A DNA stretch of 64,000 nt from Basidiobolus meristosporus CBS 931.73 (taxonomy: Eukaryota > Basidiobolomycota > Basidiobolomycetes > Basidiobolales > Basidiobolaceae), in assembly GCA_002104905.1 (NCBI GenBank), contig MCFE01000413.1, positions 1-64,000 of the forward strand, read 5' to 3'. A program made the position numbers and the translations under genes. This document shows positions 1-64,000 of the stretch, piece after piece. Numbering within the stretch: position 1 is the first letter of the stretch; each line of letters starts with the position of its first letter. The notes below the pieces were generated by a model that saw only the letters and a list, made by a program, of their open reading frames with translations, did no database searches and was not told the origin of the DNA.

Positions 1-560
1 AGTAGTAATAAATCCTCAAAGCCCTTATTACTGATATTAGTGGAAATGCGCCACTTCTCTAGCCACAACATTATATCATTCACCAGTAGATGGATTACTG
101 GGCCCACTTGGCTCCATAACATATCCTTGGCATTTGTTTCAACTGGTGTTGTCTCATTGCATAAAAGGATTTGACTGGGCTCATACATGATACTGTTGTT
201 AGGGGAGATAGGCTCAAAATCCATCATTGAACCTTCTTTGTCAGAGCTATCACTCTGTGTGCCATATTCAGAAGGCTGAGGTGAGCCTAAAGGCGTCACA
301 AACTCACCTGACTCAGTTTGCACAAGGTGATAAAGATGGCCAGGTGTCAATATAGAAGTATCAACTGGCTGGCAAGATAATGTTGGTACAGTAGCAACCA
401 ATGAATGGTCAAATATGACTTGGATGGCAAAACACTGGCCATGATCCATGTAATACTTACTATGCTGTCTGTGTGCTTCATGGCTGAGAGGCTTGCCACA
501 ATAGCCACATGGTCTTTTTTCTCTTCTCTTACGGTGTTGAGTCAAAGTAGTCTTGTCCAT
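1..560 (-). CDS. N-terminal part of TNP2-type CACTA transposase, cut by window edge
   Basis: An uninterrupted minus-strand frame runs from an ATG at 560 to the left edge, about 186 codons without a stop. Near the start is a finger-like motif, CGYCGKPLSHEAHRQH (two Cys, then spaced His). An acidic, Ser-rich stretch follows, then a segment ending in LWLEKW. The same protein is found decayed at 11,855-13,245 and 48,590-50,303, where it continues into recognisable TNP2-family transposase. The role is therefore inferred as the transposase of a CACTA-like DNA transposon, cutting element ends in the nucleus. This copy is the best preserved in the N-terminal part, since the other two are full of stops and frameshifts. 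The catalytic part lies outside the window, so activity cannot be judged. Confidence 0.7.
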   Translation of the reverse strand, partial: MDKTTLTQHRKRREKRPCGYCGKPLSHEAHRQHSKYYMDHGQCFAIQVIFDHSLVATVPTLSCQPVDTSILTPGHLYHLVQTESGEFVTPLGSPQPSEYGTQSDSSDKEGSMMDFEPISPNNSIMYEPSQILLCNETTPVETNAKDMLWSQVGPVIHLLVNDIMLWLEKWRISTNISNKGFEDLLL

Positions 561-639
561 GGGGCAAACAGTTTGACCTTCAACAACTTGATGCTATTAT
601 ATCACTTTTTGGTCAATACTCATGTGAATAAGGGCAAAA

Positions 640-1155
640 TACGGCCAACACTTCTCAAGTGTGAATGTGTGTGGGGTGTTCACTGGGTGCAATAACCTCT
701 GGCAAAAGCTTGCTAGGAATACTGGGTCTTTTGTCTAATCTAATGTGAAGGGGGATAAAGCCTCAAGCTTGTCAAGGGAAAACTATTGAACTACAATCCC
801 CAACTTAGTTGGCATCTTAACAAAAGTTTATAATGGCTTTGACATCCTTTGAGATGACAATGTACTAAAGCTTCCAAAGTCAAAACAACTGTAAACTCCA
901 CCAACAGGGACTTGATAAGAATGCAGCTTTGACCAATAGTTACAAAGACTTAAAAGTATCTTTGCCTGTACAAGAACAAACTTGGGAAAACAAACAAATA
1001 TAATAAAATATATCTACTCTGAGTATTCCTCACAAGTAGTGCCTCCACGGTCAGTTGGCTGTCAGCGCGGTTTCCTGGGAGTATTGTCAGGTCTGAGTCA
1101 GAAAATAGTGGTCATAGGTAGCGGTGATCTCACTAATCAATAAGTTGGAATATTG
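640..1155 (-). repeat. Unclassified dispersed repeat R, copy 1
   Basis: This stretch matches 35,669-36,215 in inverted orientation over its length with many mismatches. TNP2 homology stops at about 638, where R begins, so R interrupts or is joined to the CACTA-like element. No protein is recognisable. It contains no obvious terminal inverted repeats. It could be part of an LTR or a non-coding section of a larger element. Confidence 0.55.
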
Positions 1156-1687
1156 AAAGAGGGATGATTTATTTTAAGGGATAGCCTCCCTTATATATTT
1201 TTTTGCTGCTCAATTTCTTGCTAGAAAATACTTTCCAGAAGTTTCAAGAAGGTAGTAAACAGCCAATCACGTCATTGTGTACTCAAAATAGCGCAAATTC
1301 TTGGCAGATTGTTCCATGAGACATAGTAGCACCTAGCCAATCAGGTAGTGTTAATATGAAACTCCTGTGTCATGTGGTTGCCCCTTATGGTAGTAGGATA
1401 GGGGGGTTATGAAACCAAGATGGTCACATGACATGGGCACTGTTGGGGGTACTTGCCTTATATGGTAACTATCTTATCTTGGTATCTTGGCAAGGAATAG
1501 GAATAGCTTGTGCAATGGGATAATAGTGACAAATAGTTTGTCAGGTTGCATGTAATAATCACATAGACAGAATAGAAAATATTGCAATATGGGATGATAC
1601 TAATATAGGGGGGGTAATCCTTTTTAGGGAAGTGGATGTATGAGAATGAGCACATCTGCCTGTGGGTGTCACTGTGACCCCACTACA
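1156..1687. other. Unassigned AT-rich stretch, possible LTR or promoter segment
   Basis: No coding region is seen. Read on the minus strand there is a TATATAAGG box followed about 15 bases later by an AATAAA-type signal, an arrangement seen in LTRs. The block 1,085-1,687 begins with TG and ends with CA, but no target duplication flanks it. The assignment stays open. Confidence 0.25.
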
Positions 1688-2177
1688 CTGTTGGGTTCCC
1701 ACCAAAGTTGTGGAACCAGAGCATTAGAGCAGAAATACTTATTGAGTGGTGGATTTTAATGGAGTTACTTGTTGAGTGTGGGGTTGGGCTTAATGTTAGT
1801 GTAGGGCATAGAGACTTGCATAGGTCAATACAATTGGCAATTGAGGTACAACTGAAGTTTCAACGGAAATAAATCAATTTGTATGCATGAAAAGTAAGAG
1901 AAACAGTTGAATCAAGAAGTAAGGAGTGTGAAAAGAGGCAATAGCCAATCAATTCACACAAACATAGGAGGCAATAGAGTGTCTGGGATCAGAAAGTGAG
2001 CAAACTGGCAGGGAACCAATCAAAAGCCACTTATACATTGTTGTGTTGAAAAATTTTGACAAAGTTTTTTGTGAAATCTGGGGTGCAATTATTTTTCAAC
2101 GGTCTCTAGATGGTGTCCTGACAAGATCAGTACCTCTCAGTCACCGGACATTAACTTTGTGACAACCTTTTGATGGG
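1688..2177 (+). mobile_element. Element X, 3'-terminal fragment
   Basis: This is homologous to the minus-strand block 13,246-13,720 and, up to about 2,000, to 37,725-38,023. It holds only the end of the X open reading frame and its 3' flank. The homology stops at ...TTTTGATGGG, the same point at which the 13,246 copy stops, so this is probably the true end of the element or repeat unit. It abuts copia-1 sequence directly. Confidence 0.6.
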
Positions 2178-2199
2178 ATCTTCTCTATAATTTTTCATA

Positions 2200-4290
2200 G
2201 GGTTTTGTATTGTTCAAGTGTACCATCAGCCTTATACTTTGTCTTAAAGACCCATCTGCATCCAACTGATTTTTGGTTGATAGGTATTTTGACTAAGTCC
2301 TAAGTTTGACCTTCCATCAGAGCCTGATATTCCTCAATCATTGTAGATCTCCAAAACCTTGTCTGAGGGCTTTTTAGGGCCTCTTTTACAGTCTGGAGCT
2401 CATCAATATGGTCTGAATAGGCTTAGGCTAAGTTTGTACCTTCATTTATATAGTAATGTGGGCTATTTCTTGTCCAGTTGGATCTCCAGGAAGTTGATAC
2501 AGGAATGATCACTTCTGGGATATACCTGGGAGCTGAATCAGGCTGAACCATGTTTGTAGAGTCCTCCAGAGTGAAAAAGCTTTCATAGTTTTGCTCTGAT
2601 TCAATCTTCAATATTGGTGGACTTGAGATCAAGTTTTTGTCGTCATCTGATGTCAGTTCTTGTAAGAATTTTGAATTTTCATCAAATATCACATCCCTGA
2701 GCTTGATAAGCTTCTTTGCTTTGGTATTGTAGAGTCTGTATGCTTTACTCTCATTGCAGTAGCCCAAAAATATATTTTTTTTGCTTTTTGGCTCAAATCT
2801 TAACTGATTTCTTGGCAGTTTTTGGCATATGCTGTGTACCCAAATATTCTTGGATGTTCTGCACTTGGTCTGTACCCATACCATGCTTAAAATGGAGTAG
2901 AATCATAACGTATCTTGCTATAACTCCTATTTTTAAGGTATACAACTGTGGCAACTGATTCCAGTCAAAAATAATTTGATCATTTTTGATCATGGATTGT
3001 GGATCCTGACGTAACAATTTTTGATCTGTTAACATGTTCTGCTACTCCATTTTGCTGTGGGGAGTATGGTACAGCAGTCTCTTGCTTTATCCCATGAATT
3101 TTGCAGAAGTGGATGGAGAGTTTTGAGGTGTATTCTCCACCATTGTCAGAGCCTATTTTCTTGATTTTTTCACCAGTTTCTCTCTCCACCATGACTTTAA
3201 GCTCACTGAGTTTAGACAGAGCTTCTTCCTTTGTATCCATGAAGTAGACCCATGTGTATTTTGTATAATCATCAATAAAAGTGACCAAGTACTTCATCCC
3301 ACCTAAGGATGAATTTTGCACAGGTCCACACAGATCTGAGTGAATTAGATCTAATTTTTTCTTAGTTTTGATTAGCCCAGAGCTCTTGAACAGTTGCCTG
3401 GCTTGATTCACTAACATGTAGGCTTCACAGAGCTCCAAATTAGCTGGGAGACCAATTTTTACTCCGGAAATTAGCTGATCTCTGATCATTTTGCACAAAT
3501 AATCAAAATTGATGTGCCCAAATCTCCTGTGCCAAAGCACTGTTGTTTCTTCTTTCAAGTTACTTATATTGGCTTCCAGATATGATGGAATATAAGTTAA
3601 CTTATGCAGATTGTGATCTCTGATACCCAAAGTAATATGAGCACCATTGTGATTAGTGAACCTGCATCCAGAATGCCAAAGCTGAAGCCTAGTCCTTCTG
3701 CTGTGGCCTTGCTTACAGATAGTAGGTTTCTGGCTATTTCTGATACATAAAGTGCTTCTTTAAAGGTCTGTGTACGGCTTCCATCACTGCTTCTAAGGTT
3801 TACTTGGATAGTTCCTTCTCCCACTGCATCAAGTGTTCTATTGACACCTGTGAAAAACTTCTTCACTGGAGTTTCTTGGTATTCATTAAAAGTTCTTTTT
3901 GGTATGTAAAGTGTTGGGATGCTCCAGAATCAATGTACCACAACTGGGAATCCTTGTTTGTGGCCATATTTAGTGCAGATATGAATAGTCTATCTTTGGT
4001 TGTTGCAGCTTTTCCATATGCAGGCTTCTTTTGCTGATTATCTCTGTTTTTGAGACACTGGTCTGGTGTATGTCCTTTCCTCATGCAGTAGTTGCAAAAC
4101 AGGTTGCTGTTGCCTTTGTAAGGTCTTGGGTACCTTCTTTGTTGATTATCATTGCTTATTAAGGCATTTTCTTCTTCCTTCTTATTGGCACTTGATTTCC
4201 TTATTTCCAGGCAACAGTTTAATACATTTAGACAACTTCACTGTATGTCCATTTTAGGCTCAGGGACAATTAATTTCCTCATATGGACTC
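2200..4290 (-). pseudogene. Copia family 1 gag-pol fragment (zinc knuckle to start of RT)
   Basis: On the minus strand the order is: gag zinc knuckle (CNYCMRKGHTPDQC, near 4,085), protease (YIDSGASQHF), GAG-pre-integrase (LWHRRFGHINFDYL), integrase core with FIDDYTKYTWVY and SDNGGEYTS, the PYSPQQNGVAE region, then the linker GIFLGY-like block and the beginning of reverse transcriptase (about 2,210). Several frameshifts and stops break it. Most of gag and all of RT/RNase H are missing. The right end abuts a plus-oriented LTR, which is the wrong orientation to be this element's own 5' LTR. It is a dead Ty1/copia remnant. Confidence 0.85.
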
Positions 4291-4295
4291 TGTAT

Positions 4296-4638
4296 TGTTG
4301 TAAAAGCTTGTAATTCCACCTAAATATTTACCTAACTTAGTCACTTAGATCATTACCATCAAATCCTGGAGAATACTGACCAAATTCCTTGTTGGGATTT
4401 ACTTAGAATATTTTCACCAAAATACCAGGTACCCAGAACATTCTCAAAGCTGTTCAAACAGCCCAAAGCTTTGCACACATGTTCTTGGGACCTTCCTTAA
4501 CCTATTCAATGTGTTTGTTATGTCAAGACCATGTAAAAGTATAAATGCTACTTTTACATTCAATAAATCATTAAGTGAAAAACACATAATCTACTTGTTC
4601 TCCTAATCACTTCAAATATCTCCAAGACTCTTGCAGCA
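4296..4638 (+). repeat. Copia family 1 LTR
   Basis: This 343-bp LTR starts TGTTGTAAAAGC and ends with a decayed CTTGCAGCA (ancestral end ...TTACAACA). In the true orientation it carries TATAAATG followed by AATAAA, a plausible promoter and polyadenylation signal. The flanks TGTAT / TATAT agree at 4 of 5 bases, so it may be a solo LTR. Confidence 0.8.
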
Positions 4639-5473
4639 TATATGAGGTAAAAGAAATGCCCTATATTGGGCTAAGTTAAGGACTTGCCATTTATGCCTGA
4701 TCCAGATTACCCTCATTTCCTGGCATTATAGCACATATAACATTGCCAAAAAAATATTTTTGATCTACTCTGAGCTGAGATGGTCTGCTACCACTTGACC
4801 ACATCTGTTTAGTGATTCAAATCCACAAAAATGGTCTAGCATGGTGTTCTTTGTCTTCTTTAAGTAGGAGTAACTATTTTTTGGACTGATTACTTCATTG
4901 ATGGTGGATTCAGAGTCCATTTGCTTCTTGATTTACCCAGTTTGGTATCTGAGAGTACCATAGGCTGTTTGGTAGCTGTTTTTAGATTGCTTCTACTGAT
5001 CTGGATTGATGCAGCTGCTTTTGTCTTATCAGAATATACTTGTAGAGTAGCAATTGTGCTTTTCTGGTTGTGAAACTCTCCTTAATAAGGGCTTTGATTA
5101 TCCTTATTCTCCTGATAGTTATTTTCGACCTTGAACATGGTTTGCAAGTTTAGCTGAAGTTATCATTGTCTCAAAGTCCATAAAAGCCATCTGATTGCTC
5201 CTTGACCTTTTTCTTTCAGCTCCATAGACAGCAGACATCAGGACTCTGCATTAGATAATCTGCTCCAATATATACTACAATAACTGACAGATCTTGTTGA
5301 GGTTTCAAGGATCTTCTGGGGTTTCTGGCATGAGAACTTTGTACAAATGGCTCCATGGAACATATCTGCATTGCCAGATAGTCCAAATATAGCATACATA
5401 GGTTTTGGCTCCATTTTGGAAGCACACCAAGTTGCGGTAGTAGTATTTTCCCTTTTTCTTCTTTTTCTTTTTT
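4639..5473. other. Unassigned repeat-like sequence between two LTRs
   Basis: No recognisable domain is present. A 90-codon minus-strand frame (5,216-5,488) starts Lys-rich and matches nothing I know. The stretch is CpG-poor like the flanking transposons and may be an internal part of a copia element too diverged to recognise. Confidence 0.3.
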
Positions 5474-5518
5474 TGCCTTAGAGTTCAAAACTGAATATTT
5501 GACCTTAAATTACATATA

Positions 5519-5871
5519 TGGTGTAGTAATTATTAAGTTATCACCTAAATATTCCTGCTAACTCAGTCACATAGATCTTGTTCTTTGATTAGCATTCTGT
5601 GCTGACCAAATTTCTTGTTGCAATTTACTTCAAATATTTTCACCAAAATACCAGGTACCCAGAACATGGGAATTCTCAAAGTTGTCCAAAAGCCCCCAAA
5701 CTTTGTACACATACTCTTGAGACCTTTCTTAGCAAGCTCTACATGTTTGCTTGCTCTACTTTATCTATAAATATATATACCATACATTTGATCTATAAGC
5801 CTACAAGTGAATAACATGAAAATTCTCTAGTTCTCCACATGACTTCCAATACTCCTCAGAATATTGCAGCA
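5519..5871 (+). repeat. Solo LTR, copia family 1
   Basis: A diverged LTR (TGGTGTAG... to ...TTGCAGCA) lies within gag sequence. The gag match resumes on the other side, and TATA is shared at both edges, as expected for a target duplication in the original CATATATAGA. Confidence 0.7.
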
Positions 5872-5923
5872 TATAGATGGCACCTGGATGAAGAATTAAG
5901 AAAATCAAGCACCAACCCAAAGG

Positions 5924-6272
5924 TATTGTAAGAGTCTTGAAGATATTGGAAGTGATTGGGAGGACAAGTAAATTATGTGGTTTTCACTTAATGATTTATT
6001 GAATGTAAAAGTAGTATTTGTACTTTTACATGGTCTTGGCATAAAAAACACAGATAATAGGCTAAGGAAGGTCCCAAGAACATAGGCTCAAAGTTTAGGG
6101 CTGTTTGGACAACTTTGAGAATTCCCATGTTCTGGGTACCTGCTATTTTGGTAAGAAAATTTTAAGTAAATCCTGACAAGGAATCTGGCCAGTATTCTCT
6201 AGGATTTGAAGGTAATGATCTAAGTGACTAAGTTAGGTGAATATTCAGGTGGAGTTTCTGATTTTTACAACA
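5924..6272 (-). repeat. Solo LTR, copia family 1, TSD AAAGG
   Basis: This 349-bp LTR in minus orientation (TATTGTAAGAG... to ...TTTTTACAACA) is flanked by AAAGG at 5,919-5,923 and 6,273-6,277. Gag sequence continues across it. It arose by insertion followed by LTR-LTR recombination. Confidence 0.85.
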
Positions 6273-7851
6273 AAAGGAAGTGGAGAATGCTTCAGTAGGC
6301 AATGATAACCAACAGAGGAGATATCCAACACCATTTAAAGGCAATGGCAACCTGTTTTGCAACCACTGCAAAGGACAGAACACACATTGGACTGGTGCCT
6401 CTAAAAGAGAGATAGCCAGCAGAAAAAGCAGAAATATGGGAATGCTGCACTAACTGAAGATAGACTATTAATATCTGCACTCAATATTACCACAAACAAG
6501 GATTCTCAGATATGGCATATTTTATCTAGAGCATCTCAATATCTTACATTCCAAAAAGAACCTTTTACCTAATATCAAGATATTCATATTGAAAAGGCTT
6601 TCATAAGTGACAATAAAACACTTGATGCAGTGGGAAAAGGAACTATCCAGGTAAACCTTAGAAGCAGTGAAGGGAGCAACTCACTTGCCTTTAGAGAAGT
6701 ACTCTATGTAGCAGAAACAGCCACAAACCTACTATAAGTAAGCAAGACCACTAAAGAAGAACTCAGATTCAGCTTCAACAGTTCTGGATGTAGGATCACT
6801 GATCAAAATGGTGCTCATATTGCTTGGGGTATCAGAGATCAGAATCTGTGTAAGTTGACCTATATTCCATCACATCTGGAAGCCAATATAAGTAACTTAA
6901 CAGGAGAAACACCAATGCTTTGGCCCTGGAGATTTGGGCATATTAATTTTGATTATTTGAAAAATGATCAAAGATCAGCTAATTTCTGGGGTAAAATTGA
7001 TCTCCCAGCTAATTTGGAGCACTCTAAGCCTGCATATATGGGAATCAAGCCCTGCAACTGTTCAAGAGCTCTGGGTTAATCAAAATTAAGAAAAAATTTG
7101 ATCTAATTCACTCCAATCTGTGCGGACTTATGCAAAATTCATCCTTAGGCTGAATGAAGTATTTAATCATCTTTATCAATGATTATAAAAGATACATGTA
7201 GGCATACTTGATGGAGAAAAGGAAGAAGCTCTGTCTAAGCTGAGGGAACTTGAAGCCATAGTAGAGAGAGAAACTGGTTAAAAAATCAAGAAATATGCTC
7301 TTACAATGGTGAATAATATAACTCAAACTCTTCATCCACTTCTGCAAATTCATGGGGTAAAGCAAGAGACTATTGTACCATACTCCATACTGAAAAATGG
7401 AGTAGCAGAACATGTAAACAAATCAATAATTCATATGGCAAGATTTATGATTCATGATCAAAAATTATCCTTTGATTTTTGGGCAAAATAAGATGCCAAA
7501 GCTTTATATCATAAAAATAGAAGTTATGGCAGAATACTTTGCGATTCTACTCCATTTGAAGCATGGTATGTATACAGACCAAGTGCACAACAACCAAGAA
7601 TATTTAGGTGTGCAGCATATGCCAAGAAACTACACAGTAATCAGGCAAAATTTGAGCCAAAGAGTGCAAAATATATATTTTTGTGCTACTGCAATGAGAG
7701 TAAAGTATATAGACTCTACACTATCCAAGCAAATATGCTGATCAAGTCCAGGGATATGTTTTTTGATGAAAATTCAAAATTCTCACTGAAAATTGCATCA
7801 GATGCGTGGTAAGGGCCTTGTATCAGGCCTAGAGTCCAGAACCAAAGATTC

Positions 7852-8200
7852 TGTTGTAAGAGTCTTGGAGATATTAGAAGTGATTTGGGAGGACAGGTAG
7901 ATAATGTGGTTTTCACTTAATGATCTATTGAATGTAGAAGTAGTATTTATAATTTTGCATGGTCTTGGCATAACAAACATGTTGAGTAGGTTAAGGAAGG
8001 TCCCAAAAACATGCGTGCAAGGTTTGGGGCTATTTGCATAACTTTGATAATTCCCATGTTCTGGGCACCTGCATTTTGGTGAAATTATTCTAAGTAAATC
8101 CCAACAAGGAATTTGGTCAGTATTCTCTAGTAATTGAAGGTAATGATCTAAGTGACTAAGTTAGGTAAATATTTAGGTGAAATTACAATTTTTTACAACA
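7852..8200 (-). repeat. 3' LTR of a minus-strand copia-1 remnant
   Basis: The LTR runs TGTTGTAAGAG... to ...TTTTACAACA, in minus orientation. The sequence to its right (8,201-8,335) is the 3' end of copia-1 pol on the minus strand, so this is that element's 3' LTR. Confidence 0.8.
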
Positions 8201-8337
8201 CTCACACTCAGCTAAATGTTCATACTGACTAGTCCTAATTTTGACCTAAGATATTTGAACTTGTCTCTAGCTGATGGTGAGGTAAATATATGTGCAATCA
8301 TTTGCTCTGAAGGACATTAAACTAAGCTAACTAAGTT
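8201..8337 (-). pseudogene. Copia family 1 pol 3'-end remnant
   Basis: The minus strand matches the end of pol at 55,925-56,017 (RNase H tail: LARDKFEYHR-like, then the last codons before the LTR). It is cut at 8,338-8,341 by the Harbinger A terminus. Confidence 0.7.
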
Positions 8338-9069
8338 ATTAGACTTGTTCCATTGTACCGTGCCAGGGTGTGCGGCGCAATCTGCAGTTGTAAAGAACAA
8401 TTGGGCATGATATTATAGCTACCAGAAGGCAGGATTGCTCTTGGACAATTTTGCACTATGTGGGACAATCTTGCACACTATGGCACAATCTGACATGATG
8501 AGGTTGGCACGGATGATTGCGCCAACTTGTAATGTTTGCATCACATGCGCAATCCAATACCACTATAATGGCAGGTAAAATCCGGTATTTGGATATGTTT
8601 CTTTAATGTAAATGGAAATAAATGTGTATCACACTATAAACTACACTGATACTTACCATTTTGGTTACCCTCACTCCAATTGGATGGTATCTCAGTGGTT
8701 AATTGGTCCAAAAGTATCCTGAAGCTGGCAGCCCCCAACTGGCTCATTGACTACTGAAAAAGCTACCTGATTTGCCATCAAATATCCCATTTTGCCCATT
8801 GAGCAAGTAAATCCCTGATCCTAGTGATTGGACAAGGTGTCATAGCTAGCATGCAAGCAATTGTGTAGGTGCAAAACAGATCCAATAGCTGCACTGGTAT
8901 CACAGATGACGTATATATATGCAGGGTGTTTATTTATAGGGGTTCTGTCTCAAATGTGAGATGACCTTGATATTACTTATATCAAAAATTTGATGATCAC
9001 TGATTTGCAATGGCTCAATTTGGATCGCAAAAAAAAAGGGTTGTTGGGATCATTACAAATGTGAGCAAT

Positions 9070-10332
9070 TCAAAGTGATTGCATCATCTTCTCCTGGGTT
9101 TTTTTTCTCACAGGGATTACTACTGAAGCATTTGGTAGTGACTCACTTTGCACACCTATACTACTTCCTGGCTGACTATCATCTTGGCTACTTGTGTATT
9201 TGTAGTCAGTATTTTGCCTCCTAGTTGATGAGTGCAATGCTGCAGCTTGGCCACGCTGAATTGTTCCAACCAAACCAACTGAACCCGCCTGTAGTGCCAC
9301 GTGCTGACGCATTCTTTTACTTGCCAAGGGCTCCGGTGGTTGAGGCACTTCATGTTGGTCATCATCAGTCAGTTCACCAGAAGTAACTTGCTGATGGTCA
9401 GGCAAAACGGCACGCGCAGGCGCGCCTTGACGTGTTGAGATGGCCCTTGGCTGAGTTTGATGTGATGCCACATGTTGACACGACTTGGTCCGCTCCAATG
9501 GACATGTGTCTAAATGAGCAGTTTGGCAAGTTCTCGTAGTTTTGCTCTGAAGCGCAAGCGTTGACGCAACACGCCTTGACTCAACGCAGGGTGTTCTGGT
9601 AAAGGGTGTTGGCGTGGTCTGGACTGACGTGCGCCGGCGTGCTGTGGTTGCAAGTGATGGTAGGGAATCCACCAAGGTGTGCTGGCGCAATCTGGACAAT
9701 GTTGCTTGCAGTCTGTATTCTTCCTCCTGAAGCTCACCATCTGATCCCTCAAGGTATTCACTTACCCTCTGTCTGATACTATGGAGCTGTTGCCTGGATG
9801 AGACCTGTGTATATTGCTCTTGGAAGCCACTTAGCTCTACTAATATATCATGTAGTACATTAGTCATTTGAGGCAAAAACTCATTCAAAATCTCTTTGGT
9901 TCCCAAAGTTGAGGCACAAACGGATGCGTCCAACCCGTACTGTGCAAATTGCGTGCAAAATTGTTCCTGCGTGGCTTCTTTGTCAAATCCCCTCACTCTC
10001 AGCTCATTCTTGATTTCAATACTTGTCTTGTTATATATCTTTTTACATACATTGGCTGGCATCTTGATGTAGAACTCATGCCACAGCTTTCTACTCAAAT
10101 TATTCCATCTTTGTCAACTCTCCAAGGTATCTAGTTCTGCTAGATTAATCAGTAGTGCCCAAATATCTGTATGAAGGCTCATCATAGACACTTGGGCCAT
10201 ACTAAAATCATTTGGCAAGAACTTGAACGGATCTGACATCAACTTCTCCAGTCCGGACCTTGCCTGTGAGCCGGGGGATGGGTTTTGTCTGGGTTGTACT
10301 AAAGGTGAGTTGAGACTTGGTATGGGGACCAT
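9070..10332 (-). CDS. Harbinger accessory protein (ORF2), one stop in frame
   Basis: A 342-codon open frame (10,098 to 9,070) is preceded in the same frame by 73 codons (10,332-10,114), separated only by a TGA near 10,105. Copy B has a Gln codon CAA at this site, so the ancestral codon may have been CGA, giving TGA in one copy and CAA in the other. The N-terminal part contains W-rich spacing (IWALLINLAEL, KLWHEFYIKMP, IYNKTS) that could be a Myb/SANT- or trihelix-like DNA-binding module, as in the second protein of Harbinger elements. This is inference. The rest is low-complexity, rich in Ser, Thr, Gln and Arg. It would act with the transposase in the nucleus, binding element ends. It shares the spacer at 10,333-10,691 with the transposase, which suggests a divergent promoter. 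Confidence 0.7.
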
Positions 10333-10691
10333 AGCAACGGATTTGGATACTTATACAGCAGTATATTGGCATCAACCTGGTCTTATATGAAATATATATG
10401 AAAACTAATGTGATTGTTGAATTTTCCATATATTATGCATGATGCATCTCAGATTGCATTGACATGGATCAGATCACATCAATTGCAGATTTCCTATTTG
10501 ATTATAGACCTATGATTAAAGCATCAATAAAAGTACCAAGGCATTGTTTGCAGATGACTTTTGCAACATAATGATGGGATACATGGCAATTGATGGAGAT
10601 TTAACCATAATGTATTAAAAATCAGATAAATAACACAGATTGCGCCAAATCAATTCAAACAGCCTCCATAAAATCATCCATCAATTTTAAT
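10333..10691. promoter_or_regulatory. Divergent spacer between Harbinger A genes
   Basis: An AT-rich, non-coding 359-bp spacer separates the divergent ORF2 and transposase starts. The equivalent in copy B is about 43,616-43,920. It probably carries promoters for both genes; no single box is convincing. Confidence 0.4.
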
Positions 10692-11575
10692 ATGACTTAC
10701 TCATCTGAATGGTCTTTTCTCATCAATCCCATCACTACCACTGGATTTCCTTTTGACACACTGGAGGAGATCTATTCCAAGTACTGTGGACCATCAACCC
10801 CAATCTACTCAAGGAGATCCCTTGTTAAGCTTCTCTGCTATTACAAGGACTATTGCCCTACAAGGTTTCATCCCACCATCCATGGCAACAAAAGTCCTAG
10901 AAGCTTTCACTCCCAGCTGACAGCAATGGAGAACTACCTTGCAGAGGGTATGAATGACTTAGAGCAAGCTTGAATACTAGGTTCAGAAGCTCCAAAAGAC
11001 TTCCATATCCCAGAGTGTTCAGCAACAGGTTCCATACCAGGAGTATTATGGATACCTTCCCAGTGAGGATTAACAGACCTTCTAGAGGGCAGAGGCACTT
11101 TTATTCTGGCAAGTACAAGGCACACTGCGTGAAGTTTCAAGCACTGTCTGATGTTGAGGGTAACATCATCTGGTTTAGTGGGCCATTTGCTGGAAGTAGG
11201 CATGACAAAGCACTCTGGGTAGGGAATCATCATGAATTCAGTAGAGGGGAGAGATGTATGGCAGACATAGCCTATATTGGAGAGGATTGTCAGAGATTAG
11301 GATGTATTACAGCTTATAGGAAGCCAAGAAATGGTATGCTCAGCAGGAAGCAGAAGCTCTACGATGAGATATTTAATCATTTCAGAGTGAGGGTAGAGCA
11401 CACATTTGGATATCTGAAGAGATTCAGCATATTGGCAGGTAGATGCAGTGGAAAGTCATATTTAGGAGAAAACAGCAGAATAGGTAAAGTAGTTAAGATA
11501 CTTATTGATGCACAGTATGCTCATACAAGAAGACATCCACTGAGAGAAATGTGTCTGGAGCATTATAAAGAGTAA
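10692..11575 (+). pseudogene. Harbinger transposase (DDE_4-type), one frameshift
   Basis: Two adjoining frames (10,692-10,973 and 10,970-11,575) encode a DDE_4-type nuclease. The visible acidic residues are: D in MDTFPVRINRPS, the RHD of GPFAGSRHDKALW, AD of CMADIAYIGED and E of RVRVEHTFGYLKRF, so the putative catalytic set appears kept. Copy B reads through the junction (LEQAWNTRF) where copy A has lost one G at about 10,971 (GCTTGAATA versus GCTTGGAATA). The break is therefore a single-base deletion and this copy cannot make the full enzyme without frameshifting. The protein would cut and paste the element, creating 3-bp duplications. Total length is about 295 residues, short for the family. 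Confidence 0.85.
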
Positions 11576-11758
11576 ATAAAGCAAGGAAAGCACTACTCTG
11601 AGCAACATAAGCAAGATTGAGTAAAATTAACAGTAACTGTGTTGTACCACTGGCATCATGGTAGAAATTATAGTGCCAGATAGTCCTGTAGGGTGCCAGA
11701 TTGATCCAGCACTATAAACAGGCTGGCACTATTTGACACTATCCAACAGAACAAGTCT

Positions 11759-13245
11759 AATGTCTCAAATACAAGACTGTCTTAAATTCACATGAATATT
11801 GACCAAAAAGTGATTTAATAGCATTACATTGTTAAAGGTCAAACTGTTTGCCCCATGGACAAGACTAATCTGCTTCAACACTGTAAGAAAGTAAAAAAAG
11901 AACATTTGGCTATTTTGGCAAGCCACTCAGCCACAAAGCACACAGACAGTATAGGAAGTATTATAAGGATCACAGTAAAGTGTTTTGCCACACAAGTCAT
12001 ATTTGACAATTCATTGGTAATTACTGTACCAATATAATCTCGCCAGCCAGTTGATACTTCTATATTGGCACCTTGCTGTCTTTATCACCTTGCACAAACT
12101 GAGTAAGTTGAGTTTATGACAACTTAAGGCTCACCTCAGCCTCCTGAATATGGCATGCAGACTAATAGCTCCAACAAAGAAGGCTCACAAAAGGATTGTG
12201 AGCCTATCTCCACTGACAACAGTACCATGCATGAGCCCAGTCAAATCCCACTATGCAATGAGACAACACCTATTGAAACAACTGCCAGGAATACTTTATG
12301 GAGCCAAGTGAGCCAAGTAATTCTTCTACAGGTGAATGATGTAATGTTGTGGCTAGAGAAGTGGCATGTTTCCAACAATATCAGTAATGGGGGCTTTAGG
12401 ATTTGTTACTACTTTGTGCAAAAATCATTCTAAGATGTATCTACCATGTACATGATACAAGCAGACAACCATCATGTGGCTGGCAACATAAGACCTAGAG
12501 ACTGTCCTGATTCCTGCATTTGATACCAGTTGCATGGCATTCACATTCAAAAATGCAACCATTGCAACATATACAATTTGTCAGGAATCCACCACCATAG
12601 AGGGAAAACATTGCTCACACTCCAGATACATTCCAGTAATACCCCATCTGAAGAAGCTAATGCAGTCCAACTAATATTGCAAAGTTATGCGGTACTGCAC
12701 TCAGTTTCAATCATGCACAAACATATCCGATATGTTTGATAGTAAATATTACAAACAGCTAAGATGCAAGTGCTACTCTGAAGGTATATATGATCATGCC
12801 TTTGCCTTAGCACTTGCTGGATTCTTATTAAACAACTACTCTACCAGCAAATCCTGCTGGCCACTGAATCTCATTAACCTAAATCTCTGCCAATTTTATG
12901 GTATCAGCGCAAGAATCTGATGGTAGTCTCACTGGTTTCTGGGCCTAAATCACTGTCCAACCTGGATAACTACCAATGTTCATTGCTGGGTGAGTTTTGT
13001 ATGCTTTCCAGTTGAATAACAGTAAATGGCTTTCATGTAAAAGCACATATTATTATCTGCATTGGAGATACGCAGCAATCAGCAAGATAGCTGGCATTTC
13101 TGACCACAATGGACAGTATTGCTTTAAATGTGTGAGATCCAGCAGATTTACTCCATAACTCACACTTATTATTATTACCCAAACACTGACTCTAAGTACA
13201 TTATCTTCCCACAGAGAGAATGTGCAGACCCTATGAAAATTATTG
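11759..13245 (+). pseudogene. TNP2-type CACTA transposase remnant, copy 2
   Basis: The order matches the copy at 48,480-50,303: 5' flank, the ATG region at 11,855, the acidic segment (12,155-12,430) and the Cys-rich region (about 12,500-12,620). A short piece before the central domain lies near 13,070-13,225. Stops and frameshifts are many. Harbinger A's right end sits in its 5' flank; the uninterrupted version of that site is at 48,494. The remnant ends abruptly at about 13,245, where element X begins. Confidence 0.75.
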
Positions 13246-15602
13246 CAATGTTCCCATCAAAAGGCCATCACAAAGTAAAGTCCTGTGACTAAGAGGCATT
13301 GATTCTGTCAGGACACAGTCCAGAGACCTTTGAAAAATAATTGCACCCCACATTTTATAAAAAACTTGGTCAAAAAATTTTATCACAACAATGTATAAGT
13401 GGCTTGTGATTAGTACCCTGCCAATTTGCTCACTTTCTGATCCAGGACACTCTGTCACCTCCTATATTTGTGTGTATTGATTGGCTAGTGCCTCTTTTCA
13501 TACTACTTACTTCCTGACTCAACTGTTTCTCTTACATCTCATTCATACAAATTGATTTATTTCTATTGCAACTTCAGTTGTACCTCAATTGCCAATTATA
13601 TTAACCTATCCAAGTCCCTCTACTCTACACTTACATTAAGTCCACCCTACACTCAATAAGCATTTCTGCTATAATGCTCTGGTTCCACAACTTTGGCAGG
13701 AACCCAATGGCTTTATGCCACTGTTCATTCACTGATTCCCACATGTTCTGGTCTTCTGCTAGCACTGCAAGGTCTAGCACCTCATCTGCCAGTCTTTGCA
13801 ATAAATCCTTGCAATATTCCAGTGTGTTTTCTTGAGCACAGCTCTTGAAGAAGTGCTGCAACCTCTTGGTATGCCTATTAGTGTTCCAAAATTCCACTGA
13901 AGGAATTATGATAGTCTTTTGAGGTCTTGATGTTGTAGCCTTGTTACAAGTCTTGGTATAAGAGTAATAGAGGAATAAGGAGTTTAGCTAGTATTGTATT
14001 CACTAAAACTTGAACTGATTTTTATTGAGGTTCCAACTGCTACTTATATATATTTTGCCAGATCATTTGCTGACTAATTGTATTTCCTAATGTAGGGTGT
14101 GGCAAATGACTCATTTGACTGTATCATCATCACCCAATTAGATCCTACTTAATATAACTATTTCTGTTTGATAAGGATCTGCTAATTCATCTGCTGATCA
14201 ATACTACAGATCTGATAGATTACATTGATGTACTGGTAGGCTAAACATAAAACTAATTGATTTAACTAAAAACTGATCTAACTTAAACATTCAATCAGTA
14301 GATCATAACAGCCTTGTCTGTCAGTGGGATCTGCACTCTCTCAACAATGGAGGATGTGGAAGCTGTGGCAGACAAATTGCCTTTATCAGCAAACTCATCT
14401 ACCTTGCTGGAGTGTAACTCAGCTGGCTACGCTTCAAGCTCTTGTCAAAACAGCTGCTTTCTTGTTGGTAATTCTTCTTGGCTATGGTGGGATTCAGTCT
14501 GTTCTGGGCTTGTGCTTTTAATTGGCAAGAACTGCAGTTTTTTTGGCATGCCTCCCTGTCTCAGGCTTGGGTAGACATTTTTCCCTTTACTGTTTCCTCT
14601 ATCACTGCCAGGTCTTTCACTGCTACTTTGTCTGAGTGCTTCTTGTAAAGAACTACATTCTCTACTTGATAAATTCTGCTCTGACGCATCTGTTTTGCCT
14701 GCTTGTCCCTTGCTGGTACGCTTCTGGCAACCTGTTGTTTCATTTCCATTTGTTTCAAGCTCTCAACTGTAGCTGTGATGGGCTCCTGTAAATGACACTG
14801 GTATCATCACTGCCAGGTCCTTCACAGCTACATTGACTGAGTGCTTCTTGAGTAGTACTATGCTTCTTACTTGATTAATGTAGTGCCAGAGCATCTGTGT
14901 CCACCTGATTGTCCCTAATTGGCACTCTGCCAGCTACCTGACATCTCTTTGACACTTGTCTGGAGCTTTTAGCCCTGCTTGTAATGGGCTCATGAGAAAG
15001 CTGCTGGTTTTTAGCCATGGCACCCTTGTTCCTCTGCCTTTGATAGTTTCTACTACTCATAAGATACTTTCTTAGCATACTAATGCTGGCCAGAAATCTG
15101 TTTGCCTGTTTGGATCCAGGATAATACTCATGGAACAAGTCAAGTGCATTCTGCTTGGCCTTGAGTTCCTGATGGTCCCATGGTATGCCAGCCTTAAGGT
15201 GATGGTGTGTTAGACTTCTGACAACCTCTTGAATATTGGATCACTGTTCATTATTGCACTCAATGGCTTCACAGATCTTCAATGTTTTTTGACTTTTATG
15301 CCTTGGTATAAACACCACATTGTCTCCCTCCCATACTGTGATTGGTTTTTCTGTGGGCTTTATCTTTGGACACTTTTGTTGTGCTACAAAGACTGTACAA
15401 TGTTCCTCTGCAGTTATACCAGGAAATTGCTCAATTATTGGCTGTGACAATGAGCTACCTGAGTTCCTTCTTTACAGCAAAGATAATGCTTTCTCTACCT
15501 GGCATATAGATTGCTCTACATGTATTTCCCACTCATTCTGTTTCTGGACTATTTCCTGATTTCATTAGGTCATTGTTTCTATCAAATTAGCCACGGCACC
15601 TA
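13246..15602 (-). pseudogene. Element X protein, copy with solo gypsy LTR inside
   Basis: Unknown protein of a multi-copy element. On the minus strand the readable blocks are a region with WEGDNVVFIPRHK (15,320-15,450), LFHEYYPGSKQANRF (about 15,120), a Lys/Gln/Ser-rich middle (14,560-15,000), and a C-terminal block HTKRLQHFFKS...LQRLADEVLDL (13,631-13,897, still open for 88 codons). A solo LTR at 13,942-14,310 interrupts the last third. Homologues lie at 1,688, 29,829, 37,320, 41,771 and 46,537. I do not recognise a family. In the 46.5-50.3 kb copy it is divergent from the TNP2 gene, so it may be the second protein of the CACTA-like element. Confidence 0.6.
13942..14310 (-). repeat. Solo LTR of the gypsy family, TSD GCCT
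   Basis: This 369-bp LTR (TGTTACAAG... to ...CATAACA) matches in reverse the gypsy 5' LTR at 31,225-31,594. GCCT flanks both sides. The paralogous X copy at about 46,712-46,722 has the empty site (GTAGTCTTGCCTG), which confirms insertion into X. Confidence 0.9.
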
Positions 15603-15786
15603 GACCTGAAGTAAAGCAAAAACTGGCACCACTTATGTCAAAGAAATAATGGAAACTTTATCAAAGGATGACTTCACTATCTAGACCACTCTGCCTTTGG
15701 CTTGTGTCATGCCACTATTACATTTCAGAGGATGGTCAATAATGTGTTAGAAATATGCAATGGCAATGCTCTCTTGTGTATGAGGA
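15603..15786. other. Short unassigned stretch before the polymerase fossil
   Basis: X homology ends at about 15,602. No gene is seen here. It may hold the decayed 5' end of the polymerase-like gene. Confidence 0.3.
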
Positions 15787-16645
15787 TTAAATGACATTAT
15801 CCCTAACCACTCATATCCATCAGGTTATCATGCACCCCTCTCTCTTCCATGCCTGTACCAACATCCTACAGAATATTTTGACAAATATGGTGTCAATGCT
15901 AACATCTCCCACTCCCACACTTATGTCTTGCAAAGATTCAAATCTAAGCTCAAGGAAAAATTTGGTCATGACATAAAACTTAACCCCCTAAAATTCACCC
16001 CCATGATGCAATTGCTCAACGTATAACTTGGAAAGGACATCACATGCACCACAACAGCCAACTTGTCTGCAAACTCCCCCTTATTAACCACAGAGGATAC
16101 TACTTCATTGATGGCATTGAACATGTACCTTTAATTCAAAAATTATGCAACATTGTTGTCCCTTACATCTCCGCTGCTGATAATGCTGTCTCCTGCAAAA
16201 ACAGCTTCAGGGGCTCCCTTCTCCCATTATGTGCTTGCATTGAAAATTCCATTGACCTTTATCTAGACATCTCCTCTACCCATAAGGATCTTTATGGTTT
16301 TAAGTGCTTGTCAATCTATTGGATCCTGAATAATCTTGATTTTGACTTCAATAAAATTTACAAAATACTTGCCCTCCTTGTTGCCAACCATTTTCATGTA
16401 AATACTTTCTCCACCATCTTCATGGCCTCCATGATCAACTCTGAAAACATCATCTCCCCCAAAGATCTACACATTGTAGAATCCAAATATTTCCCCATGC
16501 AAGCTAAATATAGCATTGTCAATACCCTTGGCCTGTTATCTTAACTTGCCCTTATGACCTCTATGGATCTTCTCCAACCCATGGATTGTGATGATTATGG
16601 AAACAAACTTGGCAAATCTTCCAACATCCTTTGAGACCAAATCTT
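15787..16645 (+). pseudogene. RNA polymerase beta/RPB2-like gene, 5' part
   Basis: N-terminal half of a second-largest RNA polymerase subunit, decayed by frameshifts. Visible blocks in order: a charged helix region (15,860-15,990), a segment FTPHDAIAQRITW (about 15,994, like the LTPxEARxRNxTY region of the family), then a 166-codon frame from 16,044 containing RGYYFIDGIEHV (matching the GYFIxNGxEKV signature) and further lobe-like sequence, and DCDDYGNKLGKSSNIL (16,584-16,632, matching the DDxDxxGNKR signature). At 16,645 it is cut by copia element 2b, and the gene resumes at 25,643. The family is the catalytic beta subunit of multisubunit RNA polymerases. The composition is rich in I, N, F, Y and K. 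Host, viral or plasmid origin cannot be settled by reading. Confidence 0.75.
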
Positions 16646-16785
16646 TGTCAAAATATTGGACTATTTGGTATCATTCTGTAGCTGAAAATTTACTTAACAA
16701 TTCTGGATTAGTCTTGGTCACTGTGAGACTAATTTACAGCTCTAACTTTGCCACTCTCTTCAGATCTATGAACTTATGATTATTC
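16646..16785 (+). repeat. 5' LTR of copia 2b, left piece
   Basis: Begins TGTCAAAATATTGGAC (ancestral TGTTGAAATATTGG). The LTR continues at 21,472 after the inserted element 2a. Confidence 0.88.
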
Positions 16786-17155
16786 TGTTGCAATTTAAGA
16801 AGTGATTTGGATATATAAGAACTTATCAAGAAATAGTGATAATAGTTGAACTGTTGTTTATTCATAAAAAAGCTCAGTATTTATACCTTTGTAGAAGTTA
16901 TAGAGCTGCAACACTAAGTAGGGAGGGTTTCTCAATATTCAGGAGCATTCTGTAACAGTTTCAGGGTTAGTACATAATGTTTGGTAATAGTGCTAATTTG
17001 ATCCTGACTATAGGGGAATAATAATAAGATCATATATCTGGAGAAAGTGGCAAAGTTAAGGCAGTAAATGAGTCCTAAAGTGACTAAGACTAGCCTAGAA
17101 TTGTTAAGTAAATTTTTAGCTGCTGAATGATACCAAATAGTCCAATATTTCAACA
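16786..17155 (-). repeat. 3' LTR of copia 2a
   Basis: 370 bp, TGTTGCAATT... to ...ATATTTCAACA on the plus strand, nearly identical to the 5' LTR at 21,103-21,471. Confidence 0.93.
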
Positions 17156-20100
17156 CTCCCCCTCAACTAAATAATTTCTTAATCCCATTTTCTCTCTAAG
17201 AATCTCAAACTGTGGCCTAGCTAGTGGTTTTGTCAATATGTCTGCCACCATTTTGTCAGTTGGGCAGTAAACCAGCTCTACTAAGTTATTTTCTACAGCT
17301 TCCCTCACAAAGTGATGCTGTATATGAATGTGCTTAGTTCTGGCATGATTAGTAGGATTTCTAGCTAATGAAATACAACTTTGATTATCCTTGTAAATAC
17401 ATGTTGATTCACCTGAATTAAAACCTAAATCTTTGAATAATTTTCGTAGCCATAAAGCCTCCTTAGTTGCTTGACATGCAGCCATATATTTGGCATCAGT
17501 TGTAGATAGTGCCACAGTTGGTTGTTTCTTGCAATTCCAAGTAATAGCTGCACCAGCATAAAGAAATACATAGCCTGTGGTAGAGCGTCTGTCAATCAGA
17601 TCCCTACCCCAATCTGAATCACTATGACCATCAAATTTTTGCCTATTAGCTGCTCCAGAGTATTCCAGTACCATATTTATGGTACCTTGTAGATATCTGA
17701 AAATCCGCTTAACTGCTGCAATTAGATCTGATCCATAATTCTGCATGAATTGACTGACTATTCCAACTGCTACTGCAATATCTGGACATGTAGACACCAT
17801 CAAGTATATTAGGCTACCAACCATTGATTGATAGGGAAAGTTTGGTCCATATTTGAGCCGTTTTCATCTATAACTGGCTGAGATTTGCTTAATTTCAGGG
17901 TATTGTCCTTAGGGGTTGCTGCAGGCTTGCAATTTTCCATTTTGAAGCATCTAACAATGTCCCTGATGTACTTAGACTGATTCAGCACAATTTTCTGCGT
18001 AGGTATGTCAAATTTGACCTCAATTCCAAGAAAATAGCTCAATTTTCCAAGATCTTTCATCTCAAACTTGCTGAAGAGATCTGATTTCGTCTGTTTAAGT
18101 GCCTCTTGATCACTTGTAGCTATACTTAGGTTGTCCACATAAAGAACTAGGATGATCGCACCCTTTTTGAGCTGTTTCACATATATACTGTGATCTGCAG
18201 TGCTGTGAGAGACCCCAATTTCCTCTAGATATGTGTCAATATTGTTATACCATGCTCTGGGTGCCTGCTTAAGCCCATACAATGATTTTCTAAGTTTGTA
18301 CCCCTTATGGGGGTCTTTTGGATTGGTAAAGCCATCTGGTTGCTCCATATATATAGTTTCTTGCAAATCCCCATTTAGAAAGGCTGTTTTAACGTCCATT
18401 TGGTGTAGATCTAGACTGTGTACAGCTGCCAGGGCTAGAACTGTCATAATAGAGTTAAATTTGGCAACCGGAGCAAATGTTTCCTTAAAGTCTAGTCCCT
18501 GGATCTGGAAATAGCCTTTAGCTACTAATCTAGCCTTTTACTTATCAACGGCACCATTTGAGGTTATCTTGATCTTGTAGACCCATCTACATCCTATTGG
18601 CTTTCTCCCATTTGGTAAATCTACCAGTTCCCACGTTTTTGCCTTGATCAGTGATTGGTACTCCTCCTGCATGGCTTGTTGCCTCTTAGTAGCATCTGGA
18701 CCTTGCATTGCCTGTTCCAAATTCTGAGGTTTGGCACATAAGGCAAGATAAGCCTCTTCATGATCATTAGATGTCTGCCACCAGGATCCAGGGGCATTTC
18801 TTATTCTGGTAGATCTCCTAACTGGGATAATCTGTTCTGATCTGGAACTGGTAGAAGTATCTTCCATCTCAGGCTGGATTTGGTACGTATCTTCTTCATT
18901 TGTGTTGATTGCATCATCAGGCAGCTGGCCAATGATTTCTGTGGCTTTCTGATCTGAATTCTCCTCAAATACAACGTCCCTGCTCTTGATCAGCTTCTGA
19001 ATTTTGCCATCATACACTCTATACCCTTTAGTATCTTCACAATACCCAAGAAAGATCCCTTTTCTACTCTTTGGTTCCAACTTTGAGTGTTTTTTGTCAG
19101 GGATGTGATAAAAAACATCACTGCCAAAGATCCTGAGGTGCCGGAGATCTGGCTTTTTGCCTGTATATGCTTCAAAGGGTGTAGAATCATGTAGTGCTGT
19201 TGTTGGGCATCTGTTCATGATGTATACAGCAGTAGCAACAGATTCAGCCCAAAACTTGTAGTCCATTCCCTTATCATGTAGCATAGATCTTCCCATCTCT
19301 ACAATTGTCCTATTTGCACGTTCTGCTACTCCATTTTGCTGTGGAGTATAAGAACTGTGGTCTACTGAAGTATACCAGTAGACAAGCAGTACTTTGCAAA
19401 TTCCTTTGAGAAGTATTCTCCTCCATTGTCACTTTGTAGTACCTTCAATTTACACCCAGTTTGTGTTTCTGCCATGTTCTTGAAGTGCTTGAACATCTCT
19501 AAAGCTTCATCCTTTGTTTTGAGGAAGTACACCCATGTATATCTTGTCTTGTCATCAATAAACGTCATAAAGTATCTCTTGGCTCCAAAGGACAGTATTC
19601 TCATGGGGCCACATATGTCTGAGTGTAAAATAGCCAATATTTCGGTGGTATTGATGCCTTCTGAGCTCTTGAAACGTTGCCTAGCTTGTTTGCCATATGA
19701 ACATCCCTTACAAACATTCAATTTGATCAGAATTGAGTATTTTAGGCCCAAAACAAGCTAATTTTTCACCAATTGGCTCATTTTCTGTTCCCCTATGTGT
19801 CCTAGCCTCCTATGCCACGTCTCCCAGTTAGTTTCATCAGTTTCAGCAATGTAGACATACTCAAGCACAATGATCTTGCATTGTAACTTGTATATATTGT
19901 GATCTCTGATTCCCAAAGCTAATTTTTGTCCATTTTCACTCAATATTGAGCAGCTCAGCTTAGTAAAAGCAAATTTCAGTCCATGAGTAGTTGCTTTACT
20001 GACTGAGAGTAGGTTCTTAGCTATTCCAGGTACATAGAGTACGTCAGTCAGTTTTGCTGTTGTTGCCCCTGAGTTATCACTCATATTTAGTTGTATAGAC

Positions 20101-21066
20101 CCACTGGCGGGAGCTTCCAATGCAGAGCTATCTCCCAGATAAACCTTTCTTACAGGAATAGTCTTTAAGTTGCTGAACCAATCCTTTATACCACAAATAT
20201 ACTGTGATGCTCCAGAGTCAATATACCAATCATTACTTCGGTTACTTGCACTCTCTTGTACAGTGACAAATAGCTGTTCATCAGTAGTTATATGGTTTGC
20301 CTGCTCTAGTTTCTATTTTTTGTCTGCTTGTTTCTTCTTGCATTCTCTTGCCCAGTGTCCTGGCTTCTTACAGTAGTTACAGCAGCCAGGTTTTCTTTGG
20401 TTTTGTTGCTTTCCCTTCTTTTCTGTATGCCTTTCTGAACTGAATAAAGTATTATCTTCAATTTTCTCTGCTTGATCATTACGTCTGAGTTCTTCATGGA
20501 GGAGCCTTCCTTTGACATAGTCTAAAGTCAGGTTGTCTTCTCTGCTTTCAAAAGAAAGTATGAGTGGCTCATACTTGTCTGGTAGGCTGCAAAGCAGACA
20601 GAGTATCTTTTCTTCATCATCTACACTACCATTAATACTGTAAAGTTCTTCTGCAAGTGTCTCCATTCTGGTAATGAGTTGTAGAATGTCATCATCTGGC
20701 TTTTTTCTCATGTTGAAGAACTTTTGTTTCAAATAAAGCTTGCTTGACACTGACTTTGCTCTAAAGATCTTCTCTAAGGATTCCCATGCTGCTTTGGCAG
20801 TATTTGAGGCATGGATTTGTCCAATGAAGGAGTCTTGCACATTGATGCATATTGCATTGAAGGCCTTTCTCTCCTTCTCTTGAAACTTCTCCACATCTTC
20901 TGCTGTTCCTTTGGGCTCAACTTTCTTTCCTGTTACTATGTTCCAAAGCTTTCTTTCCTCAAGGTGGATCTGCATCTTGAATTCTCCAAAGTCTGTAGTT
21001 CTTCCCATCAAACCTCTCCTTTACAGGGAAGATGTTGGTATTGCTTTGTTTGCTGGTAGAAGTCAT
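17150..21066 (-). pseudogene. Copia 2a gag-pol, nearly full length, few breaks
   Basis: The start codon is at 21,066. In order: gag (UBN2-like; YRLWRI, then HLEERKLWNIV), zinc knuckle CNYCKKPGHWAREC (20,330-20,375), protease DSGASQYICG, GAG-pre-integrase (WETWHRRLGHIGEQK), integrase (FIDDKTRYTWVYF; QSDNGGEYFSKEF; YTPQQNGVAERANR), linker (KGIFLGYCEDTKGY), RT (SLYGLKQAPRAWY, YVDN where YVDD is expected) and RNase H (ADILTKPLARPQFE). Pol stops with TGA at 17,150, just inside the 3' LTR. Breaks: a 1-nt insertion near 20,979, CAG-to-TAG stops in gag (about 20,313) and near 19,760, a frameshift near 19,365, a TAA near 18,538 and a frameshift near 17,820. RT Asp-to-Asn at YVDN would itself disable it. 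Confidence 0.92.
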
Positions 21067-21090
21067 CTTTCGAATAGATTAAGGCAATTG

Positions 21091-21102
21091 GGGCTCATAA
21101 CC
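21091..21102 (-). promoter_or_regulatory. Primer binding site of copia 2a (half-tRNA type)
   Basis: GGTTATGAGCCC lies directly after the 5' LTR on the minus strand. It is complementary to GGGCTCATAACC, the anticodon stem-loop of initiator tRNA-Met, the half-tRNA priming mode known for Drosophila copia and yeast Ty5. Similar sites follow the LTRs at 21,706, 51,406 (reverse) and 52,428. Confidence 0.8.
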
Positions 21103-21471
21103 TGTTGCAATTCAAGAAGTGATTTGGATATAAAGAACTTATCAAGAAATAGTGATAATAGTTAAACTGTGGTTTATTCATAAAGAAGCTCAGTATTTAT
21201 TCCTTTGTAGAAGTTATAGAGCTGCAACACTAAGTAGGGAGGGTTTCTCAATATTCAGGAGCATTCTGTAACAGTTTCAGGGTTAGTACGTAATGTTTGG
21301 TAATAGTGCTAATTTGATCCTGACTATAGGGGAATAATCATAAGATCATGTATCTGGAGAAAGTGGCAAAGTTAAGGCAGTAAATGAGTCCTAAAGTGAC
21401 TAAGACTAGCCTAGAATTGCTAAGTAAATTTTTAGCTGCTGAATGATACCAAATAGTCCAATATTTCAACA
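21103..21471 (-). repeat. 5' LTR of copia 2a
   Basis: 369 bp, TGTTGCAATTCAAG... to ...ATATTTCAACA on the plus strand. On the minus strand it contains an AATAAATACTGAG-type TATA region and a later AATAAA. Confidence 0.93.
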
Positions 21472-21705
21472 TATTCCCCTATAGTCAGGATCAAATTTGC
21501 ACTATTACCAAACATTATGTACTAACCCTGAAACTGTTACAAAATGCTCCTGAATATTGAGAAACCCTTCTTACTTAGTGTTACAGCTGTATTACTACTA
21601 CAAAGGTATAAATACTGTGCTTCTTTACTAATAAACTACAGCTCAACTACTATCACTATTTCTTGATAAGTTCCTTATATCCAAATCACTACTTAGATTG
21701 CAGTA
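21472..21705 (+). repeat. 5' LTR of copia 2b, right piece
   Basis: Continues from 16,785 after the TATTC duplication and ends at the decayed TTGCAGTA, followed by the primer site GGTTATGCGCCCC. Confidence 0.88.
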
Positions 21706-21741
21706 GGTTATGCGCCCCAAATGCCTTAATCTATTCTAAAG

Positions 21742-24700
21742 ATGACTTCTACCAGTAAACAGAACAACACAAACATCTTCCCTGTAAAGGAGAGGTCTGA
21801 TGGAAAGAACTACAGACTTTGGAGAATTAAGATGCAGATCCACCTTGAGGAAAGGAAGCTTTGGAATATAGTAACAGGAAAAGAAGTTAAGCCCAAAGGA
21901 AAAGCAGAAGAAGTGGAGAAGTTTCAAGAGGAGAGAAAGGCCTTTAATGCCATATGTATCAATGTGCAAGATTTCTACATTGGTCAAATCCATGCTTCAA
22001 ATACTGCCAAAGCAGCATGGGAATCCTTAGTGAAGATCTTTAGAGCAAAGTCAGTATCAAGCAAGCTTTATTTAAAACAAAAGTTCTTCAACATGAGGAA
22101 GAAGCCAGATGATGACATGCTGCTACTTGTTACCAAAATGGAGACACTTGCAGAAGAACTTTACAGTTTTAATGCTGGTGTAGGTGATAAAGAAAAGATA
22201 CTCTGTCTGCTTTGCAGCCTACCAGAAATTGAATGCAGAGAAGACAATTTCACTTTAGACTATGTCAAAGGAAGACTTCTCCATGAAAAACTCCGACATA
22301 ATGATCAAGCAGAAAAAACTGAAGATAATGCTTTATTTGGTTCAGTGTGGCACACAGAAAAGAAGGGAAAGCAACAAAACCAAAGAAGCCTGGTTGCTGC
22401 AACTATTGTAAAAGGCCAGGACACTGGGCAAGAGAATGCAAGAAGAAACAAGCAGGCAAAAAACAGAAACTAGAGCAGGCACACCATATAACTGCCGATG
22501 AACAGCCACTTGTAATTGTACAAGAGAGTGCAAGTAACCAAAGTAATGAATGATATATTGACTCTGGTGCATCACAGCATATTTGTGGTATAAAGGAGTG
22601 GTTCAGCAACTTAAGCACTATTCCTTTAAGAAAGGTTTCTCTGGGATATAACTCTGCTCTGGAAGCTACCACAAGTGGGTCTATACAACTAAATATGAGC
22701 AATAGCTCAGGGGCAACAACAGCAAGACTCACTGACGTACTCTATGTGCCTAGAATAGCTAAGAACCTACTCTCAGTCAGTAAAGCAACTGCTCAGGGAC
22801 TAAAATTTGTTTTTACTAGGAAGAGCTGCTCAATAGTGAGTGAGAATGGACAAAAACTAGCTTTGGGAATCAAAGATCATAATATATACAGGTTACAATG
22901 CAAGATCATTGTACCTGGGTATGTCAAAACTGCTGAAACTGATGAAACCAACTGGGAGACGTGGCATAGGAGGCTAGGAAAAATTGGGGAACAGAAAATG
23001 AGCAAATTAGTGAAAAATCAGCTTGTTTTGGGCCTATAGTACTCAATTCTAATCAAATTGAATGTTTGTAAGGGATGTTCGTATGGAAAACAAGTTAGGC
23101 AACATTTAAAAAGCTCAGAAGGCTGCAATACCACCAAAATATTGGCAATGGTACACTTAGAGATACTTTATGACGTTTATTGATGACAAGACAAGATATA
23201 CATGGGTGTACTTCCTCAAAACAAAGGATGAAGCTTTAGAGATGTTCAAGCACTTCAAGAACACGGCAGAAACACAAACTGGGTGTAAATTGAAGGTACT
23301 ACAAAGTGACAATGGGGGAGAATACTGCTCAGAGGAGTTTGCAAAAAACTGCTTGTCTACTGGTATACTTCAGTCAACCACAGTTCTTATACTCCACAGC
23401 AAAATGGATTAGCAGAACATTCAAATAGAACAATAGTAGAGATGGAAAGATATATGCTACATGATAAGGGAATGGACTACAAGTTTTGGGCTGAATCTGT
23501 TGCTACCTCAGTATGCATTAAGAACACATACCCAGCACTATGTGATTCTACACCCTTTGAAGCATATACAGGCAAAAAACCAGATCTCCAGCACCTCAGG
23601 ATTATCCCAGTTAGGAGATTCACCAGAATAAGAAATGCCCCTGGATCCTGGTGGCAGTCATCTAATGATCATGACAAAGCTTGTTTTGTCTTATGTGCTG
23701 AACCTCAGAATCTGGAACAGGCAACGCAAAGTCCACATGCTACTATGTGGCAACAAGCCATGCAGGAGGAGTACCAATCACTGATCAAGACAAAAATGTG
23801 GGAACTGGTAGATATACCAAATGGGAGAAAGCCAATAGAATGTAGATGGTTCTACAAGATCGAGATAACCTCAAATGGTGCCATTAATAAGTACAAGGCT
23901 AGATTGATGGCTAAAGGCTACTCCCAGCTTCAGGGACTAGATTTTAAGGAAACATTTGCCCCAGTTGCCAAATTTAACTCCATTAGGGCAGTTCTAGCCC
24001 TGTCAGCTGTACACAGTTTAGATCTACACCAAATGGGCATCAGAAGAGCCTTTCTAAATGGGGATTTGCAAGAAACTATATATATGGAGCAACCAGATGG
24101 CTTTACCAATCCAAAAGACCCCCATAAGGGGTACAAACTTAGAAAATTGTTGTATGGGCTTGAGCAGGCACCTAGAGCATGGTATAACAAGATTGACATA
24201 TATCCAGAGGAAACTGGGTACTCTTGTAGCACTGCAGATCACATTATGTACATGAAACAGCTCAAAAAGGGTGTGATCATCATAGTTCTTTACGTGGACA
24301 ACCTAGTTATAGCCACAAGTAACCAAGAGGCACTTAAACATATGGATCAGATCTCTTCAGCAAGTTTAAGATGAAAGATCTTGGAAAATTGAGCTATATT
24401 GTTGGAATTGAGGTCAAATTTGACATCCCTACACAGAATATTGTGCTAAATCAGTCCAACTACACCAGGGATACTAGAAGATGCTTTAAATGGATAATTG
24501 CAGACCTGCAGCTGCCCCTATGTACAATAACCTGAAGTTAAGCAAATCTCAGCCAGTTATAGATGAAAATGGCTCACATATGGACCAGAACTTTTCTAAT
24601 CAATCAATTGTTGGTAGTCTTATGTACTTGACAGTGTCTACATGTCTAGATATTGCAGTGACTGTTGGAATAGACATTCAATTCATGCAGAATTATGGAT

Positions 24701-25300
24701 CAGATCAAATTGTAGTAGTTAAGTGGATTTTTGGATATCTACAAGATACCATAAATATGGTACTGGAATACTCTGGAGCAGCTAATAGGCAAAAATTGAT
24801 GGTTGTAGTGATTCAGATTGGGATAGGGATCTGATTGACTGACGCTCACTACAAGCTATGTATTTCTCTATGCTGGTGCAGCAATTACTTGGAATTGCAA
24901 GAAACAACCAACTGTGGCCCTATCTACAACTGAAGCAGAATATATGGCTGCATGTAAAGCAACTAAGGAGGCTATATGGCTACAAAGATTACTCAAAGAC
25001 TTAGATTTTAATTCACATGAGCCAACATGTATTTACAAGGATAATCAAAGTTGTATTTCATTAGCTAGAAATCCTACTAACCATACCAGCACTAAGCACA
25101 TTGATATACAGCATCACTTTGTGAGGGAAGCTGTAGAAAATATCTTAGTAGAGTTGGTGTGCTGCCCAACTAACAAAATGATGGCAGATATATTGACAAA
25201 GCCACTAGCTAGGACACTATTTGAGAATCTCAGGGAGGAATCAGGATTAAGAAATTATTTAGTTGAGGTGGAGTGTTGCAGTATTGGACTATTTGGTATC
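21742..25300 (+). pseudogene. Copia 2b gag-pol, broken, with internal deletion
   Basis: Gag is open from ATG 21,742 for 243 codons (MTSTSKQNNTNIFPVKERSD). The zinc knuckle CNYCKRPGHWAREC is read in another frame at 22,347. Protease, GAG-pre-integrase (22,695-23,039) and part of integrase (23,170-23,412) follow, then RT (23,442-24,374; YVDN at 24,292-24,303) and RNase H (24,914-25,280; ADILTKPLAR). Relative to 2a, over 300 bp are lost near 23,600 between integrase and RT: LQHLR is joined to IIPVRR, with GAT at both deletion edges. It shares with 2a the frameshift at the integrase ...STGILQ site (about 23,370). It is inactive. Confidence 0.88.
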
Positions 25301-25642
25301 ATTCTGCAGCTAAAAATTTACTTAACAATACTGGATTAGTCTTGGTCACTGTGACACTAATTTGTTGCTCTAACTTTGCCACTTTCTTCAGATTTATGAT
25401 CTTATGATTATTCCCCTATAGTCAGGATCAAATTAGCACTAATACTAACTATTATGTACTAACCCTGAAACTGCTACAAAATGCTCCTGAACTTTGAGAA
25501 ACCCTCCTTACTTAGTGTTACAGCTGTATTACTACTACAAAGGTATAAATACTGAGCTTCTTTACTAATAAACAACAGCTCAACTGCTATCACTATTTCT
25601 TGATAAATTCCTTATATGCAAATCACTTCCTGAATTGCAACA
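25274..25642 (+). repeat. 3' LTR of copia 2b
   Basis: 369 bp, TGTTGCAGTATTGGAC... to ...GAATTGCAACA, followed by the target duplication ATCTT. Confidence 0.93.
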
Positions 25643-27428
25643 ATCTTTTCTTGTGCCATCAAACTCTCTGGCATAAAAAGTTTTCTGCAAACTTTTTTGG
25701 AGGATATACTCTTTACCATGCTAAAGAAGGTCAACAAATTATAAACAACAAAATCAATCCCAAGATAGTTGACTTGGTCTTGTGCAAATCCACCATTGAC
25801 AAGCTCTCCATGGTTTGCAAAATTAATGTCCCCTGTGACAAAAATACTTCTAACATTCACATGCAAGCCATTCACCCCAGCCTGTTGGGTTACATCTGTC
25901 TCTGCAAAACCCCTGAAGGCAAAATTGTTGTTATTATTTAACATCTTTCCCTCACTTGTTTGCTCCCACCATCTCCAATGAAAAATTTTGCAAAGCTCAA
26001 GCTTAACTAAAAAATAATTTATCCTTCAACAATTGTGACGTCAAACATCCTGTTCTCTTAGACAGGTACATCATTGGCTTTTATGGTAGCACCTTGGCAC
26101 ATCTTCAAAAAAAACTTAAACAAATTCATCCCATGAACTTTGTCCTCTATTACAAACCCATCCCCAGAATTATTTACATCAAAACTTCTTCTGACCAACT
26201 TATGAGACCACCTTTTACACTCTCTGGCACACCAATAGATTGAAACAAGTTAAATTCTCTCTCCTGGGATTCTCTTTTAGAACCTGGTAAGATAGAACTT
26301 GTCAATCCTGGTGAACAATCCCAGATCACCCTGGGTGGCATTGGATATCATGGACACCATCATATGTATACTCACATGAAAATTCATCCCTGGGTAATGA
26401 TGGGTATTCCTGCCTCTATGGTCCCCAATGGCAACCACAACCAGTCTGCATGTAATTTCTTTGCTTCTGCCATGATCAAACAAGGTATGCAACTACACTC
26501 CCCTCCTACTATAGCTTCTGGAGATACAAACTTCTTGGAATCTGCCCAGGTGCCATTGGTCAATACATTTGCTTATAATCTATTAAAAATGGATAAACAA
26601 CCCAACAGGGTTAAATTAGTTGTCATGATACAATCTTATACTGGATATAACCAAAATGATGGTGTTATTATTTCCAAACTGCCGTTGACCAAGGTTTGTT
26701 TCAATCTTTTACCCAACATGTCAATGTTTGTGAACTTTTGGGTAACAAATCTGAAATCATTGTAACCAGGGAAATGTTTGATGAAACTAAATATGTAAAT
26801 GGTGTTTCAACAGTTGGTGGCATACTGGAAGATGGTGACTTATAACGTACCATAGTTGATGGAATTACCAAAAAAATTTGGGTTGTCAAATGTCATAAGG
26901 GTAAGGCCACCAAGGTTTCACATCCTAAACACTTGCATATCAAGGTTATTTCAATTTTCATAAATACATTGAAGTTGGTGACAAAGTTGCTTCTAGACAT
27001 GTGCAGAAAGGTGTTGTCACAATTACTCTACCACAGAAAGATTTGCCATATACAGAAGAAGGTATTGTGCCTGATATATTTATTAGTCCACATGCTATTC
27101 CTGGACATATGACAATTGACCAACTTTTGGAAGGTTTTGGTTGGTAAAGATTGTTCTATACATGGATAGACAAAAGATGGAACACCATTTACAGCAGATG
27201 CATACAAATGTATGAAAGATATACAATGGGTCTTGTGAGCACTCTGTTGGAACTAGCTTGAACCCCTCCTCAAGATGTTCCATTCCACTTATACAGTGCT
27301 GTTATTCCTGAGCCACAAAATCTTAACACACAGGATATACCCATCCACTCAGTGTGTTTAAGACAGTTCTATTTGAGGCATTGCATGTTAATGAATATAG
27401 AGTTAGATGATGACTATGTTTCAATGTA
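25643..27428 (+). pseudogene. RNA polymerase beta/RPB2-like gene, 3' part
   Basis: Continuation of the gene cut at 16,645. Conserved blocks, in order but in shifting frames: HPSLLGYICLCKTPEGK (25,870-25,923), the wall/flap-like region ending LMRPPFTL (26,046-26,222), YTHMKIHPWVMMGIPASMV then NHNQSACNFFASAMIKQG (26,363-26,487), YTGYNQNDGVI (about 26,638-26,670), [14 protein letters not shown] (26,977-27,018) and [16 protein letters not shown] (27,058-27,105). These are the family signatures of multisubunit polymerase beta subunits, in the right order and spacing. Several near-invariant positions differ: RHVQKG for RHGQKG, GYNQND for GYNQED, AMIKQ for AMGKQ. The last open block ends with TAA at 27,426-27,428. 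Total coding content, about 870 residues over both parts, is short for RPB2. Many frameshifts and stops make it a fossil. Confidence 0.85.
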
Positions 27429-27455
27429 AGCCCCTAATTCTCATCAATCTTGATA

Positions 27456-27827
27456 TGTTGCAATTTCAAAAGTGTTTTGGATATAAGGTACTTATCAGCA
27501 AGTAATGCTAATAGTTGAGCTGTTATTAATTCATAAAATTCCTCAGTATTTATATCATTGTAAAAGTAATACATCTGTAACACTAACTTGGAAGAACTTC
27601 TTGATATTCAGAATCTTACTGTAAAAGTCTTAAGGTCAATACATGAAGCATGGTCAAAGTCCTACTTGATAATAACTGTAGGGGAATAATCATAGAACCA
27701 TAGATCTGAGAAAGAGTGCCAAACTTAACAATGTAAACTAGTCCTGTAGTGACTGATACTAGTCTGGAATTGCTAAGTCAATTTATAGCTGCTGCACAAC
27801 ACCACATGATCAGCATATTACTTCAAA
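27456..27827 (-). repeat. Diverged solo LTR related to copia family 2
   Basis: About 370 bp, TGTTGCAATTTCAAAAG... to ...ACTTCAAAC, aligned throughout with the reversed copia-2 LTR but much more diverged than those at 16.8-25.6 kb. No internal region is attached. Confidence 0.75.
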
Positions 27828-29828
27828 CTTTGCTATAGTACCCCAGCTTTCTTCTTAGTACTGGCAAATTTCTGCATCTTTCAATGTAGAATTTGCACAA
27901 AAGGTGTCAGTTTACTCCTATAATAGAGACATGAACTCAGCAATGTGAAGAATTGTATTGGCCAAGTAATGAAAAGTATTTTGGAAGATTCAGGAGGTGT
28001 TCAGCCTGGCATTTACTTGTAAGATACTAATTTTATCTGAGAAACAAGGTATGTTGCAACTTTGAAAGTATCACACCTAATAGTATAAAGTCAAGGTGAT
28101 GGGGCTGTGCTACTTGCAGTGGGTATACTCATATGTAAATGTTGGTAAGCAGGAAGCCATCACTTATTTCCATTCTGGCTCCAAATGAAATGCCCATGGT
28201 AGTAATGTGTAAGCAATTAAAGAGGTGTGACTCTCTTGAAAACTCCATGGTGGTGTTAGAAATGATTAGGAGGAGAAATGAGATGATAAGCTAGGCAAAT
28301 ATTAGGGTGGAATCAACAGCTTCCCAACACTCTTACATATCAAAGTATCCACATTGGCTTCAAATATGCAACAATACCAATGTAACCACTGGAAGAACTG
28401 GGTAAGTAGTTCTCAAGTTACACACTGCAAAAGTATTAACACTGGGTCAATGAAGGTATTTGGATTTATGTGCTCTGATTATAAGAATATTTATCCAGAA
28501 GCAGCTTACCAATGCCAAATTAAAACATCTACAGCTTTGATGCAGGGAATTTGAGTAAGGAAATGAGCAGCTACATCCAAACTTAAGGCTGAATATGGAG
28601 ATCCCTGCCACTACTGAATGCACTCTGTACTTTATCTTGCTTGATGTGTGGAAAATATTGAACCATGCTTTACCTTTAGGGAGTTTCTATGGATCAGATC
28701 TATGGGTAGCTGGGTAGCCAGTTGGGGCTGCAAGAACTGCAATATCTCAATCTCATCAAAAATATTAGTTTCAGGTCCATTAGGATGTGCTGGGTTTGCA
28801 CATGGAAGACAGCCTGGAAGAATCAGAAAACTCTGAGCACAACAATATAAATCAGAGGACCCATGACTTTGGTATCAAGAAGCTAACCAGTGTGAGTATG
28901 CATGTAAATAGCAGAGTATTGTTAGCTTGAGTGAAATGCTGCAGGCAACTATTTCCATTAGGACTACTGTACTTAGTGTGTCTGATCTTCCTGAGTAAAA
29001 GCCCATTCTGTTGCTTGTTGATATAGAATAGGCACAACAAGGCCCAGAGCTTGCTTATAAGTGGGGAGAGGGTCCAAAAGGGTGAAAGGATATGTTGGCA
29101 TAGTACTGAAAAGTATTTTGCAAATACTGATGAGGTATTTATGGCAAGAGTAGTGATATTTATGCATGTGTTTGCAAGAAGTACGTGCTTTCAGCAATAG
29201 AAGGTTTTTGACAAATTTGCAAGAAGCACACTGAAGAGCCGCAAAGTAGGGGAATTGGTAGTAAAATATAATAATGGTGCAAAGGGAGGTGAAAAATATA
29301 GTACAATTTGGTGAGCTGGCATTAAAGTATTTTAGGCTACTCTCTGTAGGCTGCTGTACTGCCAAGACAATGCCATCAGAGGTACACTTTCAGGTCAGCG
29401 GAGCACCAATAGGTCTTTTCATCTATAATGCATTTGCAATCATTGGCTAATTGGGTAGACTTAAATAAATGCAGAAGGTATTAAGAGCATCAGAATGCCA
29501 TTGAAGTCCCCCTAAGGGATAATTAAGACACTATCATGTTTTACAGTAAAAATATCAAACACTATCACAATCCTCCCATATAATTGTGAAGAGGAACCAC
29601 AGTTCTAAGTTGTTGGCAAAATGATAGTCTGATAGCTGCATACTGATGACCTATCTGAGGTAAATGGATTGGCAAGCCCAGATGATTATTTATAGGTACT
29701 TGCATGAGCACCTGCTGACTTGATGCCCATTTATGTTGCCACTACATAATTAAGACTCTTCCAGGTTGAGGGCATTAATATGTGAGCATTGCTGCTTCTG
29801 TATTATGCTTCTCTGCCCCTGTGTTGCA
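27828..29828. other. Unassigned 2-kb CpG-poor stretch
   Basis: No domain or convincing reading frame was recognised on either strand; the longest frames are 60-130 codons with no conserved motif. The end of a copia-1-like LTR may be present at about 28,270-28,320. Composition is like that of the transposons. It could hide very old repeat copies or the remainder of whatever element carried the polymerase-like gene. Confidence 0.35.
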
Positions 29829-30640
29829 TTAGCTCTCTCTCTCATCTATTATTACCACTAGCGCATTCACTTGCACCTTGGCAGAATGCTGTTTGTCTTG
29901 TGTAATGTTTTCTCTTGATAAATGCAACACTATAGTATCTGTCTTGACCAACTTGACTCTAAAAAGCACTCCTCTTGCTACCTGTAAAGTCTTTGCTGCT
30001 TGTCTGGTGCTGACAGCCCTTTTTGTGATAGAATCTTGAGGGAGCCACTGGTGTTTAGCTGCAACAACTATACTCTTCTGTCTTTGGCATTTGGTACTAT
30101 TGATGAGGCATATTTTATGCACACCAATACAGGCCTAATACCCATTGCTTGTTTGATTACAGTATAATGATTGAGGAACAGGTCAAGTATATTCAGATTG
30201 GTCTTGAGGTATTGATGGTCCCATGATGTGCAGCATAGAGACAGTGCCATGCCAGACATTGAATAGCCTCTTGAATATTATCCCATTCTTCATCATTGCA
30301 CTCAATGGCTTCACAAATCTTCAATGCCTTTTGACTCTCAGGCTATGATATAAATATTTCTGTTCTTGCTCCTATTCTGTAATTGATCAATATGTAAGCT
30401 TTCTCTTTAGGCACTTTTTTTACTACAAAGACTGTGCAGTGCTCTTGTGCAGTTACATTGCAAAATTACTCAGTTCTTGTCTTTGACATGAGTTTATAGA
30501 TCTCATACTTTGCAGCAAAAAAACTGCATTCTTGACCTGGAATAATAATTGCTCCACACATGTTACATTTTCATGCTGTGTCTGGACTGTTCCATAATCT
30601 CTCTGTGCTATTGCACCGATCTTATTAGCCTTCACACCTA
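29829..30640 (-). pseudogene. Element X remnant
   Basis: The minus strand matches the central part of X (blocks equivalent to 14,850-15,560), including a decayed equivalent of the region upstream of LFHEYYPGSKQ and the Ser/Lys-rich middle (open for 97 codons at 29,829-30,122). It ends against the Harbinger C remnant. Confidence 0.6.
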
Positions 30641-30682
30641 CTTAATTCATTAATGCCTTGTTATATAGCTGATTGTTAAATA

Positions 30683-31224
30683 TATGGCACTATAATCTCT
30701 ACCATAATGCCAGTGGTAGGATATAGTTACTGGTAACTTTATTCAATCTTACTTATGTTGCTCAGAATAGTGCTTTGCTTGCTGTATTTACTTTTCATAA
30801 TGCTCCCAACACATTTCTCTCAGTGGATGTCTTCTTGTATGAGTATACTGTGCATTAATAAGTATCTTGACTCTTTTACCTTTTCTGCTGCTTTCTGCTA
30901 TATATGACTTTCCTCAAAATTTACCAGTCAATATGCTGAATCTCTTCAAATATACAAATGTATGCTCTACCCTCACTCTGAAATGATTAAATATCTCATT
31001 GTAGAGCTTCTGCTTCCTGCAAAGCACACAATTCCTTTGCTTCCTATATGCTGTAATACATCCAAATCTCTGACAATCCTCTCCTATATAAGCTAAGTCT
31101 ACTATACATTTCTCCCCTCTACTGCATTCTAGATGATCTTCTGCCCAGAGTGCTTTGTCATGCCTACTTCCAGCAAATGGCCCACTAAACCAGATAATAT
31201 TACCCTTAATGTCATACAGTGCTG
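30683..31224 (-). pseudogene. Harbinger copy C, transposase C-terminal remnant
   Basis: The minus strand matches copy B from its 3' flank through the block FNHFRVRVEHTF (near 30,980) to GNI-W-SGPFAG (31,165-31,200). The left terminus is missing. At 31,225 a gypsy LTR begins, inside the codons for the QALSD region. The opposite terminus of a Harbinger copy appears at 35,534-35,665, beyond the gypsy element. Confidence 0.75.
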
Positions 31225-31594
31225 TGTTATGTTCTACCGCTTGAATGTTTAAGTTTGATCAGTTTCTTAGTCAAATCAACTAGTTATATGTTTAGCCTAC
31301 CAGTATATCAGTATAATCTATCAAATCAGTAGCATTAGTCAGCAAGTGTATCAGCAGATCCTTATCTGACTGAATTAGATATATTAAGTAGGATCTTATT
31401 GTGTGATGATGATGCAATTAAATGAGTCATCAGCCACAGCCTACATTAGGAGGTACAATTAGTCAGCAATTGATCTGGAAAAATAGATGTAAGGAGCTGT
31501 TGGAACCTCAATAAAAATCAGTTCAAGTTTTAGTGAATACAATACTAGCTTAACTCCCTATTCCTCTACAACTCTTATACCAAGACTTGTAACA
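31225..31594 (+). repeat. 5' LTR of the gypsy element
   Basis: 370 bp, TGTTATGTTCTACC... to ...GACTTGTAACA, matched by the solo LTR at 13,942-14,310. A 3' LTR is not present. Confidence 0.9.
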
Positions 31595-31652
31595 TTAGTA
31601 GCAGCAATAACCAGCAACCTCCCTCCTGAAGAAAGAAGAAACCTTCCTCAAG

Positions 31653-34600
31653 ATGTTTGAAAATCAAGAATGGAAGAATGCTATGCAGCAAATCCTAGCC
31701 CAACAGCAACAGCTACTCCAGATCCTTAGCCAGCAGCAACAAAGAATGACTACCACAGCCCAAAGCCAGCAAAACCCTATCAAGAGTAACTTTAGTGTGA
31801 AGGTCAACCAGTGCCATGGTAGAGTCAATGAAAACCTGGGAACTTGGCTCTTCCAGATTGAAGAAGCTTTCAAGGCTAAGAAAATTGCTCCAGAAAGCAG
31901 GTTACATTATGCAGCCTCTTACCTGGCAGATGCAGCTTTACAATAGTACCACAACAAGATCAGGTCAGTCACCATGAAGGGATGCTTTACAATCTCTACC
32001 TGAGTTGAGTTTGTGTTGGAGATTCAAGAAGCCTTTGAACCCCCACACCAACACACACTACTAAGAAGAAAGTTGAAGACACTCAGACAGAAAGGGATGC
32101 TCCAAGAGTACATCTATGTTTATAGAAGTCTACCTGGACAAATTGAAAGAATGGACTCTCTGGATCAAGTTGAATACTTTATTGATGGGTTGAAAGAAAG
32201 AACTTGTAAGGAAGTGAATTATTGGAGACCTCATACTATAGAAGAAGCCGTCAATATTGCCATTGACTATGACTCAGCTATGTTTGGAGTTGAGAAGCCC
32301 ACAATGACTGATCAGAGAGGCTACAATCACTATGAAAGGAGACAATAAGAAGCAGTGCCAATGGAAATAGATGCTATGCAGAAGAATCCTACCTCAGAAG
32401 AATGTAAGACGAAGAGGCTTTGCTTTAGTTGCCACCAGCAGGGACATATTCCAAAGTACTGCCCTCAGAGAAGAAATGGACACCGGCCATCAAGAGCCTT
32501 TAGCCATATTGAAGCTGTGGAGCATAGTAGCATGGAGGATGAACCTGAAGAAGACTCATCACTCACCTTCCATATGACACAAGAATACCTATCACAGATG
32601 ACCTCAAACTCAGGAAAGCAATTATAGTTGAATGGAGTAATCAATGAAGTACCTGCCAAGATCATGATTGACTCAGGAGCATCACAATAGTACATGTCAG
32701 AGCAATTTGCTTTGAATGCTGGAGTCAACTTGGAACTCACCAAATCAACTTTAGTCTCAATAGCTGATGGGAACTCTCACATAATCAACCATATTACTCA
32801 GCCAGTAAGGATGAAGTTCAATGACTACAAAGAAGACCTACAGGCCTATATATCTGGGAACTGCAAGTTTGATCTTGTACTTGGAAAAAACTGGCAAATT
32901 TTGTAGTAATACGTCAATAAACTGGAGAAACCATGCTACTAAGATCCAGAAGGACAACAAGACCTATGAGCTATTACCAGCCAGACTGGATTTCAACTTG
33001 GTCAATTCCAGTGTGTGTGAAACAAGTGAACTTAGCAAGACACAGTTTTGTACAGCACTTAGAAAAGGTACCCAGATATTCCTCAGGGCAGTACTACAGG
33101 GGGATTCCTCTACTCCAGTACCACAGAAAATTCAGACTTTTTTGAAGGAATATTCAGACGTATTTCCAGATGAAGTTGTAAGCCTACCACCAGTCAGAGA
33201 TGTGGATCATGCCATTGACACAGGAGATAGCCCTCCAATGAGTAAGACACCATACCAAATGAGTCCATTGGAGTTGGAAGAGATGAAGAGAAAAATAGAT
33301 CAGTAATTGGAGCAAGGATATTTCAGACCCACCAAGTCACCTTGGGGAGCACTAGTACTTTTTGTGAAGAAGAAGGATGGAGCACTTAGGATGTGCATTA
33401 ACTACAGAGCCCTTAACTCAGTTACTGTGAAGAATAAGTACCCCATACCTTAGATTGATGAGCTTTTGGACCAACTCAATGGAGCCACTATATTCAGCAA
33501 GAGTGACCTCATGTCAGGATACAACCAGACTAGGTTGAAGCCAGAAGACATCCCTACAACAGCATTCAGGAACAGATATGGATATTATAAGTACTTAGTC
33601 ATGAGTTTTGTCCTCACCAATGCCCCTGTAACATTCATGACCCTGATGCAGACTGTCTTCCAGGAGTACTTGGATCAGTTTGGAACCATCTACTTAGATG
33701 ACATATCAGTATACAGCACAACAGAAGAGGATTGTTAGTACACATTGAAAAGGTCTTGAACAAGCTAAGAGAGAACAAGCTTAATGGCAAGCTGCCCAAG
33801 TGTGAATTCCTCAAGGAACATGTTGAATATCTGGGACACATAGTGACTTGCACAGGAGTAACCTTAGATCCTAAGAAGGTTGAAGTTATCAAGAATCTGA
33901 AGCAGCCCCATAGTATAGCAGAACTCAGATCAATCCTTGGAATGGTCTCCTATTATTGGATATTTGTCAAGTCCTTTGCAAGTATTGCAGCTCCTTTAAC
34001 TGATATCCTCAGGAAAGACAATACCTACCAGTGGGACATAGCTTGTGAGACTGCCTTTCAGACACTCAAGAATGAACTTGCTAAGCTACAAAGCTTAAGA
34101 ATCATAGACTCCAGAAAAGAGTTTACTCTGTGCACCAATACTTCAGACTATGCAATTGGTGAAGTGCTGAGCCAAGAACACAAGGGAAAGGACTACCCAG
34201 TTGCCTTTGAATCCAAGAAACAGAACTCAGCAGAACAAGACTATTCAGTGCATGAGAAGGAGATGCTTGCTATAATACACTGTTTGAAGACATGGAGATG
34301 CAATAAAGAAGGAGTCAAATGCACCGTGAAGACTGAACATGCCTCCCTCAGGTATATATTTACTCGGAAGGTACTCTCTAGATGAATGACAAGCTGAAGT
34401 GAATACATTCAGCAATTTGGGGATTGTCTACTGCACTGGGAAAAACAACATAGTTGCTGATGCCTTATCAAGATTAGAACAAGTTGCACAACTCAACTTG
34501 GTGCATGAATCAGATTGGCCTAGCCTATTACCAAAGTACTTGGAGGACCAAGCCATTCCCAATGAGGTGGATGAAGATATCAAGAAGATAATCTGGGATG

Positions 34601-35530
34601 AAGCCAGCAAATTTGTGGTTCAGGATGAAACACTCTACCAAATTGCTGATGGAAGCCCTATTGCCTATTGCCCTTATGTTGCTTGCCTGGATTTAATACA
34701 TATGCTACACAATGGATATGGACATCTTGGTATTGTAGGAACCTATAGCCTTGTGAAAGCCAGAGCATGGTGGCCCAGAGTGAAACATGACATTAAGAAG
34801 CTAGTGAAAATATGCCCAAATTGCCAAACCAACCAAGGCCAACCACAGAGAATTGCTTAACTCTTTCCCTTGGAGCTTGTAAGACCATTTGAAAGATGGG
34901 GAATTGACTTTATTAGAAGACTGCCAACTACCAGGAAATGTGACCATTGGATCCTAGTAGCAATTGGCCATGCCCCCAAATGACCAGTTGCTAAAGCTTT
35001 AGCTATAGCCAGTGGACAAGAAGTTGCAAGTTTCATCTACCATACAATCCTTATGAAGTGTAGATGCCCTGAAGAGATTGTATCCAATAGAGGTGAAAAC
35101 TTCATGGCAAAGACATTGGAAGCTTACCTGGAAATGCAGCAGATCAAACACTTCAATACCTTGGCATTTCACCCCAGAACTAATGGAGTCACTGAATGGT
35201 TCAATGGATTTTTGGGTAAAATGCAGACCAAGTATGCAAAAGGTGTTGTCAGTAGATGGGATGAGTATATAGATCAAGCACTCTTTGCATGCAGAGTCAG
35301 TGTACACAACACCACCCAACAATTGCCATTTAATGTGGTGTATGGATGTGAACCAAGCATTTCAGGAGATCTCACACTACTAAAGCTTACAGACACCTTA
35401 GAAGATTAACTTGGTCAGCCAAGTAGACACCAGCAGCTGGAACAAATATGTTAAGAGGCTCAGACCAAAGTATCTCAAAGCAAATAAAAGATGGAGCAGA
35501 GATTTGATAAGACTATATCACCAGAAAAGT
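31653..35530 (+). pseudogene. Ty3/gypsy gag-pol, 3' truncated
   Basis: Gag starts with a Gln-rich segment (31,653-31,946), then a retrotransposon-gag domain (32,013-32,348) and zinc knuckle CFSCHQQGHIPKYC (near 32,425). Protease (MIDSGASQ) is near 32,665, RT ([21 protein letters not shown] intact at 33,691-33,702) at 33,340-33,740, RNase H at 34,100-34,385, the H2C2 zinc-binding region (CPNCQTNQGQPQ end) at 34,680-34,860, and integrase to about 35,409. Integrase shows SNRG where SDRG is expected (35,083-35,094) and EWFN for ERFN. At least nine stops or frameshifts occur, many TAG/TAA in place of Gln codons. The element ends against a Harbinger terminus at about 35,533. Confidence 0.93.
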
Positions 35531-35533
35531 GTG

Positions 35534-35665
35534 TGAGATTGTTGTAATGGTGCAAAATTTTCCAAGAGTGATCCTGCCTACTGGTAGCTATTATATTGCA
35601 CCCAATTGCTCTTAGAGACTGTGGATTGCACTGTGTGCCCTGGCATGGTACAATGGAACAAGTCT
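35534..35665 (-). mobile_element. Harbinger terminus (ORF2 side)
   Basis: Matches the terminal 130 bp of copies A (8,341 side) and B (45,912 side) and ends GGAACAAGTCT followed by ATT. It is probably the far end of copy C, with its centre replaced by the gypsy insertion and a later deletion. Confidence 0.8.
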
Positions 35666-35668
35666 ATT

Positions 35669-36215
35669 ATAACAGCTTGTTGATCAGTGTGATCACTGCT
35701 ACTTGTAGATACCTGCTACTAACAAAACTTCCAATTTAAGACCACAGGATACTCCCAGGAAACCATGCTGACAGCCAACTGACCTTGGAGGCACTACTGA
35801 TTAAAAATACCCAGAGTTAGTATCTTTTTTTATGTTTGATTTTTTCCCAAGTTTTTACATGCACAAGCAAAGATACTTTTCTGGCTTTGTAAATACTTGC
35901 CACAGCTGCAATCTTATTAAGTCCCTGCTGTTGGAGTATACGGTTATTTTGACTTTGGAAGCTTTAGTACATCATTATTGCAAAGGACACTGAGCCCAGC
36001 ACATACACTTGTTAAGATGCTTACTAAATTGGGGATTGTAGCTCAATAGTTCTCCCTTGTCAAGCTTGTAGCATTATTCCTCTTAACATTAGAGTAGGGA
36101 AAAAACTCAAGTATTTCTAGCAAGCTTCTACAACAATTATTACATCCAGTGAAAACCCATGAACAGAACACTTGAGAAGTGTTTGATGTATTTCCCCATT
36201 TGACTTATCAACCAC
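35669..36215 (+). repeat. Unclassified dispersed repeat R, copy 2
   Basis: Inverted match to 640-1,155. No coding content is seen. It starts immediately next to the Harbinger terminus. Confidence 0.55.
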
Positions 36216-36275
36216 CACAGCAGCATATATCAACATGTTCAGCTTTATGCCTGTAGTATAGCTGCTCAAATCCCA

Positions 36276-36571
36276 TCAAGCTAAAAGTTTTTCTGTTAAA
36301 GCAAGTTTAGATTAAGATAAATAACTTTGAGAAATAATTTCATCAAACCAAATTAGATTTTTATATTTGAGATAAAAAAGTTTTTAGAAAATAGTTTGTC
36401 AAGCTAAAAGTTTCTTTGTTAAAGCAAATTTGGATTTGATATAAATAACTTTAAGAAATAATTTCATCAAACCAAATTAGATTAATATATTTGAGATAAA
36501 AAAGTTTTTAAAAAATAGTTTGTCAAGCTAAAAGTTTTTTTGTTAAAGCAAATTTAGATTTGATATAAAAA
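36276..36571. repeat. Tandem repeat, 123-124-bp unit, 2.4 copies
   Basis: Units start with TCAAGCTAAAAGTTT at 36,276, 36,399 and 36,523; the third is cut after 49 bp by the foldback element. The repeat is very AT-rich. It may be a short satellite array. Confidence 0.9.
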
Positions 36572-37305
36572 AGACTTGTTCTGTTGGATAGTGCCACATT
36601 GAGCCATGAGTGCCAAATGATGCCATAGTGTGCCAGAGTGGCCAAGTGAGCCTATACTTGGCCACAGAGTGTGAAACATAGATCTGCATCTTCACGCAAA
36701 GCAGCCCCTGTGTTTCACCTATGATGCAGGAGAAAATCCATTTTTTGATGTTTTTTTGTGGATCATTGTTATGCAGGATGTATAAGAGCATAGAAGAACT
36801 GAAGACATGCATCAGGTACTCAATACCCATGGCACTCTGAATCTAGCTCCTGTGGCTTGTAACATGTCACAAAAATGCATGGCACTATCTTGGTCCACTG
36901 GTACTATCTGGCGCTATATTTAATTATTAGCCCTAAAGTAAGATCTATACAAAGTACTTATAGTGCCAGATAGTACCAGTGGACCAAGATAGTGCCATGC
37001 ATTTTTGTGACATGTTACAAGCCACAGGAGCTAGATTCAGAGTGCCATGGGTATTGAGTACCAAATGCATATTTTCAATCCTTTTGTGCTCTTACACATC
37101 CTGCACAACATTGACCTAAAAAAAAAGGTCAAAAAACGGATTTTCTCCAACACAATTGGTGAAGCACAGGGGCTGCTTTGCGTGAAGATGCAGATCTATG
37201 TTTCACACTCTGTGGCCAAGTATAGGCTCACTTGGCCACTCTGGCACACTATGGCATCATTTGGCACTCATGGCTTAATGTGGCACTATCCAACAGAACA
37301 AGTCT
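36572..37305. mobile_element. Foldback MITE 1, 734-bp palindrome
   Basis: The two arms (36,572-36,919 and 36,959-37,305) are near-perfect inverted copies around a 39-bp loop. Both ends read AGACTTGTTCTGTTGGATAGTG, identical to the transposase-side terminus of Harbinger A. There is no coding capacity. It is a non-autonomous element that the Harbinger transposase could mobilise. Flanks are AAA and TTT, so no target duplication is visible here. Confidence 0.9.
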
Positions 37306-37319
37306 TTTTTATATATATA

Positions 37320-38023
37320 GCCAAGAAGAATTACCAACAAGAAAGCAGCAATTTACTCACAAGTTGAAGGTTCAGCCAGCAGCACTACACCGCAGTGAAG
37401 TAGATGAGTTTGCAGAGAAAAGCAACTTTTTACCGCTGCCTCCATATCCTCCATTGTAGACAGAGCTGAGAACCCACTTACAGACAAAGCAACAACATCA
37501 TGTACTCATAAGTATATCACAATGCCTACAGTGGAATATTCAAGCGTTGCTATGCACACCAAGAGGTTGCAGCACCACTTCAGGAGTGGTGCTCAAGAAA
37601 ATGGGCTCAAATATTGGAAGGATTTATTGTAAAGACTGGCAGATGAGGTGCTAGACCTTACAGTATTGGCTGGAGGCCAGGACACATGGGAACCAGAGAA
37701 TGTGTAATGGCATAAAGCATTGGGGTTCCCACCAAAGTTAAGGAAAAAGGGTAGTATAGCAGAAATAGTTGATGAATAGTCAATTTCAAAGGAGTTGCAT
37801 GTTGAGGGTGCAGCTGGGCTTAATGATTGTGTAGGGCATAGGGACTTGCATAGATCAATACAATTGGCAATTGAGGTACAACAGAAGTTTCAACAGAAAT
37901 AAATCAATTTGTATGCATGAAAAGTAAGAAAAACAGTTAAGTCAGGAAGTAAGCTGTGTGAAAAGGAGGCAATAACCAATCAACATCCACAAATGTGGGA
38001 GTTTGAGTGTTCAGGATCAGAAA
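37320..38023 (+). pseudogene. Element X remnant, C-terminal half
   Basis: Plus strand. It holds the KKNYQQESS block, the LHRSEVDEFAEKSN block (about 37,385-37,430), the HTKRLQHHFRSGAQE block (37,556-37,600) and the 3' flank, with stops. It ends at about 38,023 where Harbinger D begins. Confidence 0.65.
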
Positions 38024-38640
38024 GTCTCCCATATATTTCTCCCCTGTACTAAATTCTGGATGATTCTCTATCCTGAGAGCATTGTCATGCCTACCTCCAG
38101 CAAAGGGCCCACTGAACCAAAAGATTTTACCCTGAATGGTAGACAGTTTTTGAAACTTTGCAAAGTGTGCCTTGCATTTGCAAGAATAAAAGTATCTCCA
38201 CCCTCTGGAAGGTCTTTTAATTCTCACAGCAAATTAATCAAAAATACCTCTGCTGTGGAGCCTTCTGATGAGTACTCTGCAGTATCAAAGTTGATCAGAG
38301 CTTCTGGACCTAGTATTCCAAGCTTGTGCCAAGCCATTCATACCCTCTGCAAGGAGGTTCTCCAATGCTGTCAGCTGGAACTGCAAGCAGCTAGGACTTT
38401 TGTTGCCATGAAATTTGAGTTGAAACCTTGTAGAGCAATAGCTTTTGTAATATTAGAAAGGCTCAACTAGGGATTTCCTTGAGTACATTGGGGTAAATTT
38501 TCCACAGTACTTAGTATAGCTCTCCTGTAATGTGTCAAAAGAAAAGCAGCGGTAGTAATGGGATATATGAGAAAAGACCATTCAGATGAGTCAGGCATAT
38601 CAAGATTTGTATATGATTGCAGTGGGATGAGTTCAGTTGA
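38024..38640 (-). pseudogene. Harbinger D transposase remnant
   Basis: Homologous to the central part of copies A and B on the minus strand: the INRPSRG-like motif, then SGPFAGGRHDNALR (second Asp kept). It is truncated at 38,024, so the third acidic residue (VEHTFG) is missing. Confidence 0.8.
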
Positions 38641-38934
38641 TCTGGCACAATCAGCTTAATTTATCTGTTTTTTTCATGCATTATAATTAAATTTTAAACA
38701 ATAGCATATATCCATCAGTATGCTGCAAAAATCTTCTTCTAGTTATGACTTGGTGCATCACTTGATGAATTACTCAGTAGTCTTGATTCCAATAGGAAAT
38801 CTGCAACTGATGTTATTTTTCTGTGTCAGTGCAATCCAAAATGCATTATGCATAACATATGGAGAACTCAATGATCACCTTAGTTTTCATATGTATTCTG
38901 TATAAGACAGAGTTGATGCCAATGTACTGCTATT

Positions 38935-39635
38935 TTAGTAAAAAATGTTGCATGCAAGAGAAAAGTGTACTAAAACTCTTGAATGGTTTAGCTGAACCCA
39001 AGTGGCAACCAAGTGCAGTATCTTGGAATGGTCAGGGAATTGCAGAAATATTAGCAGAGAGGTTCTGGTCCAATATTGGACTTTTCTATAGCTGTGCTTA
39101 GCTATAATGGTAACAGTGCTGGTTTGCTATGCAGGCTTGGCTTGGTTTTCTTGGGAGTGTTAGATATGCTAGGCTTAGGTAAAGACTAGAATGTAATTGT
39201 TGAGTTCTTAATTTAGCTGAGATATAATCTTGATTTTGTTGGAGGACACACTAAGCCAAAAGGTTCAGTAAACTTTGTTTATACTTTTCTGATCAAGCTG
39301 AGTTAAAAAGTGCCAAGATACTGGACTAATTGCAATCTGTTGGGGTGTTGATAGGTGCATAAGATAAGTGAAAAACTACACCATTAGTCAGCTGATGTCT
39401 TGGCAATTACTAAGTGGTTAGATGGATCTCAGATGACTAATCACTTGGAAAGGCTAAGCATATCAGTACAGGACATAAAGACCACATGAAAATTCCTCAG
39501 GTGTGACAGCTGAAAGCAGATTCTGAGAAGTAATAATTTAAAACATTACAGGGATTAGTTATGTTTGGGTTAGGGAAAATTAGTTATTGTACTAGATTAT
39601 CTATTGGAGTAAAATAGGCTGAGGTTTAAATGTTG
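38935..39635. other. Unassigned 700-bp insertion within Harbinger D
   Basis: Compared with copy B this block replaces B positions of about 43,892-44,085. No protein, LTR ends or duplication were recognised. Its origin is unknown. Confidence 0.4.
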
Positions 39636-40620
39636 ATGCACAACACTACTCACTAATCTAGCAGAACAGGATACTCAGAGAATTGACAGAGATGAAAGAG
39701 TCCAAGTAGAAAGTTGTGGCTAGAGATCTACATCTAGATGCCAGCGGATTTATGTAAGAAGATACTTAACATGACAAGTATTGAAATCATTATTGGGGTG
39801 AGAGTGAGGTGATAGGATGAGGCAGCTGTGTGCAAGCAATTCCACATGAGACTTGTGCTGTACAGTACAGATGCATCCACTTGTGCCCCAGCTTTGGGAA
39901 CCAAGGAGATTTTGAGTGAGTTTTTGCCTCTGATGACCAATGTGCTGCATGATATATTACTAGTGCCAAGTGGAGTCCAAGAGCAATATTCACAGGACTC
40001 ATGAATGCAGAAGTTTTGATATATGAGTCAGAGGGTAGTAAGTACCTTGTGAATCAGAAGGTGAGCTTCTAGAGGAAGAATACTAACCATGGGCAACTGG
40101 GTAAGGATTGCACCAGCATGCCCCGCTGGATTCTGCACTAAGCATTGCAATGTCAGCACACCAGTTCACATGAGTCCAACCCATGCCAACAACCTTTACC
40201 AGGGCACTACAAACCAATATAACATGTGTCAGGTCATCATGTGTGCACTAGAACAAAGCTACAGAACTTATCAAATTGCTCAATTCAACATATGTCCACC
40301 AGAATAGGCTGTATTGCATTTACACATGGCATTGCATTGAGCTCAGCTAAGGGCCATGTCATAACATCAGGACTCACCTGTGCATGCATTTAGACCAGAC
40401 CATCAGCATGTTACTTCTGGATATGTAGCTAACGAAGACCCACTGGAGGTACCTCCACAACAGGAGCCTTTGGCAGAAAAAAGAATATGCCAGCATGTGG
40501 CACTTTAGGCAGGTTCCATAGCATCCTCTGGAGCACCTCAGTGCAGCCAAGTGGCAGCATTGCGCTCATCAGCCAGTAAGTTGAATACTGACTATGAGAA
40601 TACTGGTGGCCAAGATGATA
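39636..40620 (+). pseudogene. Harbinger D ORF2 remnant
   Basis: Homologous to ORF2 of copies A and B (for example the LTNLAEQ-like start and the EILSEFLPLMTNVLHDIL-like block near 39,910-39,960), with many stops. Nearly all CpGs present in copy A are TpG or CpA here. Confidence 0.7.
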
Positions 40621-40783
40621 GTCAACAATGAAACAGAACCACTATGAGTAAATACCCTGCATACTTTAACAACATCTGTGACACCAGTGCAGCCATTTGA
40701 TCTATTATGCAGCAACCCAATTAGTTGCATGCCAGCTATTATACTTTGTCCAATTACCAAAGTCAGGTGGCTACTTGCGCAAT

Positions 40784-41515
40784 AGACTTGTTCCATTGGA
40801 TAGTGCCACATTGCGCCATGAGTGCCAAATGATGCCATAGTATGTCCGGGAGGCCAACTGAGCCTATACTTGGCCACTGAGTGTCAAGCATAGCTCTGCA
40901 TCTTCATGCAAAGCATCCCTGTGTTTCACCCATTGTGCTGGAGAATATCCATTTTTTGACCTTTTTTTTCAGGTCAATGTTGTGAAGGATGTGTAAAAGC
41001 ACAAAAGGATTGAAGTTATGCATCTAGTACTTGATACCCATGGCACTCTGAATCTAGCTCCTGTGGCTTGTAACATGTCACAAAAATGCATGGCACTATC
41101 TTGGTCCACTGGTACTATCTGGCACTATAAGTGCTTTGTACAGATCTTACTTTGGGGCTAATGATTAAATATAGTGCCAGATAGTACCAGTGGACCAAGA
41201 TAGTGCCATGCATTTTTGTGACATGTTACAAGCCACAGGAGCTAGATTCAGAGTGCCATGGGTATTGAGTACCTGATGCAAGTCTTCAGTTCTTCTGTGC
41301 TCTTACATATCTGCACAACATTGATCCACAAAAAAACATCCAAAAATGGATTTTCTCCAACACAAAGGGTGAAACACAGGGGCTGTTTTGCATGGAGATG
41401 CAGAGCTAAGCTTCACACTCTGTGGCCAAGTATAGGTTCACTTGATCTCTCTGGCACACTATAGCATCATATGGCACTCATAGCTCAATGTGGCACTATC
41501 CAACGGAACAAGTCT
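40784..41515. mobile_element. Foldback MITE 2, 732-bp palindrome, TSD AAT
   Basis: Same family as the element at 36,572. Ends read AGACTTGTTCCATTGGATAGTG. It is flanked by AAT at 40,781-40,783 and 41,516-41,518. Copy B at about 45,455-45,462 shows the empty site (CTCAATAGGC). The loop at about 41,129-41,170 is inverted relative to MITE 1. Confidence 0.93.
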
Positions 41516-41770
41516 AATAGGCAAAATGGGATAATTGATGGCAAATTAGGTAGCTTGTGTATGGACAACTCGTTTATTGGGGCTCACTGCTTCAGGATAC
41601 TCTTAGACCAATCAATCACTAACATACTATTCTATTGGAGCAATGGTAACTAAAATGGTAAATGTTAGGATAGCTTATAGGGTGATACACACTAATTTCC
41701 ATTTGTATTGAACAAACATGTCACTATACCAAATTTGACTTGCAATAATACAGGTATGTAATTGCATATG

Positions 41771-42448
41771 TGAAGGACACATTGCAAGATAGAGAATGCA
41801 ATATCTAGTCTACAAAGAAGGAAATCAAGTAGCTCAGTGTTAGAGCAAAGAATTAAGCCGTATCCCAGTGTAACTGCAGAGGAACACTTTACAGTCTTTG
41901 TAACACTGCAACAGTGCCCAAAGATAAAGCCCACAAAATAACCTATCGCAGCATGGGAGGGAGAGACTGTGATCTCTATACCTAAGTGCAAAGATCACAA
42001 GACATTGAATATCTTCAAAGCTATTGAGTGCCAAGATGAAGAGTGCACTAATATTGATGAGGCTGTAAGAAGTCTAGCACAGCTTCACCCTAAGGCTAAC
42101 ATACCATGGAACTATCAGGAACTCTAGGCCAAGCAGAATGCACTTGTCCTGTTCCATGAGCATTAACCTGGAATCAAGTAAGCAAACATACTTTACACCA
42201 GCATTGGTATGCTAAGAAAGTACTACAAGAGTAGAAGAAACTATCAAACTCAGAAGAATATGGGTGTCAAGGCTAAAACCAGCAGTTTCCACAGGCAAAA
42301 AGCTCTAAACAAACATCAAAGAAACATCAGGTAGTGGGAAAAGTAACAGTTAGGGAAATGCAAGTAGACACAGATGCACAAGTGCAACATTTATCAAGGA
42401 AAGAGAGTACTTCTATTCAAAAAGCTCTCAGTCAAGGTAGCACTGCAG
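41771..42448 (+). pseudogene. Element X remnant, central part
   Basis: The plus strand matches 14,850-15,560 reversed: the WEGD-like block (about 41,955), the block before LFHEH (42,150) and the Lys/Gln-rich middle. Several stops are present. It is cut by a copia-1 LTR starting at 42,449. Confidence 0.6.
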
Positions 42449-42681
42449 TGTTGCACAAGTCTTGGAGATATTGAAGGTGATTGGGAGGGCAGTAGATTAG
42501 ACTTGCTCCATTAGATAGTGCCACATAGTGCCAGCCTGTTTATAGTGCTGGATCAGTCCAGCACTCTACAGAACTATCTGGCACTAGAATTTCTACTATA
42601 ATGGCAATGGTCGGATATAGTTACTGGTAATTTTATTCAATCTTACTTATGTTGCTTAGAATAGCACTTTCTTTGCTTTAT

Positions 42682-43615
42682 TTACTTTTCATAATGCCCC
42701 AGACACATTTCTCTCAATGGATGTCTTCTTGTATAAATATACTGTGCATTGATAAGTATCTTAACTATTTTACCTATTCTGCTGTTTTCTCCTATACATG
42801 CATTTCTACTGCATTTACCAGCATATATGCTAAATCTCCTCAGATATCCAAATGTATGCTCTACCCTCACTCTGAAATGATTAAATATCTCAATGTAGAG
42901 CTTCTGCTTCCTGCTAAGCACATCATTCCTTGTCTTCCTACATGCTGTAATGCATTCTGATATCTGACAATTCTCTCCTATATAAGCTAAGTCTGCCATA
43001 CATTTCTCCCTTCCACTGAATTCTGAATGATTCTCTGCCCCAGGTGCTTTGTCATGCCTACTTGCAGCAAATGGCCCACTAAGCCTGATAATGTTACCCT
43101 CATTGTCAGACAGTGCTTGAAGCTTCACACAGTGTGCCTTGTACTTGCCAGAATAAAAGTGCCTCTGCCCTCTGGAAGGTCTGTTAATCCTCACTGGGAA
43201 GGTATCCAAAATACTCCTGGTATGGAACCTGTTGCTGAACACTCTGGGATATGGAAGTCTATTGGAGCTTCTGAACCTAGTATTCCAAGCTTGCTCTAAG
43301 TCATTCATACCCTCTGCAAGGTGGTTCTCCATTGCTGTCACCTGGGAATGAAAGCTTCTAGGACTTTTGTTGCCATGGATGGTGGGATGAAACCTTGTTG
43401 GGCAATAGTTCTTGTAATAGCAGAGAAGCTTAACAAGGATCTCCTTGAGTAGATTGGGGTAGATGGTCCACAATATTGGTATAGATCTCCTCTAGTATGT
43501 CAAATGGAAATCCAGTGATAATGATGGGATGATGAGAAAAGACCATTCCAATGAGTAAGTCATATAAAATTTGGTAGGTGATTGGGCTAAGGCTAATTGA
43601 TTTGATTTGGTGCAA
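42682..43615 (-). pseudogene. Harbinger B transposase (DDE_4-type), one frameshift
   Basis: A 263-codon frame (43,473-42,682) covers the nuclease: D in LDTFPVRINRPS, SRHDKA, CMADLAYIGEN and RVRVEHTFGYLRRF are all present. The N-terminal part (IITGFPFDILEEIY) lies in another frame at 43,430-43,615, so a frameshift occurs near 43,450. The part lost in copy A by frameshift (LEQAWNTRF) is continuous here. Each copy is broken at a different place, so their common ancestor was probably intact. Confidence 0.88.
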
Positions 43616-43789
43616 TTAGTATTATGTATCTGATTCTCATTGCATTACGATTAAATCTGCATCAATTGCCATGAATTTCAACATTATGTTGCAAAAATCA
43701 TCCTCAAACAATGACTTATTATTTTTGTTGATGCATTACTCACAAGTCTATAATCAACTAGGAAATCTGCAATTGATGGAATCTGATCT

Positions 43790-45170
43790 GTGTCAATGCA
43801 ATCCAAGATGCATCATGCACAATATATGGAAAACTCAATAATCACATTAGTTTTCACATATATCTCATATAAGACCAGGTTAATACCAATATACTACTGT
43901 ATAAGTATCCAAATCCGGCACTATGATCCCTATACCAAGTCTCCACTCATCTTTAGTACTACCCAGACAAAACCCATCCCCCAGTTCACAAGAACAGTCC
44001 CAACCAGGGAAGTCAATGTCAAACTTGTTCAAGTTCTTGCCAAATTATTTTAGTATAGCCCAAGCATCTATGATGAGCCTTCATACAGATATTTGGGCAC
44101 TACTCATCAATCTAGCAGAACTATATACCTCAGAGAGTCAACAGAAATGGAAGAACCTGAGTAGAATGCTGTGGCCTGAGTTCAACATAAGGATGCCAGT
44201 GGATGTATGTAAGAAGACCTATAACAAGACAAGTTTTGAAATCAAGAATGAGCTGAGAGTGTGGTGATTTGATGAGGAGGCCACACAGGAACAGTTTTGC
44301 ACATAATTTACACAGTACAGGCCAGACACGTCTGCTTGCGCCTCAACTTTGGGAACCAAAGAGCTTTTGAATAAGTTTTTGCCTCAAATGACTAATGTAT
44401 TATATAATATATTAGCAGAGTTGAGTGGCTTCCAAGAGCAATATACACAGGACTCATCCAGGCAACACTTCCAAAGTATCAGACAGAGGGTAAGTGAATA
44501 CCTTGAGGAATCAAATGGTGAGCTTCAAGAGAAAGAATACATACCACAAGCAACTGCGTGTAGATTGCACCAGCACTCCTTGCTGAATTCATTAACATCC
44601 CCTGCAATTTCAGCGCACCAGCACACCTCAGTCCAAACTACTCCAACACCCTTCACAAGAGCACCCTGCATTGAGTAAATACATGTTGGGTCAATGCATG
44701 CGCTTCAGAGCAAAACCACTAGAACTTGCTAAACTGCTCATTTAGACACAAGTCCATTGGAGCAGGCCAAGTTGTGTCAATAAGCAGCATCATATCAAAC
44801 TCAGCCAAGGGCCTTGCCAGCACATCAAGTTGCGCCTGTGCATGCCATTACACCTGACCATCAGTGAGTTTCTTCTGGTGAACTGACAGATGATGACCCA
44901 CATGAAGTGCCTCTGCCTCCAGAGCCTTTGGCAAGTAAAAGAATGCATCAGTGCATTGCACTGCAGGCTGGCTCAGCAGCATCATCTGGAGCAATTAAGC
45001 ATGGCCAAGCTGCATCATTGCACTCATCAACTAGGAGGCAAAATACTGACTACAAATACATAAGTAGCCAAGAGGATAGTCAACAAGGAAGTAGTTTAGG
45101 TGTACCAAGTGAATCACTACCAAATGCTTCAGTAGTAATCCCTGTGAGGAAAAAACCTAGGAGAAGATGA
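43790..45170 (+). pseudogene. Harbinger B ORF2, several breaks
   Basis: Homologous to the 342-codon ORF2 of copy A, here in pieces (43,790-44,053, 43,923-44,267, 44,349-44,678, 44,907-45,170) with stops such as TGA after ELRVW. It retains the blocks KKTYNKTSFEIKNELR and FLPQMTNVLYNILAEL. The C-terminal end (ASVVIPVRKKPRRR) is Arg/Lys-rich and may be a nuclear localisation signal. It probably supplies DNA binding for the transposase. Confidence 0.75.
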
Positions 45171-46208
45171 TGCAACTGCATTGAATTGATATTATTTGTC
45201 ATGATCCAAACAACTCATTTTTTTTGCAATCCAACTCACACCACCACAAATCAGTGATCACTAAAACTCTGATATAAGCAATATTAAGGTTGTCTCACAT
45301 TTGAGACAGAACTCCTATAAATAAACACCCTACATATATATATATCATCTGTTACACCAGTGTAGCCATTTGATCCATTTTGCATCTGCTTGATTGGTTG
45401 CATGTGGGCTATGATGCCTTGTTGAATCACTAGGATCAGGGATTTACTTGCTCAATAGGCAAAATGGGATACTTAATGGCAAATCAGGTAGCTTGTGTAT
45501 TGGCCAAAGAGCCAATTGGGGACTTGCAGCTTCAGGATACTTTTGGACCAATTAACTGCTGAGATACCATCCAATTAGAGTGATGGCAACCAAAATGGTA
45601 AGTATCAGTGTAGTTTATAGTGTGATACTCATTTATCTCTATTTGCATTAAAGAAACGTATCCAAATACCAGATTATACCTACCATAATAGCAGTATCTA
45701 ATTGTGCACATGCTGCAAACAGTACAAGTTGGTGCAATCATCCGTGTCAACCTCATTGTGTCAGGTTGTGCAATAGTGTGCAAGATCATCCCACATGGTA
45801 CAAAATTGTCCAAGAGCAATCCTGCCTACTGGTAGTTAAAATATTGTGCCCAATTGTTCTTAGAGACCATGGATTGTGCCATGCACCCTGGACAGTACAA
45901 TGGAACAAGTCTATTATGTGATTTTCACTTAATGACTTATTGGGTGCAAAAGTGGTATTAATACTTTTACATAGTCTTGGCATAACTAGCATATAGATTA
46001 GGCTTAAGGAGGTCCCAAGAGCATGTGTGCAAAGCTTGGGGCTGCTTGGACAACTTCTAGATTTTTTGTGTTCTGGGAACTCAACATTTTGGTGAAAAAT
46101 ATTATAAGTCCCAACAATGAATTTGTCAATTATAGCCAAGATTTGAAGGTAATGATCTGAGTGACTAACTTAGGTGAGTATTTAGGTAGAATTGCAAATT
46201 TTACAACA

Positions 46209-46534
46209 CTTCCACTTAACTAAGTGTTCATACTGACTGGTCCTATTTGTGGCCTAAGATATTCAAATTTGTTTCTAGCAAATGGGTTGGTAAATATGTC
46301 TGAACTCATTTCATCTGTAGGCCAGTATACAAAGTTAACTAGTCATTCTCTATAGCTTCACATATGAAATGATGTGCATTATCTATGCTCTTAGTTCTGG
46401 CATAAAATTTGGATTTCTACCAAATTGTATGAATCCTTGATTATCATGATATAAAGCAATTGGTGGTTTGTTACATAAGCCTAAATCTTCAAAAAGCCAT
46501 CTTAGCCGCATTGCTTCTTTTGTAGCTTCCCAGC
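46209..46534 (-). pseudogene. Copia family 1 RNase H end
   Basis: The minus strand matches the last 110 codons of pol at about 55,690-56,017 (the ARTKHI-type and CPTDEM-type blocks, then the LTR). It is truncated at 46,534 against element X. Confidence 0.75.
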
Positions 46535-46536
46535 TG

Positions 46537-48366
46537 GTGCACTGCAAGGTCTACCACCTCATCTGCCAGTATTTGCAATAAATCTTTGCAATATTCAAGT
46601 GCATTTCTTGAGCACTGCTCTTGAAGAAGTGCTGCAACCTCTTGGTGTGCCTATTAACATTCCAAAACTCCATTGAAGGCATCAAGATAGTCTTTTGAGC
46701 TCTTGATGTTGTAGTCTTGCCTGTCAGTGGGATTTCCACTCTGTCACCAATGGAGGATGTGGAGGCTATGGTAGACAAATTGCCTTTTTCTGCAAACTCA
46801 TCTACCTGGCTGGAGTGTAGCTCAACTGGCTGCACATCCAACTCTTGTGAGAACAGCTGTTTTCTTGTTGGAAATTCTTGTGAGCTATGATGGGAATCAG
46901 TGTGTTCTGGGCTTGCATCATTGATTGGCCAGAACTGCAGTTTTTTGCATACCTCCCTGTCTCAGGCTTGGGTAGACATTTTTCCCTTTACCATTTCCTT
47001 TTTCTCTGCCAGGTCTTTCACTGCTACTCTGTCTGAGTGCTTCTTTTAATGAAATACATTTTCTCTTTGATATGTTCTGCTCTGATGCATCTGTTTTGGC
47101 CTGCTTGTCCCTTGCTGGCACTCTTCTGGCAACCTGATGTTTCTTTTCCGCTTGTTTTGAGCTCTCAACTATAGTTGTGACAGGCTCCTGTAAGAACCAC
47201 TGGTTTTTGTTGCTGCCAGGTCCTTCACTGATACTTTGACTGAATGCTTCTTGAGTAGTACTATGCTTTCTCCTTGATAAATGTTGTGCTGGTGCATCCA
47301 TGTCTCCCTGCTTGTCCCTAATTGGCACTCTTCTAGCTACCTGACATCTCATTGACACTTGTCTGGAGCTTTGGCCCTGCCTGTAACAGGCTCTTGTGGA
47401 GGTGACTGGTTTTTAACCATGGCACCCTTGTACTTCTGCCTTTGCTGGTTTCTGCTATTCTCAAGATACTCTCTTAGCACACCAATACTGCCCAAAATCC
47501 GTATGCCTGTTTGAATCCGGGATAATGCTCATGGAACAAGTCAAGTGCTTCTGCTTGGCCTTGAGTTCCTGATGGTCCCATGATATGCCAGCCTTGAGAT
47601 GATAGCATGCTAGACTTCTGACAGCCTCTTGAATATTAGCCTGCTCTTTATTGTTGCACTCAATGGCTGCACAGATCTTCAATATCTCTTGATCTTTATG
47701 CTTTGGTATAAACACCTCATTGTCCCCCTCCCACACTGTGATTAGTTTTGCTGTGGGCTTTATCTTTCAACACTATTGTTGTGCTTCAAAGACTGTACAA
47801 TGTTCCTCTGCTGTTACATTGGGAAATGACTCAATTCTTGGCTATGATATTGAGCTACTCAAGTTCCTTCTTTGCAGCAAAGATACTGCTTTCTCTAACT
47901 GGGATATTAATTGCTCTACACATATTATTCACTCATCCTGTTTCTGTACTATTTCCTGATTTATCTGGGCCAGCACATCTATCCCATCAGCCACTGCACC
48001 TGATTGCTTCATTAATGCTTTGGTATGAGTTGACAGCATACTTGGTAATATGGGTGGTAGTGGTGTTGTGATGGACACTTGCTGGTCTTCAACCAAGGGT
48101 ACTACATTTACTACATTCTCATCTGCCTGAGCATAGCCGTAAGCTTGTGGCTCTACAGCGGTTCTCAATTGCCTACTTGACTGAGAGCCTGACAAGTCTA
48201 CATTATTACCTTCAGTGGGCAAACTGTTAACATGGCCTTTTTTGGATGTAGTCCTGCTTATTGTACTGAATGTCAAAGCAAGCTGTTGTCCAACCATTCT
48301 TCTGTTGCTGTCAGTAGTGGGGTTTGGTTGGGAACCAGACAACTTTGCTTTATTTTTTGGCAGCAT
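46537..48366 (-). pseudogene. Element X protein, copy with intact N-terminus
   Basis: The longest X copy. The N-terminus is open for 145 codons from ATG 48,366 (MLPKNKAKLSGSQPNP...) and is rich in Ser, Gln and Thr. Downstream blocks are broken: WEGDNEVFIPKHK (47,700-47,736), LFHEHYPGFKQ (about 47,530), a Lys/Ser/Gln-rich section with ARRVPARDKQAK (about 47,100) and ADEVVDL-type C-terminal sequence (46,551-46,700). It holds the empty site for the gypsy solo LTR at about 46,712-46,722. It is divergent from the TNP2 gene with about 120 bp before the first shared 5' flank, consistent with a two-gene transposon. The function is unknown. Confidence 0.65.
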
Positions 48367-48479
48367 ATGTATGAAAGTGAGTCAAACAAAGGGAAAGTAG
48401 TGTTACATATGCATGTGTATGTGGTGCCACAACTTTATTTATAATGCTTACTATGGTGGGTCATCATTGAATCTTACAT

Positions 48480-50303
48480 TCATGTAGGTGCAATGTCTCA
48501 AACACAAGACTGCCTTAAATTCACATGAGTATTGACCAAAAAGTGATATAATAGTGTTACATTGTTGAAGGTCAAATTGTTTGCCTCATGGTCAAGACTA
48601 CTTTGACTCTACACCATAAGAGAAGAGAAAAAAGCCATGTGGCTATTGTAGCAAGCCTCTCAGCCATGAAGCATGCAGACAGCATAGGAGTATTACAAGG
48701 ATCATGGGTGGTGTTCTGCCACACAACTCATATTTGACCATTCATTGGTCACTATCTTACCAATATTATCTTGTTGGCCAGTTAATACTTCTATATTGGC
48801 ACCCAGCTGTATTTGTCACCTTGCGCAAACTGAGTCAAATGAGTTTGTGATGTCTTTAGGCTCACCTCAGCCTTCTGAATATGGCACACAGAGTGATAGC
48901 TCTGACAAAGAAGGTTCACTGACAGATTGTGAGCCTATCTCCCTTAACAACAGTACAATGTATGAGCCTAGTCAAATCCCAATATTCAATGAGACAACAC
49001 CCATTGAGACAAATGCCAAGGATACATTATGGAGCCAAGTGAGCTCAGTAATCCATCTATTGGTGAGTGATGTAATGTTGTGGCTAGAGAAGTGGCACAT
49101 TTCTGCTAATATCAGTAATGGAGGCTTTTAGGATTTATCACTACTTCTTACTAAAATCATTCCTGGAAGCAACTTACTATGTACATGGTACAAGTGGACA
49201 ACCATTATGAGGCTGGCAACATATGATGCAGAGACTGTCCTGATTCCAGCATGCGTTAACAGTTGTATGGCGTTCACATCCAAAAATGCTACCATTGCAA
49301 CAAGTCCAAATTGTCAGGAATCCACCACCACTGAGGGAAAACATTGTTCACACTCCGGATACATTCCGGTCATACCCTGTCTGAGGAAGCTGATGTAGTC
49401 CAACAAATATTGCAAAGCTATACAGTACAGCACTCAGTATTAATCAAGCTCTAGCATATCCAATATAATTGATGGCAAACATTACAAACAGCTAAGAAGC
49501 AAGGGCTACTTTGAAGGTATGTATGGCCATGCCTTTGTCTTTGCACTTGATGGGGTCTCATTGAACAAGTACTCTACCAGTAAATCCTGCTGGCCATGGA
49601 TTCTCATCAATCTGATTCTGCTACCCATCTAACGGTACCAGAGCCATAATCTGATGGTAGTGTCACTGGTATCTAGCCCTAAATCACTGTCCAACCTGGA
49701 TAGATACCTGTATCCATTGCTGAATGGATTTATATGCTTTCCAGCAGGATAGCAGTAAATGGCCATCATGCAAAAGCGCATATTAGTATCTACATTGGAG
49801 ATACCCCAGCCATCAGCAACATAGCAGGTTTTTCTGGGCACATTGAGCTGTATTGTTGTCAGATGTGTGAGATCCATGGGATTTACTCCATAACTCTCAC
49901 ACATTATTATCACCCAAACACCAGCACTAAGAACATCATCTTCCCACAGAGAGAATGTACAGAAGTCAGCATGCAATTGCAGCAAAGTTGGCAAGCTATC
50001 AGCCATTGGCCAGAATATGGAATCAATTAGAAACCAGAGATACTTAAGATAGAGGATATCTGTTGGAGCAAAAGCTTTACACTGGGAGCAATGCATTTGC
50101 TTTTCAATAATATTTCTAAACTGATGACCAAGTTGTACATGGGGCATTTCAAGCTAAATGAGCCCTTTGAGATACCAGAGAAACTTGAAAAATTGGTAAG
50201 ATATTAAAGAGTATCTGCTACTCTAAGTACTTCTCACAGGCTCCAATCAATATTCATAAGCATATGCAACAACTCAAATGCAAAGACTGGATGACCTGGA
50301 TAT
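48480..50303 (+). pseudogene. TNP2-type CACTA transposase, copy 3, broken
   Basis: The 5' flank and start region (48,590) are homologous to the open frame at 1-560. The acidic part is open at 48,745-49,131. The Cys-rich block IPACVNSCMAFTSKNATIAT (49,240-49,300) resembles the C-x3-C...C-x2-C region of fungal TNP2 proteins. The domain GDTPAISNIAGFSGHIELYC (49,797-49,856) matches the TNP2 signature D-x-PA-x-K-x-x-GF-x-GH, and AMHLLFNNISKLMTKLYMG (about 50,090-50,143) matches the MHLxxxNxxKxxxxLWxG block. Stops occur throughout. It ends against a copia-1 fragment at about 50,305. Confidence 0.8.
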
Positions 50304-50305
50304 GT

Positions 50306-51406
50306 ATTTATTTAGGAGGCATTCTGAAGATAAGTCAACTTGTATAGATTCCAATCTCTAATACCCAAAGCAATATGGGCACCATTTTGATCAGTAATCT
50401 TGCATTCAGAATTGTCAAAGCTGAAACTGAGTCCTTCTGCATTGGCCTTTCTTACCAAAAGTAGGTTCTTGGATATTTCTGATACATAGAGTACTTCTTT
50501 GTTGGTAAGTGTGTGGCTTCCTTCTCTGCTTCTATGGCTTACTAGGATAGTTCCTTCTCCCACTGCAACAAGCATTTGATTGTCACCCATGAAACCCTTC
50601 TCAACTGGAACTACTTGATGTTTGTAAAAAGAACTTTCTGGTGTGTAAAGTGTTGAGATACTCTCTAGACAGTATACCACTTCACAGAATTCCTGTTTGT
50701 GGTCATACTTAGTGCAGATATGAATAGTCTATCTTCAGTTGTTGCAGCATTGCCATACTTAGGTATCTTCTGCTTATATCTCTCTTTTGGTGGCACTTGT
50801 CTAATATGTGTCCTTTCTGTTTACAGTGGTAGCAAAACAGGTTGCTGTTGCCTTTAAAGGGTCCTGAGTATGTTCTTTGTTGGTTATCATTGCTTATTAA
50901 AGAATCCTCCCCTTCCTTCTTATTGGCACTTGATTCTACTCAGTAGCTGGTACACCTGCAGATTCCATCTCATTCTCCTGCAGGGTAATTTTGTAATTAG
51001 ATTTTTTATTTCATCTCCTGGCAGCATCTTTGTATTAAAGAAAAATTGTCTAAGATACATCTTCTTAGCAGCTGAAAATAACTGGTATGTATCTCTGATG
51101 CCTTCCAGGCATTCTTTGCCAGTTTTGCCCTTGAGAATTGAATTAGCAATTTGTCATTAATGTTGTGGCAATTGCTGTAAAAGGCACTTTATTCTTTTTG
51201 CAGTACTTTGAGGCCTTCTTTCCCATGTTCTGAGCAGGTCATTCTTCTCCCATGATGATATCCCAAAGGCCTCTTTTGTGCAGCAGCATCATCATCTTCA
51301 ACTTCCATATTTGATAGAGAGAATCTTCCCACTTTTCAGCGGAGGGAATAAATGCAGTAATAACAGTAGTAGACATAGCAGAGAGTACAGCTCTGGGCTT
51401 ATAACC
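50306..51406 (-). pseudogene. Copia family 1 gag to pre-integrase fragment
   Basis: The primer site adjoins the LTR (reverse of GGTTATAAGCCC). Gag follows (51,395 downward: STTVITAFIPSAEKWEDSLY, KLKMMMLLHKRGLWDI), then a decayed zinc knuckle (about 50,820), protease region and the pre-integrase start (ALGIRDWNLYKLTY at about 50,330). The rest of pol is missing. It is broken by stops and frameshifts. Confidence 0.8.
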
Positions 51407-51753
51407 TGTTGTAAGTGTCTTGGAGATACTGGAAGTGATATGATAGGATAAGTAGATTCTGTGGTTTTCACTGAATGATATATTGAATGTAAAGGTATCA
51501 TTTATATCACAACATTCTCTTGCAATAACAAACACACAGAATAAGCTTGGGAAGACCCCAAGAAAGTTTATACAAAGTTTGGGCCTGCTTAGAAAACCTT
51601 GTAAGTGTCATGTTTGAGTGCCTGATATTTGGGGAAAAAATCCAGGTGAATCCCAACATGGAATTTGGTCAGTTTTTCTCTAAGATTTGTAGGTAATGAT
51701 CTAAGTGACTAACTTAGGTGAGTACTTAGTTGGATTTACATGTGTTTACAAGA
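51407..51753 (-). repeat. 5' LTR of the 50.3-51.7 kb copia-1 fragment
   Basis: 347 bp, TGTTGTAAGTGTC... to ...GTTTACAAGA (ancestral ...TTACAACA), followed to its left by the primer site. Confidence 0.85.
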
Positions 51754-52081
51754 GTAAAAAGGGTAAACAATTCAAACCAGCTGGCACTATGATGGCCTCA
51801 TTGCAGCATCTAGATGGCTGAATCAGATGAGGTCCACCCATGGGACCAAGCTATTTCCATAGGTATCTCTCTTTTGAGGGACTGGTGTGATCAGCTTCCT
51901 TTCCTATCACAGTAGACACACAAAAGGTTGCTTCTTTGATTTATAGTTCTTACAAGATATGTGGAACTTGGAATACAGATGATACTTTTGTGCACTTGGT
52001 TGCCCATGTACTAAAATAATTTAGAACTGCTAGGTCTTGAGTATTGTTGATATTCACCAGGAGCCTTACATGACCTAGTTT
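51754..52081 (-). pseudogene. Older copia-1 copy, zinc-knuckle side
   Basis: Minus-strand continuation of the gag that starts at 56,763; the two halves are separated by the full-length element at 52,082-56,366. The zinc-knuckle region is at about 51,880-51,930. Confidence 0.65.
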
Positions 52082-52427
52082 TGTTGTAAGTATTTGTAAT
52101 TTCATCTAAATATTCAAATAATGTAGTCACTCAGATCATTACTTTCAGATCCCAGAGAATACTGGCCATATTCCTTGTTGGGATTTACTTGAAATACTTT
52201 TGCCAAAGTATCAGGCACCCAGCAGATGAAGATTCTCAAAGTTGTCCAAATAGCTCCAGACTCTGCACACATGTTCTTGGGACCTTTTAAGCCTATTCTA
52301 TGCACTTCTTATGCCAAGACCATGTAAAATAAAAATACTACTTTTACATTCAATAAGTCATTAAGTGAGAACCACATAATCACGTATCCTCCCAATCACT
52401 TCCAATAGCTCTAAGTCTCTTACCACA
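52082..52427 (+). repeat. 5' LTR of the full-length copia-1
   Basis: 346 bp, TGTTGTAAGTATTTG... to ...TCTCTTACCACA. Confidence 0.92.
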
Positions 52428-55400
52428 GGTTATGACCACAAAGCTCTTACTCTCTGCAATGTTTACTTTTGCTATTACTGAAGCTTTTCCCTCTGCTGAA
52501 TGGTGGGATGGATCTAACTACCAAATGTGGAAGGTGAAGATGAAGATGCTGCTGCAAGAAAGAGGCCTTTGTGATATTGACATGAGAGAAAAATACCCTC
52601 CCAACAATGTAGTAGAGGAATCCTTGGAGTATCAGGAGTAAGAACAAGTGCCTTTGATGGCATTTGCCTCAATGGAAAAGAATGTATGGAAGGCATCAGA
52701 AGAGCCATACTGGTCATCTTCAGCTGCTAAGGGAATGTTTCTTGGATAAAGTTTTTTTCATACAAAGATGCTGCCAGGAGGATAAGAATAAATCTTGATA
52801 ACACAGTTACCTTGCTGGTGTACAAGATGGATTCTATGGGTGTACCAGCCACTGAGATGTATGTGAAAGTAGCCATCCTGAATAGCCTGAGAGACAGGTT
52901 TCAGGGCCTTGTATCAGCCCTAGAGTCCAGAACTGAAGATTTCACCTTAAATTGCATATATAGAAGGCCCCTGGATGAAGAATCAAGTCATTCACGGACC
53001 AAATAAGAAGGAAGAAGAAAATGCTTTAGGCAAGTATAGGGCACTTGATGCAGTGGGAGAAGCAATTATTCAAGTAAATCTTCAAAGCAGTGAAGGAAGC
53101 CATACTTTTACCTTCCAAGAAGCTCACTCTGGACCAGAAATAGCCAAGAACCTATTATATATTAGGAAGGCTACTGTTTAAGGACTCAGTTTCAGCTTTG
53201 ACAATTCTGGATGCAGAATCACTGATCAATATGGTGCCAATGTTGCCTTGGGTATCAAAAACCAGAATCTTTACAAGTTGACTTATATTCCTTCATACCT
53301 GTAAGCCCATATTAGTAGCTTAAATGCCGAAGCATTGATGTTTTGGCGCAGAATACTTGGACACATCAGTTTTAATTATTTTTGCAAAATGATCCAGGAT
53401 CAATTAGTTTCCAGAGTACAGTTGATTGTCCAGTTAATTGGGAGCACTATAAAGCCTAGATACATAGAAAACATGCCAGACAACTTTCCAAGAGCTCTGG
53501 GCCAATTAAAACTGAGAAAAAACTAGATCTAATTCACTCTGATCTGTGTGGCCCTATGCATAAGTTATCCTTAGGTGAAATGAAGTATTGAATCACTTTT
53601 ATTGATGACTATACAAGAAACATGGAGGCCCACTTCATGGAGAAAAATGAAGAAGCTCTGTCTAAGTCTAGGGAGCTTAAAGCCATGGTGGAAAGAGAAA
53701 CTAGTGAAAAAATCATGAAAATATGCTGACAGCAGTGGGGAATATACCCCAAAACCCCTCATCCATTACTGCAAAATTCACAGGATAAAGCAAGAAATTA
53801 ATCAATCATACTCCCCATAGTAAAATGAAGTAGCAGAGCAAGTCAAAAGATCAATAATAGATATAGCAAGATCTATGATGCATGATCAAAAATTATCCTA
53901 TGATATTTTTGTGGATCCAGTTGCAACAGGTGTATACCATAGAATATGAGTTATAACAGAATATTTTGTGATTCTACTCCATTTGAAGCATGGTATGGAT
54001 GCACACCAAGTGCAGGACATCTCAGAATACTTAGGTGTACCACACATGCCCAGATATCAGTCAAACTTTGAGCCAAAAAGTGTAAATGCAATAAAGCATG
54101 CAGACTCTGCAATACCAAGGCAAAGAAGCAAATCAAGTCCAGAGATGTGTTGCTTGATGAAAGTTCAAAATTGCAACATAAAATGACAACAGATGATGAC
54201 AAAATCTGATTCTAAGTCCACCAAATGTCAGGATTAAATCAGAGCAAAACAATGAAAAGTTTTTCACTCCAGAGCACTCTGCAACCATGGTTCATCCTAA
54301 AGCAGCACCCAGGAATATCCCAAAAGTGAATATTCCAGTATCAAATTCCCAGGGATCCAACAGGACAAGAAATAGCCCAAATTATTACATCAGTGAGGGT
54401 ACAAATTTAGCCTATGCCTATTTAGTCCATATTGATGAACCCCATACTGTAAAAGAGACCATAGATAGCCCTCAGACAAAGCTTTGGAGATCTGCCATGA
54501 CTGAGGAATATCAGGCCCTGATGGAAAATCAAACTTGGAACTTGGTTGAATTACCAATCAACCAAAAATCAATTGAGTGCAGAGGGGTCTTTTAGACAAA
54601 ATACTAGGCTGATGGTACAACTGAAAGATTCAAAGCAAGACTTGTGGCCAAAGAATACTCTCAAACAGAAGGACTTGACTATACTGAGGCCTTTGTACTG
54701 GTAGCCAAGTTTAATTCCATCAGATTAATGTTGGCTATTGTGGCCAAATATAAGTTTTTTATTTATCAAATGGATATAAAAACTGCATTTTTGAATGGAA
54801 AACTAGATGAGTACATGTATATGGACCAGCCTGATGGATTTGCTGACCAAGATTACCCCCATTGTCTGCAAGCTTGAAAAGTCTCTATATGGACTCAAAC
54901 AATGACCACTAGCCTGGAATTGCAAAATAGATTCTTATTTGAAATCTTTGAGTCTCAAAGGAGTAATGCTGACTATAGTTTTTACTATAAGCTAGATAGA
55001 GCAAGTCCAGTTCTATTAGCTCTTGATGTGAATGATCCTATTATAGCCACCAATAACCTAGAAACACTGGAAAAGACTAAATCCAGCCAATCTAAAGAGT
55101 TTGAGATGTCCAATCTAGGAGAAGTTGGTTGCTACTTAGGGATAGAGTTCTCCATAAATAGTAGTACCCAAACTATCACCCTAAGCCAATCCAAGTATAT
55201 TTGAGATATACTGAAGAAGTACCAGATGGCAGACTGTAAACCAGCAGCTACCCCAATGGAGACAAACCTTAACTTGGTCAAAGCTCAACCAAATCAAGTG
55301 GGCTTGGTGTTGTCTGAAAGCCCTGAGTTTTCTAATAAATCTATGGTCAGCAGACTGATGTATATCATGCTTGGAACATGTCCAGATATCTCATATTCAG

Positions 55401-56010
55401 AGTGAGTTGTCAGCCAGCAAAATCAGAACTATGGATTTGATCTTATTGTAGCAGTTAAGTGTATTTTTAAATACCTAAGAGAAACTGCTGATATCTGCTT
55501 AGGGTACACCTATAAGGATTCAGAACAAGATCTTGCAGGATACTCTGATGCTGATTGGGGACAAAATTTAGAAGATGGAAGATCCACCACTGGATACACC
55601 TTTCTTTACCCTGAAAGAGCAATTTCATGGAATTCAAGGGAGCAACCAACTGTAGCACTTTCTACCACAGAGACAGAGTAATATGACAGTCTGTGAAGCT
55701 ACAAAAGAAGCAATGTGGTTAAGGAAGCTTTTTAGAGAATTAGGCTTATGTTAAAAAATGCTTATTACTTTATTTCAAGATGAACAAGGATGTATATAGT
55801 TAGGTAGAAATCCAACTTTTCATGCTAGAACTAAGCACATATATATTATACACCATTTCATATGTGAAGCTATAGAGGATAACCTGTTTGACTTAGCTTA
55901 CTGTCCCACAGATGAAATGATTGCAGGTATACTCAGCAAACCATTAGCTAGAGACAAGTTTGAATATCATAGGTCAAAATTAGGACTAGTCAGTATGAAC
56001 ATTTAGTTGA
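52428..56010 (+). pseudogene. Copia family 1 gag-pol of the full-length element, many breaks
   Basis: The order is complete apart from the zinc-knuckle/protease zone: gag (52,432-53,005; WWDGSNYQMWKVKMKMLLQ), pre-integrase (about 53,250-53,520), integrase (FIDDYT-like block at about 53,590; PYSP-like block at about 53,800), linker, RT (54,470-55,270; FLNGKLDEYMYMDQPDGF at 54,788; DVND where YVDD is expected, about 55,026) and RNase H (55,540-56,010; GYSDADWG). A piece of gag/protease seems lost near 53,030. Stops and frameshifts break every domain. Confidence 0.85.
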
Positions 56011-56017
56011 GTGGCTG

Positions 56018-56366
56018 TGTTGTAAGAGCTTGCAATTTCACCTAAATATTCAGCTAGCCTAGTCACTTAGATCATTACCTTCAGATCCTAGAGAATACTG
56101 ACCAAATCCCTGGTTGGGATTCATTCAGAATATATTCACCAAAATATCAGGTACCCAGAGCATGAAAATTCACCTAGTTGTCCAAACACCCCCAGGCTTT
56201 GCAAGCATGTACTTGGGACATTCCTAAACCAATACTGCATGTTTGTTATGCCAAGACCATGTAAAAGTATAAATACTAATTTTACACTCAATAAATCATT
56301 AAGTGAAAACCACATAGTCTGACAGTCCTCCTAATCACCTCCAATTTCTCCAAGTCTCTTACAGCA
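56018..56366 (+). repeat. 3' LTR of the full-length copia-1
   Basis: 349 bp, TGTTGTAAGAGCTTG... to ...TCTTACAGCA. It has TATAAATA then AATAAA in the middle. Confidence 0.92.
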
Positions 56367-56763
56367 AGTTTGAAGTCTCATTTACAGTTCTGTGCTCTAC
56401 AGCTGCTACAAGGCCCTGAGACTCATCTTTCAGGCAATTTTGCAGGGCATCAATGATTTTTATATCATCTCCTTGCACTTCAGCTGATTTAATCTTGTCA
56501 AGCTGGATAGTAACTCTGCTAACCAGATTTTGCATCACTTTGCCTGCCAGTACTTAGTAGTGAGGAGTTCCTGCTTCAGATATACTTTGAGAGGGCACTC
56601 ATCTCCAATGATGACATCAGCAAGGCTATTTTCTTGCAGCATTGACTTCATCTTTGTCTTCCCCATAGGGTAGTTAGATCCATCCATGTTCTCAGTGGGT
56701 AGGAAAATTCCAGAAATGGTAGTAATGGACATCTCAGCAAGTGACAGCTTAATTCTCATAACT
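56367..56763 (-). pseudogene. Older copia-1 copy, gag N-terminal part
   Basis: Minus strand from the LTR: gag with SNYPMGKTKMKSMLQENSLADVI-type sequence (written here only as landmarks: YPMGKTK, ENSLADV) open for about 98 codons. It continues at 52,081 beyond the inserted full-length element. Confidence 0.75.
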
Positions 56764-57111
56764 TGTTGTGGGAGTTTTGAAGTTACTGGAAGTGACCAGG
56801 AGCACAAACTCTTTATATTGCTTTCACTCAATTGTTTATTGAATGGGAAGTAGTGTTTGTGATTTTACATGATGGTGGTGGGACAACCATTTGGAGCTTA
56901 CCCACAATGGACCCATGAGCACCTGTTCAAGAGTTTGAGGTAGCTTGGACAGCACTGAGACTTCATCCTGTCCTGGCCATGTGATATATTGGTGGGATAT
57001 TCTATGAAAATTCCAACAAAGAGTTTGGGCAGAATTCTCAATGATTTGTAGTCTATTTTCCAAGTGACTAAGTTGGGTGAATATTTGGGTGTGAGTACAG
57101 CATCTACAACA
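56764..57111 (-). repeat. 5' LTR of the older copia-1 copy
   Basis: 348 bp, TGTTGTGGGAG... to ...CATCTACAACA. It is the most diverged LTR of the family here and the last clear transposon piece before the host gene. Confidence 0.8.
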
Positions 57112-57390
57112 TGTATCTCATATACAATGATGGAAATGTGGAGAGATGGATACTTGCTGGATGCAGGCCTGGTTGGGGTGGTTTGAGAGATTTTGAGAGG
57201 TTTGGTCACCACTGGCATTTCCACTGCCACCAAAAATTGCAGAGTGTCATTATGGAAGCACATGATGCTGGTCATTATCAAGCACACATCAGAGTAAAAT
57301 CACCCATCATAGGAACAAACAAGATGTAGTCTAAAATGATACCATGCAGGATAGTGAGGATATGTGGCTTAGTCACTTACAGACCATGTC
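57112..57390 (+). other. Boundary stretch, possible gypsy H2C2 remnant
   Basis: A 72-codon frame at 57,111-57,329 contains LQSVIMEAHDAGHY, which resembles the His-His part of an integrase H2C2 zinc-binding region. The match is short and could be chance. Confidence 0.25.
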
Positions 57391-57927
57391 ACCGGCGGGG
57401 ATGCCATAGCAATACATTTGGAATCCATGGGGGAGGGGTGTGACATCGAAGTGCCCTGCGTGCTCTAACAGGAGGTGGGTAGACCAAGCCAGCTGATGCA
57501 TGTGGGCGGGTCTGGGGATGACAGGGCTGGGGAGCGTGCAAGAGTGGAGCTAACCGCAGACCCTGGCCGGCAACCCAAATCGGGGGTCTATCCAGATGGA
57601 GGCCGGATTGCGGAAGGGCCGAGATCGTGATCACGATCGCGACCTTGATCTTGACCATTCTAAGGTGAACCGTAGGCTACGGATTAGTCAGGGATTTGAG
57701 TTGTCAGGAGTGAGGTTCGTGGGCCACTTATCGGCCACATCCCTCTCCCACCAATTCCCTCCCTAATCAACCAGGCTCCAAGAGGATTCCCCACCGCCTT
57801 CTCTTTTCGCCCTACACGCTTAGTTTGTACATTACCTAATCCACGCCAAGCGGTGACGATTCCCCCTACCTCTTCCATCTTGGTCTTAACGTAGCTTGTC
57901 AGTTCTCCACCACCTCACACATACACT

Positions 57928-57959
<32 letters not shown>

Positions 57960-58010
57960 AACACAAACACACAAACCCCTTCTACCCCCGCCTAACCATA
58001 TTCCCTTGCG
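57391..58010 (+). promoter_or_regulatory. 5' flank of the sacsin-like gene with CA microsatellite
   Basis: GC content and CpG frequency rise sharply from about 57,390. A run of CA/ACAT repeats lies at about 57,914-57,977, just upstream of the start codon, probably in the 5' UTR. No TATA box is evident. Nothing coding was recognised here. Confidence 0.5.
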
Positions 58011-61000
58011 ATGGACCTAGACCTATCGGCGTTCAAGTCCTTGGTCATCCACGACTCCGCTGCGGAAGAGCGGGTCCAGGTGAACCAACGCCATCTGATC
58101 GACAAGATCCTGGCCAGATACTCGGCCCCGTTCACCATCTATCGGGAGTTACTTCAGAACGCCAATGATGCCGGGGCGACGGAGGCGAAGATCCACTTCC
58201 GGACCAAAACCCCCGACGACGCCCAGTCGAACCCCAACCCTAACCCCAACCCCAAACCAAAACCCTTCACCAAGGAGTTCTTCCGAACTAACTCCTCCGA
58301 GCCGAAGGAGAGCAACCCCACCTCCTTCGACCCGAACGCCTCCTGCCACACCGTGCTCTTCCAGAACAACGGTCGCCCCTTCCAGCCGGAGGACTGGAAC
58401 CGACTGAAGAAGATCGCGGAGGGGAACCCGGACGAGCAGAAGATCGGGTTCTTCGGGGTGGGCTTCTACAGTCTGTTCTCCATCTGCGAGGAGCCGTTCG
58501 TGGTGTCGGACCAGGAGTGCATGGCGTTCTTCTGGAAGGGAGACCAGTTGTACACGAAGCGGCTGGCGGTCCCGGAGCCCATGAGGCAGCTCGGTGGGTG
58601 GACCACGTTCTCGTTGGACCTCCGGGAGCCGGTGACCGTGCCGGAGGTCGAGGAGTTCGGCCGGTTCCTGGCGTGCTCGATCGCGTTCACCCAGAACCTG
58701 CGCTCGGTGTCGCTGTACCTGGACGACCAGCTGCTGGTGAAGGTGAGCAAGAAGGTGTCGGAGCCGAACCCGCTCTCCTGCACCCACCCCACCGGACAGC
58801 GCCTCACGAACGAGGCTTGCCAGTCGCTGCACACCCGGTCGCCCCACGGGGTGTTCCAGCTGAGCGCGGTGTACGGGCTCCAGGTGCAAATCGACGCCGA
58901 GTACCTCAAGTGCACCAAGACCAGCGGGATGTTCTGGAGTTCGGGGCCGAAATTCAGCCGCATCAGCTCCACCCTCTTCCTCAAGATCGCCCAGGCCCAC
59001 CTGACCACCCACGTCACGCCCGCGTTCGCGGACCAGATGGAGAGGACGACGAAGAAGTCCCCGCCCAAGACCACCCTCGTCCAGATGATCTACACCGGGC
59101 TCGAGGAGTACGAGGCGTCGATCAGCGTGCACCAGGACTTCCCCATCTTCCGGGACCTGCTCCCGTACCCCCACCAGGGGAAGGTGTTCATCGGGTTCCC
59201 CACCCACCAGACCACCGGGTGCTCCGTCCATCTCGCCGCCCACCTGATCCCCACCGTGGAGCGGGAGTCGATCGACTTCGTGGACCCCCACCTCGCCCGC
59301 TGGAACCAGGAGATGCTCAGCATGTGCGCGCTGCTGGCCCGGGTCCTCTACGACGAGGAGATCGCCGACATCTCCCAGCGGTACCTCCGCCTCGTGGACG
59401 GCCCCAAGCCCAAAGAGGGCAGCCCCAGCGGGGAGCCGGATCCGGCGATGACGTGGCTCGAGCGACGCTGCATCCACGCCATGACCTCCTTCTGCTTCCA
59501 CCCGGCCACGCCGATCAAGACGGTGGGGAAGCTGATGGAGAAGTGTTTCTTCGCCAGCGGGAAGGTCCCCCCGGGACTCCTCTCCTCGTGCGGCGTGAAG
59601 CCGTGTGACCAGGTGCGGCTCCCGGACCCGGAGCTCGTCCCCTTCCTTCGCACGACCCCCTACCTTCCGTCCAAGATTCAGAAAGAGGCTGGCGAGATGC
59701 TGAGCAGCCTGCAGGAGCGCTACCACCTGGTCAAGGTTGGCCTCCCCGATCTGATCCGGGACGTGAGTGGATATGCGATCACGGTAGATCAGGCGGTAGC
59801 TCTCCTACGCTGGTGGCTCGGGTTCAAGGAATCCCAAGGTCGCGGCCACCTTCCCCCGGAGCATGGGCAGCAGTTGTTGCGGGCCATCACCCTTCTGAAC
59901 CCGTTGCCCAGCTTCTCGCTGGGCAGCCCGGAGATCGGGGCCAAGGACGCGGTCGGGCCCACCATGCCGGTCGCGTTGGCGGAGTTCCGCTACTTCCTGA
60001 ACCCCAAGGTGGTCCACCAGGGTCTGCCGGTCCCCCAGGAGACCCTCCCGTTCGAACTCACCCGGCATTTCAACCAGCGGGAGCTGCGAGAGGCGTTCGG
60101 CACGTGGAAGGAGCTGACGCTCGCCATCTGGACGGAGCACGTCGTGCAGCAACACCGCTCGGAGCTCACCACCTCCCCGGTCTTCTCCGAGAAGATCCAC
60201 CATGTGCTCTACCGTGGGTTCTACCAGCAATCGCCGAACGACCGGGCCCTGATGCTTAGCCTGCTGGAGGGGGTGGCGTGCATCCCCACCCAGCTAGGCC
60301 AGCGCCTCCCCAAGGAGACCTACTTCAAGAACGTGAAACTCTTCTCCGACCTGCCCATCGTCCAGCTGGCCAAGTTCCCGAGCGGCATGGAGCGATTCCT
60401 CGGGGACCTAGGCGTGCGCACCCACGTGGACCTGCAGCTGGTCTTCGACCGTCTGGAGCATCTCAACTGGGACTTCATGAAGCTTCTCAAATACCTCGCC
60501 TCCGTGAAATCCCAGCTCTCGGAGGCGGAGATGGAGAAGCTGAGCCAGACCCCGCTCTTCCCCGCCCGGAGCCTCATCCGGCCAAAGCCCCACCAAAGCA
60601 CCGAGCGCCAAGAGCCAGGAGCCCAGCCCGCCGCCGGCTCGATTCAAGGCCAGCGAGCTGTACGCCCCGGTCGAACCCCTGTCCAACCTTGGGCTACCGG
60701 TGATCGCGTGGCCCGACAAGTGGCGCGACTCGTCGGAGGAGGCGAAGTTCCTTCAGAGGTTGGGTCTGAGAACCAACCCGCCGCTGGACAGGCTCATGCT
60801 GATCGCGGCAACCGCGGAATCCCCGGAAACCCGGATGAATGCGTTGAGATTCTTCATCGAGCACTTGCCTCCCACTACCAGTGGGTGTACCGTCGGGAGG
60901 AGATCCAGATCCCCTTGATTCCCTGCACCCGCCTTAGCCCCCGGCCGGGGACTGGGGACTCGATGGCGAAGGGGGCCACCCTGGGCGATCAGTTCACGAA

Positions 61001-63674
61001 GACGGAGGCGATGGCGAAACCTACGGAATGCTACGCCAACCCCGCCTCCGAGGTGATGGGATTCAAGATAGTGCATCCGGAGCTGCGACGGGACGCGGAG
61101 AAATTCGGGATCCTGGAGCAGCCACCGGTGGCCGCGCTCATCACCTTCCTGCAGGCAAGCCCGCCCGGACATCCGACCTACGGCAGATGGGTGTTCGAGT
61201 ACCTGGCCAGCCGACAGGCGGACTTTACCTCGGCCGATTGGGAGAAGCTTCGGTTCCTAAAGTTCATCCCTGTCCAGAGCAGCAACGAGACCCCGGTTTA
61301 CTGGATGGCCCCGGGCGAATGCTATTTCATCAACGACACGGTCGACTTCAAGTACGACTTCTTCACCTACATCCACTTCGGCCCGATCGCCAACCTGTTC
61401 CTGAAAGCGTGCGGCGTCCAAGAGGAGCCATCCCCAGTCGACCTGGCCCGCATCATCACGAAAGACCCTCCGAAGTTCCTCGAGGCCTGTCAGCGAAACC
61501 CGGCCCACACCTCGGGCCAAGCCTCTCGTGACCACGGATACGAGCATTACCTGCAAGTGCTGCGACAGTTGGCCATCCAGATGCCGACGTTGTCCCGGCA
61601 CTCTGACATCATGAGGGCCATGAGGAGTCGACCCTTCCTGATCGCGGTCCGGGAGAAAGGCGGCCAGTCGATGGCGGAGAAGAAGAGCGACCAACACCCG
61701 ATGGACGTATCGGAAGCCTCGGTGCTGGAGTATCGCCTAGAATCCCCGGGCAACATCTGTCTGGTGGACGACACGGTCCTCCAGAAGACATTCAACCCGT
61801 GGTACGCGCCGATGGAGACGTTACTGGAGACGTTCTACGAGCAGCTGGGCAGCACCTGGATATCGAAGCAAGTGACCGAGTCTTCCCGGCCAACGGGGGC
61901 GATCACCCAGAGTGGCCGATCCCAAGCTTTGCAGAATCTGATCCGAGAGCGTGCCCCGCTGCTGATCTACGACTACCAACGAGAACAGTCCACGAAAGTG
62001 CTCCGCTCCAGCGAGTGGTTGGCCACGAAACTGCGGGTGCTTGAGGTGGATCAGATCCACATCCACCGCAAGTTCCTCCCCACCCACCAGGTCCACACCG
62101 AAGCCACTACCGCCTGCTTGGAGCGGGGGCTACGCGGGGTGGACGCGCCGAGGGACGCCGTGTTCCTCCTGATCTCCCGTCAGGACTACAACGAGTTCGA
62201 CATTGCCACCTGTCTATGCAAGATCCTTTTCTCCAAATCCCGGCTGAACGACGCGCTGCTACTCGAGACCCTACTCTCCACCAGCTTGCAGCACCTGAAG
62301 CGCAAAGGTTTCCCTGTCGATCGAATCCTCAACCACCAGAAGGCGGTGACCCCGGCGGCAACGCCGAAACCCGTTGAGCCCGCTCCACCCCGGTCCTCCA
62401 CCCCGCCGAAGGGATCACCGGCCAGTGACCAGCCACCACCTTACGAGCCCAAGGGCCCGACGCAACCCGCACCGCTACCCGCCCACCTGAATCCCTACTT
62501 CAGCCAGCTTCAAGCCATGTTCCCGGATTGCGATCCGAATTACCTGAAGTCCTGCCTGTTGGAGGAGAAACGGGATCACGTTGCCCGAGTGAGCAACCGG
62601 CTGCTGGACGACACGTACCCTCGCCTCCCCAACCACACCACGCAGAAGGAACGAACAGCCGTGGGTGGCAAGCAGCCCGCTCCCCAGCCACCGGCCACCA
62701 CACCGCCCACCCCCGTCCCCACCTCGTCAAATCTGATGGACAGGCTTAGCCGTCGCTTCCAGAGCGGGATCAACGATTGGTACAAGAGCTACGACAAGCC
62801 ATCCGGCCCGTCCACCACGACGATCGACGATTCCGAGAGCAAGCATCAGCCGATCCCTGGTGGGTTCCCCAGCCTTCCCCGACCTCCCAAGAGCCAGAGC
62901 CAGAGCTCGAGCTCGAGCCCGAACCCGAGCCAGCCCGGCGGGGAGCCGGTGAACACGGTCGGACCCGACCACACGGAGCTGCTGCAACGATCGCTGAAAT
63001 CCTCGGTGGATTCGTGTGTTCGTAACGTCAACGCCTTCGACGGTCGCGAGCCGGAGAAGGCGGCCACCCCACCCCCGCCGAAGGACTACACCGGGGAGGC
63101 CCACCACCATTACTGCAGCGTGATCCCACCGCAGAAACTCGCTCATTGCGCGCGAATCGGTCAGTTCGACCTCTACCTTGAGACCGGGATGGCCTCCAGC
63201 GAGTTGTTCGCGTGCGATCTGGCCGGGCAAAGCGTCCCCTTGGTGCAGTTCGATCGGCTGACCGGCTCACTCACCGCCCCCGACGGTAGCACCATGGCGC
63301 CGGGAAGTAATCTGCACTCGCTGCACCTGATGGGCCACACGTTGACCACTCTAGTCCAGGTGTTCCAGCTGAACCCCGCTTCGGTGCACCTCTACTACGA
63401 CCGGGAGGGGCCCACCGTAGCATTCAATCGGGGCCGCTCGCTCTTCTTCAACCTACGGTACTTCCTGCTCCTCCATCACCCCCGGATGGCGGTGTCCCCG
63501 ACGGAGGCGGCCGACGTTCACTTCTACTGGTTCATGGTCGCCTGCCACGAGCTCGCCCACAACTTCGTCTCCGATCACAACGCTCAGCACGAGTTCTACC
63601 TGTCGTCGTTTGCGGAGCAGTATCTCGGCCCCTTGGTCCGCTCCCTCCTCCGAATGGGAAAGGTGAGCGCGTGA
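58011..63674 (+). CDS. Sacsin-like (DUF3684-type) GHKL-ATPase protein with CUE-like and HExxH regions
   Basis: An intronless frame of 1,887 codons; ATG 58,011 has G at -3 and +4. The N-terminal GHKL/HSP90-like ATPase module shows RELLQNANDAGA (residues 44-55), NGRPF (about 117) and KIGFFGVGFYSLFSI (about 144-158), typical of the sacsin/NOV group. Pro/Ser-rich linkers lie between about 1,440 and 1,700. A CUE-like ubiquitin-binding segment is at 1,496-1,540 (LQAMFPDCDPNYL...VSNRLL). The C-terminus carries HELAHNFVSDH (1,846-1,856). Fungal proteins of this group are long and largely uncharacterised; a chaperone or ubiquitin-linked role is inference. Between about 60,632 and 60,867 the conserved reading is in the +1 frame (LGLPVIAWPDKWRDSSEEAK), so the annotated frame is probably wrong for about 80 residues because of two compensating indels. 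Composition and codon use are GC-rich, unlike the transposons. Confidence 0.88.
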   Translation: MDLDLSAFKSLVIHDSAAEERVQVNQRHLIDKILARYSAPFTIYRELLQNANDAGATEAKIHFRTKTPDDAQSNPNPNPNPKPKPFTKEFFRTNSSEPKESNPTSFDPNASCHTVLFQNNGRPFQPEDWNRLKKIAEGNPDEQKIGFFGVGFYSLFSICEEPFVVSDQECMAFFWKGDQLYTKRLAVPEPMRQLGGWTTFSLDLREPVTVPEVEEFGRFLACSIAFTQNLRSVSLYLDDQLLVKVSKKVSEPNPLSCTHPTGQRLTNEACQSLHTRSPHGVFQLSAVYGLQVQIDAEYLKCTKTSGMFWSSGPKFSRISSTLFLKIAQAHLTTHVTPAFADQMERTTKKSPPKTTLVQMIYTGLEEYEASISVHQDFPIFRDLLPYPHQGKVFIGFPTHQTTGCSVHLAAHLIPTVERESIDFVDPHLARWNQEMLSMCALLARVLYDEEIADISQRYLRLVDGPKPKEGSPSGEPDPAMTWLERRCIHAMTSFCFHPATPIKTVGKLMEKCFFASGKVPPGLLSSCGVKPCDQVRLPDPELVPFLRTTPYLPSKIQKEAGEMLSSLQERYHLVKVGLPDLIRDVSGYAITVDQAVALLRWWLGFKESQGRGHLPPEHGQQLLRAITLLNPLPSFSLGSPEIGAKDAVGPTMPVALAEFRYFLNPKVVHQGLPVPQETLPFELTRHFNQRELREAFGTWKELTLAIWTEHVVQQHRSELTTSPVFSEKIHHVLYRGFYQQSPNDRALMLSLLEGVACIPTQLGQRLPKETYFKNVKLFSDLPIVQLAKFPSGMERFLGDLGVRTHVDLQLVFDRLEHLNWDFMKLLKYLASVKSQLSEAEMEKLSQTPLFPARSLIRPKPHQSTERQEPGAQPAAGSIQGQRAVRPGRTPVQPWATGDRVARQVARLVGGGEVPSEVGSENQPAAGQAHADRGNRGIPGNPDECVEILHRALASHYQWVYRREEIQIPLIPCTRLSPRPGTGDSMAKGATLGDQFTKTEAMAKPTECYANPASEVMGFKIVHPELRRDAEKFGILEQPPVAALITFLQASPPGHPTYGRWVFEYLASRQADFTSADWEKLRFLKFIPVQSSNETPVYWMAPGECYFINDTVDFKYDFFTYIHFGPIANLFLKACGVQEEPSPVDLARIITKDPPKFLEACQRNPAHTSGQASRDHGYEHYLQVLRQLAIQMPTLSRHSDIMRAMRSRPFLIAVREKGGQSMAEKKSDQHPMDVSEASVLEYRLESPGNICLVDDTVLQKTFNPWYAPMETLLETFYEQLGSTWISKQVTESSRPTGAITQSGRSQALQNLIRERAPLLIYDYQREQSTKVLRSSEWLATKLRVLEVDQIHIHRKFLPTHQVHTEATTACLERGLRGVDAPRDAVFLLISRQDYNEFDIATCLCKILFSKSRLNDALLLETLLSTSLQHLKRKGFPVDRILNHQKAVTPAATPKPVEPAPPRSSTPPKGSPASDQPPPYEPKGPTQPAPLPAHLNPYFSQLQAMFPDCDPNYLKSCLLEEKRDHVARVSNRLLDDTYPRLPNHTTQKERTAVGGKQPAPQPPATTPPTPVPTSSNLMDRLSRRFQSGINDWYKSYDKPSGPSTTTIDDSESKHQPIPGGFPSLPRPPKSQSQSSSSSPNPSQPGGEPVNTVGPDHTELLQRSLKSSVDSCVRNVNAFDGREPEKAATPPPPKDYTGEAHHHYCSVIPPQKLAHCARIGQFDLYLETGMASSELFACDLAGQSVPLVQFDRLTGSLTAPDGSTMAPGSNLHSLHLMGHTLTTLVQVFQLNPASVHLYYDREGPTVAFNRGRSLFFNLRYFLLLHHPRMAVSPTEAADVHFYWFMVACHELAHNFVSDHNAQHEFYLSSFAEQYLGPLVRSLLRMGKVSA

Positions 63675-64000
63675 ACACCATCGCCGCCTCAGTAGTCACT
63701 CCTCTCCCCTCACCGCCCCCCCCCTACCATTTACCCAACTCATACACCCGTCCACTAATGTTTATACCCCGATCCCCGCCGTAAGATCCGAAATAAATCA
63801 CTTGATGCGCTTAAAACCCCAACGCTGCGGTCCATATTTTGGCAGTTTCCCCATGCCCCTCCGAGCCAATACCGCATCTTGAGTTTCCACTTGACTGACA
63901 GCCAGATTGGAGATTACTCATTGACGGTTCGGTTTGCTAGTCAATCCGGGCTCCTTCGAGTCAGTGAGGCTCCAGAAATTGTTTGCTTTTTCAGTCTGGT
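63675..64000 (+). other. 3' flank of the sacsin-like gene
   Basis: Non-coding. An AATAAA polyadenylation-type signal is at 63,792-63,797, 118 bp after the TGA stop. No further gene starts are visible before the window ends. Confidence 0.5.
63792..63797 (+). terminator. Candidate polyadenylation signal
   Basis: AATAAA downstream of the sacsin-like gene in otherwise GC-rich sequence. Confidence 0.5.

Follow-up and report, generated by a model that had tools for sequence, protein, structure and literature searches.

A degraded RNA polymerase subunit gene in the genome of Basidiobolus meristosporus CBS 931.73 is probably the RPB2 of a large fungal DNA virus, as yet undescribed, with a multisubunit, eukaryote-type RNA polymerase of its own, and the most likely source is an undescribed Nucleocytoviricota-like virus. 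The gene lies in a 64,000-nucleotide stretch of DNA, hereafter the window, and a less decayed copy (about 88.5% DNA identity) is present on contig C180, to which the identities of the two fossil halves listed below refer. Two retroelements interrupt the window copy; we take both to be copia-type from motifs in their ORFs.

15049 to 33346, no strand assigned: stretch colinear with 209000-222221 of contig C1 (in six blocks, 93-97% identical and separated by short gaps; both ends are limits of the C1 sequence compared)
15806 to 16645, plus strand: 5′ half of the fossil gene (842 nt at 88.5% in blastn; 213 aa at 77% in tblastn)
16641 to 16645, no strand assigned: left copy of the target-site duplication ATCTT (5 bp)
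16646 to 25642, plus strand: copia-type LTR retrotransposon, the outer of the two, inserted within the fossil gene (LTRs, target-site duplication, ORFs)
16785 to 21471, minus strand: second copia-type element, nested in the outer 5′ LTR (LTRs 97.3% identical; ORFs)
25643 to 25647, no strand assigned: right copy of the target-site duplication ATCTT (5 bp)
25643 to 27253, plus strand: 3′ half of the fossil gene, broken by stops and frameshifts (1566 nt at 88.6% in blastn, ending at 27200; tblastn alignment ending at 27253)
27456 to 27807, no strand assigned: solo-LTR-like sequence just beyond the fossil on its downstream side (71-76% identity with the outer and inner copia LTRs)

On these alignments the DNA similarity of both parts to C180 is far above chance, and sequence comparison confirms the two parts as halves of a single degraded RPB2 gene. 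The 5′ half corresponds to 69954-69113 on C180 (residues 1 to about 208 of the 879-aa frame, plus an N-terminal extension), and the C180 protein aligns with the window in five tblastn segments at 50-79% identity. Seven beta-subunit blocks quoted by the first-pass annotation are all found on the plus strand, in order and in shifting frames, at 16095, 16590, 25888, 26436, 26643, 26977 and 27073. Both parts of the extent that it proposed are real, but the gene does not reach 27428, the alignment stopping at 27200 (DNA) or 27253 (protein). A profile search with the Rpb2 domain models recovered Rpb2_3 and Rpb2_6 in the order that the annotation implied: three of the six unjoined open pieces scanned against Pfam matched, one to RNA_pol_Rpb2_3 (25549-25938, E 2e-5) and two to Rpb2_6 (26244-26762, E 5e-12; 26929-27144, E 3e-25), and three were without a match. 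The C180 protein contains Rpb2_3, Rpb2_4 (under the cut-off), Rpb2_6 and Rpb2_7, in that order; the window copy keeps Rpb2_3 and Rpb2_6 only, the domain 7 part being gone, and lacks the C-terminal 130-150 or so residues relative to C180. By their domains, both are of the second-largest RNA polymerase subunit (RPB2/beta) type, and the window copy is a molecular fossil unable to yield a functional product.

The gap separating the two parts is one nested copia insertion. The interrupting element is an LTR retrotransposon with two LTRs (92%) and ATCTT on either side, a site that C180 carries once and without interruption; its 5′ LTR is split in two, and the parts share 92.4% and 92.2% identity with the 3′ LTR. 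The colinear stretch on C1 includes the fossil and the outer element without the inner one, and is either a segmental duplicate or an allele. Because the copia insertion and its target site are common to both, the C1 and window copies represent host duplication of one insertion.

Elsewhere in the genome, RPB2 remnants occur on nine contigs (C180, C1, C658, C662, C539, C476, C504, C514 and C224). By divergence from C180, two sets can be told apart, one at dS 0.18-0.35 (C662, C1 and C658) and one at dS 1.1-1.3 with dN/dS 0.10-0.19 (C539, C476, C504 and C514). As judged from these ratios, the divergence between the two sets took place under purifying selection, and therefore functional, replicating lineages entered more than once; host duplication of one insertion as the origin of all copies is ruled out for the two sets (dS >1.1, dN/dS 0.10-0.19). 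Viruses or virus-like replicons thus most likely left pieces in the Basidiobolus genome more than once. On C180, C514 and C539, a 213-aa ORF stands head-to-head with RPB2. This ORF had a best Pfam E value of 0.057, and a relative (P0123) had no match in Pfam, a best PHROGs E value of 0.28 and a poor single-sequence structural model (mean pLDDT 38).

Decay of the copies is graded. The fossil has an observed/expected CpG ratio of 0.06-0.07, against 1.05 for the RPB2 of C180 and 0.92 for a host gene of the window, and the C180 remnant forms an island of about 8.6 kb (CpG 0.9-2.4) surrounded by CpG-depleted repeats. CpG transitions are involved in 67 of the 186 residue differences between the fossil and C180 and in none of the eight stop positions, both counts being approximate as one segment runs across frameshifts. 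The odd residues at near-invariant positions, which had been read as properties of the protein, are therefore partly post-insertion decay, and the possibility that all of them are intrinsic is partly ruled out.

In a 66-row tree, the C180-type RPB2s join metagenomic and Mortierellaceae RPB2s in one clade of 28 rows (SH-aLRT 100), which stands apart from host RPA2, RPB2 and RPC2, from 12 archaeal rows, which form their own clade, and from the virus rows, which are 22 IMG/VR rows only, with no named giant-virus sequences. The clade is long-branched and was recovered at 100 in two further trees. Its members are compact RPB2s (about 900 aa), and the short length of about 870 residues first remarked on is genuine, 110 of the 120 listed relatives having 820-1030 aa. 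Among those 120, the relatives (31-47% identity) are mostly unlabelled metagenome contigs, and those from the Mortierellaceae genera Linnemannia, Podila and Mortierella are without a virus label.

This separate clade agrees with the view that the fossil is not a recent copy of a host gene. Origin by duplication of one of the host's polymerase subunit genes, followed by fast evolution and degeneration, is strongly disfavoured: the host RPB2, RPC2 and RPA2 match their solved counterparts at >1000 bits, compared with a maximum of 329 bits for the C180-type protein against all solved chains, the listed relatives are mainly metagenomic, and an RPB2 paralog of host-like type on C683 clusters with the host's RPB2 (support 100), which also rules that paralog out as a second viral lineage. 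The expected position outside the host clades holds, but sister placements to single host rows are not rejected by AU tests, whether with host RPB2 alone (p-AU 0.317 in the first AU set, 0.58 in the second) or with RPC2 (0.069 and 0.592), and the tree of the first set attaches RPA2 to the clade with a support of 79. An RPB1-like gene on C602 was likewise set aside as host-like, being CpG-normal and in exon-like pieces.

The best solved chains are archaeal subunits with the single protein as query and Pol II with a profile, and the second AU set does not reject a topology that unites the clade with archaea (p-AU 0.731). These results would suit nuclear DNA of an endoparasite, such as a microsporidian-like eukaryote, or DNA of an archaeon, transferred to the fungus. 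We consider such a transfer very unlikely, as a eukaryotic donor would be expected to contribute three RPB2 paralogs and one non-host type was recognized, together with a short Rpb2_6 match on C842; as regards an archaeon, the archaeal rows form a clade of their own, and in a linked RPB5-type ORF the C-terminal domain is preceded by some 100 residues, unlike the short archaeal form of RPB5. Joining the clade with an asfar-like IMG/VR row, L070, gave a p-AU of 0.789 in the second set, again not rejected; L070 falls outside the clade in the 66-row tree. In that set better trees existed than the unconstrained search had found, and the tests therefore show only that no deep placement is preferred, and asfar-like, Pol II and archaeal placements of the clade all appear compatible with them. 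The C180-type RPB2 scores 188 bits to entries that we take to be African swine fever virus RPB2, versus about 275-329 bits to archaeal and Pol II entries; L070 scores 878 bits to the former.

None of the 22 IMG/VR rows falls in the clade; the search had given 26 loci, with few RPB2s in the collection. A clade-type motif search there found nothing, and scans with an RPB1 piece, a 305-aa ORF and the relative of the 213-aa ORF gave no confirmed match in this RPB2-poor collection. These negatives count weakly against a virus origin.

Other polymerase genes accompany the remnants. On contig C367 there are an additional RPB1, broken into two pieces, and an RPB5 that occupies a single open frame; the remaining two RPB5 loci are in three pieces each. 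C367 and C476 share a 594-bp stretch at 98% identity, which on C476 lies 0.9 kb from the end of RPB2, and this one overlap suggests linkage of RPB1 and RPB5 to the clade RPB2. One distant relative of the RPB5 ORF was found, on a 28,401-bp contig, a size not represented among the 120 listed RPB2 relatives. Beside RPB1, the 305-aa ORF is without a Pfam, PHROG or PDB match and presumably resembles a primase zinc motif. RPB1, RPB2 and RPB5 are all present in the remnants, the combination taken here as one mark of Nucleocytoviricota. The search for other viral core genes that the first-pass annotation proposed gave RPB1 and RPB5 but neither capsid (PF04451, PF16903) nor VLTF3 (PF04947), which had no match in the genome or in any control, nor D5_N (PF08706), which had none at E 0.01, with three of 14 controls matching; as the remnants are partial, the D5_N negative carries little weight. 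A PolB match on C427 is apparently a host gene, which we take to be REV3-type by its motif. PF00136 repeats were observed on C757, C127 and C1248, with further PF00136 matches elsewhere, and C1202 and C693 each gave an mRNA-capping match.

Of the two sources first proposed, an endogenized large DNA virus or a plasmid-like element, the fossil is non-host and probably viral, although capsid, VLTF3 and D5_N gave no match. A source without a capsid, either a large linear plasmid or a virus-like element, that encoded an RNA polymerase and had a life style like that of the cytoplasmic yeast killer plasmids is unlikely. It would accord with the missing capsid match (one that controls also failed to give), with the AT-rich tandem-repeat arrays on both sides of the C180 gene pair, which are common to none of the other genome stretches compared, and with the unlabelled Mortierellaceae relatives. 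In the polymerase of yeast linear plasmids, beta and beta′ are fused in the large subunit; the C180 RPB2 is stand-alone, as are most of the 120 listed relatives, and ends in Rpb2_7 with no RPB1 domain listed, and the RPB1 pieces and RPB5 are separate in the linked block. Moreover, clade member P0007 lies on a 124-kb contig, large for a yeast linear plasmid.

PolB fossils of Nucleocytoviricota in fungi were reportedly found by Gong et al. in 2020. A 1.5-Mb asfar-like endogenous region is described in Rhizophagus irregularis (PMC10640383); it shares with the Basidiobolus remnants viral RNA polymerase subunit genes in an early-diverging fungus, and in neither was a capsid gene found, whereas the Basidiobolus remnants are short, variously decayed, transposon-shredded pieces of at least two lineages. 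African swine fever virus also encodes separate RPB1 and RPB2 plus RPB5, the same eukaryote-type set (PMC10881513). Yeast cytoplasmic virus-like elements, whose K2ORF6/K2ORF7 pair (pGKL2 ORF6/ORF7) forms the polymerase (PMC6831550), are likewise fungal extrachromosomal elements with their own polymerase but differ in subunit architecture. Among the titles listed by a literature search with limited reach into subscription journals, none dealt with these elements in Basidiobolus, and ‘virus’ and ‘viral’ are absent from the main text of the one Basidiobolus genome paper examined (PMC7466969).

Under the viral reading, the virus would have carried RPB1, RPB2 and RPB5, all seen here, as its own RNA polymerase, which, as we infer from NCLDV biology, would make transcription of the viral genes independent of host Pol II. 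Genome pieces of at least two diverged lineages would have been inserted into Basidiobolus chromosomes, where the DNA would have gathered stops and frameshifts, been split by copia and been duplicated along with it. The observed loss of CpG sites would have followed insertion, as in the adjacent transposons, with cytosine methylation and deamination as its simplest account. Tentatively, the clade may represent large DNA viruses with compact RPB2s that form a deep undescribed lineage of family rank or higher, still circulating in early-diverging fungi (Basidiobolus, Mortierellaceae) and in the sampled environments and missed by standard virus collections, with Basidiobolus insertions graded from CpG-rich to CpG-stripped. 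If the viral reading is true, the RPB2 fossil is a rare pointer to fungal DNA viruses; the finding supplies a marker protein and suggests Linnemannia, Podila and Mortierella as fungal genera where relatives could be sought, and the copies in graded states of decay would let host silencing of viral DNA be tested in an early-diverging fungus.

The first-pass annotation reported a decayed RPB2-like gene in two parts of the window, and that observation is real: all seven sequence blocks it named are present on the plus strand in the correct order, and RNA_pol_Rpb2 domains 3 and 6 were matched in the right order on separate open-frame pieces (three of six with a match). An independent domain search of the whole genome (89.0 Mb, 1311 contigs) placed Rpb2 matches at window positions 26412-26681 and 26950-27135. 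Nearly all of the window outside its final 6 kb is AT-richer, full of repeats and CpG-depleted; the final 6 kb has a GC content of 61-64% and carries an open frame of normal CpG content. The main features of the window and of two other contigs of the same genome, C180 and C367, are as follows.

Window 16646-25642: outer retrotransposon, presumably of copia type by its motifs, with the duplicated target ATCTT on both flanks
Window 57996-63671, plus strand: 1892-aa open frame, the window's host gene (GC about 62%, CpG observed/expected 0.92), whose N-terminal part we take to be similar to the HSP90-like repeat of sacsin-type proteins
C180 67102-69738: 879-aa open frame, RPB2
C367 71300-77000 (1800-7500 of the excised stretch L160): low-GC block, GC 21-40% in 500-bp windows

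Upstream of the 879-aa frame on C180, and in phase with it, are a stretch of 95 aa and a single stop codon, so this copy is likewise interrupted. A database protein assigned to Basidiobolus meristosporus CBS 931.73 is identical to part of the C180 gene. DNA identity between the window and C180 is 88.5% over 842 nt and 88.6% over 1566 nt, and the window fossil stops at C180-equivalent residue ~728-748, without the C-terminal domain. The ATCTT site is single and uninterrupted on C180; the fossil is in two parts because the outer element inserted there. A second copia element is nested in the left LTR of the outer one, and LTR divergence (about 8% outer versus 3% inner) makes the outer insertion the older. 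Six colinear blocks at 93-97% align contig C1 (209000-222221) with window 33346-15049; C1 has the outer insertion and its target site in common with the window but lacks the inner copia, and this stretch of C1 is a segmental duplicate or allele. Broken retrotransposon frames, presumably gypsy-type by motifs, occupy window 32815-35406 (plus strand), and a multi-copy element that we take to be DNA-transposon-like occurs at window 9073-11572 and 42685-43491 and at C514 63000-65600.

The CpG observed/expected ratio of the fossil halves is 0.07 and 0.06; RPB2 on C180 has 1.05 and the window's host gene 0.92. At C180 CpG sites, 50-52% of C and of G differ in the window, versus 6-9% at other bases, and the C180 remnant forms an ~8.6-kb island (CpG 0.9-2.4) amid depleted repeats. 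The simplest reading is loss by deamination of cytosines that were presumably methylated; the genome holds five matches to cytosine-methylase-type genes (PF00145). A point against methylation comes from a 2026 review, according to which early-diverging fungi as a rule have almost no detectable 5mC, although repeats in Phycomyces do carry it (PMC13297926).

Searching the genome with the C180 protein gave 34 matches, including host polymerase genes and a host paralog on C683; with these set aside, nine contigs carry clear RPB2 matches (C180, C1, C658, the window's C662, C539, C476, C504, C514 and C224) and three marginal ones (C431, C341 and C480). Codon counts pooled over segments (simple counting method, C224 left out) gave dS to C180 of 0.30 for the window, 0.28-0.35 for C1 and 0.18 for C658, with dN/dS of 0.41-0.60. 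For C539, C476, C504 and C514, dS is 1.1-1.3, near saturation, and dN/dS 0.10-0.19; this second set diverged with its protein under selection, so that at least two functional lineages existed before the fossils. The C683 paralog (about 3500-7000), of normal CpG content, is an additional RPB2 gene or exon set of Pol II type, and its 539-aa ORF groups with host RPB2 (support 100, 66-row tree). A short Rpb2_6 match (E 1e-5) lies in CpG-normal DNA at C842:2385-2624.

A 213-aa ORF without known domain stands head-to-head with RPB2 on C180, and partly so on C514 and C539; the matches listed include one relative, 86% identical. On C514 it is split by a copy of the DNA-transposon-like element, and another ORF of no recognised identity continues the remnant. 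The C180 pair is flanked by AT-rich tandem-repeat arrays (5860-9045 and 2766-4547 of excised stretches L010 and L011; units of 13-263 bp, one of which, 119 bp long, is present 13 times) that do not recur in the other stretches compared. The C367 block encodes RPB1 domains in two open pieces of a broken gene, RPB5 in a single open frame and a 305-aa ORF; the RPB1/305-aa pair recurs on C575. C367 and C476 have a 594-bp stretch in common (98% identity), located on C476 ~0.9 kb past the RPB2 end; this single overlap connects the RPB1 and RPB5 genes with the RPB2 clade. Tandem repeats and copia-like DNA surround the C367 block, which also includes a short ORF containing cysteine. Another repeated element is represented by DNA polymerase B matches at C757:158822-159515, C127:6124-6808 and C1248:20901-21521; the three are broken and resemble one another, cover the same profile span (241-355) and have two TGA each.

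Database searches gave 3520 related proteins at E<=0.001, of which 120 were listed; 110 of these measure 820-1030 aa. Among the relatives listed, the best match (P0003) is the C180 gene itself; identity to the others is 31-47%, and their contigs reach 137 kb. They include Mortierellaceae proteins from Linnemannia elongata (P0086), Podila clonocystis (P0092) and Mortierella sp. GBA30 (P0094). The fossil lies outside the host RPB2, RPA2 and RPC2 clades: in the 66-row tree its two pieces, entered separately, join the C180 protein and 25 of the 120 relatives in a separate clade (SH-aLRT 100), which recurs in sets of 49 (17 rows dropped) and 27 rows. Among the placed rows, the longest source contig measures 124 kb (P0007). 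Holding the clade with host RPB2 (p-AU 0.317, 49 rows; 0.58, 27 rows) or RPC2 (0.069 and 0.592) was not rejected, the 27-row values coming from tests in which free tree search missed better trees, and RPA2 joins the clade at 79 in the 49-row tree. Sequence similarity speaks against a host origin: the C180 protein scores at most 329 bits with any solved chain, and host subunits exceed 1000 against their solved counterparts. Placements with the asfar-like IMG/VR row L070 (p-AU 0.789) or archaea (0.731), both in the 27-row set, were not rejected either, and host RPB2, RPC2, asfar-like and archaeal positions may all fit the trees. In IMG/VR, the clade alignment picked up 26 RPB2 loci and another alignment 19 (contigs partly shared), and a clade-type motif had no match; the collection gave few eukaryote-type RPB2s, making absence there weak evidence.

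The remnants derive from two diverged functional lineages, and we infer that all pieces come from one genome. The most likely source is a large DNA virus, whose own polymerase would transcribe viral genes. Pieces of the viral genome would have inserted into the fungus on several occasions; the remnants were then stripped of CpG, mutated and entered by retrotransposons.
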